A stretch of DNA of 64,000 nucleotides. Origin: Paractinoplanes polyasparticus (GTDB lineage: Bacteria > Actinomycetota > Actinomycetes > Mycobacteriales > Micromonosporaceae). The number at the start of each line of letters is the position of its first letter. The first letter of the stretch is position 1. Both the position numbers and the translations under genes were made by a program. The stretch is taken from positions 124,001 to 188,000 of the forward strand of contig NZ_JAHWFK010000024.1 in NCBI RefSeq assembly GCF_019710575.1, given 5' to 3'. This document shows, one piece after another, positions 1 to 64,000 of this stretch. The notes below the pieces were generated by a model, which saw nothing but the letters and a program-made list of their open reading frames with translations, made no database searches and was not told the DNA's origin.

Positions 1-138
1 GGCGAAGCGGTCGAAATCACCACCGACGCCTTCGAAGCCCGCGCCCTGCAACACGAGATCGATCACTGCGCCGGAAAGTTGTTCCTCGATCGTGTCGCCG
101 GGGCGCACGCGATCTACCAGCGCAAGGTCTACCTCTAG
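1..138 (+). CDS. def: Peptide deformylase, C-terminal fragment (cut by window edge)
   Basis: Only the last 45 codons and the TAG stop are present. They contain QHEIDHCAGKLFLDRV, the third conserved motif of peptide deformylase, HExxDH-like, whose two histidines bind the catalytic metal and whose glutamate is the catalytic base. The usual residue after HEIDH is Leu; here it is Cys. The enzyme removes the formyl group from the initiator methionine of new proteins in the cytoplasm. The start and the first two motifs lie upstream of the window, so intactness cannot be judged. Confidence 0.9.
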   Translation, partial: GEAVEITTDAFEARALQHEIDHCAGKLFLDRVAGAHAIYQRKVYL

Positions 139-209
139 ATATTTTTGCGAGTCGTTGTCGCATACGCCCCGGCGCGTCGCGGCGTTCCGCGCGGGCGCGC
201 GGGTTTAAC

Positions 210-1001
210 GTGTTGCCCATCATGCGAGCGACGGTTGGTCCCCTTCCATCCGCCGTCTATTGGCGGCGTCGTGCGGTCGTGCTGGGCGCAGTGCTGCTCG
301 GCATCATCGTGCTGTTCGTTTCCTGCACCGGTGGCGACGACGACTCGAAGAAGAGCCAGAGCCCGACGTCGGCCTCGACGCAGCTGCCCAGTTCCGCCCC
401 GGAATCGCCCGAGCCGTCCTTCATCGACGGAGTGCCCGGCAACAGCGGCCCCTCGCTGCCCGCGCCCGGCGACCTGCAGACTCAGCCGCCCGGTGACGAC
501 GCTTCGCAGCCCACGCTGCCCCCGACCGGCGGCACCGGAACGGGCACGGGGACTGGCCAGGGAACAGGCACCGGCCAGAACAACAACGTCAACATCCCCG
601 CCGACGGCTCCTGCGCCGACGGCGAGCTCGCCGTGACCCCGATCCCCGCCGCCACGAACCTCAAGCGCGGCGCACCGGTCCAGATAGAGCTCAAAATCAA
701 GAACGTCAGCCAGCGTGCCTGCGCCCGCGATGTCGGAGCCGACCCGCAAGAGCTCTACATCGACCAGGGCGCCCACAAGTACTGGTCGTCCGACACGTGC
801 AGCACCGCCAAGGGCGGCGACGTGCGCCAGCTGCCGGCCGGGCAGGAACTCACGTACAAGGTCACCTGGAACGGTCGTCAGTCGAGCACCTGCGCCGGCG
901 GCTCGCCCTCCGGCCCCAACCCGCCGCCCGGCCAGTTCGAGCTGCGCGCCCGTCTCGGCACCCTGGTCAGCAAGCCGATCGCGCTGACCATCACGCAGTA
1001 A
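210..1001 (+). CDS. Secreted or membrane-anchored protein of unknown function
   Basis: The 263-residue product has a basic N-terminus and one hydrophobic segment (about residues 20-38) ending in VSCTGGDDD. This could be a membrane anchor or a weak lipobox with Cys39. Next comes a Pro/Ser/Thr-rich linker with a Gly-Thr run (residues ~45-130), then a globular C-terminal domain of about 130 residues with four cysteines that probably pair outside the cell. The domain looks like a small beta-sandwich of the kind seen in actinobacterial exported proteins, but I do not recognise the family. The start is GTG 210 or ATG 222. Its stop directly abuts the GTG start of the next gene, so the two are probably co-transcribed. 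Confidence 0.7.
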   Translation: MLPIMRATVGPLPSAVYWRRRAVVLGAVLLGIIVLFVSCTGGDDDSKKSQSPTSASTQLPSSAPESPEPSFIDGVPGNSGPSLPAPGDLQTQPPGDDASQPTLPPTGGTGTGTGTGQGTGTGQNNNVNIPADGSCADGELAVTPIPAATNLKRGAPVQIELKIKNVSQRACARDVGADPQELYIDQGAHKYWSSDTCSTAKGGDVRQLPAGQELTYKVTWNGRQSSTCAGGSPSGPNPPPGQFELRARLGTLVSKPIALTITQ

Positions 1002-1517
1002 GTGGTCGCCGCTCTCGAGCTCTACCTGGACGTCGACGCCACCCGCCGGGTACGCACCCTGTGGCGCGCCCTCGAGGCCGAGGGCATCCCGACGCTGGCC
1101 TCGCTGCTGCAGGAGAAACATCGCCCGCACGTATCGCTGGCCGCGGCCCGCAGCCTGGCCCCGGCGGCATTGGCCGAGGCCCTCAGCGGCTTACCGGTCG
1201 GCCGTGGCCTGACGCTCGACCTCGACTTCGTGGGCCAGTTCGTGGGACGGGTGCTGTGGCTGGGCGTCACGCCGACGGCCGCGCTGCTCGACCACCATCG
1301 CGAGGTGCACGAGCGCCTGGAAGCGGCCGGGGTCGAAGTGTGGGACCTCTACCGGCCGGGGCGCTGGGTGCCCCACTGCACGGTATCGATGCGGGTGCCC
1401 AACCCCCAGATGGGTCACGCGATCCGTCGCTGTCTGGAGATGCTCCCGCTGCGAGCGACGGTCATCGGCGCCTCGGTCACCGATCACGCGAACGCCATCG
1501 ACGAGCCGCTGACCTGA
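1002..1517 (+). CDS. 2H phosphoesterase (2'-5' RNA ligase-like) family protein
   Basis: The 171-residue protein carries the two HxS/T signatures of the 2H phosphoesterase superfamily, HVSL near residue 44 and HCTV near residue 126. The two histidines form the active site for cyclic phosphodiester or RNA 2'-5' bond chemistry. The length fits the family's single bilobal domain. The GTG start follows the upstream stop with no gap, suggesting translational coupling. The physiological substrate cannot be told from sequence; the LigT-like RNA end-processing role is a family-level assignment. The 3' end of the gene lies in a short tandem duplication. Confidence 0.8.
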   Translation: MVAALELYLDVDATRRVRTLWRALEAEGIPTLASLLQEKHRPHVSLAAARSLAPAALAEALSGLPVGRGLTLDLDFVGQFVGRVLWLGVTPTAALLDHHREVHERLEAAGVEVWDLYRPGRWVPHCTVSMRVPNPQMGHAIRRCLEMLPLRATVIGASVTDHANAIDEPLT

Positions 1518-1572
1518 GCGCCGCCGATCACACGCGAACGGCATCGACCAGCCGCTGCCCGCTGAGCGCCGC
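1481..1572 (+). repeat. Imperfect tandem duplication of the 2H gene's 3' end
   Basis: Unit 1 (1481-1524, 44 bp) holds the last codons and stop of the 2H phosphoesterase gene. Unit 2 (1525-1572, 48 bp) repeats it with a few substitutions and short insertions. The second copy lies outside the reading frame and looks like a slippage or duplication scar. Confidence 0.75.
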
Positions 1573-1575
1573 TGG

Positions 1576-2193
1576 TCAGCGGAAGCCGGTGACGGACAGC
1601 AGGGCGTAGCCGACTGCGGTCAGCGGAAGCGCGAAGACCAGCCCCAGCGCGCGCCGGCGCCACGAGCCGCCGACCCCGAGGGTGATCAGCACTCCCAGAG
1701 TGACCAGGACGGCTACGGCCTCGAGCTGGTCGGTCGTGTCGTAGGAGGGGTCGCCGATCCGCCCGGCCTTTATCACCGCCTCGGCGAACAGGACGGCCAC
1801 GGGCATGCCCAGAGCGACGGCTTGCAGGCGGCCGGGCGTACGGGCGATCACGCCGGCGGCGCCGAAGACCGCGCCGGCCACCACGCCGAAGCCCATCCAG
1901 GCGAGCGCACTGGCGTTGAACAGGTTGGACCAGTCGTCGTTCTGGATCAGCGCCGCGGCCAGGTAATAGCTGGGGACGGCCACGATCAGGCAGACGATCG
2001 CCCCGGCCGTGCCGACCGGCAGCGACCACCGGAAACCCCACGTGAGCAGGAACGCCGCCACCGCCCAGACGGCCATCGAGTTGCCGAGGTCCCCGAACGG
2101 CCACGGCACATACTTGATCCAGACGAAGTCGAGCACCCCCAGCAACAGGCCCGCCAAGGGTGCCACCACTACGACGTTCCGGTTCCTCACCAT
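1576..2193 (-). CDS. Multi-pass integral membrane protein, unknown function
   Basis: The 205-residue product is almost entirely hydrophobic, with six or seven predicted membrane segments and the sequence DFVWIKYVPWPFGDLGNSM after the first helix. It resembles a family of small actinobacterial membrane proteins of unknown function (possibly DUF6518, from memory). There are no catalytic motifs. It is convergent with the 2H phosphoesterase gene and downstream of the P-loop kinase gene on the same strand, about 110 bp away. Role unknown. Confidence 0.65.
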   Translation of the reverse strand: MVRNRNVVVVAPLAGLLLGVLDFVWIKYVPWPFGDLGNSMAVWAVAAFLLTWGFRWSLPVGTAGAIVCLIVAVPSYYLAAALIQNDDWSNLFNASALAWMGFGVVAGAVFGAAGVIARTPGRLQAVALGMPVAVLFAEAVIKAGRIGDPSYDTTDQLEAVAVLVTLGVLITLGVGGSWRRRALGLVFALPLTAVGYALLSVTGFR

Positions 2194-2304
2194 GGAAGTC
2201 GATCTTAAGAGCCTTCCCCCCGGCGCACATCGAACCCTGGACAGGCCCGATCCCCTGGCGATCAGCCCAAAGACAGATCCGGCCCGTGCCGCATCCGGCC
2301 GTGG

Positions 2305-2937
2305 TCAGCGGTCGAGGCCGCCCCGGAAGCAAGCTTTCAGCGGCTGCGCCGGAGCAGACCGGCGGGCCTCGGCCACCCACCGCCGAAGGTCCGCGCCCGA
2401 CTGCTCGACCCGATGATCGGTGGTATTGAGAATGGGCACCACCCACCGGGGATCGCCGGCCCGCCAGCCGGACCACCGTTCCCACCGCATCCCCGGCCAG
2501 CCGCCCTCGGTGAGCACAACCGGCGCATGGCGCGGGTCGGCGGCGTGTCCACGGTGCCAGCGGGCCCACCCCACAAAGGCCTTCTTCGCCCGATCAGACC
2601 ACTTGCCGGCATCGCGCTGCTCCAGCCGCCGCAGCCGCTCGTCATCGGCCACGTCGAGCACGCACGTCACGATGCCGTCGAGTTCGACCGCCGACGGACT
2701 GGCCAACACCTCACCGAGCGGCGACTGCCCCAGCAACAGCATGTCGAGCCCGTCCCGCTGATAGCCGACCGCGCGCCGCACCCAACCTTCCAAGCTGCGC
2801 TGCCGCCAAGCCGTATCGGCCCCCGAAGGCACCCCGACCTCGTCGAAGTCGTGCACCACAAGCCCCGCCACCGAGGCGCACCCCCGAGCGGCAGTGGTCT
2901 TCCCGGAACAACTGGACCCCGCAACCGACAGCAACAT
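2305..2937 (-). CDS. P-loop kinase / AAA-type NTPase of unknown substrate
   Basis: The protein starts with a hydrophobic strand and a clear Walker A loop, GSSCSGKTT (residues 7-15), as in small-molecule kinases. The 210-residue length fits a single-domain nucleoside- or metabolite-kinase-like P-loop protein. The tail is rich in Trp and Arg. No substrate-specific motif is recognisable. It stands alone on the minus strand between a membrane protein gene and disA, with 226 bp of non-coding DNA on the disA side. Confidence 0.7.
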   Translation of the reverse strand: MLLSVAGSSCSGKTTAARGCASVAGLVVHDFDEVGVPSGADTAWRQRSLEGWVRRAVGYQRDGLDMLLLGQSPLGEVLASPSAVELDGIVTCVLDVADDERLRRLEQRDAGKWSDRAKKAFVGWARWHRGHAADPRHAPVVLTEGGWPGMRWERWSGWRAGDPRWVVPILNTTDHRVEQSGADLRRWVAEARRSAPAQPLKACFRGGLDR

Positions 2938-3163
2938 CTCACCACGGTGTGCCCGCTCCTACCGAAGCGCGACCGGTTTTGCTCAGTCCCAGCGGGCCCA
3001 CCGACCGTCAACTGCACACATGGACCACCGTGCCGTAAAAGAAGACCACCGCGGCGCCGGGCGCGGCCACGCCAGAGAAGAGGCACACGTCGTAGCGAGC
3101 CGATCGCGGGTTCGAAGTCTGAAGCACCGACCGGCCACGCCCGGGGGCATGAGCGGCGGAGGG

Positions 3164-4354
3164 TCAGACGTAGCGCTCGAGGATGGACGCCTCGGCCAGG
3201 CGGGACAGGCCCTCGCGTACGCCCCGGGCCCGCGCGTCGCCCACGCCGTCGACGGCCTGCAGGTCTTCGACCGTGGCGCCCAGCAGGCGTTGCAGGCTGC
3301 CGAAGTGGTCGACCAGGCGGTCGACGATCTGGGTGGGCAGCCGAGGCACCTTGGCCAGCAGGCGGAAGCCGCGAGGCGAGACCGCCGCGTCCAGCGAGTC
3401 GCTGGCGCCGGGGTAGCCGATCGCCTTGGCCACGGCCACGAGGTCGATCATCTCGGTGGCGGTGAGCAGGTCGAGCTCGACCAGGGCCTCGTCGAGCGTG
3501 CGGGCCTTGCGGCCGGTGGGCAGGTAGTCGCGGATGACGAGGGTGCGGTCGGAGTCGACACCGGCCATCAGCTCGTCGAGCTGGAGCGCCAGCAGGCGGC
3601 CGTCGGTGCCCAGCTCGACCACGTAGCCCGAGATCTCGTCGGCGATGCGGCGGACCATTTCCAGCCGCTGGACGACGGCAACCGCGTCACGCACGGTGAC
3701 CAGGTCTTCGATCTCGAGCGCCGAGAGCGTGCCCGAGACCTCGTCGAGGCGCAGCTTGTAGCGTTCGAGGGTGGCCAGGGCCTGGTTGGCCCGGGACAGG
3801 ATCGCGGCCGAGTCGTCGAGGACGTGGCGCTGACCGTTCACGTAGAGGCCGATGATGTGCATCGACTGGCTCACCGAGATGACCGGGAAGCCGGACTGCT
3901 TGGCCACCCGCTCGGCCGTGCGGTGGCGGGTGCCGGACTCTTCGGACGGGATCGCCGGGTCGGGCATGAGATGGACCGCGGCCCGCATGATCCGGGTGCC
4001 GTCGCTCGACATGACGACCGCGCCGTCCATCTTGCACAGCTCACGCAGCCTGGTCGCGGAGAATTCGACGTCGAGCGGGAAGCCGCCGGTGCAGATGCTT
4101 TCGACCACCGCGTCGTGGCCGAGCACGATCAGGGCGCCCGTGCGCCCGCGGAGGATGCGCTCGAGGCCGTCGCGCAGCGCGGTGCCGGGCGCCATCAGGG
4201 CCAGATTGGCGCGCAGCGGATCGGCGGTCACCCCGCCGCCCGTGAGACCGGGACCGGCGCCGGCGGCCGCCGGACGATGCGCCGAGCCGTTGACGCCGGG
4301 TCGTGGCGTCGGGTTGGCGGCGGAGGGCTTGGAACCATCGCGGTCGAACGGCAC
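3164..4354 (-). CDS. disA: DNA integrity scanning diadenylate cyclase DisA
   Basis: DisA makes cyclic di-AMP from two ATP and scans DNA, pausing at branched structures. The diadenylate cyclase domain shows DGA at 110-112 and RHR at 143-145, the two ATP-contacting motifs. A central helical linker follows, then a C-terminal RuvA-like helix-hairpin-helix domain ([16 protein letters not shown]). The chosen start gives 396 residues with about 40 low-complexity residues before the family's usual N-terminus; GTG 4231 would give the usual length of about 355 and may be the true start. It lies 73 bp downstream of radA on the same strand, the order known in other actinobacteria, where RadA can modulate DisA. 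Confidence 0.95.
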
Positions 4355-4427
4355 CTGGACATTCTACGGACTGTCATCCAGGGCAACGAGCCGTGGTTCG
4401 ATGAATGCTCCGTAGCGTGATTAAAGG

Positions 4428-5846
4428 TCACCGTCGGTCACCGCCGGCCGCGGCCGAAGCCCGGGCTGCCGACTGCAGGGCCGAGCGCAGGTCGCTCACC
4501 TCGATGACTTCGATGCCGCGCGGCGCCTCGGGGGCGCAGCCGGGCGGAACGAGCGCCACCTTGAAGCCCAGCCGGGCCGCCTCGGCGAGCCGCCGGCCGA
4601 CGGCGCCGACCCGCCGGATCTCGCCGGTCAGCCCCACCTCGCCGATCGCCACCAGCTGGGGCGCCATGGCCAGATCGAGGCCGCCGGAGGCCACCGCGAG
4701 CGCCATCGCGAGATCGGCCGACGGCTCGATCAACCGGATGCCGCCCACCGTGGCCGCGAAGACCTCACGGTTGTAGAGCTTGAGCTGCTTGGTGCGACGC
4801 TCGAGCACCGCGAGCACCATGGCCAGCCGGGCGCTGTCGAGGCCCGACACGGTACGCCGGGGTGACCCCTGCACCTCGGCCCCGATCAGGGCCTGCACCT
4901 CGGTGACCAGGGCGCGTCGACCCTCCATGGCCACGGTCACGCAGGTGCCGGGCACGGGCTCGTTGTAGCGCGTCAGGAACAGCCCCGAGGGGTCGGGCAG
5001 GCTGGTGATGCCGTTCTCGTTCATCTCGAAGCAGCCCACCTCGTCGGCCGCGCCGTAGCGGTTCTTGACGCCGCGGACCAGGCGCAGCGACGAGTGCTTG
5101 TCGCCCTCGAAGTGGAGCACGACGTCGACCAGGTGCTCGAGGACGCGCGGGCCGGCGACCTGACCGTCCTTCGTGACGTGGCCCACCAGCACGGTGGCGA
5201 TGCCTCGTTCCTTGGCCACGCCGACCAGCGCGGCGGTGACGGCCCGCACCTGGGTGACGCCGCCGGAGACGCCCTCGGTGCCCGGCGCCGAGATCGTCTG
5301 CACCGAGTCGACGATGAGCAGGCCGGGCTTGACCGCGTCGAGGTGGCCCAGGACGGCGCTGAGGTCGCTCTCGGAGGCCAGGTAGAGCTTGTCGTGCAGG
5401 GCGCCGAGCCGCTCGGCGCGCAGGCGCACCTGGCTCACCGACTCTTCGCCACTGACCACCAGGGACGGTGTGCCGGCGCCGGCGGCCCACTGCTGAGCCA
5501 CGTCGAGCAGCAGAGTGGACTTGCCCACACCGGGCTCACCGGCCAGCAGCACCACCGCCCCCGGCACCAGGCCGCCGCCGAGCACCCGGTCGAGCTCGCC
5601 CACGTTGGTCGGCACGGCCTTGGCCGGAGCTGCGCTGATCTGTGCGATCGGGCGCGCCGGCTCGGACGGAAGCCGCGAGCTGACCACCCGACCGGCGCCC
5701 AGCGGGGTGCTCACCGTGGACTCGATGACCGAGCCCCACTCGCCGCACTCGGGACAGCGGCCCAGCCACTTGGGCGGCTGGTGGCCGCAGGCGTCGCAGA
5801 CGTAGGCGGGGCGGGCGGCTTTGGCGGCCGTGCGGGACGATGTCAC
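4428..5846 (-). CDS. radA: DNA repair protein RadA
   Basis: RadA is a RecA-like helicase that extends recombination intermediates. The 472-residue protein has a four-cysteine zinc finger (Cys 17, 20, 31, 34), Walker A GEPGVGKST (103-111), Walker B LLIVD near 180, the RadA-specific KNRYG motif (261-265) and a C-terminal Lon-protease-like domain, all in the usual order and length. The start is GTG. It is followed by disA on the same strand and preceded by a lipoprotein gene, as in mycobacteria. Confidence 0.97.
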   Translation of the reverse strand: MTSSRTAAKAARPAYVCDACGHQPPKWLGRCPECGEWGSVIESTVSTPLGAGRVVSSRLPSEPARPIAQISAAPAKAVPTNVGELDRVLGGGLVPGAVVLLAGEPGVGKSTLLLDVAQQWAAGAGTPSLVVSGEESVSQVRLRAERLGALHDKLYLASESDLSAVLGHLDAVKPGLLIVDSVQTISAPGTEGVSGGVTQVRAVTAALVGVAKERGIATVLVGHVTKDGQVAGPRVLEHLVDVVLHFEGDKHSSLRLVRGVKNRYGAADEVGCFEMNENGITSLPDPSGLFLTRYNEPVPGTCVTVAMEGRRALVTEVQALIGAEVQGSPRRTVSGLDSARLAMVLAVLERRTKQLKLYNREVFAATVGGIRLIEPSADLAMALAVASGGLDLAMAPQLVAIGEVGLTGEIRRVGAVGRRLAEAARLGFKVALVPPGCAPEAPRGIEVIEVSDLRSALQSAARASAAAGGDRR

Positions 5847-5875
5847 CCCGCAAAGCTAGCGGGGCGGTACGACAA

Positions 5876-6616
5876 TTACTCGTGCTCTTCCGGCTCTGCC
5901 TCGACCGGGCCGCGCGAGGCGGGCGACAACGGGATCGCGAAGGGCGCGTTGACCTCGAGCGGCTGCGAGTAGCCGCTGATCTCGAAGATCAAACTGAGCG
6001 AGTTGCCCGGCTTGAGCTCGTCGCTCAGGCCCGCGGCGAACAGCTTCGAGGTGTCCTCGGGCAGGAAGCTCGTGCTGCTCAGAGCCGGGATGGTGATGCG
6101 GGCCGGCTGCAGGGCCTCGGCCGCCGGGGCCGACGCCGGCGCGCTGGGCAGGCTGGGCTGCACCGACGGGTCGGGAATGCTGCTGGCCTGGGTGACGTCA
6201 CCGGGCGGGATCGAGGCGGCCGGGCGGCTGCCGGAAGGCTCGGGGTTGGCGCTGGGCGACGCGGCGGCAGCGCCCCCGGTGAGCCCGATCTGCTGGGCCG
6301 AGACGACGCCCTCGACCTCGTCCTGCAGCGGCTTGCTGCTGATCAGGACGGTCACCGGCTCGGTGGTCTGGTTGAACAACGACACTTCGAGGGCGGCGTC
6401 ACCGTTCGCGGGGTAGCCCTCGGGGTCGTTGTAGAGGACCTGAAGGTTTCGGATCAGCACGCGACCGTCGGGGCTCTGCGTGCTCAGGCCCGAGATCGGC
6501 GCGTCCAGGAGCGCGGTCTCGGCCACCTGGCCGGCCGAGCAGCCGACCAGCGCCATCATGGCGACCGTGGCGGCCCCCGCGGCCTGGGCGACGCGGCGGG
6601 TTCCCAGCGAGCGCAT
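5876..6616 (-). CDS. Exported lipoprotein, probably LpqE-like
   Basis: The start is ATG 6616, because GGAGG lies six bases upstream (6623-6627); a longer frame to 6652 lacks such a site. The signal peptide ends in a lipobox, ALVGC, with lipidated Cys26. The mature part has a beta-rich N-terminal region (NLQVLYNDPEGY...), a long Pro/Ser/Ala-rich insert (~residues 115-175) and a C-terminal strand-rich portion. Its place next to radA-disA matches mycobacterial lpqE, whose product belongs to the copper-chaperone-like DUF461/PCuAC group. That assignment rests on synteny and general layout rather than on a metal-binding motif, which I do not see clearly. Confidence 0.7.
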   Translation of the reverse strand: MRSLGTRRVAQAAGAATVAMMALVGCSAGQVAETALLDAPISGLSTQSPDGRVLIRNLQVLYNDPEGYPANGDAALEVSLFNQTTEPVTVLISSKPLQDEVEGVVSAQQIGLTGGAAAASPSANPEPSGSRPAASIPPGDVTQASSIPDPSVQPSLPSAPASAPAAEALQPARITIPALSSTSFLPEDTSKLFAAGLSDELKPGNSLSLIFEISGYSQPLEVNAPFAIPLSPASRGPVEAEPEEHE

Positions 6617-6703
6617 CACGATCCTCCAAGCTGATGAAGCTCGACATCTCAAACAGCCTCAGCCTAGAGGTCGGTGATCGAGCGCGTGCGGCGACCCGTC
6701 CAA

Positions 6704-7531
6704 TCACACCACCCGGCCGCTGGAGATGAGCAGCAGAACGTCGATGAGCGCGACCAGGATCACGGCGCGGAACATGGCGACACCGCGTCCCTTCGCGCGC
6801 ATGGTGGCGTACCACCCGAGCGGAAGGACCACGACGGCGGCTGCGGCGCCCGCCCAGCCGGCCCACGACGGCGGCCCGGGCGGCCCGAAGACCAGCGTGA
6901 GTGTCGCACTGAGAAGGAGCAGGGCGGCGGCCACGGCCGATCCCGTCGCGCCGAGGCGGTGCGGCAGGCCTCGTACGCCCGTCGCCGCGTCATCCGCAAG
7001 ATCGGGCAGTACGTTGGCGAAGTGGGCGCCCGCGCCCAGCAGCGACCCCGCGGCGACCAGCCAGGCAGGCGGCGCCGGGTTGCCCGGCAGCGACACCACG
7101 ACGAACGCCGGCAGCAGTCCGAACGCCACCACGTAAGGCACCACCGACAGCACGGTGGACTTCAGCGGCCAGTCGTAGAGCAGCGCGAACACGCCGACCA
7201 GGGTGATCACGACCGTGGGCCACAGCCCGAAGGGCAGCCCGAGAAGCGGGATGGCCAGCGAGGCGACCAGTCCGGCGACGCCGACCGTGCGCCGGGAGAC
7301 CGCCCCCGAGGCGACCGGCTTGTCGGTGCGCCCGGCGACCTGGTCGCGGTCGGCGTCGAGCCAGTCGTTGACCCAGCCCACCGCGAGCTGCGTGGCCCCC
7401 ACGGCGAGGAACACACCCAGGATCGACCAGCCCCGGTGACCGACGCCGACGGCGAGCAGAGTCATCGCCACGGTGACGGCGCCGCCGGGCTCCGGGTGGG
7501 ACGACTTGATCACTGCCAGCGCACGGGACAT
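6704..7531 (-). CDS. UbiA-family prenyltransferase
   Basis: UbiA enzymes are membrane proteins that attach a prenyl chain from a prenyl diphosphate to an aromatic acceptor. The 275-residue, roughly nine-helix protein has the first Asp-rich motif NDWLDADRD (55-63) and a second, DLADD, near 175; both bind Mg-diphosphate. It is divergent from the methyltransferase gene across a 46-bp gap. With the type III PKS three genes away it most likely prenylates a phenolic lipid, as AgqD does in the Actinoplanes missouriensis agq cluster. A role in menaquinone synthesis is less likely because no other men gene is near. Confidence 0.85.
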   Translation of the reverse strand: MSRALAVIKSSHPEPGGAVTVAMTLLAVGVGHRGWSILGVFLAVGATQLAVGWVNDWLDADRDQVAGRTDKPVASGAVSRRTVGVAGLVASLAIPLLGLPFGLWPTVVITLVGVFALLYDWPLKSTVLSVVPYVVAFGLLPAFVVVSLPGNPAPPAWLVAAGSLLGAGAHFANVLPDLADDAATGVRGLPHRLGATGSAVAAALLLLSATLTLVFGPPGPPSWAGWAGAAAAVVVLPLGWYATMRAKGRGVAMFRAVILVALIDVLLLISSGRVV

Positions 7532-7577
7532 GCGAGCAGTGTGGCGGGTGTGCCGTTGTCATGCCACGCTCGATCAC

Positions 7578-8303
7578 ATGCCGTCGATGCCGCGTAACGA
7601 TCCGCGTCAGTATGACGACCTGGCCGGCGAGTGGTGGCGTCGCGGCGGTCACTTCGAGCTGCTGCACTGGCTGGCGGCGGCCCGCGCCCAGCTGATCCCG
7701 CCCGCCCGCTCCGCGGGGGCGCTGCTGGTCGACGCCGGCTGCGGCGGCGGCCTGCTCGCGCCGCATGTGGCCGGTAAGGGCTACCGGCACGTCGGCGTCG
7801 ACCTCCGCTCCTCGGGCCTGCGGCATGCGGCCGCCCGCGGCGTGACGGCGGTGCGCGGCGACGTGACGGCGTTGCCCCTGGCCACCGGCTCGGCCGAGGT
7901 GGTGGCGGCCGGCGAGATCCTCGAACACGTGACCGACCTGCCGGGCACCGTGGCCGAGCTGTGCCGGGTGCTCAAGCCGGGCGGGCTGCTCGTGGTCGAC
8001 ACCGTCAACGACAACCCGCTCAGTCGCTTCGTGACGGTCACGCTGGGCGAGCTGATCGGTCTCGCCCCGGTGGGGCTCCACGATCCGGCGCTGTTCGTCG
8101 ACCCGCGCCGGCTGACCGCGGAGTGCGCTTCCCACGGCGTACGGCTGAAGGTGCGCGGCGCCCGCCCCAGCGTGCCGGGCCTGATCCGCTGGCTCGGGCC
8201 ACGCCCGCGACCGGACAGCCGCCCGCTCGGCCGCATCGTCCCCACCCGCTCGACGGCCGTGCTTTACCAGGGTTCCGGTCGCAAGGCAGAGGAGTACGCA
8301 TGA
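7578..8303 (+). CDS. Class I SAM-dependent methyltransferase (UbiG-like)
   Basis: The 241-residue protein carries the SAM-binding motif I DAGCGGG (52-58) and a post-I acidic residue in VGVDLR, as in UbiG/Coq3 O-methyltransferases acting on phenolic quinone precursors. ATG 7578 or ATG 7587 could be the start; the reading frame extends further upstream into the divergent gene. Its stop overlaps the next start (ATGA, 8300-8303), so it is coupled to the acyl-CoA-dehydrogenase-fold gene. Inference: O- or C-methylation of the alkylphenol made by the downstream PKS. Confidence 0.85.
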   Translation: MPSMPRNDPRQYDDLAGEWWRRGGHFELLHWLAAARAQLIPPARSAGALLVDAGCGGGLLAPHVAGKGYRHVGVDLRSSGLRHAAARGVTAVRGDVTALPLATGSAEVVAAGEILEHVTDLPGTVAELCRVLKPGGLLVVDTVNDNPLSRFVTVTLGELIGLAPVGLHDPALFVDPRRLTAECASHGVRLKVRGARPSVPGLIRWLGPRPRPDSRPLGRIVPTRSTAVLYQGSGRKAEEYA

Positions 8304-9454
8304 GCTCACCGGCCAGCCGGCTCGCGCCCCGGTTCGCGGCCCGTGCCGCGGCTCACGACCGGGACGGCAGCTTTCCCGCCGACGACTTCGCCGACCTGCG
8401 CGCCGCCGGCCTGTTCGGGCTGATGGTCCCGGCCCGGCTGGGTGGCGCCGGCGCCGGCTTCGCGGAGTACGCGGCGACGGCCTACGAGCTGGCCCGGGGC
8501 AACGGGGCCACCGCGCTCGTCTTCAACATGCACGCCTCGGTGACCGGCGCGCTGGCCGGCGTCACCGACGAACTGGCCGACACCCTCGGCCTGCCGCCCG
8601 AGGCGCTCCAGGCCCGCGACGACGCGCTGCGGGCCGCGGCCGAGGGCAAGTGGTACGCCGTGGCGATGAGCGAGCGGGGCGCCGGCTCCCGGTTGTCGCA
8701 GCTAACTACGTCGTACGAGGTGGTTGACGGGGGTTACCGCATCCGGGGCGCCAAGACGTTCTGCTCGGGGGCCGGGCACGCGGACGCCTACCTGGTCGCC
8801 GCGCGCAGCGCCGCCGACCCGTCCCAGGTCTCGCAGTTCCTGGTGCCGGCGGGCGAAGGTCTGCGCGTCGAGCCGACCTGGGACGCGCTCGGGATGCGCG
8901 CCACCGGCTCGCACGACCTGCACGTCGACGTCACCGTGCCGCCCGGTGCGCTGCTCGGCGGGGTCGAGGGCCTGGCGCTGGTCGTGGCCCAGCTCGCCCC
9001 GCACTGGATGGTGGCCAGCTACGCCGCCGTCTACGTCGGGGTGGCCCGCGCGGCCGTGGATGCGGCGGTCGAGCACGTCAACGAGCGCAAGCTGGGCCAC
9101 CTGCCGGCCATCCGGTCGCGGATCGGGCGGGCCGACGCCGCCGTCGCCGCCGCCCGGCTGGCCGTCCAGGAGGCGGCGCGCCGGGTCGACGAGCAGCCCG
9201 GGGACGCCGAGACCAATCGCTGGGTGTGGCGGGCCAAGCTGCTGGCCGGCACGACCGCGGCCGAGGTGGCCGCCTCGATGCTGGAGGCGGCAGGCACGTC
9301 GGCCATGCGCCGCGGCCATCCGTTGGAGCGGCTCTACCGGGACGCGAGAGCCGGATCACTACAGCCGGCGACCAGTGATGTGTGTGCGGACTGGCTGGGG
9401 GTAGATGCCCTCGGCGGAGACGCGGATTCCGAGGGTTCGGCGCCGCGCTGGTAA
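8300..9454 (+). CDS. Acyl-CoA dehydrogenase-fold flavoprotein
   Basis: The 384-residue protein has the acyl-CoA dehydrogenase architecture: N-terminal helices (LRAAGLFGLMVPARLGGAG), a middle beta domain with MSERGAGSR and ALGMRATGSHD, and a C-terminal four-helix domain. A strong AGAGGAG-like site (8288-8294) precedes the ATG. The fold includes both true dehydrogenases and flavin-dependent hydroxylases (HpaH/DszC type). No catalytic glutamate is obvious, so a ring-hydroxylating monooxygenase converting an alkylresorcinol to a hydroquinone is plausible in this cluster; simple acyl-CoA oxidation cannot be excluded. Confidence 0.8.
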   Translation: MSSPASRLAPRFAARAAAHDRDGSFPADDFADLRAAGLFGLMVPARLGGAGAGFAEYAATAYELARGNGATALVFNMHASVTGALAGVTDELADTLGLPPEALQARDDALRAAAEGKWYAVAMSERGAGSRLSQLTTSYEVVDGGYRIRGAKTFCSGAGHADAYLVAARSAADPSQVSQFLVPAGEGLRVEPTWDALGMRATGSHDLHVDVTVPPGALLGGVEGLALVVAQLAPHWMVASYAAVYVGVARAAVDAAVEHVNERKLGHLPAIRSRIGRADAAVAAARLAVQEAARRVDEQPGDAETNRWVWRAKLLAGTTAAEVAASMLEAAGTSAMRRGHPLERLYRDARAGSLQPATSDVCADWLGVDALGGDADSEGSAPRW

Positions 9455-9499
9455 CACCAACAGAGGCAGGGCGGCGGGGTTCAGGCCGGGGAGGCACAA

Positions 9500-10561
9500 G
9501 TGAATCGCAACGCGACCATCGCAGGGCTGGGAACAGCGCTGCCGCCGCCTGCCGTGCAGGAAGATCTGTGGGAAGGCTTCTTCGCGAAGCACTACACCGC
9601 CGAGAAGCGGGCACTCGGAAAGCGCATCTTCGCCAACTCCGGGGTGCGCACCCGTCAGGCGGCGGTCAGCCCGCTGCTTGAGGACGTGTCGGAGTGGACG
9701 ACCGAGCAGCGGATGCGCCGCTATCAGGTCGAGGCTGTGCCGCTGGGCAAGGAGGCGGTCGGCCGGGCGCTGACCGACGCCGGCATCCGGGCCGACGAGC
9801 TCGGGCTGTTCGCGGTCTGCTCGTGCACGGGGTACGCCACCCCCGGGCTCGACATCCTGCTCGCCCGCGACCTGGGCATGTCGCCGTCCGTCCAACGGCT
9901 CTTCGTGGGGCACATGGGCTGCTACGCGGCGCTGCCGGGCCTGGGCACGGCGGCCGACTTCGTGGTCGCCCGGGGCCGCCCGGCCCTGTTGCTCTGCGCC
10001 GAGCTGACCAGCCTGCACCTGCAGCCGGCGAGCGCCCGCACCGATCTGCAGCAGATCGTGTCGCACGCGCTGTTCTCGGACGCGGCGGCCGCGGTCGTGG
10101 TCATGCCGGGCGGCCCCGGCTACGCCGTGCGCGACGTCGTGGCCGTCACCGACACCACCACTGCCGACCACATGACGTGGGAGGTGACCGACCTGGGCTT
10201 CCGGATGGGCCTGTCCCCGCGCGTGCCGGCGGTGCTCGAGCTGCACGTCCGCAAGCTCGTCGACGACCTGCTCGGCCGGCACGGGCTGAGCATCGCCGAG
10301 GTCGACGGCTGGGCGATCCACCCCGGCGGCCCCAAGATCCTGGATGTGGTTCAGCAACAACTCGGTCTCGATGACGCGGCCCTGGCCGCCTCGCGGGGCG
10401 TGCTTTCGGCGTACGGGAACTGCTCGTCGCCCACTGTCTTACTGGTGCTCGACGCGCTGCGCCGCCGCCCGGCCCCGCCGCGACGGGTGGTGATGCTGGC
10501 GTTCGGGCCGGGGCTCACGCTCTATGGCACCCTGCTCGAGGCCTCTACAGTCACAGCGTGA
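9500..10561 (+). CDS. Type III polyketide synthase (alkylresorcinol/alkylpyrone type likely)
   Basis: The homodimeric ketosynthase condenses an acyl-CoA starter with malonyl-CoA units. The Cys-His-Asn triad is complete: Cys141 in GHMGCYAALPG, His274 in WAIHPGGPKIL and Asn307 in GNCSSPTVL; the C-terminal GFGPG-like loop is AFGPGLTLYG. The 353-residue length is normal. The start is GTG 9500 with GGGGAGG seven or so bases upstream. Together with the UbiA prenyltransferase, methyltransferase and flavoprotein it matches the gene set of the agq cluster of Actinoplanes missouriensis (alkyl-dihydrogeranyl-methoxyhydroquinones). Product identity is inference; a tri- or tetraketide pyrone is the main alternative. 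Confidence 0.9.
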   Translation: MNRNATIAGLGTALPPPAVQEDLWEGFFAKHYTAEKRALGKRIFANSGVRTRQAAVSPLLEDVSEWTTEQRMRRYQVEAVPLGKEAVGRALTDAGIRADELGLFAVCSCTGYATPGLDILLARDLGMSPSVQRLFVGHMGCYAALPGLGTAADFVVARGRPALLLCAELTSLHLQPASARTDLQQIVSHALFSDAAAAVVVMPGGPGYAVRDVVAVTDTTTADHMTWEVTDLGFRMGLSPRVPAVLELHVRKLVDDLLGRHGLSIAEVDGWAIHPGGPKILDVVQQQLGLDDAALAASRGVLSAYGNCSSPTVLLVLDALRRRPAPPRRVVMLAFGPGLTLYGTLLEASTVTA

Positions 10562-11016
10562 CGGGTGAGCGGGCGCGGGGTGTCGTCCTCTATGCGGCGG
10601 CCGGCCTGCTGGTCGCGGGCGGAGCGGCCTGGTGGGCCGGGTCGGCGCCGCCCGGGCGCGACAACGGCCAGGTCGACGAGTGGCGCGCGACCGTCGAGGA
10701 GCAGCTGCCCGACACCGAGAACCAGGCCGACGCGGCGACGTCGGTGCTGCGGGCCGGGGCCGACCAGTCCTTCGAGACGTCGGTCGCCACGGGCGAATAC
10801 CTGGTGTCGATGATCTGCCGGGGCGGCCCCGAGTCTCTGGTCCGGGTCAGCCTGAGCCAGTTCGGGCGGGATTCCGGCCGGGGCCTGCGCTGTTCGGGGG
10901 AGCGCCCGCCGGACAGCTTCAAGGTCGGCCTGGGCGACGTGGTGCGCCTCAACGTCGTGGTCAGCGACAACGGCCCGGTGGTGTTCCGCTATCACGTACA
11001 GCCTGTGTTCGACTGA
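10558..11016 (+). CDS. Membrane-anchored exported protein, unknown
   Basis: The 152-residue product has one N-terminal hydrophobic helix (about residues 9-28), then a small extracytoplasmic domain with two cysteines (ICRGG and LRCSG), which could form a disulphide. Its GTG start overlaps the stop of the PKS gene (GTGA), so it is translated with the phenolic-lipid cluster. No enzymatic motif is visible. Whether it takes part in the pathway or merely shares the transcript is open. Confidence 0.65.
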   Translation: MTGERARGVVLYAAAGLLVAGGAAWWAGSAPPGRDNGQVDEWRATVEEQLPDTENQADAATSVLRAGADQSFETSVATGEYLVSMICRGGPESLVRVSLSQFGRDSGRGLRCSGERPPDSFKVGLGDVVRLNVVVSDNGPVVFRYHVQPVFD

Positions 11017-11028
11017 GGCCTTCGGCGG

Positions 11029-11799
11029 TCAGAGCCGGGCGAGGTCGGACCGGAAATCCTCGATCGACAGGGTGCGCGGAACCACCCGGAGGATGTTGGT
11101 GCCACGGTCGACGAGGACGGCCGCGGCCGTGGTGTCGGGGTCGGCGAGGCGCAGATGGGTGCGCAGGCTGCCTGCCGGATCGTTCAGCATGCGCACAGTC
11201 TTGCCATTCGCCGGGGGCGTGGCGCCGGTCGGCGGCGTGCCGGCGGCGGACGCGGAGGCGGTCAGGGTGGAGACGGCGATCACAGCGATCTCGGGGCCGA
11301 CCGCGTCGATCGTGTCGGAAATCAGCGCGGTGCAGGCGCAACCGTCGGTCAGCAGGATGACAGCCGGTAGCCGCCCTCGCAGAGGCACCGTCTGCCCGTC
11401 GGCGGCGAGCAGCTCGAGTGCGGGCAGGGTCGTGACCCGCTCGGGCGTGGTGGTGGCCGTGCGCTGGGCCGCGGGCTGGCGGGGCGGGCCGGGCCACGCG
11501 GAGGCGAACAGGCTGGCCACGGTGACCAGCACGGCCAACGAGATGATCAGGACCGGAGCGCGCAGCGCGGTGGCGGCGACGCGGCGCAGCCGGCGGGCCG
11601 CGGGCCGGCGCATCAACCGCTGCCAGCGGGTCGGCGGCCCGGTCAGGCGCAGCTCGGCCCGGACGGCGTCGACCTCGTCGGACAGCTCGGACAGATCGTC
11701 GGGAATGACGATCACGCCCCACTCCTCAGGCAGGTCGGGCAGGTCGTCCGGCGAACCACCATCCGACGACCACGCGCCGTTGTCGCCCGCACCAGCCAT
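11029..11799 (-). CDS. Single-pass membrane protein with thioredoxin-like exported domain
   Basis: The 256-residue protein has an acidic cytoplasmic N-terminus (~95 residues), one membrane helix (about 98-117) and an extracytoplasmic domain. That domain has the layout of a thioredoxin fold: a central strand VILLTDGCACTALISD with two closely spaced cysteines (CxC rather than CxxC), then helix and strands ending in VLVDRGTNILRVVPRT. It could act in extracellular redox homeostasis, but the CxC spacing is unusual. It is convergent with the preceding gene. Confidence 0.6.
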   Translation of the reverse strand: MAGAGDNGAWSSDGGSPDDLPDLPEEWGVIVIPDDLSELSDEVDAVRAELRLTGPPTRWQRLMRRPAARRLRRVAATALRAPVLIISLAVLVTVASLFASAWPGPPRQPAAQRTATTTPERVTTLPALELLAADGQTVPLRGRLPAVILLTDGCACTALISDTIDAVGPEIAVIAVSTLTASASAAGTPPTGATPPANGKTVRMLNDPAGSLRTHLRLADPDTTAAAVLVDRGTNILRVVPRTLSIEDFRSDLARL

Positions 11800-12078
11800 G
11801 ACTCACCCTCCCCCCGGGCCGACCAGTCGTTCTTCGGTCGGGGACCTTGCGCCCAGCCTTCCATCCGGCGGGGCTTGACCGCCAGTGGTGTGCGCTTCCG
11901 GACCTTAGCGATAAGCTTGACCACACAAACGCCGTAGGTGCGAAATATCCGACTCCGGCGGTAATGCCGTCACCAACTCGTCACGGTGTGTTACTGAGGC
12001 AGCTTGCGGCGCTTATGTCAAGCCGCAGAAACGCCCATCACAGGGCCTCTGAGCTGCACTAACAGTCACCGGCTGGGC
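11800..12078. other. Intergenic region upstream of carD
   Basis: Divergent upstream region between the thioredoxin-like gene and carD. It contains short palindromic stretches but no reading frame or RNA gene I can support. The part nearest carD holds the likely promoter, listed separately. Confidence 0.4.
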
Positions 12079-12107
12079 GGGACATAGCTGCCTGAGCGTG
12101 TTACCCT
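12079..12107 (+). promoter_or_regulatory. Candidate housekeeping promoter of carD
   Basis: GGGACA (12079-12084) and TACCCT (12102-12107) are spaced 17 bp and resemble actinobacterial -35/-10 boxes of the main sigma factor. A GAAAGGGG ribosome site (12117-12124) follows before ATG 12135. Pattern match only. Confidence 0.4.
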
Positions 12108-12134
12108 AGACACAGCGAAAGGGGCTTCGAACCT

Positions 12135-12620
12135 ATGGTTTTCAGTGTCGGCGAGACCGTTGTTTACCCCCACCACGGGGCCGCACTCATCGAGGCAATC
12201 GAAACAAGGGTCATCAAGGGCGAGCCGAAGCAGTATCTCGTGCTGCGCGTCGCCCAGGGCGATCTGACCGTGCGGGTGCCCGCTGAGAACGCCGAAATCG
12301 TCGGCGTGCGCGAAGTGGTTGGCGAGGAAGGCCTGGGCAAGGTCTTCGACGTCCTCCGCGCTCCGCACACCGAGGAGCCGACGAACTGGTCGCGGCGTTA
12401 CAAGGCCAATCTCGAGAAGCTTGCTTCCGGCAACCCCCTCAAGGTTGCCGAGGTTGTTCGTGACCTCTGGCGTCGTGAGCGTGAGCGTGGCCTCTCGGCC
12501 GGCGAGAAGCGCATGCTCGCGAAGGCTCGCGACATCCTCGTCGGTGAGGTTGCCCTGGCGGAGAAGAGCACCAAGGACGAGGCCGAGGTTCTCCTCGACA
12601 AGGTCCTCACCGAGGCCTGA
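12135..12620 (+). CDS. carD: CarD, RNA polymerase-binding transcription factor
   Basis: CarD binds the RNA polymerase beta subunit and the upstream edge of the transcription bubble and stabilises open complexes at housekeeping promoters. The 161-residue sequence is the standard length, with the N-terminal Tudor-like RNAP-interaction domain ([13 protein letters not shown]...) and the C-terminal helical DNA-binding domain with the conserved Trp in [15 protein letters not shown]. It is followed 26 bp later by ispD, the conserved actinobacterial order. Confidence 0.97.
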
Positions 12621-12646
12621 TCCATCCCGCCTCGGCGCAACAACAT

Positions 12647-13363
12647 GTGTGCGCACAGGACCGCGACGTGACCGCGAAGCTCAATGCCCGCGGTGACGTC
12701 GCGGTCTTGGTTCCGGCGGCCGGTGCCGGCCTGCGGCTCGGCCCGGGCGGGCCCAAGGCTCTGCGCCTGCTCGCCGGCGAGCCGCTGCTCGTCCACGCGG
12801 TCCGCCGGGTGGCGGCCTCGCCGTCGGTCCGCCTGATCGTGGTCGCCGCTCCCGCGGCCGAGGTCGAGGCGGTGCGTTCCCTTCTGGCGCCGGTCGCGCC
12901 GGTCACCGTGGTGGCCGGCGGGGCCGAGCGGCAGGAATCCGTGTCCCGGGCCCTGGCCGTCGTGCCGCCCGAGATCGACATCGTGCTTGTTCACGATGCC
13001 GCGCGCGCCCTCACCCCACCGGCTGTCATCGAGGCGGTGGCGGCGGCCGTACGCGAGGGCCGTCCCGCGGTGATCCCGGTACTGCCGGTGGTCGACACCA
13101 TCAAAGAGGTCACCCCCGACGAGACCGTGCTGGGCACGGTCGACCGCTCGGTGCTGCGCAGCGTGCAGACCCCGCAGGGCTTCCGTCACAGCGTGTTGGC
13201 CGACGCCCACGCGGCCGCGGCCGACCCGCTCACCGACGACGCCGGTCTGGTCGAGAAGGCGGGCCTCCCGGTCACCTGCGTCCCCGGCTCCGAACTGGCC
13301 ATGAAGATCACCCGTCCGCTCGACCTGATCCTGGCCGAAGCCCTGCTCCAACTGCCTGGGTAG
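12647..13363 (+). CDS. ispD: 2-C-methyl-D-erythritol 4-phosphate cytidylyltransferase
   Basis: Third step of the MEP isoprenoid pathway: CTP plus MEP gives CDP-methylerythritol. The N-terminal nucleotide-binding loop VPAAGAGLRLGPGGPKAL, the VHDAARALTPP motif and the VQTPQGFR signature are all present. The chosen start is 12647; an in-frame GTG at 12668 is an alternative that trims seven residues. IspF follows after nine bases, so the two enzymes are co-expressed. Confidence 0.95.
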   Translation: MCAQDRDVTAKLNARGDVAVLVPAAGAGLRLGPGGPKALRLLAGEPLLVHAVRRVAASPSVRLIVVAAPAAEVEAVRSLLAPVAPVTVVAGGAERQESVSRALAVVPPEIDIVLVHDAARALTPPAVIEAVAAAVREGRPAVIPVLPVVDTIKEVTPDETVLGTVDRSVLRSVQTPQGFRHSVLADAHAAAADPLTDDAGLVEKAGLPVTCVPGSELAMKITRPLDLILAEALLQLPG

Positions 13364-13372
13364 CCTGACCTG

Positions 13373-13846
13373 GTGATCAACCACCGGGTCGGGATCGGGA
13401 CGGATGTGCACGCCTTCGAGGCGGGGCGGGCCTGCTGGGTGGCTGGGTTGGTCTGGCCCGGCGAGGTGGGGCTGGCCGGGCACTCGGACGCCGACGTTGC
13501 TGCGCACGCGGCCTGTGACGCGCTGTTCGGGGCGGCCGGGCTCGGTGACCTCGGCAGCAACTTCGGCACTTCGCGGCCGGAATGGGCGGGTGCGTCGGGT
13601 GTGGCGCTGCTGACCGAGACGGCGCGGCTCGTTCGGGCGGCGTCGTTCGAGATCGGCAACGTGTCGATCCAGGTGATCGGCAACCACCCCAAGATCGGCC
13701 GGCGGCGGGCCGAGGCCCAGGACGTGCTGTCGGCGGCGGTCGGGGCGCCGGTCACGGTTTCCGGCACCACGACCGACGGGCTCGGGCTCACCGGGCGCGG
13801 CGAGGGCCTGGCCGCGACGGCTATTGCCCTGATCGCCCGGGTCTGA
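13373..13846 (+). CDS. ispF: 2-C-methyl-D-erythritol 2,4-cyclodiphosphate synthase
   Basis: Fifth step of the MEP pathway, a trimeric zinc enzyme. Visible signatures are GIGTDVHAF (zinc ligands Asp and His near residues 10-12), [18 protein letters not shown] and the C-terminal [14 protein letters not shown]. The 157-residue length is normal. In mycobacteria cysS follows ispF directly; here the next cysS is about 36 kb downstream. Confidence 0.96.
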
Positions 13847-13913
13847 GCACGAAGCCGCGATCCGAGGCAAGCCCCGGACCGCGGCATTTCGTGGTACCGC
13901 CTACGCTCGAAGT

Positions 13914-15086
13914 GTGGCCGCGCCCCTGGAACCAGAGACCACCCCCGAGGAGTACCGCCAGCGTGCGCTTCTGCTCGCCGATCTCGGCCGGTACGACGAG
14001 GCGGCCCAGGAGGTCGCCGCCGGGCTGACGGCCGCGCCCGACGAACCCAGCCTGCTGGCCACCCTGGCCCGCATCCACCTCGCGGCCGAGCAACCGGGCG
14101 AGGCTCTGCGGGCCGCCGACAAGGCCGTGGCGGCCGGTCCCGAGACGATCACCAACCTGGTCGTCCGGGCCATGGCGCTGACCGACAGCCGGCAGTACGG
14201 CGACGCGGCCCGGGTGGCGGGCGAGATCCTGCGCCAGTGGCCGGCCGACGCCTACGCCCAGCGGACGGGCGCCGCCCTGCTCAGCGAGTCACGCAACGGG
14301 CAGGAGGCGTTGAACGCCGCCTGGAACGCCGTCCGGGTCGCGCCCGACGAGGCCGAGGCACACCTCGTGCTGGCCGTCGTGGCGGCGCGGCTGCGGCTCT
14401 TCGACCTGGCCCAACGGGCGTACGCGCAGGCTCTCGACCTGGACTCGGCGATCGGTGACGCCCAGCACGACATGGGGATCGTGCGGTTCGAGCGGCGGCG
14501 CTGGGCCAAGGCCCTCGAGTCGCTGGCCGACGAGGCCGCGTTGCCCGCCCAGGGCGAACCCGAGGCGCAGGCGGAGCAGGTCGGCGACTATCCCGAGCCG
14601 TTCCCGCGCAAGTATCCGGCGCCCGACCGGCCCGAGCCGGAGGAGCCGAAGCGCGGTTCGAGCAGCTGGACCGGGGAGCCCGCGATCAGCCGGCCGTCGG
14701 GTCCGGTGCTCGACCCGTCCGAGCCGTCGGCCGAGGCCGTGCGGCGGGGCGTGCTCTACGGCGCCAACGCGACCCTGGTCACCGGGGTCATGGCCGGGTT
14801 CATGACGCTGACCAGCGAGGGGATCTCGCGGGTGTGGGCCGGCCCCGTCGGGGTGCTGATCGTGGTGGGTGTCCTGATCGCGCTCAAGCGGATGGTGCCC
14901 GAGCCGCTGGGGGCCGCCCTGGGCCGGCTGCGGGCGCACAACCGGCCCCTGGCGGGCGCGACCTACATCGGCTTCGTGGCGCCGCTCGTCCTCCTGGTCT
15001 ATGCGCTGGTGGGTGGCGTCGTCACGCTGGTCGCGGCCCTGGTTCTGGCCGCGGTGGCGGAACTGCTGATCCTCAGCCGGCGGTAA
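13914..15086 (+). CDS. TPR-repeat protein with C-terminal membrane helices
   Basis: The first ~210 residues are tandem tetratricopeptide repeats (LADLGRYDEAAQEVAAGL, ALTDSRQYGDAARVAGEIL and others), a protein-interaction scaffold. An acidic, Pro-rich linker follows, then four hydrophobic segments in residues ~275-390. The protein probably sits in the membrane with the TPR domain in the cytoplasm. The partner is unknown. Its 3' end overlaps the convergent kinase gene by 14 bp. Confidence 0.75.
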   Translation: MAAPLEPETTPEEYRQRALLLADLGRYDEAAQEVAAGLTAAPDEPSLLATLARIHLAAEQPGEALRAADKAVAAGPETITNLVVRAMALTDSRQYGDAARVAGEILRQWPADAYAQRTGAALLSESRNGQEALNAAWNAVRVAPDEAEAHLVLAVVAARLRLFDLAQRAYAQALDLDSAIGDAQHDMGIVRFERRRWAKALESLADEAALPAQGEPEAQAEQVGDYPEPFPRKYPAPDRPEPEEPKRGSSSWTGEPAISRPSGPVLDPSEPSAEAVRRGVLYGANATLVTGVMAGFMTLTSEGISRVWAGPVGVLIVVGVLIALKRMVPEPLGAALGRLRAHNRPLAGATYIGFVAPLVLLVYALVGGVVTLVAALVLAAVAELLILSRR

Positions 15087-16092
15087 GGCCGCTGACGGAA
15101 CCGATCGGCGTCCGCGGCCGGGCCAGTCCGGCCCGCAGCTTGGCCTCGACGGAGGGCGGTGTGGGCCCGAGCGCGTCCAGAGCCAGCAGGGCCGCGCCGG
15201 TGATGGGCGGAACCTCGGGGACCGAGATCTCGACCGGCGGGGCCTGGCGGCGAGCCCCGGCCAGCACCTGGCTGTGCAACTGGGGGTGGCGGGCCCGCAG
15301 GACGCTGCCGCCCAGCACCAGCGCGTGCGGACGGTCCAGCAGGCCGAGGCGACCGGCGGCGACCCGATGCTGTCCCAGGATCTCTTCGGCCTGCCGGGTG
15401 ATCAGGGCGCCCGCCACCTCGTCACCGCTCGCGGCCACCTCGAACAGCAGATGCGACAGGTGCGGGATCTCGTCCCGGTCGATCTCGCCCACGTGTAGCG
15501 CGATGGAGACCGCCTCGACCGTGGGCCGGTCGAAGTGTGCGGCCACCGCGGCACTCAGGGCGGTGGGCCGCCCCCTGCCGTCCTCGCCCCTCGCCGCGAG
15601 GCGCAGGGTGTGATCGGCCAGGTCATGTCCGCCACCCCAGTCGCCGGAGATCGGGCCCAAGGCCACGAACCGGGCCGTACGGCCATCGGCCGCCCGCCCG
15701 ACGCAGTTGTTCCCGGCGCCGCAGACCACGGTGACCGCGTCCGGCATCGACGTGCCCGATCGCAGCAGGGCGAAACAGTCGTTGTCGACAACGATGCGCC
15801 GGGCCCACGCCTGTGCGGACAGGGCCGTCTGGAGCTCGGCCACCTCGGCCGGAAGATCCGCGCCGGCCAGGTAGGCCGCGGCCACCTCGATGGGTTCGTC
15901 GTCCGGCAGTCCGGCCTGCTCGCGGGCGGTCTCGACGAGCTGGTCGAGGACGCTGACCGTGCCGGCCAGGCCGATGTTGTGCGGCGAGGACGTGCCGCCG
16001 CGGACTGACGCCAGCACGTCACCGTCGGCCGTGCCGAGCACCACGTCCGTCTTGGAATTGCCCCCGTCGATGGCCAGATAGAGCGCTCTCAT
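15073..16092 (-). CDS. csnK: BadF/BadG-type ATPase, probable glucosamine/GlcNAc kinase CsnK
   Basis: The 339-residue sugar kinase has the actin-like phosphate loop AIDGGNSKTDVVLG at the N-terminus, a second phosphate motif VVCGAGNNCVG and an adenosine motif ALVLGGSVLRA. This is the N-acetylglucosamine-kinase type within the BadF/BadG/BcrA family. The start is ATG 16092, whose ATGA overlaps the stop of the GH4 gene; a GTG three codons earlier is possible. It is the last gene of a one-direction operon of the same order as Streptomyces csnR-E-F-G-H-K, where the kinase is thought to phosphorylate glucosamine released from imported chitosan oligomers. Confidence 0.85.
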   Translation of the reverse strand: MRALYLAIDGGNSKTDVVLGTADGDVLASVRGGTSSPHNIGLAGTVSVLDQLVETAREQAGLPDDEPIEVAAAYLAGADLPAEVAELQTALSAQAWARRIVVDNDCFALLRSGTSMPDAVTVVCGAGNNCVGRAADGRTARFVALGPISGDWGGGHDLADHTLRLAARGEDGRGRPTALSAAVAAHFDRPTVEAVSIALHVGEIDRDEIPHLSHLLFEVAASGDEVAGALITRQAEEILGQHRVAAGRLGLLDRPHALVLGGSVLRARHPQLHSQVLAGARRQAPPVEISVPEVPPITGAALLALDALGPTPPSVEAKLRAGLARPRTPIGSVSGLTAG

Positions 16093-17345
16093 CGGGCCCA
16101 CGCGAGATGGGCGCGGCCGCTGGCGATCAGGCGGTCCGTGAGCTGCTCGGCCTTCTCGTGCTGCCCGACCAGCGGATGGGCCAGCAGGGCGTGGTAGACC
16201 CGCTCGCGTCCGCCCCGCAGCGCGGCGTCGAGCGCCAGTTCCTCGTACCCCCAGACGTGCGCGATAAGACCGGAGAGGTCGGGTGGCAGGGGGTTGAGCG
16301 GCAGCACCGCGGGGCCGGCCGTGGTGGCGCGGGCCGAGACCTCGATGACCGCGTCGTCCGGCAGGAAGGGCAGAGTTCCTTGGTTGCGTACGTTGACCGA
16401 GTGCACAGCCCGGTCGTCGAACCCGTGCAGCGACGCGATGAGCCCGACCGCCGCCTCGGAGTAGTAGGCGCCGCCCCGCTCACCGAGGAGCGCCGGCTTC
16501 TCGACCAGCGCGACATCGCGGTACATCTCGAGCAGGGTCGCCTCGATCTCGGCCACCCGTTGCCCGCGTGTCGGGGAGTTCAGCAGTTCCCGGACGTGCC
16601 GGTCGTGGGCGTAGAAGTAGGACAGGTAGTACGAGGGAACGTTGCCCAGCGTGCGCAGCACCTGTGCGGGCAGGTCGACCTCGGCCGCGAGCTCCGACAG
16701 GTGCGATTCGAGCAGCTCGGGCAGCCGGTTGACACCGTCCACATAGGCCGCGCGCTCCCACGTCAGGTGGTTGAGGCCGACATGTTCGAGGGTGACCGCC
16801 GACGGCTCCACCCCCAGGTGGGCGGCGAAGCGGCGCTGGAAGCCGATCGCCACGTTGCACAGCCCGACCGCGCGGTGGCCGGCGTCGAGCAGCGCCCGCG
16901 TGACGATGCCGACCGGGTTGGTGAAGTCGACGATCCACGCGCCCGGTTTGGCCCTGTCCCTGATGCGTGAAGCGACGTCGAGGACCACCGGCACCGTACG
17001 CATCGCCTTGGCCAGACCGCCCGCGCCGGTCGTCTCCTGACCGACGCAGCCGCAGTCGAGCGGAAACGTCTCGTCGCCTATCCGGGCCTGCTGGCCACCG
17101 ACGCGCAACTGGACGACCGCCACGTCGGCGTCGGTCACGCCGGCGTCGAGGTCGGTGGTCCACCAGATCTTGGCGGGATGGCCGTAGTGCTCGAGGATGC
17201 GGGCGCAGAACGCGCCCACGACCTCGAGCCGGTCGGCGGCCGGGTCGATCAGCACCAGTTCGGTGACCATCGAGCCGAGCCGGGCGAATCCGTCGACGAG
17301 TTCCGGGGTGTAGGTGGACCCACCCCCGACAACAGCGATTTTCAA
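16089..17345 (-). CDS. csnH: GH4 family glycosidase CsnH
   Basis: GH4 enzymes use NAD+ and a divalent metal for an elimination-type hydrolysis. The N-terminal Rossmann loop is KIAVVGGGSTYTPEL, the NPVGIVTRALL and CNVAIG motifs follow, and the metal-binding Cys/His region GLCNVAIGFQRR...HVGLNHL is present. The likely start is TTG 17345, whose TTGA overlaps the stop of the permease gene and gives 418 residues, the family's size. Annotation by similarity would say 6-phospho-beta-glucosidase, but the csn context suggests it cleaves chitosan-derived (possibly phosphorylated) glucosamine oligomers inside the cell. Confidence 0.88.
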   Translation of the reverse strand: MKIAVVGGGSTYTPELVDGFARLGSMVTELVLIDPAADRLEVVGAFCARILEHYGHPAKIWWTTDLDAGVTDADVAVVQLRVGGQQARIGDETFPLDCGCVGQETTGAGGLAKAMRTVPVVLDVASRIRDRAKPGAWIVDFTNPVGIVTRALLDAGHRAVGLCNVAIGFQRRFAAHLGVEPSAVTLEHVGLNHLTWERAAYVDGVNRLPELLESHLSELAAEVDLPAQVLRTLGNVPSYYLSYFYAHDRHVRELLNSPTRGQRVAEIEATLLEMYRDVALVEKPALLGERGGAYYSEAAVGLIASLHGFDDRAVHSVNVRNQGTLPFLPDDAVIEVSARATTAGPAVLPLNPLPPDLSGLIAHVWGYEELALDAALRGGRERVYHALLAHPLVGQHEKAEQLTDRLIASGRAHLAWAR

Positions 17346-18226
17346 CCTTTGAATCCTGTCAGTGTGATGCCCTGGACGAAGGCACGCTGAGCGAAGAAGA
17401 AGATGACGATGAGCGGGGCCATCGCCAGCACCGTTGCTGCCGTGACCAGGTTCCAGTCGACGTGGTGGACACTGTGGAACGAGGCGAGCCCGAGCGAGAG
17501 CGTCCACGAGCTCTCATTCTCGCTGGTATAGAGCAACGGGCCGTAGTAGTCGTTCCAGCAGTAGAAGAACTGGAACAGGCCGGCCGCCGCGATCCCCGGG
17601 CGGGCCATCGGCAGCACCACCCGCAGCAATGTGCGCCATTCGCCGCAGCCGTCGACCCGGGCCGCGTCCAGGTATTCGCTCGGGATCGTGAGCAGGAACT
17701 GGCGCAGCAGGAAGATGCAGAACGCGTCCCCGAACAGGGCCGGGATGATCAGCGGCCACAGCGACCCGGTCAGGCCGGCGTTGGCCCACATCAGATACAG
17801 CGGCACGGTGACGACCTGCGGCGGGAGCATCATCACGCAGATCACCAGCAGGAACAGCGCGTTGCTGCCGCGAAACTTCAACTTCGCCAGCGCGTACGCG
17901 GCGGGGACGCTCGACAGCAGCACCAGCACCGTCGACGACACCGCGTAGACCACCGTGTTGAGCAGGTAGTGCGGCAGCGGGGTGACCTCGAAGACCCGGA
18001 CGTAGTTCTCCGGGTGCCACGAGTTCGGCCAGTAGTCGGCGGTCAGCGCCTGGTCGCTGGTCATCAGCGAGAGCAGCACGAGATAGACCACCGGCGTCAG
18101 GAACATGACGCCGATCGCGATCGCGATGCTGTGCTTGGCGATCCAGGCGAGCCGCCGCTGCCGCTTGATCCGCCGGTCCGGCGCCGGCGCGCTCAGCACC
18201 GGCGGCGTGTCGAGGACGGCTGTCAC
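17342..18226 (-). CDS. csnG: Carbohydrate ABC transporter permease CsnG (MalG type)
   Basis: The 294-residue inner-membrane permease has six predicted helices and the EAA loop EYLDAARVDGCGEWRTLLRVVLPMARPG that contacts the ATPase. The start is GTG 18226, preceded by GGGGAGGAA and overlapping the upstream permease stop (GTGA). No ATP-binding subunit is encoded in the operon, which is normal for actinobacterial oligosaccharide importers that share an MsiK-type ATPase. Confidence 0.92.
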   Translation of the reverse strand: MTAVLDTPPVLSAPAPDRRIKRQRRLAWIAKHSIAIAIGVMFLTPVVYLVLLSLMTSDQALTADYWPNSWHPENYVRVFEVTPLPHYLLNTVVYAVSSTVLVLLSSVPAAYALAKLKFRGSNALFLLVICVMMLPPQVVTVPLYLMWANAGLTGSLWPLIIPALFGDAFCIFLLRQFLLTIPSEYLDAARVDGCGEWRTLLRVVLPMARPGIAAAGLFQFFYCWNDYYGPLLYTSENESSWTLSLGLASFHSVHHVDWNLVTAATVLAMAPLIVIFFFAQRAFVQGITLTGFKG

Positions 18227-19158
18227 GATTCCTCCCCGGAGAAGGCCTTGGCCCGGCGCAGCAGGATCAGCGTGACCGCCAAGGCGACCACGAAGAGCCC
18301 GATGGCCAGCGCGTTCGCGTAGCCGAGGGCGCTGTACCGGAAACCGACGGTGTAGAGCCAGAGCGGGTACGTGAACGTCGAGCCCTCGGGGAAGCCGAAG
18401 TTCGACGAGATCCCGCCGCCGACGGTGGCCTGCCCGCTGGCGATCGAGCCGGCCACCGCCGCCTGGTCGAAGTACTGCAACGTGTAGATCACGCCGGTGA
18501 CGGCGGCGAACAGCACTACCGGCTGGATCGTCGGCAGCGTGATCGACCGGAAGCGCTGCCACGCATTGGCGCCGTCCAGTGACGCGGCCTCGTAGAGGCT
18601 GGCCGGCACGCCCAGCACCGCGGCCAGGAAGATCACCATCAGATCGCCGATCGCCCACAGGCCGAGCAGCACCAGCGACGGCTTGGCCCACGTCGGAGAG
18701 TTGAACCAGAGCGGGCCCTCGATGCCGATCGTCGCCAGGAAGTGGTTGACCGGCCCGGTGCCCGGTTTGAGCAGGTAGACGAAGGCGATGGTGGCGGCCA
18801 CCGGCGGAACCAGAGCGGGCAGGTAGAACAGCGTCCGGAAAAAGCCGGCGCCGCGTCGCAGCTGGGTGAGCAGCATCGACAGCCCGATCGCCCCGATGAT
18901 CCGTACCGGGACGAAGACCACCACCATCCACAACGTGTTGCGGATCGACTGGAGCAGGAACGGGTCGTCAGCCATCCGCCGGTAGTTGTCCAGCCCCACC
19001 CACTCCGGGACCGAGAGCAGGTCGAACTTCGTGAACGAGAAGTAGACCGCCGAACCCAGGGGGTAGAGGAAGAACACGGCGATGCCGATCAGGGCGGGCG
19101 CGAGGAACGAGAGCGTGGTCGCGCCCTTCCTGACTCGTATGCCCAGGGGTTTGCTCAT
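18223..19158 (-). CDS. csnF: Carbohydrate ABC transporter permease CsnF (MalF type)
   Basis: The 311-residue partner permease has six helices and the EAA motif YEAASLDGANAWQRFRSITLP. ATG 19158 was chosen because the protein then begins MSKPLGIRV just before the first helix. It lies between the solute-binding protein gene (50 bp away) and csnG (overlapping), forming the standard binding protein-permease-permease unit. Confidence 0.92.
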   Translation of the reverse strand: MSKPLGIRVRKGATTLSFLAPALIGIAVFFLYPLGSAVYFSFTKFDLLSVPEWVGLDNYRRMADDPFLLQSIRNTLWMVVVFVPVRIIGAIGLSMLLTQLRRGAGFFRTLFYLPALVPPVAATIAFVYLLKPGTGPVNHFLATIGIEGPLWFNSPTWAKPSLVLLGLWAIGDLMVIFLAAVLGVPASLYEAASLDGANAWQRFRSITLPTIQPVVLFAAVTGVIYTLQYFDQAAVAGSIASGQATVGGGISSNFGFPEGSTFTYPLWLYTVGFRYSALGYANALAIGLFVVALAVTLILLRRAKAFSGEES

Positions 19159-19208
19159 CGCGATTTGGTCTTCTGTTTTCCGCCGCGGGATCAGCACAGC
19201 CACCTTCG

Positions 19209-20525
19209 TCAGCCGCCCAGCGTCATGACGCTGTTGACCTGCTTGTCCGCGTCGGCCAGCCCCGCGTCGAGGTCCTTGACCTTGCCCGCCTGGTAGCTGT
19301 TCAGGAACTGCCCGAATGTCTCCTGGTAGGCCGGGCCGGAGGCGGACGGCGGCGTCGTCAACGAGTTCGGATTGTTGAAGATGTCGATGAACGTCTTGAA
19401 GTCGGCGTCCGCGTTGAGCCCCGGGTCGGCGATCGACGCGGTCGTGGTCGGGATGTTCTTGAGCAGCCCGGAGAGCTTGATGACAGCCTGGTCGTCCGTG
19501 GTCAGATACTTGATCAGTTCCCAGGCCGCCTCGGGGTTCTTGGCGTTCTTGCTGATGCCGAGGATGTTGCCGGTGACGTAGCCGCCGCCGTAGTGGGCGG
19601 GGTCGCTGACCGGAATGGGCGCCACCCCGTACTTGAGGCCGGGGGCCTGGTCCTTGACGAACGCCAGGCGGTACTCGGCGTCGATGTTGATCGCCACCTG
19701 GCCCTTCTGGAACGCGTTGTCGGCGCTGTACTCGTCGCCCAGGCCGGCCCGGAACTTCTGGAGCTTGTCGTAGCCGTACCAGTCGACGAGCTGCTTCTGC
19801 CAGGTGATCAGCGTCTTCCAGGCCGGGTCGCTGCCGACCGCCGACTTGCCGTCGTCGGTGAGCCACTTGGCGCCGACGGCCGGGGCGAGGTGCGAGGCCG
19901 CATTCTCGTAGAAGTCGTAGAGCGGCAGGAACCCGACGGTCTTGAGCGAGCCGTCGGCGTTCTTGACGGTCAGTTTCTTCGCGTACTCGGTCAGTTCGTC
20001 GAGGGTCTTGGGCGGCCCGGTCAGTCCGGCCTTGGCGAACATGTCCTTGTTGTAGAACATGCCGTACGCGTCGGCCAGGAACGGCATCGCGCAGCGCTTG
20101 CCGTCGAACTCGGTGTACGACCGGGTGGTCGCGTTGAGCTTGGTCAGGTCCACTTTGTCGCGGTCGATGTACTGCTTGAGGTCGACCCACGCGCCGGACG
20201 AGCAGAACTTGCCGACGATGTCGGTCGAGTACGAGAGCCCGACGTCCGGTCCGTTGCCGGCCCCGATGGCCTGGGTGACCTTGGAGTCGTCCTGGCCCGG
20301 CTTGACCGTCACCTTGATCTTGGGATGGCTGTTCTCGAAGTCCTTGATCACCTGGTCGATCGCGTCGGCCTCGCGCTCGGTGAAGAAGTGCCACAGCTCG
20401 ACGGTGCCGGACACCTCCGTACCCGGGTCGGCGATCTTGTTTTCCTTGGGCGCCGGAGTGCAGGCGGTCGCCAGCAAAGCGGTCGTTGCTAGGGCAAAAA
20501 GGACATGCGGGAGCCGTTTGTTCAC
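19209..20525 (-). CDS. csnE: Extracellular solute-binding lipoprotein CsnE
   Basis: The 438-residue family-1 solute-binding protein has a type II signal peptide with lipobox LLATAC (Cys22). The mature part starts with an acidic and Pro-rich linker, then VELWHFFTEREADAIDQVI, the typical first strand and helix of carbohydrate-binding members. It captures sugars outside the cell for the downstream permeases. The start is GTG with GAGAGG upstream. By operon order it corresponds to the chitosan-oligosaccharide-binding CsnE of Streptomyces; the ligand has not been shown here. Confidence 0.9.
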   Translation of the reverse strand: MNKRLPHVLFALATTALLATACTPAPKENKIADPGTEVSGTVELWHFFTEREADAIDQVIKDFENSHPKIKVTVKPGQDDSKVTQAIGAGNGPDVGLSYSTDIVGKFCSSGAWVDLKQYIDRDKVDLTKLNATTRSYTEFDGKRCAMPFLADAYGMFYNKDMFAKAGLTGPPKTLDELTEYAKKLTVKNADGSLKTVGFLPLYDFYENAASHLAPAVGAKWLTDDGKSAVGSDPAWKTLITWQKQLVDWYGYDKLQKFRAGLGDEYSADNAFQKGQVAINIDAEYRLAFVKDQAPGLKYGVAPIPVSDPAHYGGGYVTGNILGISKNAKNPEAAWELIKYLTTDDQAVIKLSGLLKNIPTTTASIADPGLNADADFKTFIDIFNNPNSLTTPPSASGPAYQETFGQFLNSYQAGKVKDLDAGLADADKQVNSVMTLGG

Positions 20526-20573
20526 TGTGGGCCTCTCAGGTGGGGGTTAAGAGGAGCGGATCTCAGATGAGGC

Positions 20574-21755
20574 TTATGAAGAGCGGATCGAGTCGATGAG
20601 GGCTTCGTGCACCGCCGTGAGACCGGCGTCGAGCGCGCCGAGCAGCACCGCGTCGTCGTCGATGGCGGTCACGGCGATCGAGCTCTCCAGCGGGGCCGCG
20701 CGGCGCACCGCGAAAGTCACCGCGGACAGCAGCGGCGCACCGCCGGCCTGGGCGATCGGGCCGGAAAGCACCACCAGGTAGGGGTCGAGCACGGCGATCA
20801 CCGCGGCCAGGCCGATCACGATGCGGTCAGCCAGGGCGATCAGGAAGTCGCCGCCGTTGGCCGGGTCGGCCGCCGCGGCCCGGACCACGTCGGCCGGTGT
20901 GCGCCCCGGAACGCCGCTGTCGCGGGCGAGTTCGAGGATCGCGGCGCCGCCGAAGAGGTCCTGCAGGTCGAGCTTGCGATGCGAGGAATCGGGGGAGTAG
21001 AGCGGCATGTAGCCGATCTCGCCGGCGCCACCACGGGCGCCGCGCATCAGGGTGCCGGCCATGTCGATGGCCAGACCGAGGCCCTCCTCGCCCAGCCAGA
21101 GCAGGGCGAAGCCGTCGGCGTCGCGGCCCACGCCCCGCTGCCGCTCGGCGATGGCGGCCAGGTTGACGTCGTTGTCGACGCCCACGTGGGTGCCGAGCGC
21201 CGCCGCCAGCTGCGGGACCAGGCCCGTACGCCCGAACCCGGGCACGTCGACGTGCCGGATCGTGGCGGTGTGCGGGTCGTACGAGCCGGCCACGCCGAAC
21301 TGCACGTGCCGGATGCGCTCGGCCGGGACGCCGGCCTCGTCGCTCAGCCGGGCCACGACCTCGACCAGGGCGGTCAGCGGGTCGGTGGTGAGGAAGTCGA
21401 TGGACGACTCGATGCGTCCGCGCACCTCGCCGGTGAGGTCGCAGAGCGCGGCGACCACCGAGGGGGCGCCGCTCGCCCCGATGTCGCGCACCGAGACGGC
21501 GGCCGCATAGGCCGCGTCGGGGTTCGCGTTGTAGATCTCGGCGTTCGGCCCGGGCCGCCCGCTGTTGTGGCCGACGACGTTGACCAGGCCGGCGTCGGTC
21601 AGCCGGCGCAGCACCTCGGAGATCGTCGGCGTCGACAGCGCCGTGAGTTTGCGCAGGTCGGCCCGCGTGAGCATGCCGGGGTCCAGCAGGTGGGCCAGAG
21701 CCGCGCTCTCGTTCATGGCACGCAGCAGTTTGGACGAACCGGCCAGACGGGTCAC
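20574..21755 (-). CDS. csnR: ROK-family transcriptional repressor CsnR
   Basis: The 393-residue ROK repressor has an N-terminal winged helix (LTRADLRKLTALSTPTISEVLRRLTDAG...) and a sugar-kinase-like effector domain with the acidic loop VDNDVNLAA and AGEIGYMPL. GTG 21755 was chosen because GGGAG lies five bases before it; a longer frame to 21824 would run through the operator-like palindrome. The zinc-binding CxCGxxGC motif of classical ROK proteins is missing: the equivalent region reads YSPDSSHRKLDLQDLFGG. First gene of the csn operon; it probably releases DNA when it binds glucosamine oligomers. Confidence 0.88.
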   Translation of the reverse strand: MTRLAGSSKLLRAMNESAALAHLLDPGMLTRADLRKLTALSTPTISEVLRRLTDAGLVNVVGHNSGRPGPNAEIYNANPDAAYAAAVSVRDIGASGAPSVVAALCDLTGEVRGRIESSIDFLTTDPLTALVEVVARLSDEAGVPAERIRHVQFGVAGSYDPHTATIRHVDVPGFGRTGLVPQLAAALGTHVGVDNDVNLAAIAERQRGVGRDADGFALLWLGEEGLGLAIDMAGTLMRGARGGAGEIGYMPLYSPDSSHRKLDLQDLFGGAAILELARDSGVPGRTPADVVRAAAADPANGGDFLIALADRIVIGLAAVIAVLDPYLVVLSGPIAQAGGAPLLSAVTFAVRRAAPLESSIAVTAIDDDAVLLGALDAGLTAVHEALIDSIRSS

Positions 21756-21790
21756 GGCGGCTCCCGGTGCGAAGTAGCGATAGGCAAACT

Positions 21791-21805
21791 GGCTAACAGT
21801 TAGCC
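21791..21805. promoter_or_regulatory. Palindromic operator upstream of csnR
   Basis: GGCTAACAGTTAGCC is a perfect inverted repeat (7-bp arms, one central base) 36 bp upstream of the csnR start. ROK repressors bind such palindromes and usually regulate themselves. The core TAACAGTT recurs in the chitosanase promoter region. Confidence 0.65.
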
Positions 21806-21890
21806 CGGACGGTAGGCGGACCACATTCCGGTGTCAAGGGTCCGGCCGCCAGCCTAGAGCAGTCCATCGAGGCCTATTGATAAAGCTTTT

Positions 21891-21898
21891 TAACAGTT
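21891..21898 (+). promoter_or_regulatory. Second TAACAGTT operator-like core before the chitosanase gene
   Basis: TAACAGTT repeats the core of the csnR palindrome 97 bp away and lies 60 bp upstream of the chitosanase ATG. The flanks are not symmetrical, so binding would be weaker or need the first site. Confidence 0.45.
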
Positions 21899-21957
21899 GT
21901 AGCGTCTCGACTCATCGCGCGATCCATCCCCCACGATCACCCTCTTCGAGGAGCGCC

Positions 21958-23166
21958 ATGATCCGCGCAAGAAGAGTCCTGTACGCCACCGTCGCCCTGG
22001 CCGTCCCCGGCGCCGCCCTGATCTATGGGCTGCTCCCGGCCAGCGCCGCGACGGCCGGTCCGATCAAGGGCCTGGGCGGCAAGTGTGTCGACGTAGCGGC
22101 CGCCAGTTCGGCCAACGGCACCGCCATCCAGCTCTACGACTGCAACAACACCGGCGCCCAGCAGTGGACCGTCGGCAACACCGACAACAGCATCCGTGCG
22201 CTAGGCAAATGCCTGGACGTCACGGCCGCCGCAACCACCAACGGCGCCAAGATCCAGCTGTACGACTGCAACAACACCGCCGCCCAGAAATGGACCGTTT
22301 CGGGCAATGCCCTGGTCAATTCGGGCAGCGGAAAATGCCTGGACGTGACCGGCGGCAGCAGCGCCAACGGCACCCGGCTCCAGATCTGGACGTGCTCCGC
22401 CACGGCCAACCAGAGCTGGACCCTGCCCGGCGGCTCCGCCCCGACCACGCCGCCGACCACCCCGTCCGGAGTCAACTTGGACAACCCCGCGAAGAAGGAC
22501 GTCGCGATGCAACTCGTGTCCGCGGCCGAGAACTCGTCGCTGGACTGGCGGGCCCAGTTCCGCTACATCGAAGACATCAACGACGGGCGCGGCTACACGG
22601 CCGGCATCATCGGCTTCTGCTCCGGCACCGGCGACATGCTGGAACTCGTGCAGGCGTACACCAACGCCGCGCCCGGCAACGTGCTGGCCAAATACCTGCC
22701 CGCGCTGCGCAACGTCAACGGCACGGACTCACACGCCGGACTCGACCCCAACTTCACCAACGACTGGCGTACGGCAGCGAACGACAGCCGCTTCCAGGCA
22801 GCCCAGGAATCGGAACGCGACCGCGTCTACTTCAACCCCTCGGTACGCGACGGCAAGAACGACGGGGTGCGCGCCCTGGGCCAGTTCGCCTACTACGACG
22901 CGGCGGTGATGCATGGGTACGAGGGCATGCGAGCCATTCGTACGCAGGCGCTGAAGCGGGCCAAGCCCCCGTCCCAGGGCGGCGACGAAAGGGCGTGGCT
23001 CAACGTCTTCCTGGACGAGCGCGTCATCGAGATGAAAAAGGAGGAGGCGCACTCGGATACGTCCCGTGTGGACACCGCGCAGCGCCGCTTCCTCAACGCC
23101 GGCAATTTCGATCTGAATACGCCGTTGGACTTCGCCGTTTACGGCGAGAATTTCCGCATCGGCTGA
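21958..23166 (+). CDS. csnA: Secreted GH46 chitosanase with ricin-type lectin domain
   Basis: The 402-residue enzyme hydrolyses beta-1,4-glucosamine links in chitosan outside the cell. A signal peptide (about residues 1-30) is followed by a ricin-B/CBM13 domain (about 33-160) with repeated KCLDV and QLYDCNN motifs. After a Pro/Thr linker comes the GH46 domain, whose start AENSSLDW holds the catalytic acid Glu and whose EDINDGRGYTAGIIGFCSG holds the catalytic Asp. ATG 21958 has GAGGAG upstream; the frame continues 5' but without a signal. It is divergent from csnR and shares its operator core, so co-regulation by chitosan oligomers is likely. Confidence 0.93.
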   Translation: MIRARRVLYATVALAVPGAALIYGLLPASAATAGPIKGLGGKCVDVAAASSANGTAIQLYDCNNTGAQQWTVGNTDNSIRALGKCLDVTAAATTNGAKIQLYDCNNTAAQKWTVSGNALVNSGSGKCLDVTGGSSANGTRLQIWTCSATANQSWTLPGGSAPTTPPTTPSGVNLDNPAKKDVAMQLVSAAENSSLDWRAQFRYIEDINDGRGYTAGIIGFCSGTGDMLELVQAYTNAAPGNVLAKYLPALRNVNGTDSHAGLDPNFTNDWRTAANDSRFQAAQESERDRVYFNPSVRDGKNDGVRALGQFAYYDAAVMHGYEGMRAIRTQALKRAKPPSQGGDERAWLNVFLDERVIEMKKEEAHSDTSRVDTAQRRFLNAGNFDLNTPLDFAVYGENFRIG

Positions 23167-23261
23167 GTCTTTGTTCCGGGGATCTGGGGTCGGGGTTGCC
23201 TGTTGGCGGCTCCGGCCCCGCCGGTTTGCTGCTTTAAACCGCGGCTTTCTTGCGGTGGGAC

Positions 23262-23336
23262 GGCCGGGGCCGAGGGTGTTCTATCACTGCTTTAAGAGCG
23301 TTTTTACGCAGTGATAGAACACCCTCGGCCCCGGCC
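23262..23336. repeat. Perfect 29-bp inverted repeat (hairpin)
   Basis: The left arm 23262-23290 and right arm 23308-23336 are exact reverse complements (29 of 29), separated by a 17-base T-rich loop. It lies about 95 bp after the chitosanase stop. A stem this long could terminate transcription in either direction, but no U-run follows the right arm, so a transposable-element end or processed RNA hairpin is also possible. Confidence 0.85.
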
Positions 23337-23681
23337 TTGCCGGGGGTTCACCTTGCGGTGAGTGAGGGGTTGGCGCTTCTCTGGGTGCCTGGCTGAGCTG
23401 GGGAAACCCGTGCGGGTTGGTGGTCTGGCTTCCGCGTTGGGGACGGAACCAGGACTTTTTCTTACTCGGGCCGGGCTGGGTGGTGGGGCGCGCGTTCGCA
23501 CCGTGCCGGTTGCGCTTGCCTTCGGCATGGCCTGCGGCGGGCATGGGGAGGGAGGGAGGGTAGGGGAAGGAAGTATTTGAGTGCTGGGGAGGCCTGTGGT
23601 GCTCAGTGGCTACTTGGCCTCACATCGGTGGTGGAATGGCGGGTTGTTGCCCTTCCGTTTCTTCTCCACAGTGGGCCCTTG
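23337..23681. other. Gene-free, hairpin-rich intergenic stretch with G-quadruplex motif
   Basis: No convincing gene. The plus strand is strongly G- and T-rich with several short hairpins (for example AACCCG/CGGGTT near 23407-23420). At 23545-23566 five G-runs of three or four bases are separated by one or two bases, a textbook intramolecular G-quadruplex motif on the plus strand. Confidence 0.6.
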
Positions 23682-23880
23682 GCTTGGGGGCTCTCCGGGC
23701 GACGGCAGTCGCAGCTCATCGTGAGGGTGGGGAGGACGCAAGCCGCTCTTTGCTTGCGTCCTCCCCGGCCTTGCGATTCGCTTCTGGCGGCCGTTGGTCG
23801 GAGAGCCCCCAAGCCCACCCAGCGTCACCATCGCCAGAGATGCTCTCCAGCGATGGCCGGGGTCTGGGGCAGAGCCCCAG
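23682..23880. repeat. Structured multi-hairpin element, copy 1
   Basis: Nested perfect stems: outer arms 23682-23696/23800-23814 (15 bp) and inner arms 23729-23743/23752-23766 (15 bp). Two small hairpins follow, CCATCGC/GCGATGG (23828-23834/23850-23856) and CTGGGGC/GCCCCAG (23864-23870/23874-23880). The same series recurs in reverse orientation at 52912-53108. No coding sequence supports any frame through it. Confidence 0.8.
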
Positions 23881-24002
23881 GGTCTTGACTCTGATTAGCT
23901 GACCGGGCGCTGCTACGAGATGGGGCAGCCGACATAGCCGCGTCCTCGTTGCTGCCCATCGCATGCCATCAGGTCGGTGAAGGGTCGGCTACCTTGTCCG
24001 CC

Positions 24003-24671
24003 ATGGTGGATCTGGTGGTCGCTGTTGGTGCGGTTGTTGTGCTGGTTGTGGTGGCGGTTGTGCTCGTGCGGGCGCGGCGGCTGAGCCGGGCCGGCATTTC
24101 GGCGGCGCTGGCGGTGGCTGTCGTCGCCGCGGGCACTTTTGCGGTCACGCTCTATCGCAGCCAGGCCGATGACCCCGCGCAGGAACTGCCGCGAGTCATC
24201 GGGTCAACGGCACCGGCCCAGCAGGGACTGGGCACGGCGGTTCTGAAGATTCAGGTTCCGATGGGTACGGGCGACAAGTATCCACAGGGGGCGCTCTGGC
24301 TTCAGCCGCCGCGGCCGGGCACCGACGCCTACACCGGCGACATCTCGCTGCTGTGCGCTACGCCGGGCAAGGCTGAGAAGGTGCAGAACTGCACGGGCGG
24401 GGATGAGCGGGTCTGGAGCGCCGAGCCGTTGGAGGGGCGCGCGACGATCGGGGTGGCCGGCGGCGATCCGTTCGCCGATCCGGCGGCCTGTGCCGAGAGC
24501 AACGGGGTCAAGTATCAGGACGGGTATCTTCAGCTGGCCGCGGGGCGCGCCTACTGCCTGCACAAGACCGGCGACGAAGGTGAACTGTTCGTCTTCCGGA
24601 TTCCGTCGTTCCCGGCCGAGAAGCCACTCCCGGCCAGGATCGACGTCGAGATGTCGGTGATCGGCGTCTAG
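24003..24671 (+). CDS. Membrane-anchored exported protein, unknown
   Basis: The 222-residue product begins with two adjacent hydrophobic segments (residues ~2-22 and ~30-50), then an extracytoplasmic domain with four cysteines (LLCATPG, QNCTGG, AACAES, AYCLHK), probably disulphide-bonded. ATG 24003 removes 18 unlikely upstream residues of the open frame. Its stop overlaps the convergent hmgA gene by four bases. Family not recognised. Confidence 0.6.
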   Translation: MVDLVVAVGAVVVLVVVAVVLVRARRLSRAGISAALAVAVVAAGTFAVTLYRSQADDPAQELPRVIGSTAPAQQGLGTAVLKIQVPMGTGDKYPQGALWLQPPRPGTDAYTGDISLLCATPGKAEKVQNCTGGDERVWSAEPLEGRATIGVAGGDPFADPAACAESNGVKYQDGYLQLAAGRAYCLHKTGDEGELFVFRIPSFPAEKPLPARIDVEMSVIGV

Positions 24672-25834
24672 CGGTTCCAGGTCCAGGCGTACGCCGTGTC
24701 CTCGACGGCGACGGCGGCGTCGCACAGGTCGAGGGGGCGGAAGGTGTCGACCATGACGGCCAGCTCGTCGAAGGCCTCGATGCCCAGGGCCCGTTCGACC
24801 GCGCCGGGCTGCGGGCCGTGGGTGAAGCCGGACGGGTGCAGCGAGATCGAACCCTGCTCGATGCCGGAGCCGCGGCGGGCCTCGTAGTTGCCGCCGGTGT
24901 AGAAGATCATTTCGTCCGAGTCGACGTTGTGGTGGTTGTACGGCACCGGGATGGCCAGCGGGTGGTAGTCGACCTTGCGGGGCACGAACGAGCAGATCAC
25001 GAAGTTCGGGCCCTCGAACGTCTGGTGGACCGGTGGCGGCTGGTGCACGCGGCCGGTGATGGGCTCGAAGTCGTGGATCGAGAACGCCCACGGGTAGAGG
25101 CAGCCGTCCCAGCCGACCACGTCGAACGGGTGCTGCGCGTAGACGTGCTTCGTCCAGCCCGCACGGTGTTTCACCAGCACTTCGGCGTCGGTCTCGTCGA
25201 CCAGTAGCGGCGCGGCGGGTGCGCGCAGGTCGCGCTCGCAGAACGGCGCGTGCTCGAGGAACTGGCCGCGCACCGACAGGTAACGCTTCGGCGGTCCGAT
25301 GTGGCCGGTCGCCTCGATGGTGAGGAGACGAGCCGGTCCGTCCTGCGGGACGATCCGGTGGACGACCGAGGTCGGGATGATCACGTAGTCGCCGGGGCCG
25401 GCCTCGAGCGCGCCGAAGCTGGTCTCGACGATCACCCGCCCGTCCTCGACGTAGAGGCATTCGTCGCCGACGGCGTCGCGGTAGAGCGGGGACGGCCGGT
25501 CGGCGACCGCGTAGCCGATCCGCACGTCGTCGTTGGCCAGCAGCGGGCGGCGGCCGAGCACCGCGTCGGCCGGTCCGGCATCCAGCTTGTGGGTGCGCAG
25601 GTGGCGCGGCTTGAGCGGGTGGTTGGCCGACCGGGCGAGCGGCGGGGTCTCGTACACCTCGGCCGAAGCGATGGCTGTGGGCGGGTGCCGGTGATAGAGC
25701 AGCGACGAGTCGGACGAGAAGCCTTCCTGTCCCATCAACTCCTCGGAATAGAGGCCGCCGTCAGGTCGCCGGAACTGCGTGTGCCGCTTGTGGGGCACCT
25801 CGCCGACGCTGCGGTAGTAGGGCATCGTTGCCAC
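24668..25834 (-). CDS. hmgA: Homogentisate 1,2-dioxygenase
   Basis: The Fe(II) enzyme opens the ring of homogentisate to maleylacetoacetate in tyrosine breakdown. The 388-residue cupin protein contains the metal-site region VPRKVDYHPLAIPVPYNHHN with the Glu-containing VDSDEMIFY strand, and the late histidine motif HPSGFTHGPQPG. It is divergent, across 66 bp, from the operon with fumarylacetoacetase, and the rest of the pathway lies within 17 kb. Confidence 0.92.
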   Translation of the reverse strand: MATMPYYRSVGEVPHKRHTQFRRPDGGLYSEELMGQEGFSSDSSLLYHRHPPTAIASAEVYETPPLARSANHPLKPRHLRTHKLDAGPADAVLGRRPLLANDDVRIGYAVADRPSPLYRDAVGDECLYVEDGRVIVETSFGALEAGPGDYVIIPTSVVHRIVPQDGPARLLTIEATGHIGPPKRYLSVRGQFLEHAPFCERDLRAPAAPLLVDETDAEVLVKHRAGWTKHVYAQHPFDVVGWDGCLYPWAFSIHDFEPITGRVHQPPPVHQTFEGPNFVICSFVPRKVDYHPLAIPVPYNHHNVDSDEMIFYTGGNYEARRGSGIEQGSISLHPSGFTHGPQPGAVERALGIEAFDELAVMVDTFRPLDLCDAAVAVEDTAYAWTWNR

Positions 25835-25900
25835 CCACCTTAATTACGACATTCAGGACGTGGTTGTCCGCTTCTCGAAGACTCCATTAGGTTCGGATTC

Positions 25901-26746
25901 GTGTCAACGCTGGTTCCTCCGCTCTTCGCCGGGCTGGTGGACGACGCGTCCCTGCTGCCGCCGAGCCCCACTGGCGTCGCCGAGGCCGTCGCCAAGCACG
26001 ACGAGCACCGTGCAGGCTGGTTCGCCGGCCTGCTCGGTCCCTTGCTCGTGCCCGCCTCGCTGATCGGCGCCGACCTGATCGCCCACGACGTGCCGTTCGC
26101 CCTGGTCGGTGATGTCAGCCTGGGCGCGCTGCCCATCGCGGTCGACAAGCTGCGGGCGGCCGGCGGGCGCGTCCTGCACATCGAGGCCGCCGTGGCGCGC
26201 CGCGGTGAGGACCCGCAACCCGGTCTCGCCGGTCTGCGCACGGTGTCCGAGGGCGATCGGGAGCTTCTGGTGTACGCCGAGATCCCGCTGAGCTGGGGCC
26301 TGCTGGGCGCCCTGGACACGGTGATGGAGGCCCGCGCCGCCGGTTTGCCGATGGCGCCCAAGTTCCGCGTCGGCGGGCTCGCCGCCGAACTGTTCCCGAC
26401 CCCGGTCGAACTGGCCGCTGTGCTCTGCGCGTGCCGCGACCGGCAGCTGCCGTTCCGGCTGGCCGCGGGCCTGCGCCACGCGATCCGGCACACCGACCCC
26501 GAGACCGGCTTCACCCACCACGGCTTCCTCAACGTGCTCACCGCGGCGATCAGCGCGCACGACGGCGGCGAGGTGGCCGAGGTGGCCGAGGTGCTCGCCG
26601 CCACCCACCCGGTGCCGCTGGTCGAGGCCTGCCGCGCCCGGCGTGGTGAGCCGCGGCCGTTGTTCGCCGGGTTCGGGGCGGTCGGCGTCGTCGAGCCGCT
26701 CACCGAGCTGGTGCGGCTCGGGCTGATCAACGGGGGCTACGAGTGA
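25901..26746 (+). CDS. Conserved-looking protein coupled to fumarylacetoacetase, function unknown
   Basis: The 281-residue soluble protein begins LFAGLVDDASLLPPSP and has a conserved-looking middle (MAPKFRVGGLAAELFPTP) and C-terminal segment (RLAAGLRHAIRH...GFTHHGFLNVL). I do not recognise the family. Its stop overlaps the fumarylacetoacetase start (four bases) and it is divergent from hmgA, so it is almost certainly part of tyrosine catabolism. The window shows no maleylacetoacetate isomerase, the step between HmgA and Fah; whether this protein fills it is speculation, and it does not look like a GST- or DinB-type isomerase. Confidence 0.7.
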   Translation: MSTLVPPLFAGLVDDASLLPPSPTGVAEAVAKHDEHRAGWFAGLLGPLLVPASLIGADLIAHDVPFALVGDVSLGALPIAVDKLRAAGGRVLHIEAAVARRGEDPQPGLAGLRTVSEGDRELLVYAEIPLSWGLLGALDTVMEARAAGLPMAPKFRVGGLAAELFPTPVELAAVLCACRDRQLPFRLAAGLRHAIRHTDPETGFTHHGFLNVLTAAISAHDGGEVAEVAEVLAATHPVPLVEACRARRGEPRPLFAGFGAVGVVEPLTELVRLGLINGGYE

Positions 26747-27840
26747 GCGGGTTCGGGCTCGACAATCTGCCGTACGGCGTGTTCAGCCGGCCCGGGGGTG
26801 AGCGGCGTCTCGGCGTACGGCTGGGGACCGACGTCGTTGATCTTTCGAGCCTGGGCGGGCACCTGGCCGCGGGCTCGCTCAACCCGCTGATGGCGGCCGG
26901 GCGCGCGGAATGGCGGGCCGCGCGGGAGGCCGTGATCGCGCACGTGACGGCCGGTCCGCCGCTGATCCCGCTGAGCGCGGTGACCCTGCACCTGCCGTTC
27001 GAGGTGGCCGACTACACCGACTTCTATTCGTCCGAGCAGCACGCGCTGACCGTCTCCAAGATTCTGCGGCCGAACGCTCCCGGCCTGCCGCCGCAGTGGA
27101 AGCACCTGCCGATCGGCTATCACGGCCGGTCGGCCACCGTGGTCGTCTCCGGCACCCCCATCCGGCGGCCGTCGGGCCAGATCGCCGAGGGGGTCTTCGG
27201 TCCGTCCCGGCGGCTCGACGTCGAGGCCGAGGTCGGCTTCGTGGTCGGCGTGCCCGGCCGGCGCCTCGCCACCACCGACTTCGCCGAGCACGTCTTCGGC
27301 CTCACGCTGGTCAACGACTGGTCGGCCCGCGACCTGCAGGCCTGGGAGTACCGCCCGCTCGGCCCGTTCCTGGCCAAGTCGTTCGCGACGTCGATCTCCC
27401 CGTGGGTCGTGCCGCTCGACGCGCTGGCCACCGTCCCGGCGGTTCCGCAGGATCCCGAGCCGCTCGACTACCTGCGTCCGTCCGGCCCCGGCTTCGACCT
27501 GCGCCTGAGCGTCGAATGGAACGACACCCCGGTCAGCCGCCCGCCGTTCGCCTCGATGTACTGGACGGCGGCCCAGCAGCTGGCCCACCTGACCAGCAAC
27601 GGCGCCGCCGTGCGGACGGGCGACCTGTACGCGTCGGGCACCGTCAGCGGCCCGGAACGCGACCAGGCCGGCTCGTTCCTCGAACTCACCTGGAACGGCA
27701 CCGAGCAGGTCAAACTGGCCGACGGCACGCGTCGTGGCTTCCTCGAAGACGGCGACCATGTGCGGATCGCGGGCACTGCGCGCTCGGCGGCCGGCACAGA
27801 GATATCTCTCGGCTCGGTTTCCGGGACGGTCGTCGCCTGA
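26743..27840 (+). CDS. fahA: Fumarylacetoacetase
   Basis: Last step of tyrosine degradation: fumarylacetoacetate to fumarate and acetoacetate. The 365-residue protein has the small N-terminal barrel and the FAH domain. The metal-binding and catalytic motif is ADYTDFYSSEQHA (usually SRQHA), followed by the acidic EAEVGFVVG strand and LVNDWSARDLQAWEY. All expected ligands (Asp, Glu, Glu, Asp) appear present. The ATG lies inside the upstream gene's stop region, indicating translational coupling. Confidence 0.93.
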   Translation: MSGFGLDNLPYGVFSRPGGERRLGVRLGTDVVDLSSLGGHLAAGSLNPLMAAGRAEWRAAREAVIAHVTAGPPLIPLSAVTLHLPFEVADYTDFYSSEQHALTVSKILRPNAPGLPPQWKHLPIGYHGRSATVVVSGTPIRRPSGQIAEGVFGPSRRLDVEAEVGFVVGVPGRRLATTDFAEHVFGLTLVNDWSARDLQAWEYRPLGPFLAKSFATSISPWVVPLDALATVPAVPQDPEPLDYLRPSGPGFDLRLSVEWNDTPVSRPPFASMYWTAAQQLAHLTSNGAAVRTGDLYASGTVSGPERDQAGSFLELTWNGTEQVKLADGTRRGFLEDGDHVRIAGTARSAAGTEISLGSVSGTVVA

Positions 27841-27873
27841 GTTCTGTCGTACGGTGTACGCGGGGGTGACGCT

Positions 27874-28332
27874 ATGTCGACGGTCGTGGTGACCCGCCTG
27901 ATCGACGCGCCGGTCGCGGCGGTCTGGCAGGTGTTCACCGATCTGGGCCGGCGCCGCGAGTGGCTCACCGCGGTCACCAGGGTCGAGGTGCGCAGCCACG
28001 GGCCGTTCGGCGCGGGCACGGTGTGGCGCGAGACCCGCAGCATGGCCGACGGCGGCGAGGTCACCGAGGAGTTCCGGGTCCGCGAGTGTGAGGTGCCCGA
28101 GCGGTTCGTGGTGACGTCGCCGGGCATCGGGGCCGACTATCGCATGACGTATTCGTTCGTGCCGATCATGTCGGGCCGTCATCGCGGCGGCACGATGGTG
28201 ACCGTGAAGCAGGACGGCTCGGCCACCGCCCCCGCCGGCCGCATCCTGGCGTTGATCTTCGGGGGTCTGGCCGCCGAGACGGCCGAGGGCGCCCTGCGGC
28301 GCGACCTCGACGATCTGGCCGCGGTCGCCTGA
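27874..28332 (+). CDS. SRPBCC (START-like) family protein
   Basis: The 152-residue protein is a single helix-grip domain: IDAPVAAVWQVFTDLGRRREWL at the N-terminus is the typical first strand and helices of polyketide-cyclase/START-like proteins, with a long C-terminal helix. These bind hydrophobic ligands or act as unspecific cyclases; the ligand is unknown. It starts 33 bp after fahA. Confidence 0.8.
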   Translation: MSTVVVTRLIDAPVAAVWQVFTDLGRRREWLTAVTRVEVRSHGPFGAGTVWRETRSMADGGEVTEEFRVRECEVPERFVVTSPGIGADYRMTYSFVPIMSGRHRGGTMVTVKQDGSATAPAGRILALIFGGLAAETAEGALRRDLDDLAAVA

Positions 28333-28346
28333 CATAGGCTGCCCGG

Positions 28347-30720
<2,374 letters not shown>

Positions 30721-30786
30721 CTAAGAGGTGATCTAGCATCGGGTCCATCTCACATTTCCGCGCCTGCTGTTAAGGAGAGCCGCACA

Positions 30787-31671
30787 GTGACGCTCAATCC
30801 GTGGCGCCTTCGGCTGCTGGTCGACCTCTCCATGTACGGCACGGTCCGCGCGGTCGCCCAGCGCGGCAATCACAGTCCGTCCGCGGTGTCCCAGCAGCTG
30901 GCCACCCTGGAACGGGAGACCGGCACGGCCCTGCTGGAACGCACCGGCCGCCGCGTGCGGCTCACCGCAGCCGGGGTGCTGCTGGCCGGCCGGGCCCGCG
31001 AGATCCTGGCCGCCATGGACGCGGCCGAGGCGTCGCTGCGCGGCCTGCGGGACGAGCCGGCCGGCACGGTGACGCTCGGGGCTTTTCAGAGCGCGATCCC
31101 GGCGCTGGCCGAGCCGGCCGTCGCCCGGCTGGCCGCACGGCATCCCGACGTCACCGTGGTGCTGCTCGAGATGGAACCGCACGTGAGCATGCCGGCCCTG
31201 CGCCGCGGCGACGTGGACGTCATCGTGACGACCACCGACTTCGTGGGCGCCGAACTCGACCCGGCGATCGATCTGGTGCCCCTGGCCGAGGACGAGGTCG
31301 TTCTGGTGCTGCCGGCCGGGCACCCGCTGGCCGCGCTGGAGGCGGTCGGCCTGGAAGCGTGCGCCGACCAGCGCTGGACCTTCGACGTGGCCGGCTCGTA
31401 CATGTCGGAACTGGCCACCCGCCTGTGCCGCGAGGCGGGCTTCGAGCCGACGGTGATCTGTCGCTTCAACAACTACATGCTGACGCTGCGGCACGTGGAA
31501 GCCGGCCGCTCGATCGCCTTGCTGCCCGCCCTGGCCGTGGATCCGCGCTACCGGGTGGTCACGAGGCCGTTGACGCCCGCGGTCTCCCGGCGCATCACGG
31601 CCGCGGCTCGCCGCGGAGTGGACAGCCGGCCCGAAGTCACCGCGGTGCTGACCGCCCTGCGCAGTAGATAA
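30787..31671 (+). CDS. dgdR: LysR-family regulator, probably DgdR
   Basis: The 294-residue protein has an N-terminal winged helix (FRLLVDL-like segment, then HSPSAVSQQLATLERETGTALL, the recognition helix) and a periplasmic-binding-protein-like effector domain. GTG 30787 has AAGGAGA directly upstream; the open frame continues into antisense dgdA but that part is a shadow. Divergent placement suggests it controls dgdA in response to a dialkylglycine. Confidence 0.85.
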   Translation: MTLNPWRLRLLVDLSMYGTVRAVAQRGNHSPSAVSQQLATLERETGTALLERTGRRVRLTAAGVLLAGRAREILAAMDAAEASLRGLRDEPAGTVTLGAFQSAIPALAEPAVARLAARHPDVTVVLLEMEPHVSMPALRRGDVDVIVTTTDFVGAELDPAIDLVPLAEDEVVLVLPAGHPLAALEAVGLEACADQRWTFDVAGSYMSELATRLCREAGFEPTVICRFNNYMLTLRHVEAGRSIALLPALAVDPRYRVVTRPLTPAVSRRITAAARRGVDSRPEVTAVLTALRSR

Positions 31672-31726
31672 GTTTGCTATGGTCCTCGAAACCGCTTGCA
31701 GATCGCAATCGCTCTGGAGGTTCGCG

Positions 31727-32332
31727 GTGCTCGACACCACCTGCCACATGTCGATCTCGTTGGACGGCTTCGTCGCCGGGCCGGACCAGAGCCGCGAGAA
31801 CCCCCTGGGTGTGCGGGGACGCGAAGTGCACGGCTGGCACATCGGCGACCCACGGGCCACCGAGGCCGACAAGCTCGCGGCGTCCTGGCTCATGCGCCCC
31901 CGCGGCGCGTACGTGATGGGCCGCAACATGTACGGCCCGATCCGTGGCGACTGGGACGAGGAATGGTCGGGCTGGTGGGGCGCCGAACCGCCGTACCACG
32001 CGCCGGTGTTCGTGCTGACCCACCACGCCCACAAACCGATCGAGATGGAGGGCGGGACGACCTTCCACTTCGTCACCGAGGGCTTCGACGCTGCGTATGC
32101 GGCGGCGCTCAAGGCTGCTGACGGCAAGGGCGTGGACATCGCCGGGGGCGCCTCGACCGTCCGGCAGGCCCTGATCGCCGACGTGATCGACGAGCTCACC
32201 CTCGACATCGCCCCGGTCCTGCTCGGCTCGGGCGAGCGCATCTTCGACGGGGTCGAGTCGTTCGGCTTCGAGCCGGTCGAGGTGCTGCATTCACCCCTGA
32301 CCACCCACATCCGCTACCGCCGAGCGGGCTGA
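31727..32332 (+). CDS. Dihydrofolate reductase / RibD C-terminal-like protein
   Basis: The 201-residue protein has the reductase fold: HMSISLDGFVAGPDQ at the N-terminus, the NADPH-binding YVMGRNMYGP, and ADVIDELTLDIAPVLLGSGERIF near the end. Such proteins are NADPH reductases related to RibD, not true folate enzymes. GTG 31727 is preceded by GGAGG at six bases; a frame beginning at 31679 lacks a good site. Substrate unknown. Confidence 0.8.
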   Translation: MLDTTCHMSISLDGFVAGPDQSRENPLGVRGREVHGWHIGDPRATEADKLAASWLMRPRGAYVMGRNMYGPIRGDWDEEWSGWWGAEPPYHAPVFVLTHHAHKPIEMEGGTTFHFVTEGFDAAYAAALKAADGKGVDIAGGASTVRQALIADVIDELTLDIAPVLLGSGERIFDGVESFGFEPVEVLHSPLTTHIRYRRAG

Positions 32333-32339
32333 CCCCCAC

Positions 32340-34529
32340 TCAGGCGGACGTGAGCAGCCGGTGGCGACCGGTGGTCCAGCCGAGGAGCCGCAACTCGTCG
32401 GTGATCCGGCCGCCCATGGCGACGCGCCGGAGCCCAGTCAGAGCCGGCTCGATCCTTGTCCGCACGCCGGCCGGCGCCTTGGCCAGTTCGGCCTGGAACT
32501 CCTCGAGCAGCGGCCCGGGGTCGCCGGCGTCGGGGAGCGACAAGAAGAAGATCAAGTGCCGCCACGCGTACGCGACGTCCTTGATCACCGGTAGCGGGCG
32601 GGGATTGCGCTCGATCCGGGCGGCCAGCCTGAGCACGGTGGCGAAACTACGCCGTGCCGGCCCGGCCCAGCCGCCTGCCGAGTCGATGCCGACCGCGTGG
32701 ACGAGGGTGGCCAGGTTGTGGGTGGTCAGGATCTGCGCCTGCTCGATCACCATGCCGTTGGCCGCCACGGAGAATTCCCGGCGGGGCACGGCGGCCCGGG
32801 CCCGGCACAACGCGTCGAACGCGGCGCCGTTGTTGTCCGGCGCCGGTAGGACCCGGTAGTCGATGCCGTAGTAGCGGGCGTACAGGCCGCCGGTCAGGAG
32901 ATCCCCGGCCAGGTGGGCCGCACGCAGGAACTTGAGCGAGAACCGTCCCATGAAGATGTCGGCCGCGAGCTCCTCCACCCACGGCAGCTGCAGACCGGCC
33001 TCCTGGGACAGGCCCGCGAGTTCCCGCATGAGCGGGTTGGGCAGCAGCGTCGCCGGGAACCCGTCCACCGCGAGCTCCCCGAGCCGGCGCAACGTCTCGT
33101 GCGCGTCGCGGCGAGTCTCGTCACCCTCCTCCCGGTACGGGCGCAGGGCCTGCACCCAGGGCAGCTCGGTCAGCCGCACCTGGTGCTGCAGGTTCACCAG
33201 CAGCAGGGAGCGCCGCTGGCGGAAGGCTCGGTACGTCGCGGCCATCAACGTCTGCAAGGCCGGATCCGGATACGCCGCCGCGCTCGTCTGTGCCGCGAGC
33301 TGAGGCACGAGCTCGGCCAGCACCTCGGCCGAGGGCAGCACCCCGGCCGCGATCAGATCGTCCACCCGACCGGCCGTCGCGCGCCGGACGACCCGCTGGA
33401 TCGACATGGGGATCGGCCGGCCCGCCACCACCCCGTGCTCGCGGGCCTCGACCTCGTCGGGCGGCTCGCACACGGCGACCACGTTGCGAATGCCCATCGC
33501 GGGGTCGAGGGCCGCCACCCGGGACACCACCACCCGGGCCAGTTGGTGATGGCCGGGGAGGGCGGCCACCCGGGCCTGGACGAGGCGGAGCGCGGTGTGC
33601 TCCGGCGACCCGGGCCGGCCCCGGCGCGACACCATGGCGGTCACGACGGATCGCAGCAGACCAAGCTGCCTGGGTGTGAGCTCGTTACCACGGACGACGT
33701 CGTGAGCCGCGGCACGCAGGACCGGCAGGTTCTCCTTCGGCTTCCGGTGCTTGCTGCAGCGGGTGTGCGCGACCGCGAGAGCGTCGTAGCGAGCGAGCAG
33801 TTCCTCGGCGCGACCGTGCCAACCGGCCGGGAAGACCGTCGCCACCGGGTCGCCGGTCGTCAGCCACAGGGTCAGCAGCTCGTCGGCGAACGGATTCCAC
33901 ACCGTCATGGCCTCGCGCATCGCCTCGACCTGAGAGTTCTCGCGCCGAGCGGCCAAGGCCGCCCGCACCTCGCCGGCGTCGGCCCGCCACACCACGGACG
34001 GGTCCTGCTCGCCCGCGTCCGCCGGTACCGGGCTGAAACTCAACTGCCCGCCGTACGGACCGATCTCCTCCAGCAGGCTGAGCGCGCGCGTCCGGTCACC
34101 AGAGCGCAGCAGCCAGGCCACCGCGAGCAGGGCCGCCTGCTCCGCGAACTCGAGCCGGTAGTGGCCGGTATCCAGCCGAGAGCACAACTCGGCCTGCCCG
34201 ACGTTGGTCAGGTAGTACGCGAACACCGCTGCTCGATCGTCGGCGACCGCCGCCTCGTGCGGGCGCAACGGCCCGCCCGCAGCCGCCGTGCCGGTCGCGA
34301 AGCCACCTCGGACGACCTCCGGCGTGACCCAGGCCGGAAGCCCCGCCACTGGCGTACGCGAGCCGATCCGCAACGCGCCGGCGGCCATCCCGGTCAGCAC
34401 CCGCATCCAGCGGGCGACCCGCGTCTCCGCGCGCGACCGGGTCGCCGCGTCCTCGTGGGTCAGCGCGGTGACGAACGCGGCCGCCAGCTGCTCCTGCGGG
34501 TACGACTCGCCCGCCTGCTCACTCTGCAT
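32340..34529 (-). CDS. Large cytoplasmic protein, function unknown
   Basis: The 729-residue, mostly helical, Arg/Ala/Leu-rich protein has no signal peptide, membrane span or P-loop. The segment HTRCSKHRKPKENLP is notable for a Cys/His pair but not a recognisable finger. I do not recognise the family. ATG 34529 was chosen; it lies two bases from the 3' end of a tRNA-like gene and has no ribosome site, so the true start could be further in, or the message could be produced by processing of a joint transcript. Confidence 0.6.
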   Translation of the reverse strand: MQSEQAGESYPQEQLAAAFVTALTHEDAATRSRAETRVARWMRVLTGMAAGALRIGSRTPVAGLPAWVTPEVVRGGFATGTAAAGGPLRPHEAAVADDRAAVFAYYLTNVGQAELCSRLDTGHYRLEFAEQAALLAVAWLLRSGDRTRALSLLEEIGPYGGQLSFSPVPADAGEQDPSVVWRADAGEVRAALAARRENSQVEAMREAMTVWNPFADELLTLWLTTGDPVATVFPAGWHGRAEELLARYDALAVAHTRCSKHRKPKENLPVLRAAAHDVVRGNELTPRQLGLLRSVVTAMVSRRGRPGSPEHTALRLVQARVAALPGHHQLARVVVSRVAALDPAMGIRNVVAVCEPPDEVEAREHGVVAGRPIPMSIQRVVRRATAGRVDDLIAAGVLPSAEVLAELVPQLAAQTSAAAYPDPALQTLMAATYRAFRQRRSLLLVNLQHQVRLTELPWVQALRPYREEGDETRRDAHETLRRLGELAVDGFPATLLPNPLMRELAGLSQEAGLQLPWVEELAADIFMGRFSLKFLRAAHLAGDLLTGGLYARYYGIDYRVLPAPDNNGAAFDALCRARAAVPRREFSVAANGMVIEQAQILTTHNLATLVHAVGIDSAGGWAGPARRSFATVLRLAARIERNPRPLPVIKDVAYAWRHLIFFLSLPDAGDPGPLLEEFQAELAKAPAGVRTRIEPALTGLRRVAMGGRITDELRLLGWTTGRHRLLTSA

Positions 34530-34530
34530 G

Positions 34531-34604
34531 CCGGCGTGGCAGGTTCCGCCCCTGCGCCCTCCGGGTCCGTAGCCCGATGCTCTGGCTGACTGAGCTACAC
34601 GCCG
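34531..34604 (-). tRNA. tRNA-Arg(ACG)-like gene with altered D- and T-loops
   Basis: 74 nt fold exactly as a tRNA: acceptor CGGCGTG/CACGCCG (7 bp), D stem GCTC/GAGC, anticodon stem TCGGG/CCCGG with loop CTACGGA (anticodon ACG, Arg), T stem GCAGG/CCTGC, discriminator G, no encoded CCA. Two things are abnormal. The T-loop is GGCGGAA instead of TTCRANN, and the D-loop reads AGTCAGCCA, replacing the G18G19 pair with AG. These two loops normally dock to form the elbow. It is either a decaying pseudogene or a special tRNA. Confidence 0.6.
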
Positions 34605-34710
34605 CCCGCAGACCTTAAGACAGAGCATTACTCGCTGTCATCGAGTTTGCCCCACCGCCGACTGTCCGCACGGCAATGGGGCGTCAGCAGAACGGGCCGC
34701 TCGGCCCGGA

Positions 34711-36378
<1,668 letters not shown>

Positions 36379-36448
36379 GAGCGGAAAGCCTAGACAAGCC
36401 ACCGGGGCATCGGCGAACCACTCCGCCCCTGCGCGCATACCAGTTCGG

Positions 36449-37753
36449 TCAAGTAAACGGAATATAGGCCATCTCGCGCCCGGCGACGGCGATCAGGCCG
36501 CCCGGTCCGACGGCGAAGACCTCCGCGCCCGTACGAAGATCAGCCAGCACCCGCCCGGTGCCGGGCGCCACGGCCACGACGCGCTCCGGCTTCCGGCTCG
36601 TGATCACCGCCGCGTACGGCGTGATCGCCGCTGCCCCGCCCTCGCCGACCGGCCGTGACCAGGTCGTCCGGCCCCGGCTGAAGCCGTAGCCGCGCAGCGT
36701 CCGGCCGTCGGCGCTGCGGATCACGGCGTGGTTGTCGTTGACCGCGAGCACAGTCTCGCCCTTGGCTCCGCGCCACAGCAGCCGCCCGTCGTGCGCCGCC
36801 AGCAGCTCCTGCCGGCCGGTCGGGTCGACGCCCAGGATCACGTCCTCGCCGCCCGCCGGGTCGTGTTCCTGCTTGCAATTCGAGCCGTTGTCGGCGGTAC
36901 GCAGATTGAGCCCTTCGCGCCGCCAGACCGCCGCCGATGACGGCGGGTCGGTCGCCACCACGCCGTAGTAGCAGGTGCCGTCCTGTGCCGTGCCGGTCAC
37001 CGTGAGCACCCGTCCGCCGGCGATGGCAACGCGCTGATCGGCGCCCGGCTCGGCGACCTGCACGACCTTGCCGGTGGCGGTGTCGATCACGCGGATCTTG
37101 CCGTCGTCGGGCAGCCCGATCAGGCTGGGCATCAGGCGGGGCCGGGCCACATCGTCGTCGACCCGGTCGGCCGTGAGCTGCTTGGTGTCGGGCAGGTCGG
37201 GGTTGGCCGCATTGAGCACGAACCCGATGCCGCCGGTGTCGACGGTCCAGAGAGGCTTGGCGCCGCGCGGGGCCCACGAGGTCAATCGGCAGTCACCACC
37301 CCCGGCGCAGTGCAGGTCGAGCAGCGCGTCGCGGTAGGTCCAGACCGCGGTGGCCTCGGTGTCGGCCCGCAGCACGGCGCCGCTGCGCGGGTCGAGCACC
37401 TGGTAGCCCTTGGTCAGCAGCCGGCCGGTGGCGACCACCGCGTCGTTGCCGCTGCCCGAGATCGAGGCCCAGTCGGCGTCGCTGTCCCAGAGCTTGATCC
37501 CGGCGGTGATCCCGTACGCCTCGATCGACGTCCGGTATTCAACGACGACCGCGTCGCCGACCACCGCGACGCTCTGCGGGCTGCCGCCGATGCGCTGCTG
37601 CCACCGGGCCGCCCCGCCGGCGATCGGCTCGCTCGTGTTGACCCAGGCCCAGACCTGTGGCCAGGGATTCCACACGCCGGTGGTGGCCAGCACGATCACG
37701 ATCACGATCGCGACCAGCGCGTACCCCTTCCAGGGGCTGCCACCCGACGCCAT
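36449..37753 (-). CDS. Membrane-anchored beta-propeller (PQQ-like) protein
   Basis: ATG 37753 begins [10 protein letters not shown] followed by one membrane helix (about residues 10-27). The remaining ~400 residues are outside the membrane and contain propeller-type repeats ([48 protein letters not shown]) and three or more cysteines. Role unknown; it is divergent from hpd. Confidence 0.7.
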
Positions 37754-37831
37754 GCGCGACACGCTAGCCAGGTCAATCACCCGGACGAAGGATCTTGATT
37801 TGCCCGTGTCGATGGTATTTGCCGGATATAG

Positions 37832-39115
<1,284 letters not shown>

Positions 39116-39125
39116 CACTGTTCGC

Positions 39126-39719
39126 GTGAACCAGCCACCTGGGTACGGGCCGCCGCCGGGCTATCCGGCGGGGCCCGGCTATCTGCCGCCCCCGCCGCCG
39201 CTCCTGAGTCCGGCCGGCGTTCCCCTCGCCGACTTCGCTCAGCGCCTGCTGGCGTACATGATCGACGTCGGGCTGCTCCTGGTGGTGAGCATCGTGCTGT
39301 TCCTCCCCGCCTTCCTGGTCTTCATCAACCAGCTCGACGCCACCGATCCCGCGTCGTACGGCCCCGAGGCCGGGTTCGGCGAGGTGTTCAACGACTTCTT
39401 CCTGCCGGTGCTGCTGTTCGAGCTGGGCTTCCTGGTGGTCTCGCTGCTGCTCTACTACCTGTACGTGGTGGAGTACATGCACCGGAGCGGGCAGACCCTG
39501 GGCAAGAAGGCCATGAAGATCCGCGTGGTGCCGCTCGACCCGAACCGCACGCTCACCCGGGGCATCGCCGCCAAGCGTTATTTCATCGAGTACATCGCCG
39601 GGATGTTCGTGCCGGCCTTCAGCTGGATCGACGGATTGTGGCAACTGTGGGACAAGCCGTACCAGCAGACCCTGCACGACAAGTTCGCCCAGACGGTGGT
39701 CGTTAAGGTTTCTCCATGA
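39126..39719 (+). CDS. RDD-family membrane protein
   Basis: A Pro/Gly/Tyr-rich cytoplasmic N-terminus (~30 residues) precedes an RDD domain with three or four helices; the family Arg and Asp residues are in FAQRLLAYMIDVGLLL, with SGQTLGKKAMKIRVV later. Function of RDD proteins is mostly unknown (some are ion exchangers). GTG start, 10 bp after hpd. Its stop overlaps the next RDD gene. Confidence 0.8.
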   Translation: MNQPPGYGPPPGYPAGPGYLPPPPPLLSPAGVPLADFAQRLLAYMIDVGLLLVVSIVLFLPAFLVFINQLDATDPASYGPEAGFGEVFNDFFLPVLLFELGFLVVSLLLYYLYVVEYMHRSGQTLGKKAMKIRVVPLDPNRTLTRGIAAKRYFIEYIAGMFVPAFSWIDGLWQLWDKPYQQTLHDKFAQTVVVKVSP

Positions 39720-40828
39720 GCTCGCTGCCCGCCGGTTGGTACAAAGACCCCGCCGAGCCCGATACCCAGCGTTACTGGGACGGGGAAGGATGGCTGGGCA
39801 AGGCCATCCCAGCCGACGCGGTCCCGCCCGAAGGGCCGCCCCCGGTCGAGGAGGAGCCGCCGCCGGCCGCCCCGGCATCGGAAACTCCGACGTCGGGGAT
39901 TCAGGCCACCCCGCCCGCGTCGACAACCCCCCAGTCCCCGCCGCCCGGTTGGGGCCCGCAGCCGCCGCCTCCGCCGGGCTGGCAGCCTCCCCCCGGCTGG
40001 CAGCCGCCACCGGCGTGGCAGCCCCCGCCCGGCGCGCAGCCTCCCCCGGGTTGGCAGGCGCCGCCCGGCGCGCAGCCTCCCCCGGGTTGGCAGGCGCCGC
40101 CCGGCTCGCAACTGCCGCCAGGTTCACAGCCGCCGCCCGGTTGGCAGCCGCCTCCGGGGTGGCAGCCGCCGCCCGGCTGGCAGCAGATGCCGCCCGGCAT
40201 GCGCGCGGGCATGTACCCGCCGATCCAGGCCCGCCCGCACGGGTTCGCGCTGGCCGGGCTGGGTCCGCGGCTGCTCGCCCGGCTCATCGACATCCTCGCG
40301 GTGCTGCTGCTCAACATCGTGATCAACGGCTGGTTCGCGTACCAGTGGGCCCGCGAGTTCGTGCCGATGTACCGGGCCACCATCGACGAGATGGCCAACG
40401 GCGGCAGCGCGTGGGACGTGCAGGCCTCGGGCCGCATGGACGGTCTGCTCTGGGCCATGCTGATCATCGCCACCCTGCTCTGGCTGGCCTATGAGGCCCC
40501 GGCGATCGGCAGCAGCGGCCAGACGCTGGGTAAACGCCTCATGCGCATCAAGGTCGTCGCCGTCGAGGACACCAAGCCACTCGGCTTCGGCCGCGCGTTC
40601 GGCCGCTGGGCCCGCCTGGGCCTGTGGACCCCGGCCTGGGGCTGCGCCGGGATCGGCTTCGTGCTGCAGCTCATCGATTGCGTGTCGCCGGTCTTCGACC
40701 AGCAGTTGCGCCAGGCTTTCCACGACAAGACGGCGCGCACGGTCGTGGTCGCGCTGCCGCCCGACGACCGCCGGCCCGTCGACGCCACCACCAGCGGCGG
40801 CGGAAACGGCACCTCCCATCAGGGATGA
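39716..40828 (+). CDS. DUF2510-type N-terminus plus Pro-rich repeats plus RDD domain
   Basis: The N-terminus PAGWYKDPAEPDTQRYWDG is the small DUF2510 module. Residues ~75-165 are a low-complexity run built on PPPGWQ/PPPGAQ repeats, about a dozen units. The C-terminal part is an RDD membrane domain (RLIDILAVLLLN, SGQTLGKRLMRIKVV). It overlaps the preceding RDD gene by four bases, so the pair probably forms one membrane complex. The repeat tract is prone to length variation. Confidence 0.8.
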   Translation: MSSLPAGWYKDPAEPDTQRYWDGEGWLGKAIPADAVPPEGPPPVEEEPPPAAPASETPTSGIQATPPASTTPQSPPPGWGPQPPPPPGWQPPPGWQPPPAWQPPPGAQPPPGWQAPPGAQPPPGWQAPPGSQLPPGSQPPPGWQPPPGWQPPPGWQQMPPGMRAGMYPPIQARPHGFALAGLGPRLLARLIDILAVLLLNIVINGWFAYQWAREFVPMYRATIDEMANGGSAWDVQASGRMDGLLWAMLIIATLLWLAYEAPAIGSSGQTLGKRLMRIKVVAVEDTKPLGFGRAFGRWARLGLWTPAWGCAGIGFVLQLIDCVSPVFDQQLRQAFHDKTARTVVVALPPDDRRPVDATTSGGGNGTSHQG

Positions 40829-40867
40829 CTTACACACCGCCCGCCAACCGGACCGAAGGCTGATGCC

Positions 40868-41950
40868 ATGACCCGCCTCACCCGCGCCGACCTCGACGGC
40901 CTGCCCGCCTATGTGCCCGGCCGCAGCCTGGCCGACCTGACCCGCGAGCTCGGCATCGCCGAGGCGATCAAGCTGGCCAGCAACGAGGTGCCGTACGGCC
41001 CGCTGCCCGGCGTGGTCGAGGCGGTCACCGACGCCATGCTGCACTCGCACCGCTACCCCGACATGGGCGCGACGGCCCTGCGGGACGCGCTGGCCGAGCG
41101 GCTCGGGGTCGCCACCGAGCGCATCGTGACCGGCTGCGGGTCGGTGGCGCTGGCCGAGATCCTGGTCAAGGCGACCTGCCTGCCGGGCGACGAGATCGTC
41201 TACTCGTGGCGCTCGTTCGAGGCCTACCCGATCATCTCGGCCGGGGTGGGCGCGACCAGCGTGCGGGTGCCGAACACGGACGGCCACGGGCACGACCTCG
41301 ACGCGATGGCCGGCGCGATCACCGACCGGACCCGGCTGGTGATCGTCTGCAACCCCAACAACCCCACCGGCACGAGCGTCCGCAAGGCCGAGCTCGACCG
41401 GTTCCTCGCCTCGGTGCCCTCCGACGTGCTTGTCGTGCTCGACGAGGCGTACCGCGAACTGGTGACCGACCCCGAGGTGCCGGACGGGCTGGAGACGTAC
41501 GGCGACCGGCCCAACGTTCTCGTGCTGCGCACCATGAGCAAGGCGTGGGGCCTGGCCGGCCTGCGGATGGGTTACCTGGTGGCCCAGCCCGAGGTGGCGG
41601 CGGCCATCCGCAAGGTGCTCACCCCGTTCTCGACCAGCCTGGTCGCGCAGGCCGCGGCGATCGCCGCGCTGGCCCAGGAGCAGGAGGTCCGCCGCCGTTG
41701 CGCCCTGGTCGTGGCCGAGCGTGACCGGGTGACCGAGGCGCTGCGGTCGATGGGCGCGGACGTGCCGTCCAGTCAGGCCAACTTCGTGTGGCTGCCGCTG
41801 GGCGACGGCGCGATCGCGTTCGGCCAGGTCTGCGAGTCGCGCGGAGTCATCGTCCGGCCGTTCCAGGGCGACGGCGTCCGCGTCACGATCGGCACGGCTG
41901 AGGAAAATGACGCCTTCCTCGCGGCGGCGGAAGTGGCCCTGAAGAGCTAA
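40868..41950 (+). CDS. HisC-type aromatic aminotransferase
   Basis: The 360-residue fold-type I PLP aminotransferase is of the histidinol-phosphate family. Visible motifs are [20 protein letters not shown] (PLP contact), LDEAYREL and the PLP lysine in [16 protein letters not shown]. HisC and the aromatic aminotransferase Pat are hard to separate by sequence. Its place just after hpd and the RDD genes suggests it makes 4-hydroxyphenylpyruvate from tyrosine, while histidine biosynthesis genes are absent here. Confidence 0.85.
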
Positions 41951-43164
41951 CCGATCAGTTGCGCCTCGGTCCGGTGGTGGTCCTCCTCGCTCAGCCGAGC
42001 GGGGAAGGTCCGCCGGCCGACGGTCACGATGACCGCGATCGCAACGACCGCGAAGCCGGCCGTGACCAGGGGCAGGACGCCCAGGTGGCCGGTGCGCATC
42101 ATCCGCTCGCCGAGGAAGGCTCCGCCGCCGATCCCGATCTGGAAGGCGACCACGTAGAGGGCCGAGGCCGCGTCCCGGGCCCGCGGCGCGATGCGCAGCG
42201 GGGCCGCAGCGAGCAGCACGGGGATGGCGGTGAAGGCGCCGCCCCACAACAGGGTCACGATCACGGTTGGCGCCAGGCCCAGCACCGGAGCGAGCAGCGC
42301 GACCGAGACGGCCAGCACGGCGAGCAGGCCGACGAGCATCGTGCCCGGCCGCCGGTCGACGAAGCGGCCCACCGCGTAGTTGGTGATCAGCCCGACAAAG
42401 CCGTACCCGAGCAGGAGCACACTCAGCCCGGCGCCCTCGAGCCCGGCGTCGCGCCGCACGAGGGGGGCGATGTACGTGTACGCCGAGAAGTGGCCGATCA
42501 CCAGTACGGCAGTGATCAGGCAGAGCAGCAGCACCTGCCGGTCCCGGCCGAGGGCGATCGCGGCGCGCAGTTGAGCCACCGGGCGCACGTTCAGGTCGTG
42601 CGGCCGCGGCGGCAGCTTGGGCAGCACCCTCATCAGCCCGATCACGCAGATCGCCCCGCCGGCGACCATCGCGCCCAGCGCCGTCCGCCAGCCCAGCCAC
42701 TGACCCAGCGCGGTGCCGAGCGGAACACCCAGCACGATCGCGAGCGAGTTGCCGACGAAGACCAGCGCGGTAGCCCTCCCGGCCTGCCCCGGCGGCGCCA
42801 GCCGGGCGGTGACCGGCCCGATCACCGACCAGAAGACGCCGTGGGCCAGCGCGCAGATCAGCCGGGCCAGCACCAGCACCAGAAAGGTCGGCGCGAAGGT
42901 GGCCGCCGCCTGCGACACCACGAAGATCGCCATCGTGATCGCCAGCAGCAGGTGGCGCGGCACCCGCATGGTCAGCGCGGTCAGCGGGATGGTGCTCACC
43001 GCGGCCACCACGGCGTAGCTGGTCAGCAGCAGGCCGACGTCGGATTCAGCCACGTCGAGCCCCACCGCGATCTCGGGCAGCAGCCCCACCGGAATGGTCT
43101 CCGCGGTCACGTAGAAGAACGAGGAGGCGCCGAGAACGGCCAGGGCCGGGCGGTTCAGTGTCAC
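41947..43164 (-). CDS. MFS transporter (drug or metabolite exporter, DHA1 type)
   Basis: The 405-residue, twelve-helix protein has the loop 2-3 region [11 protein letters not shown] and motif C-like [23 protein letters not shown], typical of AraJ/sugar-efflux members of DHA1. GTG 43164 was chosen. It is divergent from a ROK regulator over 50 bp that contain a perfect palindrome, so export is probably controlled by a sugar-like signal. Confidence 0.85.
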
Positions 43165-43177
43165 CTTCGCAGAATAA

Positions 43178-43192
43178 GCTCTGATCCAGAGC
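43178..43192. promoter_or_regulatory. Palindromic operator between MFS and ROK genes
   Basis: GCTCTG-ATC-CAGAGC, a perfect 6-3-6 palindrome centred in the 50-bp divergent region. It is placed to control both genes and most likely is bound by the adjacent ROK protein. Confidence 0.6.
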
Positions 43193-43214
43193 AAAAGAAG
43201 AGGAGCGACCGACT

Positions 43215-44324
43215 GTGACGCGCACGACCGAACTGCTCGGGGTGGTCCACGCCCATCCCGGTGTCACCCGGGCCGATGCCGCGCGCCACCTGGGCATAGG
43301 CACCGGCGCTGCCACCGAGTTGGTCGCCCGCCTCACCCAGGCGTCCCTGCTGGCCGAGGCCCCGGCCGCCCGCAGCGGCGCCCGCGGCCGCCCGACCACC
43401 GCGCTGGTCGCCCACCCGTCCGGCCCGGTCGTGCTGGCCGCGCAGATCACCCACCGCGCCTGGCGGCTCGACACGGTCGAACTGGGCGGCCAAGTCGTAG
43501 CGACCGTCTCCGCCGGCCACTCGGGCAGCGCGTGGCCCGACGTGGTCGCCGGCGTGACCAGCGGAATCAAGCGGATGCGCGAGACGTACGGCGCAAGGGT
43601 GCGCGCCCTGGGCATCGCCGCCCCCGGCCCCGTCACATCGGACCGGCGACTGGACGCCACGACCTCGGGCTGGCACGACGTCGACCTGCACGACCTGTGG
43701 CCCGAAGCGCCACTGCTGGTCGCCGGCAACGACGCCAGCCTGGCCGCCACCGCCGAATCAGCCCGCGGCGCTGCCGCCGGCGCCGCGGTCGCCCTGCACC
43801 TGCTCATCGAATACGGCCTGGGCGGCGCGGTGGTCGATCACGGCCGCCTGGTGATCGGCGCCCACGGTGCGAGCGGCGAGTTCGGCCACATGCCCTTCGG
43901 CGACCCCGCAGTCATCTGCCCGTGCGGAGCCCGCGGCTGCTGGGGCACCGCCGTGGACGGCACGGCCCTGGCCCGCCACCTCGGCCAGCCCTCGCCGGCC
44001 GATCCAGTCTCGTACGCGAAAGCTGTGATCGCTTCCCCCGCTCCCGCCGAACGGGCCGCCGTAGCGATGGCCGCCGCCGCCCTGGGCCGGGGAATCGCCG
44101 GCCTGGTCAATGGCCTGGACGCCGACCTGGTGGTTCTGGGCAGCATCGCCGCCGACCTGCTGGCCGCTGCCCCCGCCGAACTCCACGCGGCCTACCAGTC
44201 AGGCTTGATGGCAATCCGCCGCAGTTCCCCACCCCCGCTGCTACCCGCCGCCCTCGGCGCCGACGGCCCGATAGCGGGCGCCGCCGAAGCCGCTTGGAGC
44301 ACGTTGCTCCGTCAACTCGCCTGA
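43215..44324 (+). CDS. ROK-family transcriptional regulator
   Basis: The 369-residue protein has an N-terminal winged helix (HPGVTRADAARHLGIGTGAATELVARLT) and a ROK domain with GEFGHMPFG and the complete zinc motif CPCGARGCWGT, which the csnR product lacks. It probably represses the divergent transporter gene and itself through the palindrome between them. Effector unknown, likely a sugar or sugar phosphate. Confidence 0.88.
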   Translation: MTRTTELLGVVHAHPGVTRADAARHLGIGTGAATELVARLTQASLLAEAPAARSGARGRPTTALVAHPSGPVVLAAQITHRAWRLDTVELGGQVVATVSAGHSGSAWPDVVAGVTSGIKRMRETYGARVRALGIAAPGPVTSDRRLDATTSGWHDVDLHDLWPEAPLLVAGNDASLAATAESARGAAAGAAVALHLLIEYGLGGAVVDHGRLVIGAHGASGEFGHMPFGDPAVICPCGARGCWGTAVDGTALARHLGQPSPADPVSYAKAVIASPAPAERAAVAMAAAALGRGIAGLVNGLDADLVVLGSIAADLLAAAPAELHAAYQSGLMAIRRSSPPPLLPAALGADGPIAGAAEAAWSTLLRQLA

Positions 44325-44459
44325 GGCCCGTCGACAAGACGCTAGGGGCGCCTCAACGCCGGGGATCCGGTACTTCTTCACATCCGCTGACACCTGAGCA
44401 GCCTGGCGGCCGGCTGGCTGTGCGATCGGTTCCAGGAAATCGTCTCGATCGACCAGCGC

Positions 44460-44600
44460 TCAGGGGATGAGGGCCAGCTTGCCGGAGGCGTGTCCGGCCT
44501 GGCCGCCGCGGTGGGCTTCGGCGGTTTGGGCCAGGGGATAGGTGGCGGCGACGACGACACGCAGTTTCACGGCCGTATCCCGTGGCCCTGCCCACCGTCG
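44460..44600 (-). pseudogene. C-terminal remnant of a zinc-type/quinone oxidoreductase
   Basis: Reading the minus strand gives a fragment with VVVAATYPLAQTAEAHRGGQ and ASGKLALIP before a TGA at 44460-44462, the usual ending of NADP-dependent quinone oxidoreductases. There is no start or Rossmann domain: the frame degenerates upstream of about 44600. The rest of 44325-44669 holds nothing else I can support. Confidence 0.6.
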
Positions 44601-44669
44601 ATGTCACCGTCGGCTCGACGAGGACGCGTCGTCCCGATTGCTTCGCGGTCAGGTGCGCGCCGCCGCCGG

Positions 44670-45182
44670 TCAGGCGGCGCAGTAGCCGGCGACGGGGCTC
44701 AGCCACTCCTTGAACTGGCCCTCGATGGTCGAGTTGAGGACCTTCAGGGTGGTCGCCTTCTTGATGTACGCCTTGTTGGCCGCGCTCGCGTCGACCTTCG
44801 CGGCCGATGTCAGGCCGGCCGCCTTGAACTCGGGGTTCTGCGCCGCGGCGGTCTCCTTGCGGATCTTCGCGGCCACCTGCTTGAGCTCGGTCACCGCAGT
44901 GGCCTGGGCCTTGGTGGCCTCGGCGGTCTGCTTGGCCTCGCGGTAGGTGATCATCTTGCCCATCGCGGCGCCGAAGTCGCGCAGCTCAACGGTGTAGAGG
45001 CTCTGGAGCTTGCTGCAGACGACCTTGGTGTTGGCCGTGTAGTCCGGCGGGGGCGGGCTGCTCGGGGCGGTGCTCGCGGGAGTGGCCTCGGGGGCTGCCC
45101 CGGTGCTCTCAGCGTCGCTGTCGCAGGCGGCGCCGGTCAGCATGACGCTGCCGGCCAGCACGGCCAGGAGGGCGCGTCGCAT
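44670..45182 (-). CDS. Exported lipoprotein, helical, unknown
   Basis: ATG 45182 gives a type II signal peptide ending in the lipobox LTGAAC (Cys20), a Ser/Pro-rich linker, and a helical Ala/Lys-rich domain of about 120 residues with a Cys pair (VVCSKL and GYCAA at the end) that may be bonded. 170 residues in all. Family not recognised. Confidence 0.7.
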   Translation of the reverse strand: MRRALLAVLAGSVMLTGAACDSDAESTGAAPEATPASTAPSSPPPPDYTANTKVVCSKLQSLYTVELRDFGAAMGKMITYREAKQTAEATKAQATAVTELKQVAAKIRKETAAAQNPEFKAAGLTSAAKVDASAANKAYIKKATTLKVLNSTIEGQFKEWLSPVAGYCAA

Positions 45183-45482
45183 GGGGTGATCCTGTTCAGT
45201 CGGGGACGGGGGCACGCTCCGCCGACGGTACGTTCCGGCTGCCACATCGTCCAACCCACAGTCATCGCCGGGATACGAGCCGCCCGCCCGGGCCTGGGAA
45301 CCCGGGCGGGCCGCACATCCCCCGTATCTCGAGCGACCGCCGCACCGAGCTGGGGCGATGTGGATACATCCCCGGTGCGGCGGCCCTGGTCAAGGGTCGC
45401 GGACCACGCTGTCGTCCGGCTCTCGTTCCGCTCTCACGACCTCGGCTAGGCTCGATGCCTCACCGAGGCTGTGGGGGACGGC
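45183..45482. other. Intergenic region before the AfsR-type regulator gene
   Basis: About 300 bp divergent region with no credible gene. A short inverted repeat CCTCGG/CCGAGG (45440-45445/45463-45468) sits just before the regulator's start and could affect its translation or be bound by a regulator. Confidence 0.4.
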
Positions 45483-48461
45483 ATGCGGTATCGCATCCTC
45501 GGGCCACTGTCCGTCACCGTCGACGGGCGGGACGTCGCGATCACAGCGGGCCGTGATCGCATTGTGCTGGCCATGCTGCTGCTTCACCCGGGTCGCGTAC
45601 TCGGCGTCGGCGCCCTTGCCGAAGCGGTCTGGGGCGCGGATCCACCCGCGACGGCCCGCGGCCAGCTGCAGACCTGTGTGTCCCGTTTGCGGCGGTCTCT
45701 TCCGACGGGGGCGATCCGCAGCGACCCGGCCGGCTACAGCCTCACGCCGGGCTCGGGTGAGCTCGATGCCGCCGAGTTCGGCCGGTTGGTGACCGAGGCG
45801 CGGGCCCGGAACGATCCGAGGCTCTATCGGCAGGCGCTCGACCTCTGGCACGGCGACGCGGCCGCCGGCATCGAGGCGCACGCCGTACGCCTGGCCGCCG
45901 CCGTCCTCGACCAGGAGCATGTGGCCGCCGTCGAGAGCTGGGCCGAGCTCGAGATGGCCGCCGGGCTCGAGCGGGATCCGACCGGTGAGCTGGCCGCCGC
46001 GGTCGACCGCTTCCCGCTGCAGGAGGGGCTGAGCGGCCTGCTCATGCGGGCGTTGCACCGGTCCGGACGGCAGGCCGACGCGCTCGCCGAATACCGGCGG
46101 GTCCGGCTTGCGCTGCGCGACGAATTGGGCCTCGACCCCGGCCGCGAGCTCCAGCAACTGCACACGGCAATCCTGACCGGTCAGCTCCCGGCGCCGTCGG
46201 TGTCCGGCGCGGTGATCCGCTGCCTTCCGCGTACGGTCGGCGACTTCACCGGCCGGATCGAGGAGGTCCGCCGGCTGGTCACCGCCATCGACCTTTCCGC
46301 GGCGGACGGTCCGACGGTGGCCGTGATCGACGGGATGGCCGGCAGCGGCAAGACCACGCTGGCTCTGCACGTGGCCGCGCTGCTCGGCGACCGTTACCCC
46401 GCGCACCTCTTCGTCGACCTGCACGGCCACGACGCCGAGCAGCCGCTCGATCCGGCGGCCGCGCTGCTCGTGCTGCTGCGCCAGCTCGGGGTCGAGACCG
46501 AACGCATCCCGTCCGCCCTGGTCGACCGGATCGGCCTGTGGCGCACCGAGCTGGCCCGGCGCCGGGCTCTGATCCTGTTCGACAACGCTGCCTCAAGTGC
46601 GCAGCTGGCCGACCTGCTGCCGACCGCGCCGGGCAGCCTGGCCCTGGTCACCGGGCGGCGGCGGCTCCTCGGCCTGGACGGCGTCCACCCGGTGTCGCTG
46701 TCCGTGCTGACCCCGGACGAGGCGGTCACCCTGCTGGCCCGGATAGCCGGCGCCCGGGTCTGGGCCGAGCCCCAGGCGGGCGCCGAGGTGGTGCGCCGGT
46801 GCGGCTGCCTGCCGCTGGCGATCCGGATCGCCGGTTCGCGACTGGCCCACCGCCCGCGCTGGCGGGTCGCCGATCTGGTGCGCCGCCTCGGCGAGTCGGC
46901 CCTGCCCGAGCTGGCAGCGGAGGATCGGTCGGTGGCGAGCGCGTTCGCGGTGTCCTACGAGCAACTTCCGGAACCCGCCCGACGAGTGTTCCGCCTGCTC
47001 GGGATCAACCCGGCCAACGAGTTCGACGCCATAACCGCGGCTGCTCTCACCGGGCTGCCGCTGCCGGAGGCGCAGGACCAGCTGGACGACCTGGTCGACG
47101 TGCACCTGGTCGACGAGCCCGAGCCGGGCGTCTACCGACTGCACGACCTGCTGCGGGAGTACGCGGCCGCGCTGGCCGCCGAGCTCCCGCCGCCGGTTCG
47201 TGTCGAGGCGCTCCGCGGACTGCTCGACCAGCAACTGAACGCGGCCGCGGCGACCAACCTGCCGGTCTATCGGGAGGCGGTCGAGCGCGACATCGGCCGG
47301 CTCACGCCGTTGCGGCGTGACCTGCTCGACGCGGTGACCGATCCGTACGCCCGGCTGGAACGCGAGCAGCCCCGCCTGAGCGACTATGTCGACGCGGCCG
47401 CTCTCGTGCCCGAACTCGCGCACTTCACCTGGCGGCTGGCCCGGGCCGCCTGGCGTCAGCTCTTCATGCGGGGCTATCTCGACGACGTCTACCGGATGAA
47501 CCTGCGCGCCCTGAAGGTCCTCGAACGTGCGGATGACCGCGCGGCGACCGCGACGGTGCTCAACTATCTGGCCTCGGTGCATTACCGGCACTCCCGGATG
47601 GACGAGGCGACCCGGCTGCTCGAGCAGTGCATCGCCCTGCGCCGGCAGATGGACGACCAGCACGCCCTGGCCTCGGTGGAGATCAACCTGGCCGTCGTGC
47701 ATTCCGATTCGGGACGGTGGCGGAGGAGCATCGAGCTTGCCCTCGGAGTGCGCCGGACGGTCACGGTGAAGCACGGCCGCGACGACCTCAACGTCCTGGC
47801 CAACAACTATCAGCGGCTCGGCCTCTACCGAGAGGCGTTGCGCTACCACCGCCTGCGCCTGATGGCCCAGCTCGACATCCGCGAGCCCACCAAGCTGGGC
47901 GACACGCTGCTCAACATCGCCGTGATCAAGCATCAACTGGGCGAAGTGAGCGTGGCTGTCGCGTGCCGCCAGGTACGGGTGGCGCTGCGTCTGACGCAGC
48001 GGGCGGGCCACCTGCACGGGGAGGCGGAGGCGCAGCATGCGCTGGCGTTGCTGCTCGCCTCGGCGGGCCGCCCGGCCGAGGCGGTGAACGCTCACCAACA
48101 GGCCCTCAAGATCGCCGAACAGATGCGCAACCGTGAGCAGGAGTCGAGGATGCGCTGCGGCCTGGGCACGACACTGCTGCTCACCGGCGATGTCACGGGC
48201 GCCCGGGCCATGTTCGAGCAGGCCTTGCGAGCCGCTCACGAGTCGCGCGTGCCGCACTCGATCGCGGTGGCCCAGGCCCGGCTGGGTGACTCCCTCATCG
48301 GCCACGACGAGGCCGAGGCCCGGCGGCTGCTCGAACAGGCCGCGACCAGTCTGGCCGCCCTCGAGGCCCCGGAACTGCACGACGTCGAGAAGTCCCTGGC
48401 CGCCCTGCGTGCCGAGGATCATCTGCGGTCCGGCGCGGTCGGAGGGACGATGGAGCGGTGA
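45483..48461 (+). CDS. AfsR/SARP-type regulator with NB-ARC and TPR domains
   Basis: The 992-residue protein has an OmpR-like winged helix at the N-terminus ([20 protein letters not shown]), a bacterial transcriptional activation domain, an STAND/NB-ARC ATPase with Walker [10 protein letters not shown] (near residue 283) and Walker B ALILFDNA, then C-terminal TPRs. This is the AfsR layout of antibiotic and development regulators. Start ATG 45483, or GTG 45471 four codons earlier. Its stop overlaps the fumC start (GTGA), an unusual partner for such a regulator. The target genes are unknown. Confidence 0.88.
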
Positions 48462-49855
48462 CTACTGACGCGAGCGGTTACCGGATCGAGAAGGACACGA
48501 TGGGCGAGGTCCGGGTGCCGGCCGACGCCCTCTGGCGGGCGCAGACCCAGCGGGCGGTCGAGAACTTCCCCATCTCGGGCCGCGGCCTCGAGCCCGCCCA
48601 CATCAAGGCGCTGGCCCAGATCAAGGGCGCGGCCGCGCAGGTCAACGCGGCGCTCGGCGTGCTCGACGACGACCTGGCCCAGGCCATCGCCAAGGCCGCC
48701 GCGCACGTGGCCGAGGGCGGCTACGACGACCAGTTCCCGATCGACGTCTTCCAGACCGGTTCGGGCACCTCGTCCAACATGAACGCCAACGAGGTCATCG
48801 CCACCCTGGCCGCCCGCGAGCTGGGCCGTCCGGTGCACCCGAACGACCACGTCAACGCGTCGCAGTCCAGCAACGACGTCTTCCCCTCGTCGATCCACCT
48901 GGCCGCGACCGAGGCGGTCACCAGCGAGCTGATCCCGGCCCTGGAACACCTCGGTTCGGCGCTGCTCGAGAAGGCCGAGGCCTGGTCCGAGGTGGTCAAG
49001 AGCGGGCGCACCCACCTGATGGACGCCACGCCGGTCACCCTGGGGCAGGAATTCTCCGGGTACGCGCGACAGGTCGCCAACGGCATCGAGCGGCTCACCG
49101 CCACCCTGCCGCGCCTCGGCGAACTGCCCCTGGGCGGCACCGCGGTCGGCACCGGCGTGAACACCCCGCCCGGCTTCGCCCCGGCCGTGATCGAGCGGCT
49201 GCGCCAGAGCACCGGCCTGCCCGTCACCGAAGCCCGCGACCATTTCGAGGCCCAGGGCGCCCGCGACGCGCTGGTCGAGGCGTCCGGTCAGCTCAAGGTC
49301 ATCGCCGTCGGGCTCTACAAGATCGTGAACGACATCCGCTGGATGGGCTCGGGTCCGCGGGCCGGCCTGCGCGAGCTGCGCCTGCGCGACCTGCAGCCGG
49401 GCTCGTCGATCATGCCCGGCAAGGTGAATCCGGTCGTGCCCGAGGCGGTCCGCCAGGTCTGCGCCCAGGTGATCGGCAACGACGCCACGGTGTCCTTCGC
49501 CGGCTCGCAGGGCGACTTCGAGCTCAACGTGATGCTGCCGGTGATGGCGCGCAACGTGCTGGAATCGATCCGGTTGCTGGCCAACTCGGCGCGGCTGCTG
49601 GCCGACCGCTGCATCGCCGGCCTCGAACCGAACGTCGAGGTCGCCCTGGCGTACGCGGAAGGCTCGCCCTCGATCGTCACCCCGCTCAACCGGTACCTGG
49701 GCTACGACGAGGCCGCCGCGATCGCCAAGGCCGCCCTCGCCTCGAACCGGACGATCCGGGAGGTCGTGGTCGAGCGGGGCCACCTGCAGAGCGGCAAGCT
49801 GACCGAACAGCAGCTCGACGAGGCTCTGGATGTCCTGAGGATGACGCGTCCCTAG
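48458..49855 (+). CDS. fumC: Class II fumarate hydratase
   Basis: The oxygen-stable fumarase of the TCA cycle. The 465-residue protein has [35 protein letters not shown] and the family signature [11 protein letters not shown] (near residue 316). GTG start overlaps the regulator gene by four bases. The organism also has a class I enzyme at 34.7-36.4 kb. Confidence 0.96.
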
Positions 49856-49884
49856 CAATTTCCCAGTGCCGGTAGTCTTGTGCG

Positions 49885-51297
49885 GTGAGTTTGCGCTTGT
49901 ACGACACCGCGACCCGATCGGTCCGGGACTTCGTCCCGATGACGCCTGGCCAGGTCGGTATCTACCTGTGTGGGCTCACCGTGCAGTCCAGGCCACACAT
50001 CGGTCACCTGCGGTCCGCGGTGAACTACGACGTGCTGCGCCGCTGGCTGCTCCACACCAACTACGAGGTCACCTTCGTCCGCAACGTCACCGATGTCGAC
50101 GACAAGATCCTCGAGAAGTCGCACTCGACGGGCCGCCCGTTCTGGTCCATCGCGTACGAGAACAGGCTGGCCCTCGACGCCGACTACCGCGCGCTCAACG
50201 TGCTGCCGCCGACGTACGAGCCGCTCGCCACGGGCCACATCCCCGAGATGCACGAGCTGATCACCGAGCTGATCCGCACCGACCACGCCTACCCGGCGGC
50301 CGGCGGCACCGGCGACGTGTATTTCGACGTGCGTTCGTACGCGCAGTACGGCGCCCTGTCCGGCCAGAACCCCGACGACATGCGCCCGCCGAGCGACGGC
50401 GGCGAGCCCGACAAGCGCGACTACCGCGATTTCGCTCTGTGGAAGGGCGTCAAGGCCGACGAACCGGCCGATGCCTCGTGGCCGTCGCCGTGGGGTCAGG
50501 GCCGTCCGGGCTGGCACATCGAGTGCTCCGCGATGGCGCGCCGCTACCTCGGTGACGAGTTCGACATTCACGGCGGCGGGCTCGACCTCACGTTCCCCCA
50601 CCACGAGAACGAGATCGCCCAGTCCCGCTCGGCCGGGCTGCCGTTCGCCCGTCACTGGGTGCACCACGCGCTGCTCAACCTGGGCGAGGCCAAGATGAGC
50701 AAGTCGCTCGGCAACGTCATCGACCTCGCTTCCGTACGGGAACAGGGCATCCGCCCGGTCGAGCTGCGTTACTACCTGGGCACCCCGCACTACCGCTCCC
50801 GCATCGACTACTCCGACGAGTCGCTGCGCGAGGCGGCGGTGGCCTACCGCCGGATCGAGGGCTTCGTGCAGCGTGCCCTCGAGGTCGTCGGCCCCGGCCG
50901 CCCCAAGGACGTGCCGCCGGCGTTCGCCCAGGCCATGAACGACGACCTCAACACGTCGGCCGCGCTGGCAGTCGTCCACGACTGCATCCGCGAGGGCAAC
51001 ACCGCGCTCGCCGCCGGCGACGAGGCTGGCATCCGCGGCGCGCTGACCGCCGTCCGCGCGATGCTGGGCGTGCTCGGCCTCGACCCGCTCGACGGGATGT
51101 GGACCGGCGACGCGCCCCAGCACGACCTCAAGCCGGTGGTCGACTCGCTGGTCAAGCTCGCGCTCGAGCAGCGTACGCAGGCGCGGGCACGCAAGGACTG
51201 GGCGGCGGCCGACTCGGTCCGCGACCAGCTCAAGAACGCGGGAATTCAGGTGGAGGACACTCCGGCCGGGCCGCGCTGGACGGTAGGAGAGCACTGA
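49885..51297 (+). CDS. cysS: Cysteinyl-tRNA synthetase
   Basis: Class I synthetase, 470 residues. HIGH is PHIGH (38-41), the zinc-binding Cys/His set includes Cys29 and HIECSAMARR, and KMSKS is in AKMSKSLGN near residue 270. It attaches cysteine to tRNA-Cys in the cytoplasm. Its stop overlaps the rlmB start (TGATG), the conserved actinobacterial pair. Confidence 0.97.
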   Translation: MSLRLYDTATRSVRDFVPMTPGQVGIYLCGLTVQSRPHIGHLRSAVNYDVLRRWLLHTNYEVTFVRNVTDVDDKILEKSHSTGRPFWSIAYENRLALDADYRALNVLPPTYEPLATGHIPEMHELITELIRTDHAYPAAGGTGDVYFDVRSYAQYGALSGQNPDDMRPPSDGGEPDKRDYRDFALWKGVKADEPADASWPSPWGQGRPGWHIECSAMARRYLGDEFDIHGGGLDLTFPHHENEIAQSRSAGLPFARHWVHHALLNLGEAKMSKSLGNVIDLASVREQGIRPVELRYYLGTPHYRSRIDYSDESLREAAVAYRRIEGFVQRALEVVGPGRPKDVPPAFAQAMNDDLNTSAALAVVHDCIREGNTALAAGDEAGIRGALTAVRAMLGVLGLDPLDGMWTGDAPQHDLKPVVDSLVKLALEQRTQARARKDWAAADSVRDQLKNAGIQVEDTPAGPRWTVGEH

Positions 51298-52415
51298 TGC
51301 CAGGAAATTCGCGCAACGTGAGCAAGCGGACCGTGTCGAAGAAGGGTGCCCCCGCAGGCTCGGGCGGCAAGAACCGGTCGGGCCTCAAGGGCCGCGGCAA
51401 GACCCTCCCGGCCGACGAGCGTCCGTGGCACAAGGGCTACTCGGGCACCGAGAAGCTGCCCGACAAGACGGCCCGCAAGCAGGACAAGGAGCGCCGCGCG
51501 GCGGCCGCTGAGGGGCGTGCCCCCAAGGTCGGCGTCCCCGGCAGCAAGGACACCACCTGGGGCCGGGGCGGCGGCCGGGCGTACGGGAAGCAGGCCCCGC
51601 AGCGGGGCAAGGTCCCCGGCCGCGGCGGCCCGCGGGTCGCGCCGGGCCGGCGTTCCAACCCCACCAAAGAGGGCCCCGAGCTGCTGCTCGGCCGCAATCC
51701 TGTGGTCGAAGCGCTGCGCGCCGCGGTGCCGGCCACGGCCCTGTACGTGGCCCAGGGCATCGACATCGACGACCGGATCAACGAGATCATCCGCACCGCC
51801 GGCGACCGCGGCATCCCGATCCTCGAAATCGGGCGCAACGAGCTCGACCGGATGACCGGCGGCGTCCTGCACCAGGGCATCGGTCTGCAGGTTCCGCCGT
51901 TCGCGTACGAGAATTTCGACGACCTGGTCGCGGCCGCGCTCGAGCAGACCGCCCCGCTGCTGGTCGCGCTGGACGGCGTGACCGACCCTCGCAACGTCGG
52001 CGCGGTCATCCGCTCCGTCGCGGCCTTCGGCGGCCACGGCGTCTTCATGACCGAGCGCCGCGCCGCCGGCATCACCGCGACCGCCTGGCGCACCAGCGCC
52101 GGCGCGGCCGCCCGCGTGCCGGTCTCCCAGGTCGTCAACCTGACCCGCGCGATCAAGACGGCGCAGCAGGCCGGCTTCACCGCGATCGGGCTGGACGCCG
52201 ACGGCGAGACCGACCTCTACAACCTGGAAGCCGCGATCGGCCCGCTGCTGGTGGTCGTCGGCTCCGAGGGCCGCGGCCTGTCCCGCCTGGTCGGCGAGAC
52301 GTGCGACCTGCGAGTCAGCATCCCGATGGCCTCCGACGTCGAATCCCTCAACGCCAGCGTCGCCGCCGCGGTGACCCTGGCCGAGGTTTCCCGCCGCCGC
52401 ACGTACGGTCAGTGA
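51297..52415 (+). CDS. rlmB: SpoU/TrmH-family rRNA 2'-O-methyltransferase
   Basis: A basic, Gly/Lys/Arg-rich N-terminal extension of about 120 residues precedes the L30e-like substrate-binding domain (LLLGRNPVVEALRA) and the SPOUT domain with DGVTDPRNVGAVIRS, GSEGRGLS and the knot motif IPMASDVESLNASVAAAV. The family methylates 23S rRNA guanosine 2251 or a nearby ribose. The extension is common in actinobacterial orthologues and probably binds RNA. 372 residues. A strong terminator follows. Confidence 0.92.
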   Translation: MPGNSRNVSKRTVSKKGAPAGSGGKNRSGLKGRGKTLPADERPWHKGYSGTEKLPDKTARKQDKERRAAAAEGRAPKVGVPGSKDTTWGRGGGRAYGKQAPQRGKVPGRGGPRVAPGRRSNPTKEGPELLLGRNPVVEALRAAVPATALYVAQGIDIDDRINEIIRTAGDRGIPILEIGRNELDRMTGGVLHQGIGLQVPPFAYENFDDLVAAALEQTAPLLVALDGVTDPRNVGAVIRSVAAFGGHGVFMTERRAAGITATAWRTSAGAAARVPVSQVVNLTRAIKTAQQAGFTAIGLDADGETDLYNLEAAIGPLLVVVGSEGRGLSRLVGETCDLRVSIPMASDVESLNASVAAAVTLAEVSRRRTYGQ

Positions 52416-52422
52416 CATAGAG

Positions 52423-52450
52423 CCACCCGCCCGGGATCACGGGCGGGTGG
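52423..52450 (+). terminator. Rho-independent-type hairpin after rlmB
   Basis: CCACCCGCCCG/CGGGCGGGTGG, a perfect 11-bp stem with six-base loop, eight bases after the rlmB stop. No long U-run follows, as is normal in actinobacteria. Confidence 0.75.
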
Positions 52451-52802
52451 CCCCGTAAACGGAAAATCGCCGGCAGCCGCCCGTTGCCAGCAGCCGTAGC
52501 TGTTGCCCGCTCGTAAGGTGGTCGCCGGTTCGCTGAACGAGGCCATCGCCGCCGCCGGCGCCGGCAGCAGAACCAGCGTCACGACCGCCACATACAACTT
52601 GATCTTCATGTCCAGCCCAACGACGATCCCTCGATCGTGGTGCCGGTCAAGATCCCCTCGGTTGACCCGGCATGGAGCTGGTGGCCTGCGGGTTTGTCCC
52701 TCATGGGCGCTAGGTCTGCGCCGCTTCCGGTCCTGACTCACGTTCTGGCCGAGGCCGCCCCAAGCGCGGCGAGCACCTCGACGGGTGGTTACTGCTCCGG
52801 TG

Positions 52803-52901
52803 GCGGCGAGCGCTTTGACAGGTAGCTGGTTCATAGCGGCGAGCGCTTTGGTGGGCTGTTGCTTCATCGCGGCGAGCGCTTTGGTGGGCTGTTGCCTATC
52901 G
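52803..52901. repeat. 33-bp tandem repeat, three units
   Basis: Units 52803-52835, 52836-52868 and 52869-52901 all start GCGGCGAGCGCTTTG; the second and third are nearly identical, the first diverges in its second half. A minus-strand frame reads through it as an 11-residue repeat (QQPTKALAAMK), but nothing else about that frame looks coding. Confidence 0.75.
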
Positions 52902-52911
52902 GGCGAAGACC

Positions 52912-53108
52912 TTGGGGCGCTGCCCCAAACCCCGGCCATCGCTGCGGAGATCTCCCTGGCGATGGTTGCGGTGGGTGGGCTTGGGGATCTCGTTGCGACG
53001 GCGGCCGTAGCGAATCGCAAGGTGAGGGGAACCGCAACCACACCCCGGTTGCGGCTCCCCTCACCTCACGATGAGCCAAGGCCGCCGTCGCAACGAGATC
53101 CCCAAGCC
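52912..53108. repeat. Structured multi-hairpin element, copy 2 (inverted relative to copy 1)
   Basis: Small hairpins TTGGGGC/GCCCCAA (52912-52918/52922-52928) and CCATCGC/GCGATGG (52936-52942/52959-52965, enclosing the palindrome GGAGATCTCC) come first. A 29-bp perfect outer stem (52978-53006/53080-53108) then encloses a 19-bp inner stem with one mismatch (53021-53039/53047-53065). The reverse complement aligns with copy 1 along the whole element, including GCGAATCGCAAGG and CTCACGATGAGC between the stems. Confidence 0.8.
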
Positions 53109-53485
53109 AGTGGGCGCTATGGGCGAAAAGACCCTGTTGAACACGCGCGGGTCGAGTCGCCTGATAGGGCGCGCTGCGTGCCGGGCAGTTCCGCCCTTGG
53201 CCGAGCCGCACCCGACACCGGGCCTTGCCCCCGCTCGCGCGACTATCAAGCGAGCCGGTACAGATCCGCGATTGCGTTTGCGGCGCAGGCCCGTCAGTTG
53301 GTTTGTTTCCCGCCCCAGTGGCAAGGCGGCGCAGCCGCCAAAGCCCCACCCCAGAGCCCGAAGGGCTTTCCAGCCCAGCCCCCAACCACCGCAGGCACCG
53401 TGACGTGGGGTCTGGGGGCTCGGCCCCCAGGAAGAAATGCGAGGAGGCACGTCCGCGCTTTCTGCGGACAGGAAGACCCCCGACG
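53109..53485. other. Gene-free stretch with further small hairpins
   Basis: No supported gene. It contains short perfect hairpins: GGCGGC/GCCGCC (53325-53339), AGCCC/GGGCT (53355-53367) and CTGGGGGC/GCCCCCAG (53412-53430). The last resembles the GGGGC hairpin of the two structured elements, preceded by the same GGTCT flank as copy 1, and may be a third, partial copy. Confidence 0.5.
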
Positions 53486-53527
53486 AGCCCCCGGTCGGGA
53501 TCGAACCGACGACCTCCCGTTTACAAG
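53486..53527 (-). mobile_element. Attachment-site scar: 3' part of tRNA-Thr(UGU)
   Basis: The minus strand reads as tRNA positions 32-73: anticodon loop CTTGTAA (anticodon TGT), the 3' side of the anticodon stem ACGGG, variable AGGTC, T arm GTCGG-TTCGATC-CCGAC, acceptor CGGGGGC and discriminator T. No D arm or 5' acceptor lies upstream, so this is not a gene. Tyrosine integrases commonly use exactly this segment. In this orientation the inserted element lies at higher coordinates, where base composition and gene content change. Confidence 0.7.
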
Positions 53528-53665
53528 AAGGAAGTCGATCATCCCGGATGGTCCCGCCCGGACCCTGATAGCGCCCATGACGTGCTGTTCGTTCCAGCTA
53601 TGTTCCGGCGCGTTCCAGGGCCGGGCGGATCGTTCCGTACGGTTACCTACCAAGGTCCCTACCAT

Positions 53666-53714
53666 GCCCGGTGCCCGGTGCCCGGTGCCCGGTGCCCGGT
53701 GCCCGGTGCCCGGT
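53666..53714. repeat. 7-bp tandem repeat (GCCCGGT), seven units
   Basis: Seven perfect head-to-tail GCCCGGT units in non-coding DNA between the att scar and hsdS. A length-variable microsatellite; no coding frame through it is credible. Confidence 0.85.
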
Positions 53715-53953
53715 GCCGACCGCTTCGATAGTGTGGTCGGGGGCCTCTTGGCCTCCTCCTGATCTACGGCACGCTAGGCACCGACTGCCGGTAGTCGTAG
53801 GCTTCGCCGCGCCCCATACCCAGCAGAAACGAAGACAGATGGCGGAGGCGGCCTTCGTCGACTGAGCACGCGAAGCGGTTGATGCGCCGCAACTCGTTCG
53901 CCTGCGCTTCGGCCGGTGCAAACTACACGGCGTGGAGGGGGTGTGCTGGCGCA

Positions 53954-53979
53954 TTGATCTTGGGATAGCCCGTTACTGT
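53954..53979 (+). promoter_or_regulatory. Possible promoter of the hsdS operon
   Basis: TTGATC (53954-53959) and TACTGT (53974-53979) precede the GTG at 53987. The 14-bp spacing is short, and no ribosome site lies before the GTG, so a leaderless message starting at or near the GTG is likely. Pattern match only. Confidence 0.3.
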
Positions 53980-53986
53980 ACCTAAC

Positions 53987-55651
53987 GTGTCCGCAGATCA
54001 AGACGCACTTCCGGCCGGGTGGGTCCGAGTAGCGCTCAGCCGGGTGGGTTCTATCCGGGCTGGAAGGCAACGCTCCCCAGATAGGCAAAGCGGACTATTC
54101 TCAACAAAGTATCTCAGAGCCGCTAATATTGCGCCAGGCGGGCTCGATCTTTCAGACGTGCTCGAGATGGATTTCACGCCGCACGAGCGGGCGGTGTACG
54201 GACTCCAGCGTGGGGATGTAGTCCTGACGGAGGCCTCGGGAAGCGCGGCGCATGTGGGAAGAGCCGCCCTTTGGGAGCAACAGATCCCGGAATGCTGTTT
54301 TCAGAACACCGTTATTCGCTTCCGCCCTCATGCGGTTGCCCCTCGCTTTGCCCTCATGTGGTTCGAGTACAACAGCGTGAGCGGTATTTTTGGCCGGCTA
54401 GCACGTGGTGTCGGGATTTTGCATCTGGGCGCGATCCGACTGTCCTCCCTTTCCATTGCAGTACCCCCTTTTTCAGAACAAGAGCGTATCGCAGCGGAGG
54501 TAGATCGGCGTCGGACCGAGCTTCGTAAGGCCGAGACAGCGCTACGAAGTGCTCAGGAGCGGATCGCAGAGCAACGACGCGAGATCCTTCGCTTGGCGGT
54601 TGGCGGACAGCTCCTTTCCGGTGCCGAAGACAGCAAGTCAGAAAGCTCCGCCCACGTTGCTGGCGCTCCGTCTAACGGTTGGCGCTGGGTCAGAGTAGAC
54701 GAGGCCGGGTACGTAGACCTGGGGAAGAAGCGCGAGCCTACCAGCCATCATGGCCCTAATATGCGGCCATATCTCCGCGTTGCTAACGTTCACGAAGACT
54801 ACATCGATACCACCGACGTCAAGGAAATGAACTTCTCTCCCGACGAGTTTGATAAGCTCTCGCTTCAGATTGGCGACGTGCTTTTGAACGAGGGACAGAG
54901 TCCTGAACTTGTCGGTCGGCCCGCAATGTATCGGGGTGATCCTAGTGATGCGTGCTTCCAAATGACACTTCTCCGATTCAGAGCCAACTTAGATGTGTTG
55001 CCGGAGTTCGCGCTCATTGTTTTTAGACATTATCTCCACGCTGGCGAGTTTCGTAGAGTAGCTCAGGGCTCCACAAATATCGTCCATCTTTCTCGGAAAC
55101 GCTTATCCGCGATGCAGTTTCCGGTTCCGCCGCTACCGGAGCAACACCAAATTGTGGCGGAGTTCAAGACCAGGATGGAAAGTCTGAGAGTCCAGGAAGA
55201 ACTTATCGCAAGTTCCTTGGCCCGGATTCCCGACATGTTGAAGGAAGTGTTGACAGCCGCGGTGAGAGGGAAACTGCTTCCGCAAAGTCCCGACGATGAG
55301 CCAGCGGCGAACCTCTTAGATCGGCTCGGCGAGCCTCCTAAAGCGGCAGTTCCACCGGCTGAGCAGTCGACGCAAACCGAAACTCAATCAGCGGAGGAGA
55401 AAGTGGATACGAGGGCAACGGAAAGCGAAGGTCAGTCAGCATCTTCGGCCATTGTCGGCGCCCTTGAAGACGCTGAGGGTCCAATGCCACTTTCGGAGTT
55501 ATTCACGAAGGCGGGGTACAGTCGCGACTCTATCGCCGACGTGGAGACCTTTTACCTCGGGGTCAGAGAGGCCTATGGTTCCGCCGTCACGGCCGCAGAC
55601 GATCGACCGGAGAACACCGCCCTGAGGATGATCGACGATGCGCCTCAATAA
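53987..55651 (+). CDS. hsdS: Type I restriction-modification specificity subunit HsdS
   Basis: The 554-residue protein has two target-recognition domains (about residues 10-170 and 230-400), each followed by a helical spacer (LRKAETALRSAQERIAEQRREI, then the segment ending VRGKLLPQ), the standard two-half layout that reads a split DNA sequence. Phrases such as VPPFSEQERIAAEVD and VPPLPEQHQIVAEF are typical. After a charged linker there is a C-terminal extension (residues ~480-554, LEDAEGPMPLSELFTKAGY...) of winged-helix appearance, found only in some S subunits. GTG start without a ribosome site. It overlaps the next gene by 14 bp. No HsdR gene is near. Confidence 0.93.
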   Translation: MSADQDALPAGWVRVALSRVGSIRAGRQRSPDRQSGLFSTKYLRAANIAPGGLDLSDVLEMDFTPHERAVYGLQRGDVVLTEASGSAAHVGRAALWEQQIPECCFQNTVIRFRPHAVAPRFALMWFEYNSVSGIFGRLARGVGILHLGAIRLSSLSIAVPPFSEQERIAAEVDRRRTELRKAETALRSAQERIAEQRREILRLAVGGQLLSGAEDSKSESSAHVAGAPSNGWRWVRVDEAGYVDLGKKREPTSHHGPNMRPYLRVANVHEDYIDTTDVKEMNFSPDEFDKLSLQIGDVLLNEGQSPELVGRPAMYRGDPSDACFQMTLLRFRANLDVLPEFALIVFRHYLHAGEFRRVAQGSTNIVHLSRKRLSAMQFPVPPLPEQHQIVAEFKTRMESLRVQEELIASSLARIPDMLKEVLTAAVRGKLLPQSPDDEPAANLLDRLGEPPKAAVPPAEQSTQTETQSAEEKVDTRATESEGQSASSAIVGALEDAEGPMPLSELFTKAGYSRDSIADVETFYLGVREAYGSAVTAADDRPENTALRMIDDAPQ

Positions 55652-57290
55652 GCTGCATATTGGAGACTTCAAAAACCTTCGCGACTTCGAGGTCATGTTT
55701 GACGAGGTTTCGCCGTACACGGTGCTGGTTGGCGAGAATGGTGCGGGTAAGTCCAACTTACTGGAGGCCATAACTTTAATCTTTCGGAACTTGGACCTCG
55801 ATATCGAAGCTCCCTTCGCGTATCAACTCTGGTACGAATGCCGCGGTACGCAGCTGAGAGTTGATGCGGAGGCAAATCGTATTCCGAAGTTCAGCATCCT
55901 TCGCGGCCCGACTTTAACTGATCCCGACGGCGTATACGAGGAGCTGCCTCGCCGGCGGTTCATGGAGAATGCGTCGGATGGGGCCCCAAAATATCGACCG
56001 GCATTTGTTTTCGGTTACTATTCTGGGCCTAGTGATCGGCTTTCGTCTCTTTACGAGAAGCATCGAGAACGATACTACAATTTCATCATCAAGGCGCGTG
56101 AGCAACGTACGCGGGCGCTCACAGACCCGAACGCACTGCGGCGCCTATTCTATGCTGAAAACCTTCATGGGCAATTTGCGCTCATCGCTTTTTTCATGGA
56201 TTCAACAGAGAGTGCCCGTAGTGACAGAGAGTTCCTGAGGGAATTCCTGCAGATCGAGGGTTTGGACAGTGTTCTTTTCGCCTTGAAGCGGCCACCTTGG
56301 CGTCGCAAAGGTGGGGACCAACGCTTCTGGAACGCCGTCGGTGAGGTACGCGACTTTTTAAGCAATCTCTATGAAACTGCGCTGCTGCCCCTCAGGATGG
56401 AGCGCCGCATCTCGGTGGATCTCACTAAAAATCCGTCGGTCGAGAGTTTGTACCTCTTCTTACCCTCCGCCGTTTCGCTGGAAGCTGTCTATCAGAAGTA
56501 TGCAAACCAATATGCGTTCTTCTCGGCGCTCGAAAGCACCCATCTCTCAAAGCTACTTGCAGAAGTAAGAACCCGCATCAGGATGACCGCTGACGCTGGC
56601 GGGGGAGAAGTTACATACCGAGATTTGAGTGAGGGGGAGCAGCAACTTCTCTTGGTGCTCGGCCTTTTGAAGTTCACCGCACGCGCTGAGGCCTTGTTTC
56701 TGTTGGATGAACCGGATACGCATTTGAATCCGGCATGGAGTACGCAGTATCTCGACTTCCTCGATAGATTCATCGCTGACCGCGATTCTTGCCATATTCT
56801 GATGACCACCCATGACCCGCTCGTGTTCTCGCGGTTAACTCGGGCCCAAGTTCGTTTGTTCGGCCGGAACGATACTGGATGGGCGTGGGCGGACGAGCCG
56901 CTTAACGATCCTCGAGGAATGGGAATCCAGGCGATTTTGGCAAGTGACCTCTTTCGGCTTCGATCCGGTGGCCTTGACGCTGACACCCTTCGGTTGCTGG
57001 ACCAACAACATCAATTGTCGACTCGGGATGACTTAACGCCGGCCGAAGAGTCCCTACTTCGCCGCGTAACAGATGAGCTCAACGAGCTCGACTTCTGGAA
57101 AAGCGATCGCGATCCTGTCTATCAAGCATTCCTTCAAAGGTTTATCCCCGCGTGGACTGCCCGCAATCCGATGCGGGAGACGGATCTCAACGTTCAGCTA
57201 TCCTCCGCTCAGTTGGAGGCGCGTGAAGCGCTCGCTGCGGAAATTGCGGAGGAGATCGCCGCCGAGATGGCCGCCGAGAGGAGGATTTGA
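55638..57290 (+). CDS. ptuA: PtuA-like AAA/ABC-type ATPase of a Septu-like module
   Basis: The 550-residue ATPase of the RecF/OLD-like group has Walker A GENGAGKS (32-39), a long helical insertion, the ABC signature LSEGEQQ (330-336), Walker B FLLDEPD (354-360) and the H-loop TTHDP (390-394). The C-terminal ~90 residues are charged and helical. Directly followed by an HNH nuclease gene, it matches PtuA of the Septu anti-phage system, where the ATPase forms a complex with the nuclease PtuB. It starts inside hsdS (ATG 55638) and ends one base before the next ATG. GC is low (26 of 60 bases in 56041-56100). An unrelated RecF-like ATPase is possible but the gene pair argues against it. Confidence 0.85.
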   Translation: MRLNKLHIGDFKNLRDFEVMFDEVSPYTVLVGENGAGKSNLLEAITLIFRNLDLDIEAPFAYQLWYECRGTQLRVDAEANRIPKFSILRGPTLTDPDGVYEELPRRRFMENASDGAPKYRPAFVFGYYSGPSDRLSSLYEKHRERYYNFIIKAREQRTRALTDPNALRRLFYAENLHGQFALIAFFMDSTESARSDREFLREFLQIEGLDSVLFALKRPPWRRKGGDQRFWNAVGEVRDFLSNLYETALLPLRMERRISVDLTKNPSVESLYLFLPSAVSLEAVYQKYANQYAFFSALESTHLSKLLAEVRTRIRMTADAGGGEVTYRDLSEGEQQLLLVLGLLKFTARAEALFLLDEPDTHLNPAWSTQYLDFLDRFIADRDSCHILMTTHDPLVFSRLTRAQVRLFGRNDTGWAWADEPLNDPRGMGIQAILASDLFRLRSGGLDADTLRLLDQQHQLSTRDDLTPAEESLLRRVTDELNELDFWKSDRDPVYQAFLQRFIPAWTARNPMRETDLNVQLSSAQLEAREALAAEIAEEIAAEMAAERRI

Positions 57291-57291
57291 G

Positions 57292-58155
57292 ATGAGGTAC
57301 ATCGACTTGGACCTTCTTCTGGCTGATGCAGAGTCGCAATCTTTGATTATGTCAGCGGATGACGCGTTACAGAAGGTCCTGGATGAGCCTGATCCGGCAG
57401 AGCGTAAGAAGCTGATAGATGAGAACAGAGACAAGTGGGTTGCTTTTCGGGAACGTTTCCACGCGGTATTTGGACAGAAGTGCTGGTACACCGAGTCGGA
57501 GAATCCGGGAACCGACGAAGATGTTGACCACTATCGACCGAAGGGCCGTATCGCGGAGTCGCGAGCGCACGGCGGCTACTGGTGGGAAGCGCTAAGCTGG
57601 CGCAACTTTCGGTTGAGCTCCCATCGTGCGAACCGTATGCGCATCAATCCGGATACCGGTAGGACTCATGGTAAGGCGGACCATTTTCCGCTTCTTGATG
57701 AGGCGCATCGGTGGGCCGGGCCAGGATATATCTGCTGTGAAGCGCCAACGCTGTTGGATCCAACTGATCCAGAAGATCCGCCTCTGTTGACCTTCGACAC
57801 TAATGGCTACACCGCGCTGTCGACCGCCTATCGCAATGATCCTGTCGCACACCGCAAAGTGGAAGACAGCCGCATCTATCTACATCTGGATTGGCCTGCA
57901 TTCGTGGCGGCGCGCCGCCGTCTTTATACCTTGATCTATACGAAGATCGCGGATGGCGATCGAGCGGTCGCGCGGTTGGTTCATGAACCCGTTACCGCTA
58001 AAGAAACGCTAAAAGCTATAGCTCGGGACCTGATCCGGCTAACACGTGACGATCAACCATATTCCAGAGCCGCGCAGACTTATGTCTTACACTATCGCGA
58101 TCGCGATTGGGTCAAGCGAAACGTAGTTCCATATGTTCCAGGTGGTCTAAATTGA
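57292..58155 (+). CDS. ptuB: PtuB-like HNH endonuclease of a Septu-like module
   Basis: The 287-residue protein has the HNH-type motif set of the retron/Septu-associated TIGR02646-like family: CWYTES (64-69, metal Cys), DVDHYRPKG (77-85, catalytic His in DHYRPK) and WRNFRLSSHRAN (103-114, the Asn/His part). LLDPTDPEDPPLLTF follows. It is the predicted DNA- or tRNA-cutting effector, held in check by the PtuA partner. ATG is one base after the ptuA stop; its own stop overlaps the hsdM TTG start. Low GC like its neighbours. Confidence 0.85.
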   Translation: MRYIDLDLLLADAESQSLIMSADDALQKVLDEPDPAERKKLIDENRDKWVAFRERFHAVFGQKCWYTESENPGTDEDVDHYRPKGRIAESRAHGGYWWEALSWRNFRLSSHRANRMRINPDTGRTHGKADHFPLLDEAHRWAGPGYICCEAPTLLDPTDPEDPPLLTFDTNGYTALSTAYRNDPVAHRKVEDSRIYLHLDWPAFVAARRRLYTLIYTKIADGDRAVARLVHEPVTAKETLKAIARDLIRLTRDDQPYSRAAQTYVLHYRDRDWVKRNVVPYVPGGLN

Positions 58156-59606
58156 AAACTTCTGCTGCTAGTCTCGTTCGCCGCCTTTGGCAGTACTGCA
58201 ACGTCTTGCGGGACGATGGCTTGTCGTATCCTGACTACGTCGAGCAGCTCACCTATCTCCTCTTTCTGAAGATGGCTGACGAGCAACCGGACGGCTTTGT
58301 ACCCCCTCAATATTCCTGGCAGTCCTTTACGGGCCTTGATGCATCGGAAATGCAAGACCAGTATGATGCGACGCTAGCGGCGCTCGGCAAAATGGACGGG
58401 ATGCTCGGTCTCATTTTTCGTGACGCGAAAAATAAGATTCGTGATCCGGCTAAGCTTCGGCTCTTAGTGAATGATTTGATCGGCCAGCTGGAATGGAGTG
58501 GCCTTTCTTCGGACCTCAAGGGTGATGCGTACGAAGGGCTACTCGAAAAGAATGCCCGTGACACGAAGAGCGGCGCGGGTCAATACTTTACACCGAGGCC
58601 CTTGATTGATGCGATCGTCAAATGCGTTGACCCCAGGCCGGGTGAGGTCGTTTGCGATCCAGCCTGCGGGACCGCAGGGTTCCTGTTGTCGGCACATGCG
58701 CATATCAAAGAGGCCAATCCCGGTTTGACCAAGTCGCAGTTGGCTCACCTCAGGACAAGGGCGATCCACGGCGTCGAACTGGTGCAAGAAGTCGCGCGGC
58801 TTGCTGCGATGAACTTGTTGTTGCACGGCGTAGGTGGCCGGTCGGATAGCGAATTGCCGGTAACGTGTGCCGACAGCCTTGAGCGGATGCCCGATGCGTT
58901 GGTAGACGTCGTCCTTACAAATCCGCCTTTTGGTATAAAGGGAAGTGTCACGTACGGGTCCGATGAGGCTAAGCTGTATCGTGCTGGCGAGGACTTGCAG
59001 GTGGCTCGTCCCGACTTTTGGGTCCGGACAGCAAATAAGCAACTCAACTTTGTTCAGCACGTAGTATCGCTTCTTCGTCCCGGCGGCAGAGCGGTGGTTG
59101 TTCTGCCAGATAACGTTCTCTATGATGGCGGGCCAGCTGTCGCAATTCGTCGTCGCTTGCTTGAAGACTTCGACGTGCATACTCTCTTGCGGTTGCCAAC
59201 CGGTTTATTCTATGCTCAGGGCGTTAAAGCCAACGTCCTATTTTTCGATAAGCCAAAGCGTAAGATGACCAACTCTAGAAATCTGTGGGTATATGATTTG
59301 CGTTCCGATAACAGATTTTCTTTGAAAACCCGTCCAATCGGATTTGAAGATCTTGCAGATTTCGTTGAGTTGTACGGGGGACGGGAGAGGAAGCGCGACC
59401 TCTCCCGACAAACCACGCGCTGGCGTGCGTTCGACCTTCAGTCGCTTACAATGTCGGCTGACGCGTCGCTTGACCTTAAATGGCAAAGCGAAGTACAGGC
59501 GACGCCAGACCGCGGGGTAGGCCGGCTCGATGAGCTTTCGATGATGATCGAAGATGACCTAGAACGGGCCTTGGCGCACATTCGTAGTGCAGGCCGGGGA
59601 GAGTGA
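58152..59606 (+). CDS. hsdM: Type I restriction-modification N6-adenine methyltransferase HsdM
   Basis: The 484-residue protein has an N-terminal helical domain (LWQYCNVLRDDGLSYPDYVEQ), GQYFTPRPL, the SAM motif DPACGTAGF (169-177) and the catalytic NPPF (257-260), all as in type I M subunits. TTG 58152 was chosen; its TTGA overlaps the ptuB stop and gives the normal N-terminus. With HsdS it should form an adenine methyltransferase. The order S-PtuA-PtuB-M with no HsdR is unlike the usual R-M-S. Confidence 0.93.
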   Translation: MKTSAASLVRRLWQYCNVLRDDGLSYPDYVEQLTYLLFLKMADEQPDGFVPPQYSWQSFTGLDASEMQDQYDATLAALGKMDGMLGLIFRDAKNKIRDPAKLRLLVNDLIGQLEWSGLSSDLKGDAYEGLLEKNARDTKSGAGQYFTPRPLIDAIVKCVDPRPGEVVCDPACGTAGFLLSAHAHIKEANPGLTKSQLAHLRTRAIHGVELVQEVARLAAMNLLLHGVGGRSDSELPVTCADSLERMPDALVDVVLTNPPFGIKGSVTYGSDEAKLYRAGEDLQVARPDFWVRTANKQLNFVQHVVSLLRPGGRAVVVLPDNVLYDGGPAVAIRRRLLEDFDVHTLLRLPTGLFYAQGVKANVLFFDKPKRKMTNSRNLWVYDLRSDNRFSLKTRPIGFEDLADFVELYGGRERKRDLSRQTTRWRAFDLQSLTMSADASLDLKWQSEVQATPDRGVGRLDELSMMIEDDLERALAHIRSAGRGE

Positions 59607-59640
59607 CTTCATGCATGTGGAGGGATGACCTGGCGAGGAG

Positions 59641-59886
59641 ATGGTATGGCGAATCCAGGACCGGCTCGTGATCAACGTCGCCGCGATCAAGACTCCGGCG
59701 ACGGGCAGCTACGGGATGAAACACGTGGTTGAGGATGTACTCGGCGAGTACGTTGCTAATGGCGAACTCATCGCCGCCGCCCTGATGGCTGGTTATCCCA
59801 TGCGGTACGACGGCGGCCCGAGCGCTACGTTTGGGATGAGCCGTCGAGACGTGGAAACGGTCAGCAAGACGCGAGCTGCCGCCTAA
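59641..59886 (+). CDS. Small hypothetical protein, possibly truncated
   Basis: 81 residues; the core GSYGMKHVVEDVLGEYVANGELIAAALMAGYPM looks like a real, structured protein segment rather than a shadow. The end GMSRRDVETVSKTRAAA is basic. GAGGAG lies directly before the ATG, with too little spacing, so a later start or a 5'-truncated gene is possible. It stands alone between hsdM and a convergent kinase gene. No function assigned. Confidence 0.45.
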   Translation: MVWRIQDRLVINVAAIKTPATGSYGMKHVVEDVLGEYVANGELIAAALMAGYPMRYDGGPSATFGMSRRDVETVSKTRAAA

Positions 59887-59991
59887 CTGCTGTACACCGG
59901 ACGCACGGCACAATGGCTGCGTCCGCCAGCCCGGCCCCCGCCGTTGATCGTTGCGTGGGTGGGCGGGTTGGAAAGGTAGTTCTGACGCTGG

Positions 59992-60849
59992 TCACTTTCT
60001 CTGTTCGCGTTGTTGGGCAGCGCGGACTGTCCTGGTTAGTGAGTCAAGGTGCGAGCAGTGTTCGATTACCTGCTTGTCCAGGTCGCTGAGAGTTCCGTAG
60101 CCCTTAAGGAACGCGTGTTGGAGGTCTGGGCGATGGTGCCATGTGCGGGTAGCGAAGCGGACTAGGTCGCGGGCGGCAAGGTCGTACCGGGCGTGCTCGA
60201 AATCGATCGCGCAGATTCTGGGCGCCCCGGAGGTGCCCGCCCTGTGCTGTTGATCCCGAGGCCGCTGTTCCCGTGGGCTCGGTGTGACGCACAGCAGGTT
60301 GCGGGGCGTGTAGTCGAGGTGGCAGGGAACGGCTGGAATGGGACCGAGGGTGCTCAGGGCGCGCAGGTGGGCGTGGATCTCGGCGCGTCGTTTGGCGGGT
60401 AGGAGTGCCTTGGCCAGGGCGAGCCAGTGTTCGCCGCGTTCGGCCAGCCAGCCGGGTATGTCCTTCTCGGTGTCGGGAGGTGCGGCGTTGTGGAGGCGGT
60501 AGAGCAATTCGCCTGCTTGACGGTGCGCCTTAACCTCAGATCGGGAGGTGAGTTGCGTTTCGGCGAGGGGTCGGCCAGGTAGTGCGCTGATCACGATGGC
60601 GAGCGGTTGTTCGCTGATGGCCAGCAGGCGCGGTGCCTGATCGTTTAGTGCTGGTGCCCAGTAGCGGTAGGCGTATACCTCTTGTCGGTGGCGGTCGGGG
60701 CCGCGATGAAGCTTGATGATGACCTCGCCGACGGCGGTTATGGCCCGGAGGGCGACGGTGCCGTTGTGCCCGGCATGCACGGTGCTGGGCTCGGCGTGGG
60801 GGTCGACCAGCCGCCGGCATAGGGCGAGCAGGACGTCGACCTCGTTCAT
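59992..60849 (-). CDS. APH-fold (aminoglycoside phosphotransferase-like) kinase
   Basis: The 285-residue protein has the APH/choline-kinase fold. Key parts are the N-lobe lysine strand GEVIIKLHRG, the catalytic HLDYTPRNLL (H-x-D...N) and the Mg-binding IDFEHARYD. It probably phosphorylates a small molecule; resistance to an aminoglycoside is only one option. Its start overlaps the stop of the histidine phosphatase gene by four bases. Last gene of a minus-strand cluster of at least six. Confidence 0.8.
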   Translation of the reverse strand: MNEVDVLLALCRRLVDPHAEPSTVHAGHNGTVALRAITAVGEVIIKLHRGPDRHRQEVYAYRYWAPALNDQAPRLLAISEQPLAIVISALPGRPLAETQLTSRSEVKAHRQAGELLYRLHNAAPPDTEKDIPGWLAERGEHWLALAKALLPAKRRAEIHAHLRALSTLGPIPAVPCHLDYTPRNLLCVTPSPREQRPRDQQHRAGTSGAPRICAIDFEHARYDLAARDLVRFATRTWHHRPDLQHAFLKGYGTLSDLDKQVIEHCSHLDSLTRTVRAAQQREQRK

Positions 60850-61499
60850 CCCTGCGGGTTGGTGAGGTGGCGAATGTCGTTGTGGGCGGCCAGCATCCAG
60901 ACGCGTCGGTCGAACCGGTTGACGTGGTGCTGCCAGCGAGTGACGCCGGTATGGTCGGTGACGAACCCGAGCCCGAGACGGACTTCGAGAGGCAGTTGAA
61001 GAAGCAACACGTGCGCGGCTTCGATGGTCTCGCCGTGGGCGGCGATGAGGATGCGTCGCCCGGCATGCCGGGCGAGGATCTGCCGTAGGGCGGTGGTCGC
61101 CCGTTCGAGGTACTGGTTCCAGGTTTCGGAGCCGGTGGCGTACGGCCGGTCTGGGTCGTGTTGAGGTGGTCCCCCGAACGCGGTTTTGATCTCGTGCCAG
61201 GGGCGGCCATCGGCGTCGCCGTGGTCGGGGCCGCGTAGCGCGTCGACCACGGTGGCGGTGAGGGATAGGGCTTGGCCGATGATGTTTGCGGTGTCGCGCA
61301 CACGGCGGCGTGGTGTGCCGTAGAACGCTTCGAAGGGGTGCTCGGCGTGTTCGTCGGCGAGGCGTAGGGCGAGGCGGTGTGCCTGCTCGCGGCCTTGCGG
61401 GCTGAGGCCGGTGCAGCCGCGTTCACCGCCGACGGTGCCGGTGGCGTTGTTGTTTGCCTCGCCGTGTCGGGCGAGGACGAGTTCGGTGGTGATGGCCAT
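60846..61499 (-). CDS. Histidine phosphatase family protein
   Basis: The 217-residue protein has the RHG signature LARHGEANNN with the phosphorylated histidine, GLSPQGREQAHRLA, the second-half catalytic LIAAHGETIEAA, and lengths usual for phosphoglycerate-mutase-like phosphatases. Substrate unknown. It sits between two APH-type kinases, which suggests paired phosphorylation and dephosphorylation of one intermediate. Confidence 0.85.
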   Translation of the reverse strand: MAITTELVLARHGEANNNATGTVGGERGCTGLSPQGREQAHRLALRLADEHAEHPFEAFYGTPRRRVRDTANIIGQALSLTATVVDALRGPDHGDADGRPWHEIKTAFGGPPQHDPDRPYATGSETWNQYLERATTALRQILARHAGRRILIAAHGETIEAAHVLLLQLPLEVRLGLGFVTDHTGVTRWQHHVNRFDRRVWMLAAHNDIRHLTNPQG

Positions 61500-61511
61500 G
61501 GCAGGCGCTCC

Positions 61512-62228
61512 TTACCGGGGGCGGGTTTCCGGGGTTGTCCAGGGGCGCACGGTGGGCCAGGAGTGCTGGTAGCCGTTGCGGTGCAGGTATCGAGCGGTGA
61601 GCCGGTGGTGGACCTCGGCGTAGTCGGCGAGCTGCGCGGGCGTGCACGAGTCGGCGGGACCGCCGGCGCTCTCGACGCTTTGGGTGTAAGCGGCCTGGGT
61701 CTGCTCGATCTGCGTGCCGGAGAGCAGGCCGTAGGTCATGGCAGTGGAGACGACGAGCTTGGCCAGGTCGTAGCCGAACGGGGCCAGGGTGAGGTCGTCG
61801 AAGTCCACCAGTGCCGGCCCGGACGCGGTGAGGATGAAGTTGCGGACGTTGGCGTCCTTGTAGACGGCTGCTGGCAGGTGAGTGAAGGTCAAGCGAAGCT
61901 GGCTCAGGACGTGTCGGCGGTTGGCGCCGAAGTCCGGGATGGTGGTGCCGATGGTGGTGTCGAAGGGCCGGTCCAGGCGTGCGACGTGCAATTCCCGGGC
62001 GTAGGCGCTGCCGTGTAGTTTCCCGAGAGCGGCGGCCAGGTCGGGCAGGTCGTTTGGTTCGGGTGGGCGGCCGTCGAGCCGTTCGAGCAGCAGGTGTGTG
62101 GCGGTGCTGGGGTACTGGTGGGGTAACCGGACGCCGCTGTCGAGTTGTTGAAACCACCGCAGGTGTGCTTGGGCGGCGACGCCTCGAGCGGGGTCGGTGT
62201 AGCGCTTGACGACCACCGCCGGGCTCAT
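61512..62228 (-). CDS. Second APH-fold kinase
   Basis: ATG 62228, overlapping the methyltransferase stop, gives 238 residues starting MSPAVVVKRYTDP, with the N-lobe lysine in VVVKRY. The catalytic loop is VYKDANVRNFIL (D...N; the usual HxD histidine is replaced by YKD) and the metal loop is LVDFDDLTLAPFGYDLAKLV. The altered catalytic loop is a departure from classical APH and may reflect a different substrate. Confidence 0.75.
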   Translation of the reverse strand: MSPAVVVKRYTDPARGVAAQAHLRWFQQLDSGVRLPHQYPSTATHLLLERLDGRPPEPNDLPDLAAALGKLHGSAYARELHVARLDRPFDTTIGTTIPDFGANRRHVLSQLRLTFTHLPAAVYKDANVRNFILTASGPALVDFDDLTLAPFGYDLAKLVVSTAMTYGLLSGTQIEQTQAAYTQSVESAGGPADSCTPAQLADYAEVHHRLTARYLHRNGYQHSWPTVRPWTTPETRPR

Positions 62229-63067
62229 CGGCGCCTCGCTACCAGGTACGTCACGGTGGATGTTGCCGTGACTGCGCAATCTGGGAAGCGGTCGCGAAGG
62301 GCGGCGGCCAGAGCTTTCGAGTCCGCCGTCAGCTCGGGGCCGAGCTGGTACTTCGGACAGGTGGCCACATAGTCGGCAAGGTGGTCGGCGTCGGCGAATC
62401 GGAAGGTGTGCTGTTGATCGACCCGACGGTCCAGGACCAGCCCCGCCATGGTGAGAACGCTTTCCGCGTTGTCGGTGTGGAAGCTCTGGTAGAGGCTCGG
62501 TCGTTGGGGTACCCCGGGATCCAGGTCGGCGGTGGCGAGGGCGGTGTCGATCTCGTGGTAGCTGTTGGCCGACTTGGTGGTGACGATGATGGACCCACCG
62601 GGCGTGAGGCAGCGGGCGATCTCCGCGAGCGCCTGCTCGGGGTGGGCGGAGTGGTAGAGGCAGAACCCCGCGACGGCCAGGTCGATGTCGGCGACGATCC
62701 CGTGAAGCCGGTGAAAGTCGGCGGTGACGAGCAGCGCTTCGCGATTCTGGGCGCGTAATCGGTCGGCGACGACCGCCAGCAGGGCCGGGGACTGATCGAC
62801 GGCGACGATGGCCGCTGACGGGTATTGGCGGGCCAGCCCGACGGTGGTGGTGCCCCGCCCGCATCCGATGTCGGCTAGCCGGTCCGGGAACGGGTTGGTG
62901 GTTGCCGCCAAGGTCGTGATGGTGGTCGTGGCGTCCGCGCCGGTGGTCTTTGCTCGGTGCAGGGCGCGGGTGCGCTGGGCGAGGCGGTGCGCGGTGGCGT
63001 AGAGGGGGCCTCGGATGAGGGCGGGGTCGGTGAAGGGCGCGCGCGAGGTGGACAGGGTCGCCTCCAA
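62225..63067 (-). CDS. Class I SAM-dependent methyltransferase
   Basis: Motif I is LADIGCGRGTTT, followed by IVAVDQSP, DLAVAGFCLYH and CLTPGGSIIVTTKS, a complete methyltransferase core. The start is uncertain: the open frame runs to 63166 but would overlap the upstream kinase gene by 95 bp, so TTG 63067 (280 residues) is given as the better guess. Substrate unknown. Confidence 0.78.
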   Translation of the reverse strand: MEATLSTSRAPFTDPALIRGPLYATAHRLAQRTRALHRAKTTGADATTTITTLAATTNPFPDRLADIGCGRGTTTVGLARQYPSAAIVAVDQSPALLAVVADRLRAQNREALLVTADFHRLHGIVADIDLAVAGFCLYHSAHPEQALAEIARCLTPGGSIIVTTKSANSYHEIDTALATADLDPGVPQRPSLYQSFHTDNAESVLTMAGLVLDRRVDQQHTFRFADADHLADYVATCPKYQLGPELTADSKALAAALRDRFPDCAVTATSTVTYLVARRR

Positions 63068-63071
63068 GGGA

Positions 63072-63590
63072 TCACGGGCCAGGTTGGGCGGCGGTGTCGA
63101 GTTGGTGGAGGAACTGGTTGGCGCGCCTGCGGCTGGTGAATTGCAGGAAGCGCACGTGTCGGCCATGCTCGGCGAGCAGGTTGGTCACGCGCGGACGCAT
63201 GGTGCGCCGGTATCCGAGGATGTATTTCACGAAGGACCAGGTGATGCGGTCGTAGACGCCGTCGGCGTGCTGGCCGCCTCGGTAGCGCCATCGCCGTTGG
63301 GCGATGCCCCAGAGGCAGGTTCGGGCCGGTAGGTCGAGGAAGATCACCGTGTCGGCGCGGGCCAGCCGGATCGGCAGGGTGGACGCATAGTTGCCTTCGA
63401 TAAGCCACCGGTCGGCGGCGACGAGTTCGTGTTGCAGGGCGGCGAACTTGTCCTGCGGAAGGGTATTCCAGGCGTCGTCGTAGTACAGCGCGTCGAGGTT
63501 GGTGACGCTCAATCCGAGCCGGTCGGCGAGGCGGCGGGCGAGGACGGTTTTCCCGGAGCCGCCACAGCCGATGATGGCGATTCTGTTCAT
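63072..63590 (-). CDS. Small P-loop kinase (adenylate-kinase/FlaR-like)
   Basis: ATG 63590 gives MNRIAIIGCGGSGKTVLAR: a Walker A loop GCGGSGKT at residues 8-15. Lid and substrate regions include WLIEGNYASTLPIRL and DTVIFLDLPARTCLWGIAQRR, typical of the DNA-topology-modulation FlaR-like kinases of unknown substrate. 172 residues; ends four bases before the methyltransferase start. Confidence 0.8.
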   Translation of the reverse strand: MNRIAIIGCGGSGKTVLARRLADRLGLSVTNLDALYYDDAWNTLPQDKFAALQHELVAADRWLIEGNYASTLPIRLARADTVIFLDLPARTCLWGIAQRRWRYRGGQHADGVYDRITWSFVKYILGYRRTMRPRVTNLLAEHGRHVRFLQFTSRRRANQFLHQLDTAAQPGP

Positions 63591-63643
63591 GGGCGGTGAC
63601 GGTAATCCCCCACCGTTACGGGTGCGGGGCGGCAGGCCGGGCA

Positions 63644-64000
63644 TCAGCCGACCGGGCTACGGCGCAGGCCCGACAACTGCCAGTCGATGACGTCGAGCTG
63701 TTCGGAGAGGCGGAACGGGTCCAACCGCTGCAAGCAGGCCGTCAACAGCTCAGCATGGGCGTCCGTGCCGATGACGGTCAACAGCTCAGTGATCGTCCGT
63801 GCGGCGTCGGCACCATCGCTGACATGCAGCTCGGCTGGGGTGAAGCGGGCCGCATCGCGAATCGTGCTCGGCGTCAGCGGCAGGCAGCCGGCCAGGACTG
63901 CCTCGAACAGTCGCTGCGTCATGTGCCCGACGTGGGCGTACCGATCGGGCAGAAGCAGGATGGTGGACACTGAGCGGCGGTACAGGGAGTCGACCTGGGT
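63644..64000 (-). CDS. Glycosyltransferase-like protein, C-terminal part (cut by window edge)
   Basis: The frame is open from the window edge to a stop at 63644 (118 residues). HVGHMTQRLFEAVLAGCLPLTPS resembles the nucleotide-sugar-binding C-terminal region of CgeB/GT4-type glycosyltransferases (R-x-FE-x-x-x-x-G-x-x-P). The rest of the gene lies beyond the window. Same strand and close spacing suggest it is the upstream member of the kinase-phosphatase cluster. Confidence 0.6.
   Translation of the reverse strand, partial: TQVDSLYRRSVSTILLLPDRYAHVGHMTQRLFEAVLAGCLPLTPSTIRDAARFTPAELHVSDGADAARTITELLTVIGTDAHAELLTACLQRLDPFRLSEQLDVIDWQLSGLRRSPVG

Follow-up and report, generated by a model that had tools for sequence, protein, structure and literature searches.

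The window analysed here, a 64,000-nt stretch of Paractinoplanes polyasparticus (GCF_019710575.1, contig NZ_JAHWFK010000024.1, positions 124,001-188,000 of the forward strand), carries on its plus strand a single tight operon (53987-59606) in which a Septu-type ATPase-nuclease pair, PtuA and PtuB, is encoded between the HsdS and HsdM of a type I methyltransferase. At the sequence level, the gene content and its linkage, an extra domain in HsdS, the pattern of HsdR presence, absence and decay, and the frozen TRDs of the window's clade suggest that PtuAB is a conditional nuclease tethered to HsdMS. Its position resembles that of PrrC, and with HsdR lost it would be the only effector here. We give this reading roughly an even chance.

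A preliminary description had placed the four genes in the order HsdS, PtuA, PtuB, HsdM with a 14-bp overlap, a 1-bp gap and a 4-bp overlap. These coordinates were confirmed, and PADLOC bore out the identities:

53485..53528, minus strand: perfect 44-bp copy of the tRNA-Thr(TGT) 3' half, an att-like left boundary
53987..55651, plus strand: hsdS, GTG start (PADLOC Specificity_I, 9e-88; also Pfam and NCBIfam), with two TRDs (~54020-54466 and ~54680-55129), two helical regions and a C-terminal extension
55439..55630, plus strand: C-terminal winged-helix-like domain of HsdS, residues 485-548 (AF2 and HsdS-extension profile)
55638..57290, plus strand: ptuA, ABC-type ATPase, overlapping hsdS by 14 bp (PADLOC PDLC00293, 1e-166)
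57292..58155, plus strand: ptuB, HNH-type nuclease, 1 bp after ptuA (PADLOC PDLC00330, 4e-64)
58152..59606, plus strand: hsdM, TTG start, overlapping ptuB by 4 bp (PADLOC PDLC03026, MTase_I, 7e-164)

The PADLOC match to PtuA extends over residues 1-544 of 550 (1e-166), and the gene encodes a Walker A motif (55731-55754), LSEGEQQ (56625-56645) and a Walker B region (56694-56714), motifs that are invariant in the PtuA alignment. Among 86 loci with PtuA relatives, DEP is present in all 86, the Walker A pattern in 83 (the exceptions being L037 and L044, with variant letters, and L027, where a contig end cuts it) and the signature LS[ES]GE[QR] in 80. The window protein fell under the cut-off of the NCBIfam retron-Ec78 PtuA (57 of 500 bits), and its matches to solved PtuA structures were remote (best 43 bits). 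In a phage collection no match spanned 80% of PtuA, and one was partial. Pfam named HsdS, the ATPase and HsdM only, with no match for PtuB, which also scored under the cut-off of the retron HNH family TIGR02646 of NCBIfam (20 of 52 bits). The AlphaFold model of PtuB (pLDDT 95) nevertheless retrieved PtuB chains at all of PDB ranks 1-10 in Foldseek, nine from retron I-A and one from E. coli Septu. Its codons H80, N105 and N114, which span 57529-57633, correspond to invariant columns of the PtuB alignment, and [DE]H.RPK occurs in 81/84 proteins. HsdM is an N6-adenine methyltransferase (Pfam N6_Mtase, 2e-62) with intact DPACGTAG and NPPF motifs and is the sole N6_Mtase match in the whole assembly. 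Across the family [ND]PP[FYW] was found in 81/81 long HsdM ORFs, while the motif I pattern failed in 14/81, all 14 of which show a DP..G variant.

S, PtuB and M accompany PtuA in 80/86 relatives over 16 phyla, some of the ORFs being split or partial, and the arrangement in the window is thus more than chance. This disposes of the concern, raised at the outset, that ptuAB might be only an occasional random insert. The A-B gap was at most 30 bp in 78/79 loci and the S-A gap in 68/72, with gene starts chosen by script. The window's clade, of 19 members, has a fixed S-A-B-M order, and some other PtuAB loci have the order R-S-A-B-M. Full linkage was also found at all eight held-out loci, which had played no part in building the profiles, namely 6/6 viral contigs (L202 and L203 being identical) and 2/2 genomes of the same family (L196 and L197); L195 was left out as the same locus as L033. 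The only clear PtuAB-alone locus, L064, has PtuAB of the window's clade beside kinase and FHA-kinase proteins, without M or S. A fifth cassette gene was not apparent, as no neighbour family occurred in more than three of the 15 window-clade loci examined (18 fetched). Consistent with the earlier statement that no S-PtuA-PtuB-M locus was known to have been described, none of the open-access papers listed in the searches (open-licence PMC) described HsdMS with PtuAB.

The cassette is probably carried on a tRNA-Thr-bounded element: besides the partial tRNA copy upstream, the intact tRNA-Thr, on contig C47, adjoins an ORF of the phage integrase family (Pfam 2e-17). Such an element would suit PtuAB being unrelated cargo of a mobile island that also happens to carry a lone methyltransferase. 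We regard this as very improbable given the linkage across phyla, the overlapping frames and an HsdS domain so far seen only with PtuAB.

The absence of HsdR from the window, already reported in the preliminary description, extends to the whole assembly (10.7 Mb, 128 contigs, rated 100% complete), in which we found neither HSDR_N nor HSDR_N_2 nor any relative of the L028-linked HsdR. An hsdR just outside the window in the same operon, which would have undone that claim, was thus not found either. Beside the 86 PtuA relatives, HsdR was long at 22, broken at 3, absent at 40 and could not be judged at 21. In the window's clade it was found at 0/12 assessable loci. At L071 HsdR is interrupted by an IS, and at L050 and L081 it is down to fragments; at all three M, S, A and B remain open. 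HsdR is dispensable at PtuAB loci.

An HsdR encoded elsewhere could act in trans, with PtuAB as an add-on. HSDR_N matches were indeed present somewhere in 27/39 carrier genomes searched (39 of 80 fetched genomes, with L034 and L052-L091 outside this census). PF04313 alone is insufficient as an HsdR census, since in the L018 genome it overlooked one that was caught by a search for relatives of linked HsdR, run on 28 carrier genomes and the window's genome. That search recovered close relatives elsewhere in three genomes of the window's clade, L017, L018 and L023 (only partly in L023), a weaker one in L020, and related HsdR in the L072 and L085 genomes. However, the window's assembly yielded none, and five further members of its clade (L014, L016, L019, L021 and L026, some of them draft or metagenome assemblies) had neither an HSDR_N match nor a linked-HsdR relative at E 1e-15. 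We therefore consider action in trans improbable.

The preliminary description had pointed to a C-terminal extension of HsdS, and this proved to be a conserved domain that, as far as tested, appears peculiar to PtuAB loci. The HsdS model (AF2, pLDDT 90.5) had as its best Foldseek match the EcoKI M2S-Ocr model 2y7c (E 3e-19). Behind a low-confidence linker (residues 466-482), the extension is predicted to form helices at 485-496, 502-508 and 516-529 and strands at 534-536 and 545-548; a histone H1x winged helix ranked 50th among the Foldseek matches of the whole HsdS model (70 columns, probability 1.00, E 0.2, aligned range not given). By profile, the extension was found in 75/81 long HsdS ORFs, in 81/83 loci with any HsdS when pieces of split HsdS were counted, and in 8/8 held-out loci (six viral contigs, L196 and L197). 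It was matched in 0/26 type I HsdS without PtuAB, made up of 0/16 HsdS at HsdR-seeded loci (control loci L122-L141; an earlier set, L092-L121, was dropped as its flanks were short) and 0/10 HsdS ORFs adjoining relatives of the window HsdM without PtuAB. Nor was it matched by profile in HsdS of L010 and L011. The 22 PtuAB loci with a long HsdR nearly always have it.

The extension may be a docking module for PtuA. Its partial rank correlation with PtuA given HsdM was 0.36, a value reached by 0/300 permutations, versus 0.22 for the HsdS body with PtuA (66 rows, excluding L010, L011, rows without a recognised extension and rows with short A or M). Given PtuA, there is also a correlation of the extension with HsdM (0.30), so that a PtuA contact is not singled out. 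Winged helices often bind DNA, which, together with the position of A and B inside the operon, could suggest that HsdS and HsdM are regulators whose methylation or binding controls ptuAB expression, with PtuAB acting as stand-alone Septu. Control of transcription in one overlapping operon would, however, affect S and M equally, and both the TRDs and the methylase motif are conserved; we hold regulation of this kind to be improbable.

Type I specificity typically diversifies through TRD exchange, although this is not strictly defining. Our TRD comparison took in 66 rows: the window plus 65 of the 80 loci on genome contigs. It excluded the plasmid loci L006-L011 and any row whose S, A or M was split, short or missing. 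The window's clade contributed 13 rows and 78 pairs, one of them outside the 55-92% range, and exchange was seen in 0/77 pairs, which indicates frozen TRDs. Exchange was seen in other PtuAB lineages, and in some R-less Bacteroidota loci TRD2 is still exchanged.

These data bear on the earlier suggestion that PtuAB replaces HsdR, with HsdMS on an unmethylated target recruiting PtuA and PtuB cutting that DNA. The lack of HsdR in the clade's operons and in the window's assembly, and the retention of [ND]PP[FYW] in every long HsdM, agree with true replacement. So does TRD2 exchange in some R-less Bacteroidota loci, which swap TRDs as restriction systems do; this favours methylation-based discrimination there, yet the L072 and L085 genomes hold related HsdR elsewhere. 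The Septu of E. coli ATCC25922 is, moreover, reported to cut DNA (PMC11555353). Against this, the 22 loci that pair PtuAB with a long HsdR, nearly all with the same HsdS extension, argue that the original job was probably different and that PtuAB probably did not arise as an HsdR substitute, and frozen TRDs in an HsdR-less clade are unusual for an evolving restriction system but accord with a sensor that has left the methylation arms race. Replacement thus suits the window's lineage as an end state rather than as an origin, and as a full account we think it rather unlikely.

Among the closest known systems is PrrC (PrrC-EcoprrI, PrrC170), where a nuclease under the control of an ABC ATPase likewise lies inside a type I operon. 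According to PMC11555353, PrrC170 was cloned as HsdR, HsdS, PrrC and HsdM, so that its slot is that of PtuAB in R-S-A-B-M loci. PrrC is described as bound up in the type I complex until an anti-restriction factor frees it, and a review places PARIS and PrrC together among guardians that sense when R-M is inhibited. The second early suggestion, a back-up that fires when the methylase is inhibited, fits this parallel better (PMC11555353), except that no restriction activity is left here to back up. PrrC differs in being one ABC-HEPN protein, where here there are two proteins with an HNH nuclease; Pfam found no AAA_13 (PrrC homology) in the PtuA/PtuB cassette. Unlike PrrC systems, the window locus lacks HsdR and its HsdS has the extension, which the single AAA_13-linked HsdS recovered does not have. 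Of 18 PrrC/RloC (AAA_13) comparator loci retrieved with their flanks, L180 alone had M, S and R by profile, and the set is therefore of little informative value.

With retron I-A (Ec78/Eco7) and Septu the locus shares the PtuA ATPase, the PtuB HNH nuclease and the PtuB fold. PADLOC recognised a PtuA homologue and an adjacent PtuB, as in Septu, but Septu has two genes without partners whereas a four-gene operon is the rule here. Retron I-A differs in its reverse transcriptase, in place of which the window operon has HsdMS, and Rfam gave no match in 50000-64000. In retron Eco7, PtuAB is described as a toxin that degrades tRNA and is neutralised by the RT together with msr-msd. Type I R-M systems share HsdM, HsdS and the EcoKI M2S-like model, but have HsdR, whereas here the nuclease is from another family and the clade shows no TRD exchange. 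PARIS (AriA-AriB) guards R-M by means that include an ABC ATPase, and the AriA model matches the window PtuA (E 3e-24, 85 bits), but PtuA models reach 554 bits, there is no Toprim AriB and the methylase genes lie inside the operon. The NCBIfam family TIGR04435, "restriction system-associated AAA family ATPase", gave 117 bits (cut-off 300); its name is carried by Priestia L011 (M-S-ATPase), which by profile has neither PtuB nor the HsdS extension. MADS (methylation-associated defense system) also groups methylase, HsdS-like and AAA ATPase genes, but the window proteins lie far under the MAD2, MAD3 and MAD5 cut-offs (118 of 720, 29 of 400 and 40 of 420 bits).

From these patterns we infer an order of events, docking, restraint, trigger and target. 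A Septu-type PtuAB would have become a tethered effector of a type I methyltransferase, the arrangement arising alongside complete type I systems, at the position that the PrrC anticodon nuclease also occupies. HsdR would then have disappeared on several occasions, one of them at the root of the window's clade, where PtuAB would remain as sole effector and HsdMS as a sensor whose specificity is fixed. HsdM2S would methylate its own site and keep PtuAB inactive, probably through contact of the HsdS winged helix with PtuA. A phage that disturbs HsdMS, whether through an anti-restriction protein (a DNA mimic, for instance) or because foreign unmethylated DNA is engaged, would release or activate PtuAB, and the PtuB HNH nuclease would cut an essential nucleic acid, either tRNA (as with retron Eco7 and Septu EcB88 PtuAB) or phage DNA, stopping the infection. 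The L015/L016 loci, where an IS4/5-family transposase splits HsdS while A, B and M are open, are awkward if intact HsdS is needed to restrain a toxin, though IS polarity could explain them. L064, with its PtuAB but neither M nor S, and the HsdS of L010 and L011, in which the extension is missing by profile, also speak against the tethered reading.

Annotators would see here an orphan methyltransferase and, separately, a Septu pair, yet across 16 phyla the four genes look like a single unit. We tentatively propose, at somewhat less than even chance, a defence class in which an HsdR-less type I methyltransferase core is sensor and restraint for a PtuAB effector. If so, PtuAB would have at least three exchangeable front ends, namely none (Septu), the retron RT-msDNA, and HsdMS through an HsdS winged-helix adaptor, with the kinase and FHA-kinase neighbours of L064 hinting at a fourth. 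HsdMS of the window's clade would stand outside the restriction arms race, keep one target type across phyla and perhaps bait anti-restriction proteins. The HsdS winged helix, as the adaptor domain behind the switch, and the frozen TRDs would offer handles on the control of PtuAB, a question common to retrons, and in the oldest bacterial defence known the methylation core could serve, without a restriction enzyme, as the sensor of a toxin-like nuclease.

The HsdS-PtuA-PtuB-HsdM cassette lies at 53987-59606 on the forward strand as first described, with its 14-bp overlap, 1-bp gap and 4-bp overlap, and all four products were identified at strong profile scores. The identity of PtuB is supported by its predicted structure as well as by profile, as the ten best PDB matches of the model (pLDDT 95) are all PtuB chains, from retron I-A systems and from Septu of E. 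coli, and the remaining 36 rows have a probability of 0.28 or less. PtuA is a remote member, its closest relative among solved structures scoring 43 bits. The absence of an HsdR gene, originally claimed for the window, extends to the entire 10.7-Mb assembly (rated 100% complete): neither HSDR_N nor HSDR_N_2 had a match there, and no relative of the HsdR linked to a related cassette, L028, was found. The one N6_Mtase match in the assembly is the cassette HsdM.

PtuA is rare near the window. Of 396 genomes sampled across the phylum, one had it, namely that of the window itself (E 1e-20); within the family it occurred in 4 of 150 genomes, the window's included, and was not found in 14 same-genus genomes among those listed. 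Two features concern the genomic context of the cassette:

Window 53485-53528, reverse strand, and contig C47 of the same genome, 16894-16937: exact 44-bp repeat, the 3' half of tRNA-Thr(TGT)
L201:15425-16789, contig C47: phage-integrase-family ORF (Pfam 2e-17) adjoining the intact tRNA-Thr(TGT)

The window copy lies ~460 bp upstream of the cassette, and the repeat is likely an att site, marking an element that begins at 53.5 kb and continues past the window. Given the repeat and the integrase ORF beside the intact gene on C47, the cassette probably rides an integrated element reaching right beyond the window, the adjacency of contigs C46 and C47 being assumed.

A six-sequence PtuA alignment was searched against genome contigs. 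The best 80 of 454 relatives were retained by similarity to the window PtuA, so that nothing is learned of the other 374, and six plasmid loci completed a set of 86. With profiles built from the loci themselves, HsdS, PtuA, PtuB and HsdM were all recognised in 80 of the 86, although certain ORFs were split or incomplete. PtuAB is thus not an occasional, random insertion, but hsdR is not missing from each locus, as 22 carry a long HsdR. The incomplete cassettes of L027, L060, L067 and L078 end at contig ends, and L011 has HsdM, HsdS and an ATPase without a PtuB match. Complete cassettes on genome contigs number 75 and fall in 16 named phyla, one archaeal, many of them in metagenome assemblies. 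Outside profile training, the full cassette was found in 6/6 viral contigs (L202-L207, which different peptide patterns had picked out; L202 and L203 are identical) and in 2/2 same-family genomes (L196, L197); L195 repeats L033 and was not counted as held-out. The PtuA-like proteins of Rhizobium (L143-L145), which fall outside the clade, adjoin neither HsdM nor HsdS. A small Vibrio anguillarum plasmid (L142:1-12218) has the order R-M-S-A-B with all genes in pieces, and another Vibrio plasmid (L167:6519-9479) carries related-family HsdS and HsdM with neither HsdR nor PtuAB within a 17-kb stretch.

HsdS ORFs linked to PtuAB are mostly 500–660 aa; past the usual HsdS end they continue into a linker, then into a domain that bears a PLSPEELF...E.FY..LR-like motif. 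In the HsdS model, residues 485-548 form three helices and two strands after a low-confidence linker; a Foldseek search with the whole model placed a histone H1x winged helix at rank 50 (70 columns, probability 1.00, E 0.2, aligned range not given). A profile trained on 71 of the domain sequences matched this extension in 75 of the 81 HsdS ORFs of full length or nearly so (E 1e-3 or better for 74, 0.003 for L065). Once the separate pieces of split or cut HsdS were also counted (L014, L015, L016, L039, L061 and L063), it was found at 81 of the 83 loci that have an HsdS in any form, L010 and L011 giving no profile match, and in all eight held-out loci. In L039:5255-8720 the winged helix occupies a separate overlapping frame (6897-7151), and HsdS is parted from PtuA by an RRXRR-HNH (IscB-like) ORF. 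The extension was absent from all 16 control HsdS of 20 HsdR-seeded loci (one phylum, none with PtuA or PtuB) and from all 10 HsdS ORFs in 9 of 10 plasmid loci chosen by HsdM relatedness. These plasmid loci lack PtuA and PtuB, HsdR is present in 8, and most of their HsdS stop roughly where the extension would start. Across 66 rows, the extension correlated by rank with PtuA (0.54; 0.36 given HsdM) and with HsdM given PtuA (0.30), while the HsdS body gave 0.22 with PtuA given HsdM and 0.66 with HsdM. The extension follows PtuA better than the HsdS body does, a pattern that hints at contact but falls short of proving it.

More distant PtuA-like ATPases also adjoin HsdM and HsdS on three viral contigs (L208-L210; HsdR in L208 and L210), with no PtuB match and no extension in any of the three HsdS, so that type I loci harbour nested ABC ATPases more broadly than in the window-type PtuA clade. 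The slot between HsdS and HsdM accepts varied extra genes, as two of the above plasmid loci with related HsdM indicate:

L164:6310-7909: weak HipA-C-like gene and HIRAN gene in the slot of a related type I locus
L165:6070-8001: GmrSD enzyme in the same slot

HsdR was scored absent only with 3.5 kb of sequence on both sides, and as long at 590 aa or more. By these rules, 22 of the 86 loci adjoin a long HsdR, 3 a broken one and 40 none, with 21 not judgeable; the 40 include L064, without HsdM and HsdS, and L032, with an HsdR-like gene ~4 kb off on the opposite strand. HsdR is broken up by a transposase pair in L071 and reduced to fragments in L050 and L081, with the other four genes open in all three. 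A quick search gave at least 14 changes of HsdR state on the PtuA tree. Because HsdR is present on several early branches, we infer that it was ancestral to the cassettes and then lost, although the root of the tree is insecure. The window's clade (19 rows, SH-aLRT 100) has the order S-A-B-M throughout and no HsdR in its 12 assessable rows, the window being one and 7 not being assessable. Five further clade genomes, searched whole, gave no HSDR_N match and no relative of the cassette-linked HsdR; L017, L018 and L023 hold such a relative elsewhere in the genome.

Target-recognition domains (TRDs) were compared between pairs, which are not independent, at PtuA identity of 55–92%. In the window's clade (77 pairs from 13 rows) median identity was 64% for TRD1 and 55% for TRD2, versus 46 and 45% for the helical regions, and no pair had an exchanged or doubly unrelated TRD. 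In other lineages, at the same cut-offs, both TRDs were unrelated or one exchanged in 16/16 HsdR-bearing pairs, ~95% of 58 HsdR-less pairs and ~97% of 85 mixed pairs. These unexpectedly frozen TRDs are, in our view, the strongest sign that HsdMS in the window's clade has a job other than restriction. As the window's two TRDs are identical at 60 of 146 positions, its target may be near-symmetric. A serious rival is that PtuAB cuts DNA at unmethylated sites, mainly for the HsdR-less Bacteroidota loci in which TRD2 is still exchanged; two of those genomes (L072, L085), however, hold HsdR elsewhere.

Open-access literature searches on the Septu proteins together with type I systems listed no paper on an HsdMS-PtuAB arrangement, and where the PADLOC paper names Septu it gives retron and Hma associations but not HsdMS (PMC8565338). 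A tie of such ATPases to restriction cassettes is not unknown, since NCBI holds the family TIGR04435, 'restriction system-associated AAA family ATPase', to which the window PtuA is related below cut-off.

Parallels have been published. The PrrC170 clone has the order HsdR, HsdS, PrrC, HsdM (PMC11555353), and the type I complex retains PrrC until T4 inhibition frees it (PMC3874165, PMC3710099, PMC12707154). In retron Eco7 the PtuAB toxin targets tRNA-Tyr, and the RT together with msr-msd neutralises it (PMC11555353), and Septu EcB88 also cleaves tRNA-Tyr (PMC13096335). At L064:6488-14433, a PtuA-PtuB pair of the clade that lacks HsdM and HsdS lies downstream of two proteins, one kinase-TPR and one FHA-kinase (Pfam), and is followed by a protein that looks NYN-like by eye with no Pfam match; PtuAB may work with a different sensor here. 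A point against strict restraint is L015:305-2885 and L016:7428-10008, where an IS4/5-family transposase splits HsdS while PtuA, PtuB and HsdM stay open; PtuA is identical in the two, so this is perhaps one event. From the gene parts and the PrrC, Eco7 and EcB88 parallels, we prefer a model in which PtuAB is an effector under HsdMS control: HsdMS would hold PtuAB in check, and disturbance of HsdMS would release it.
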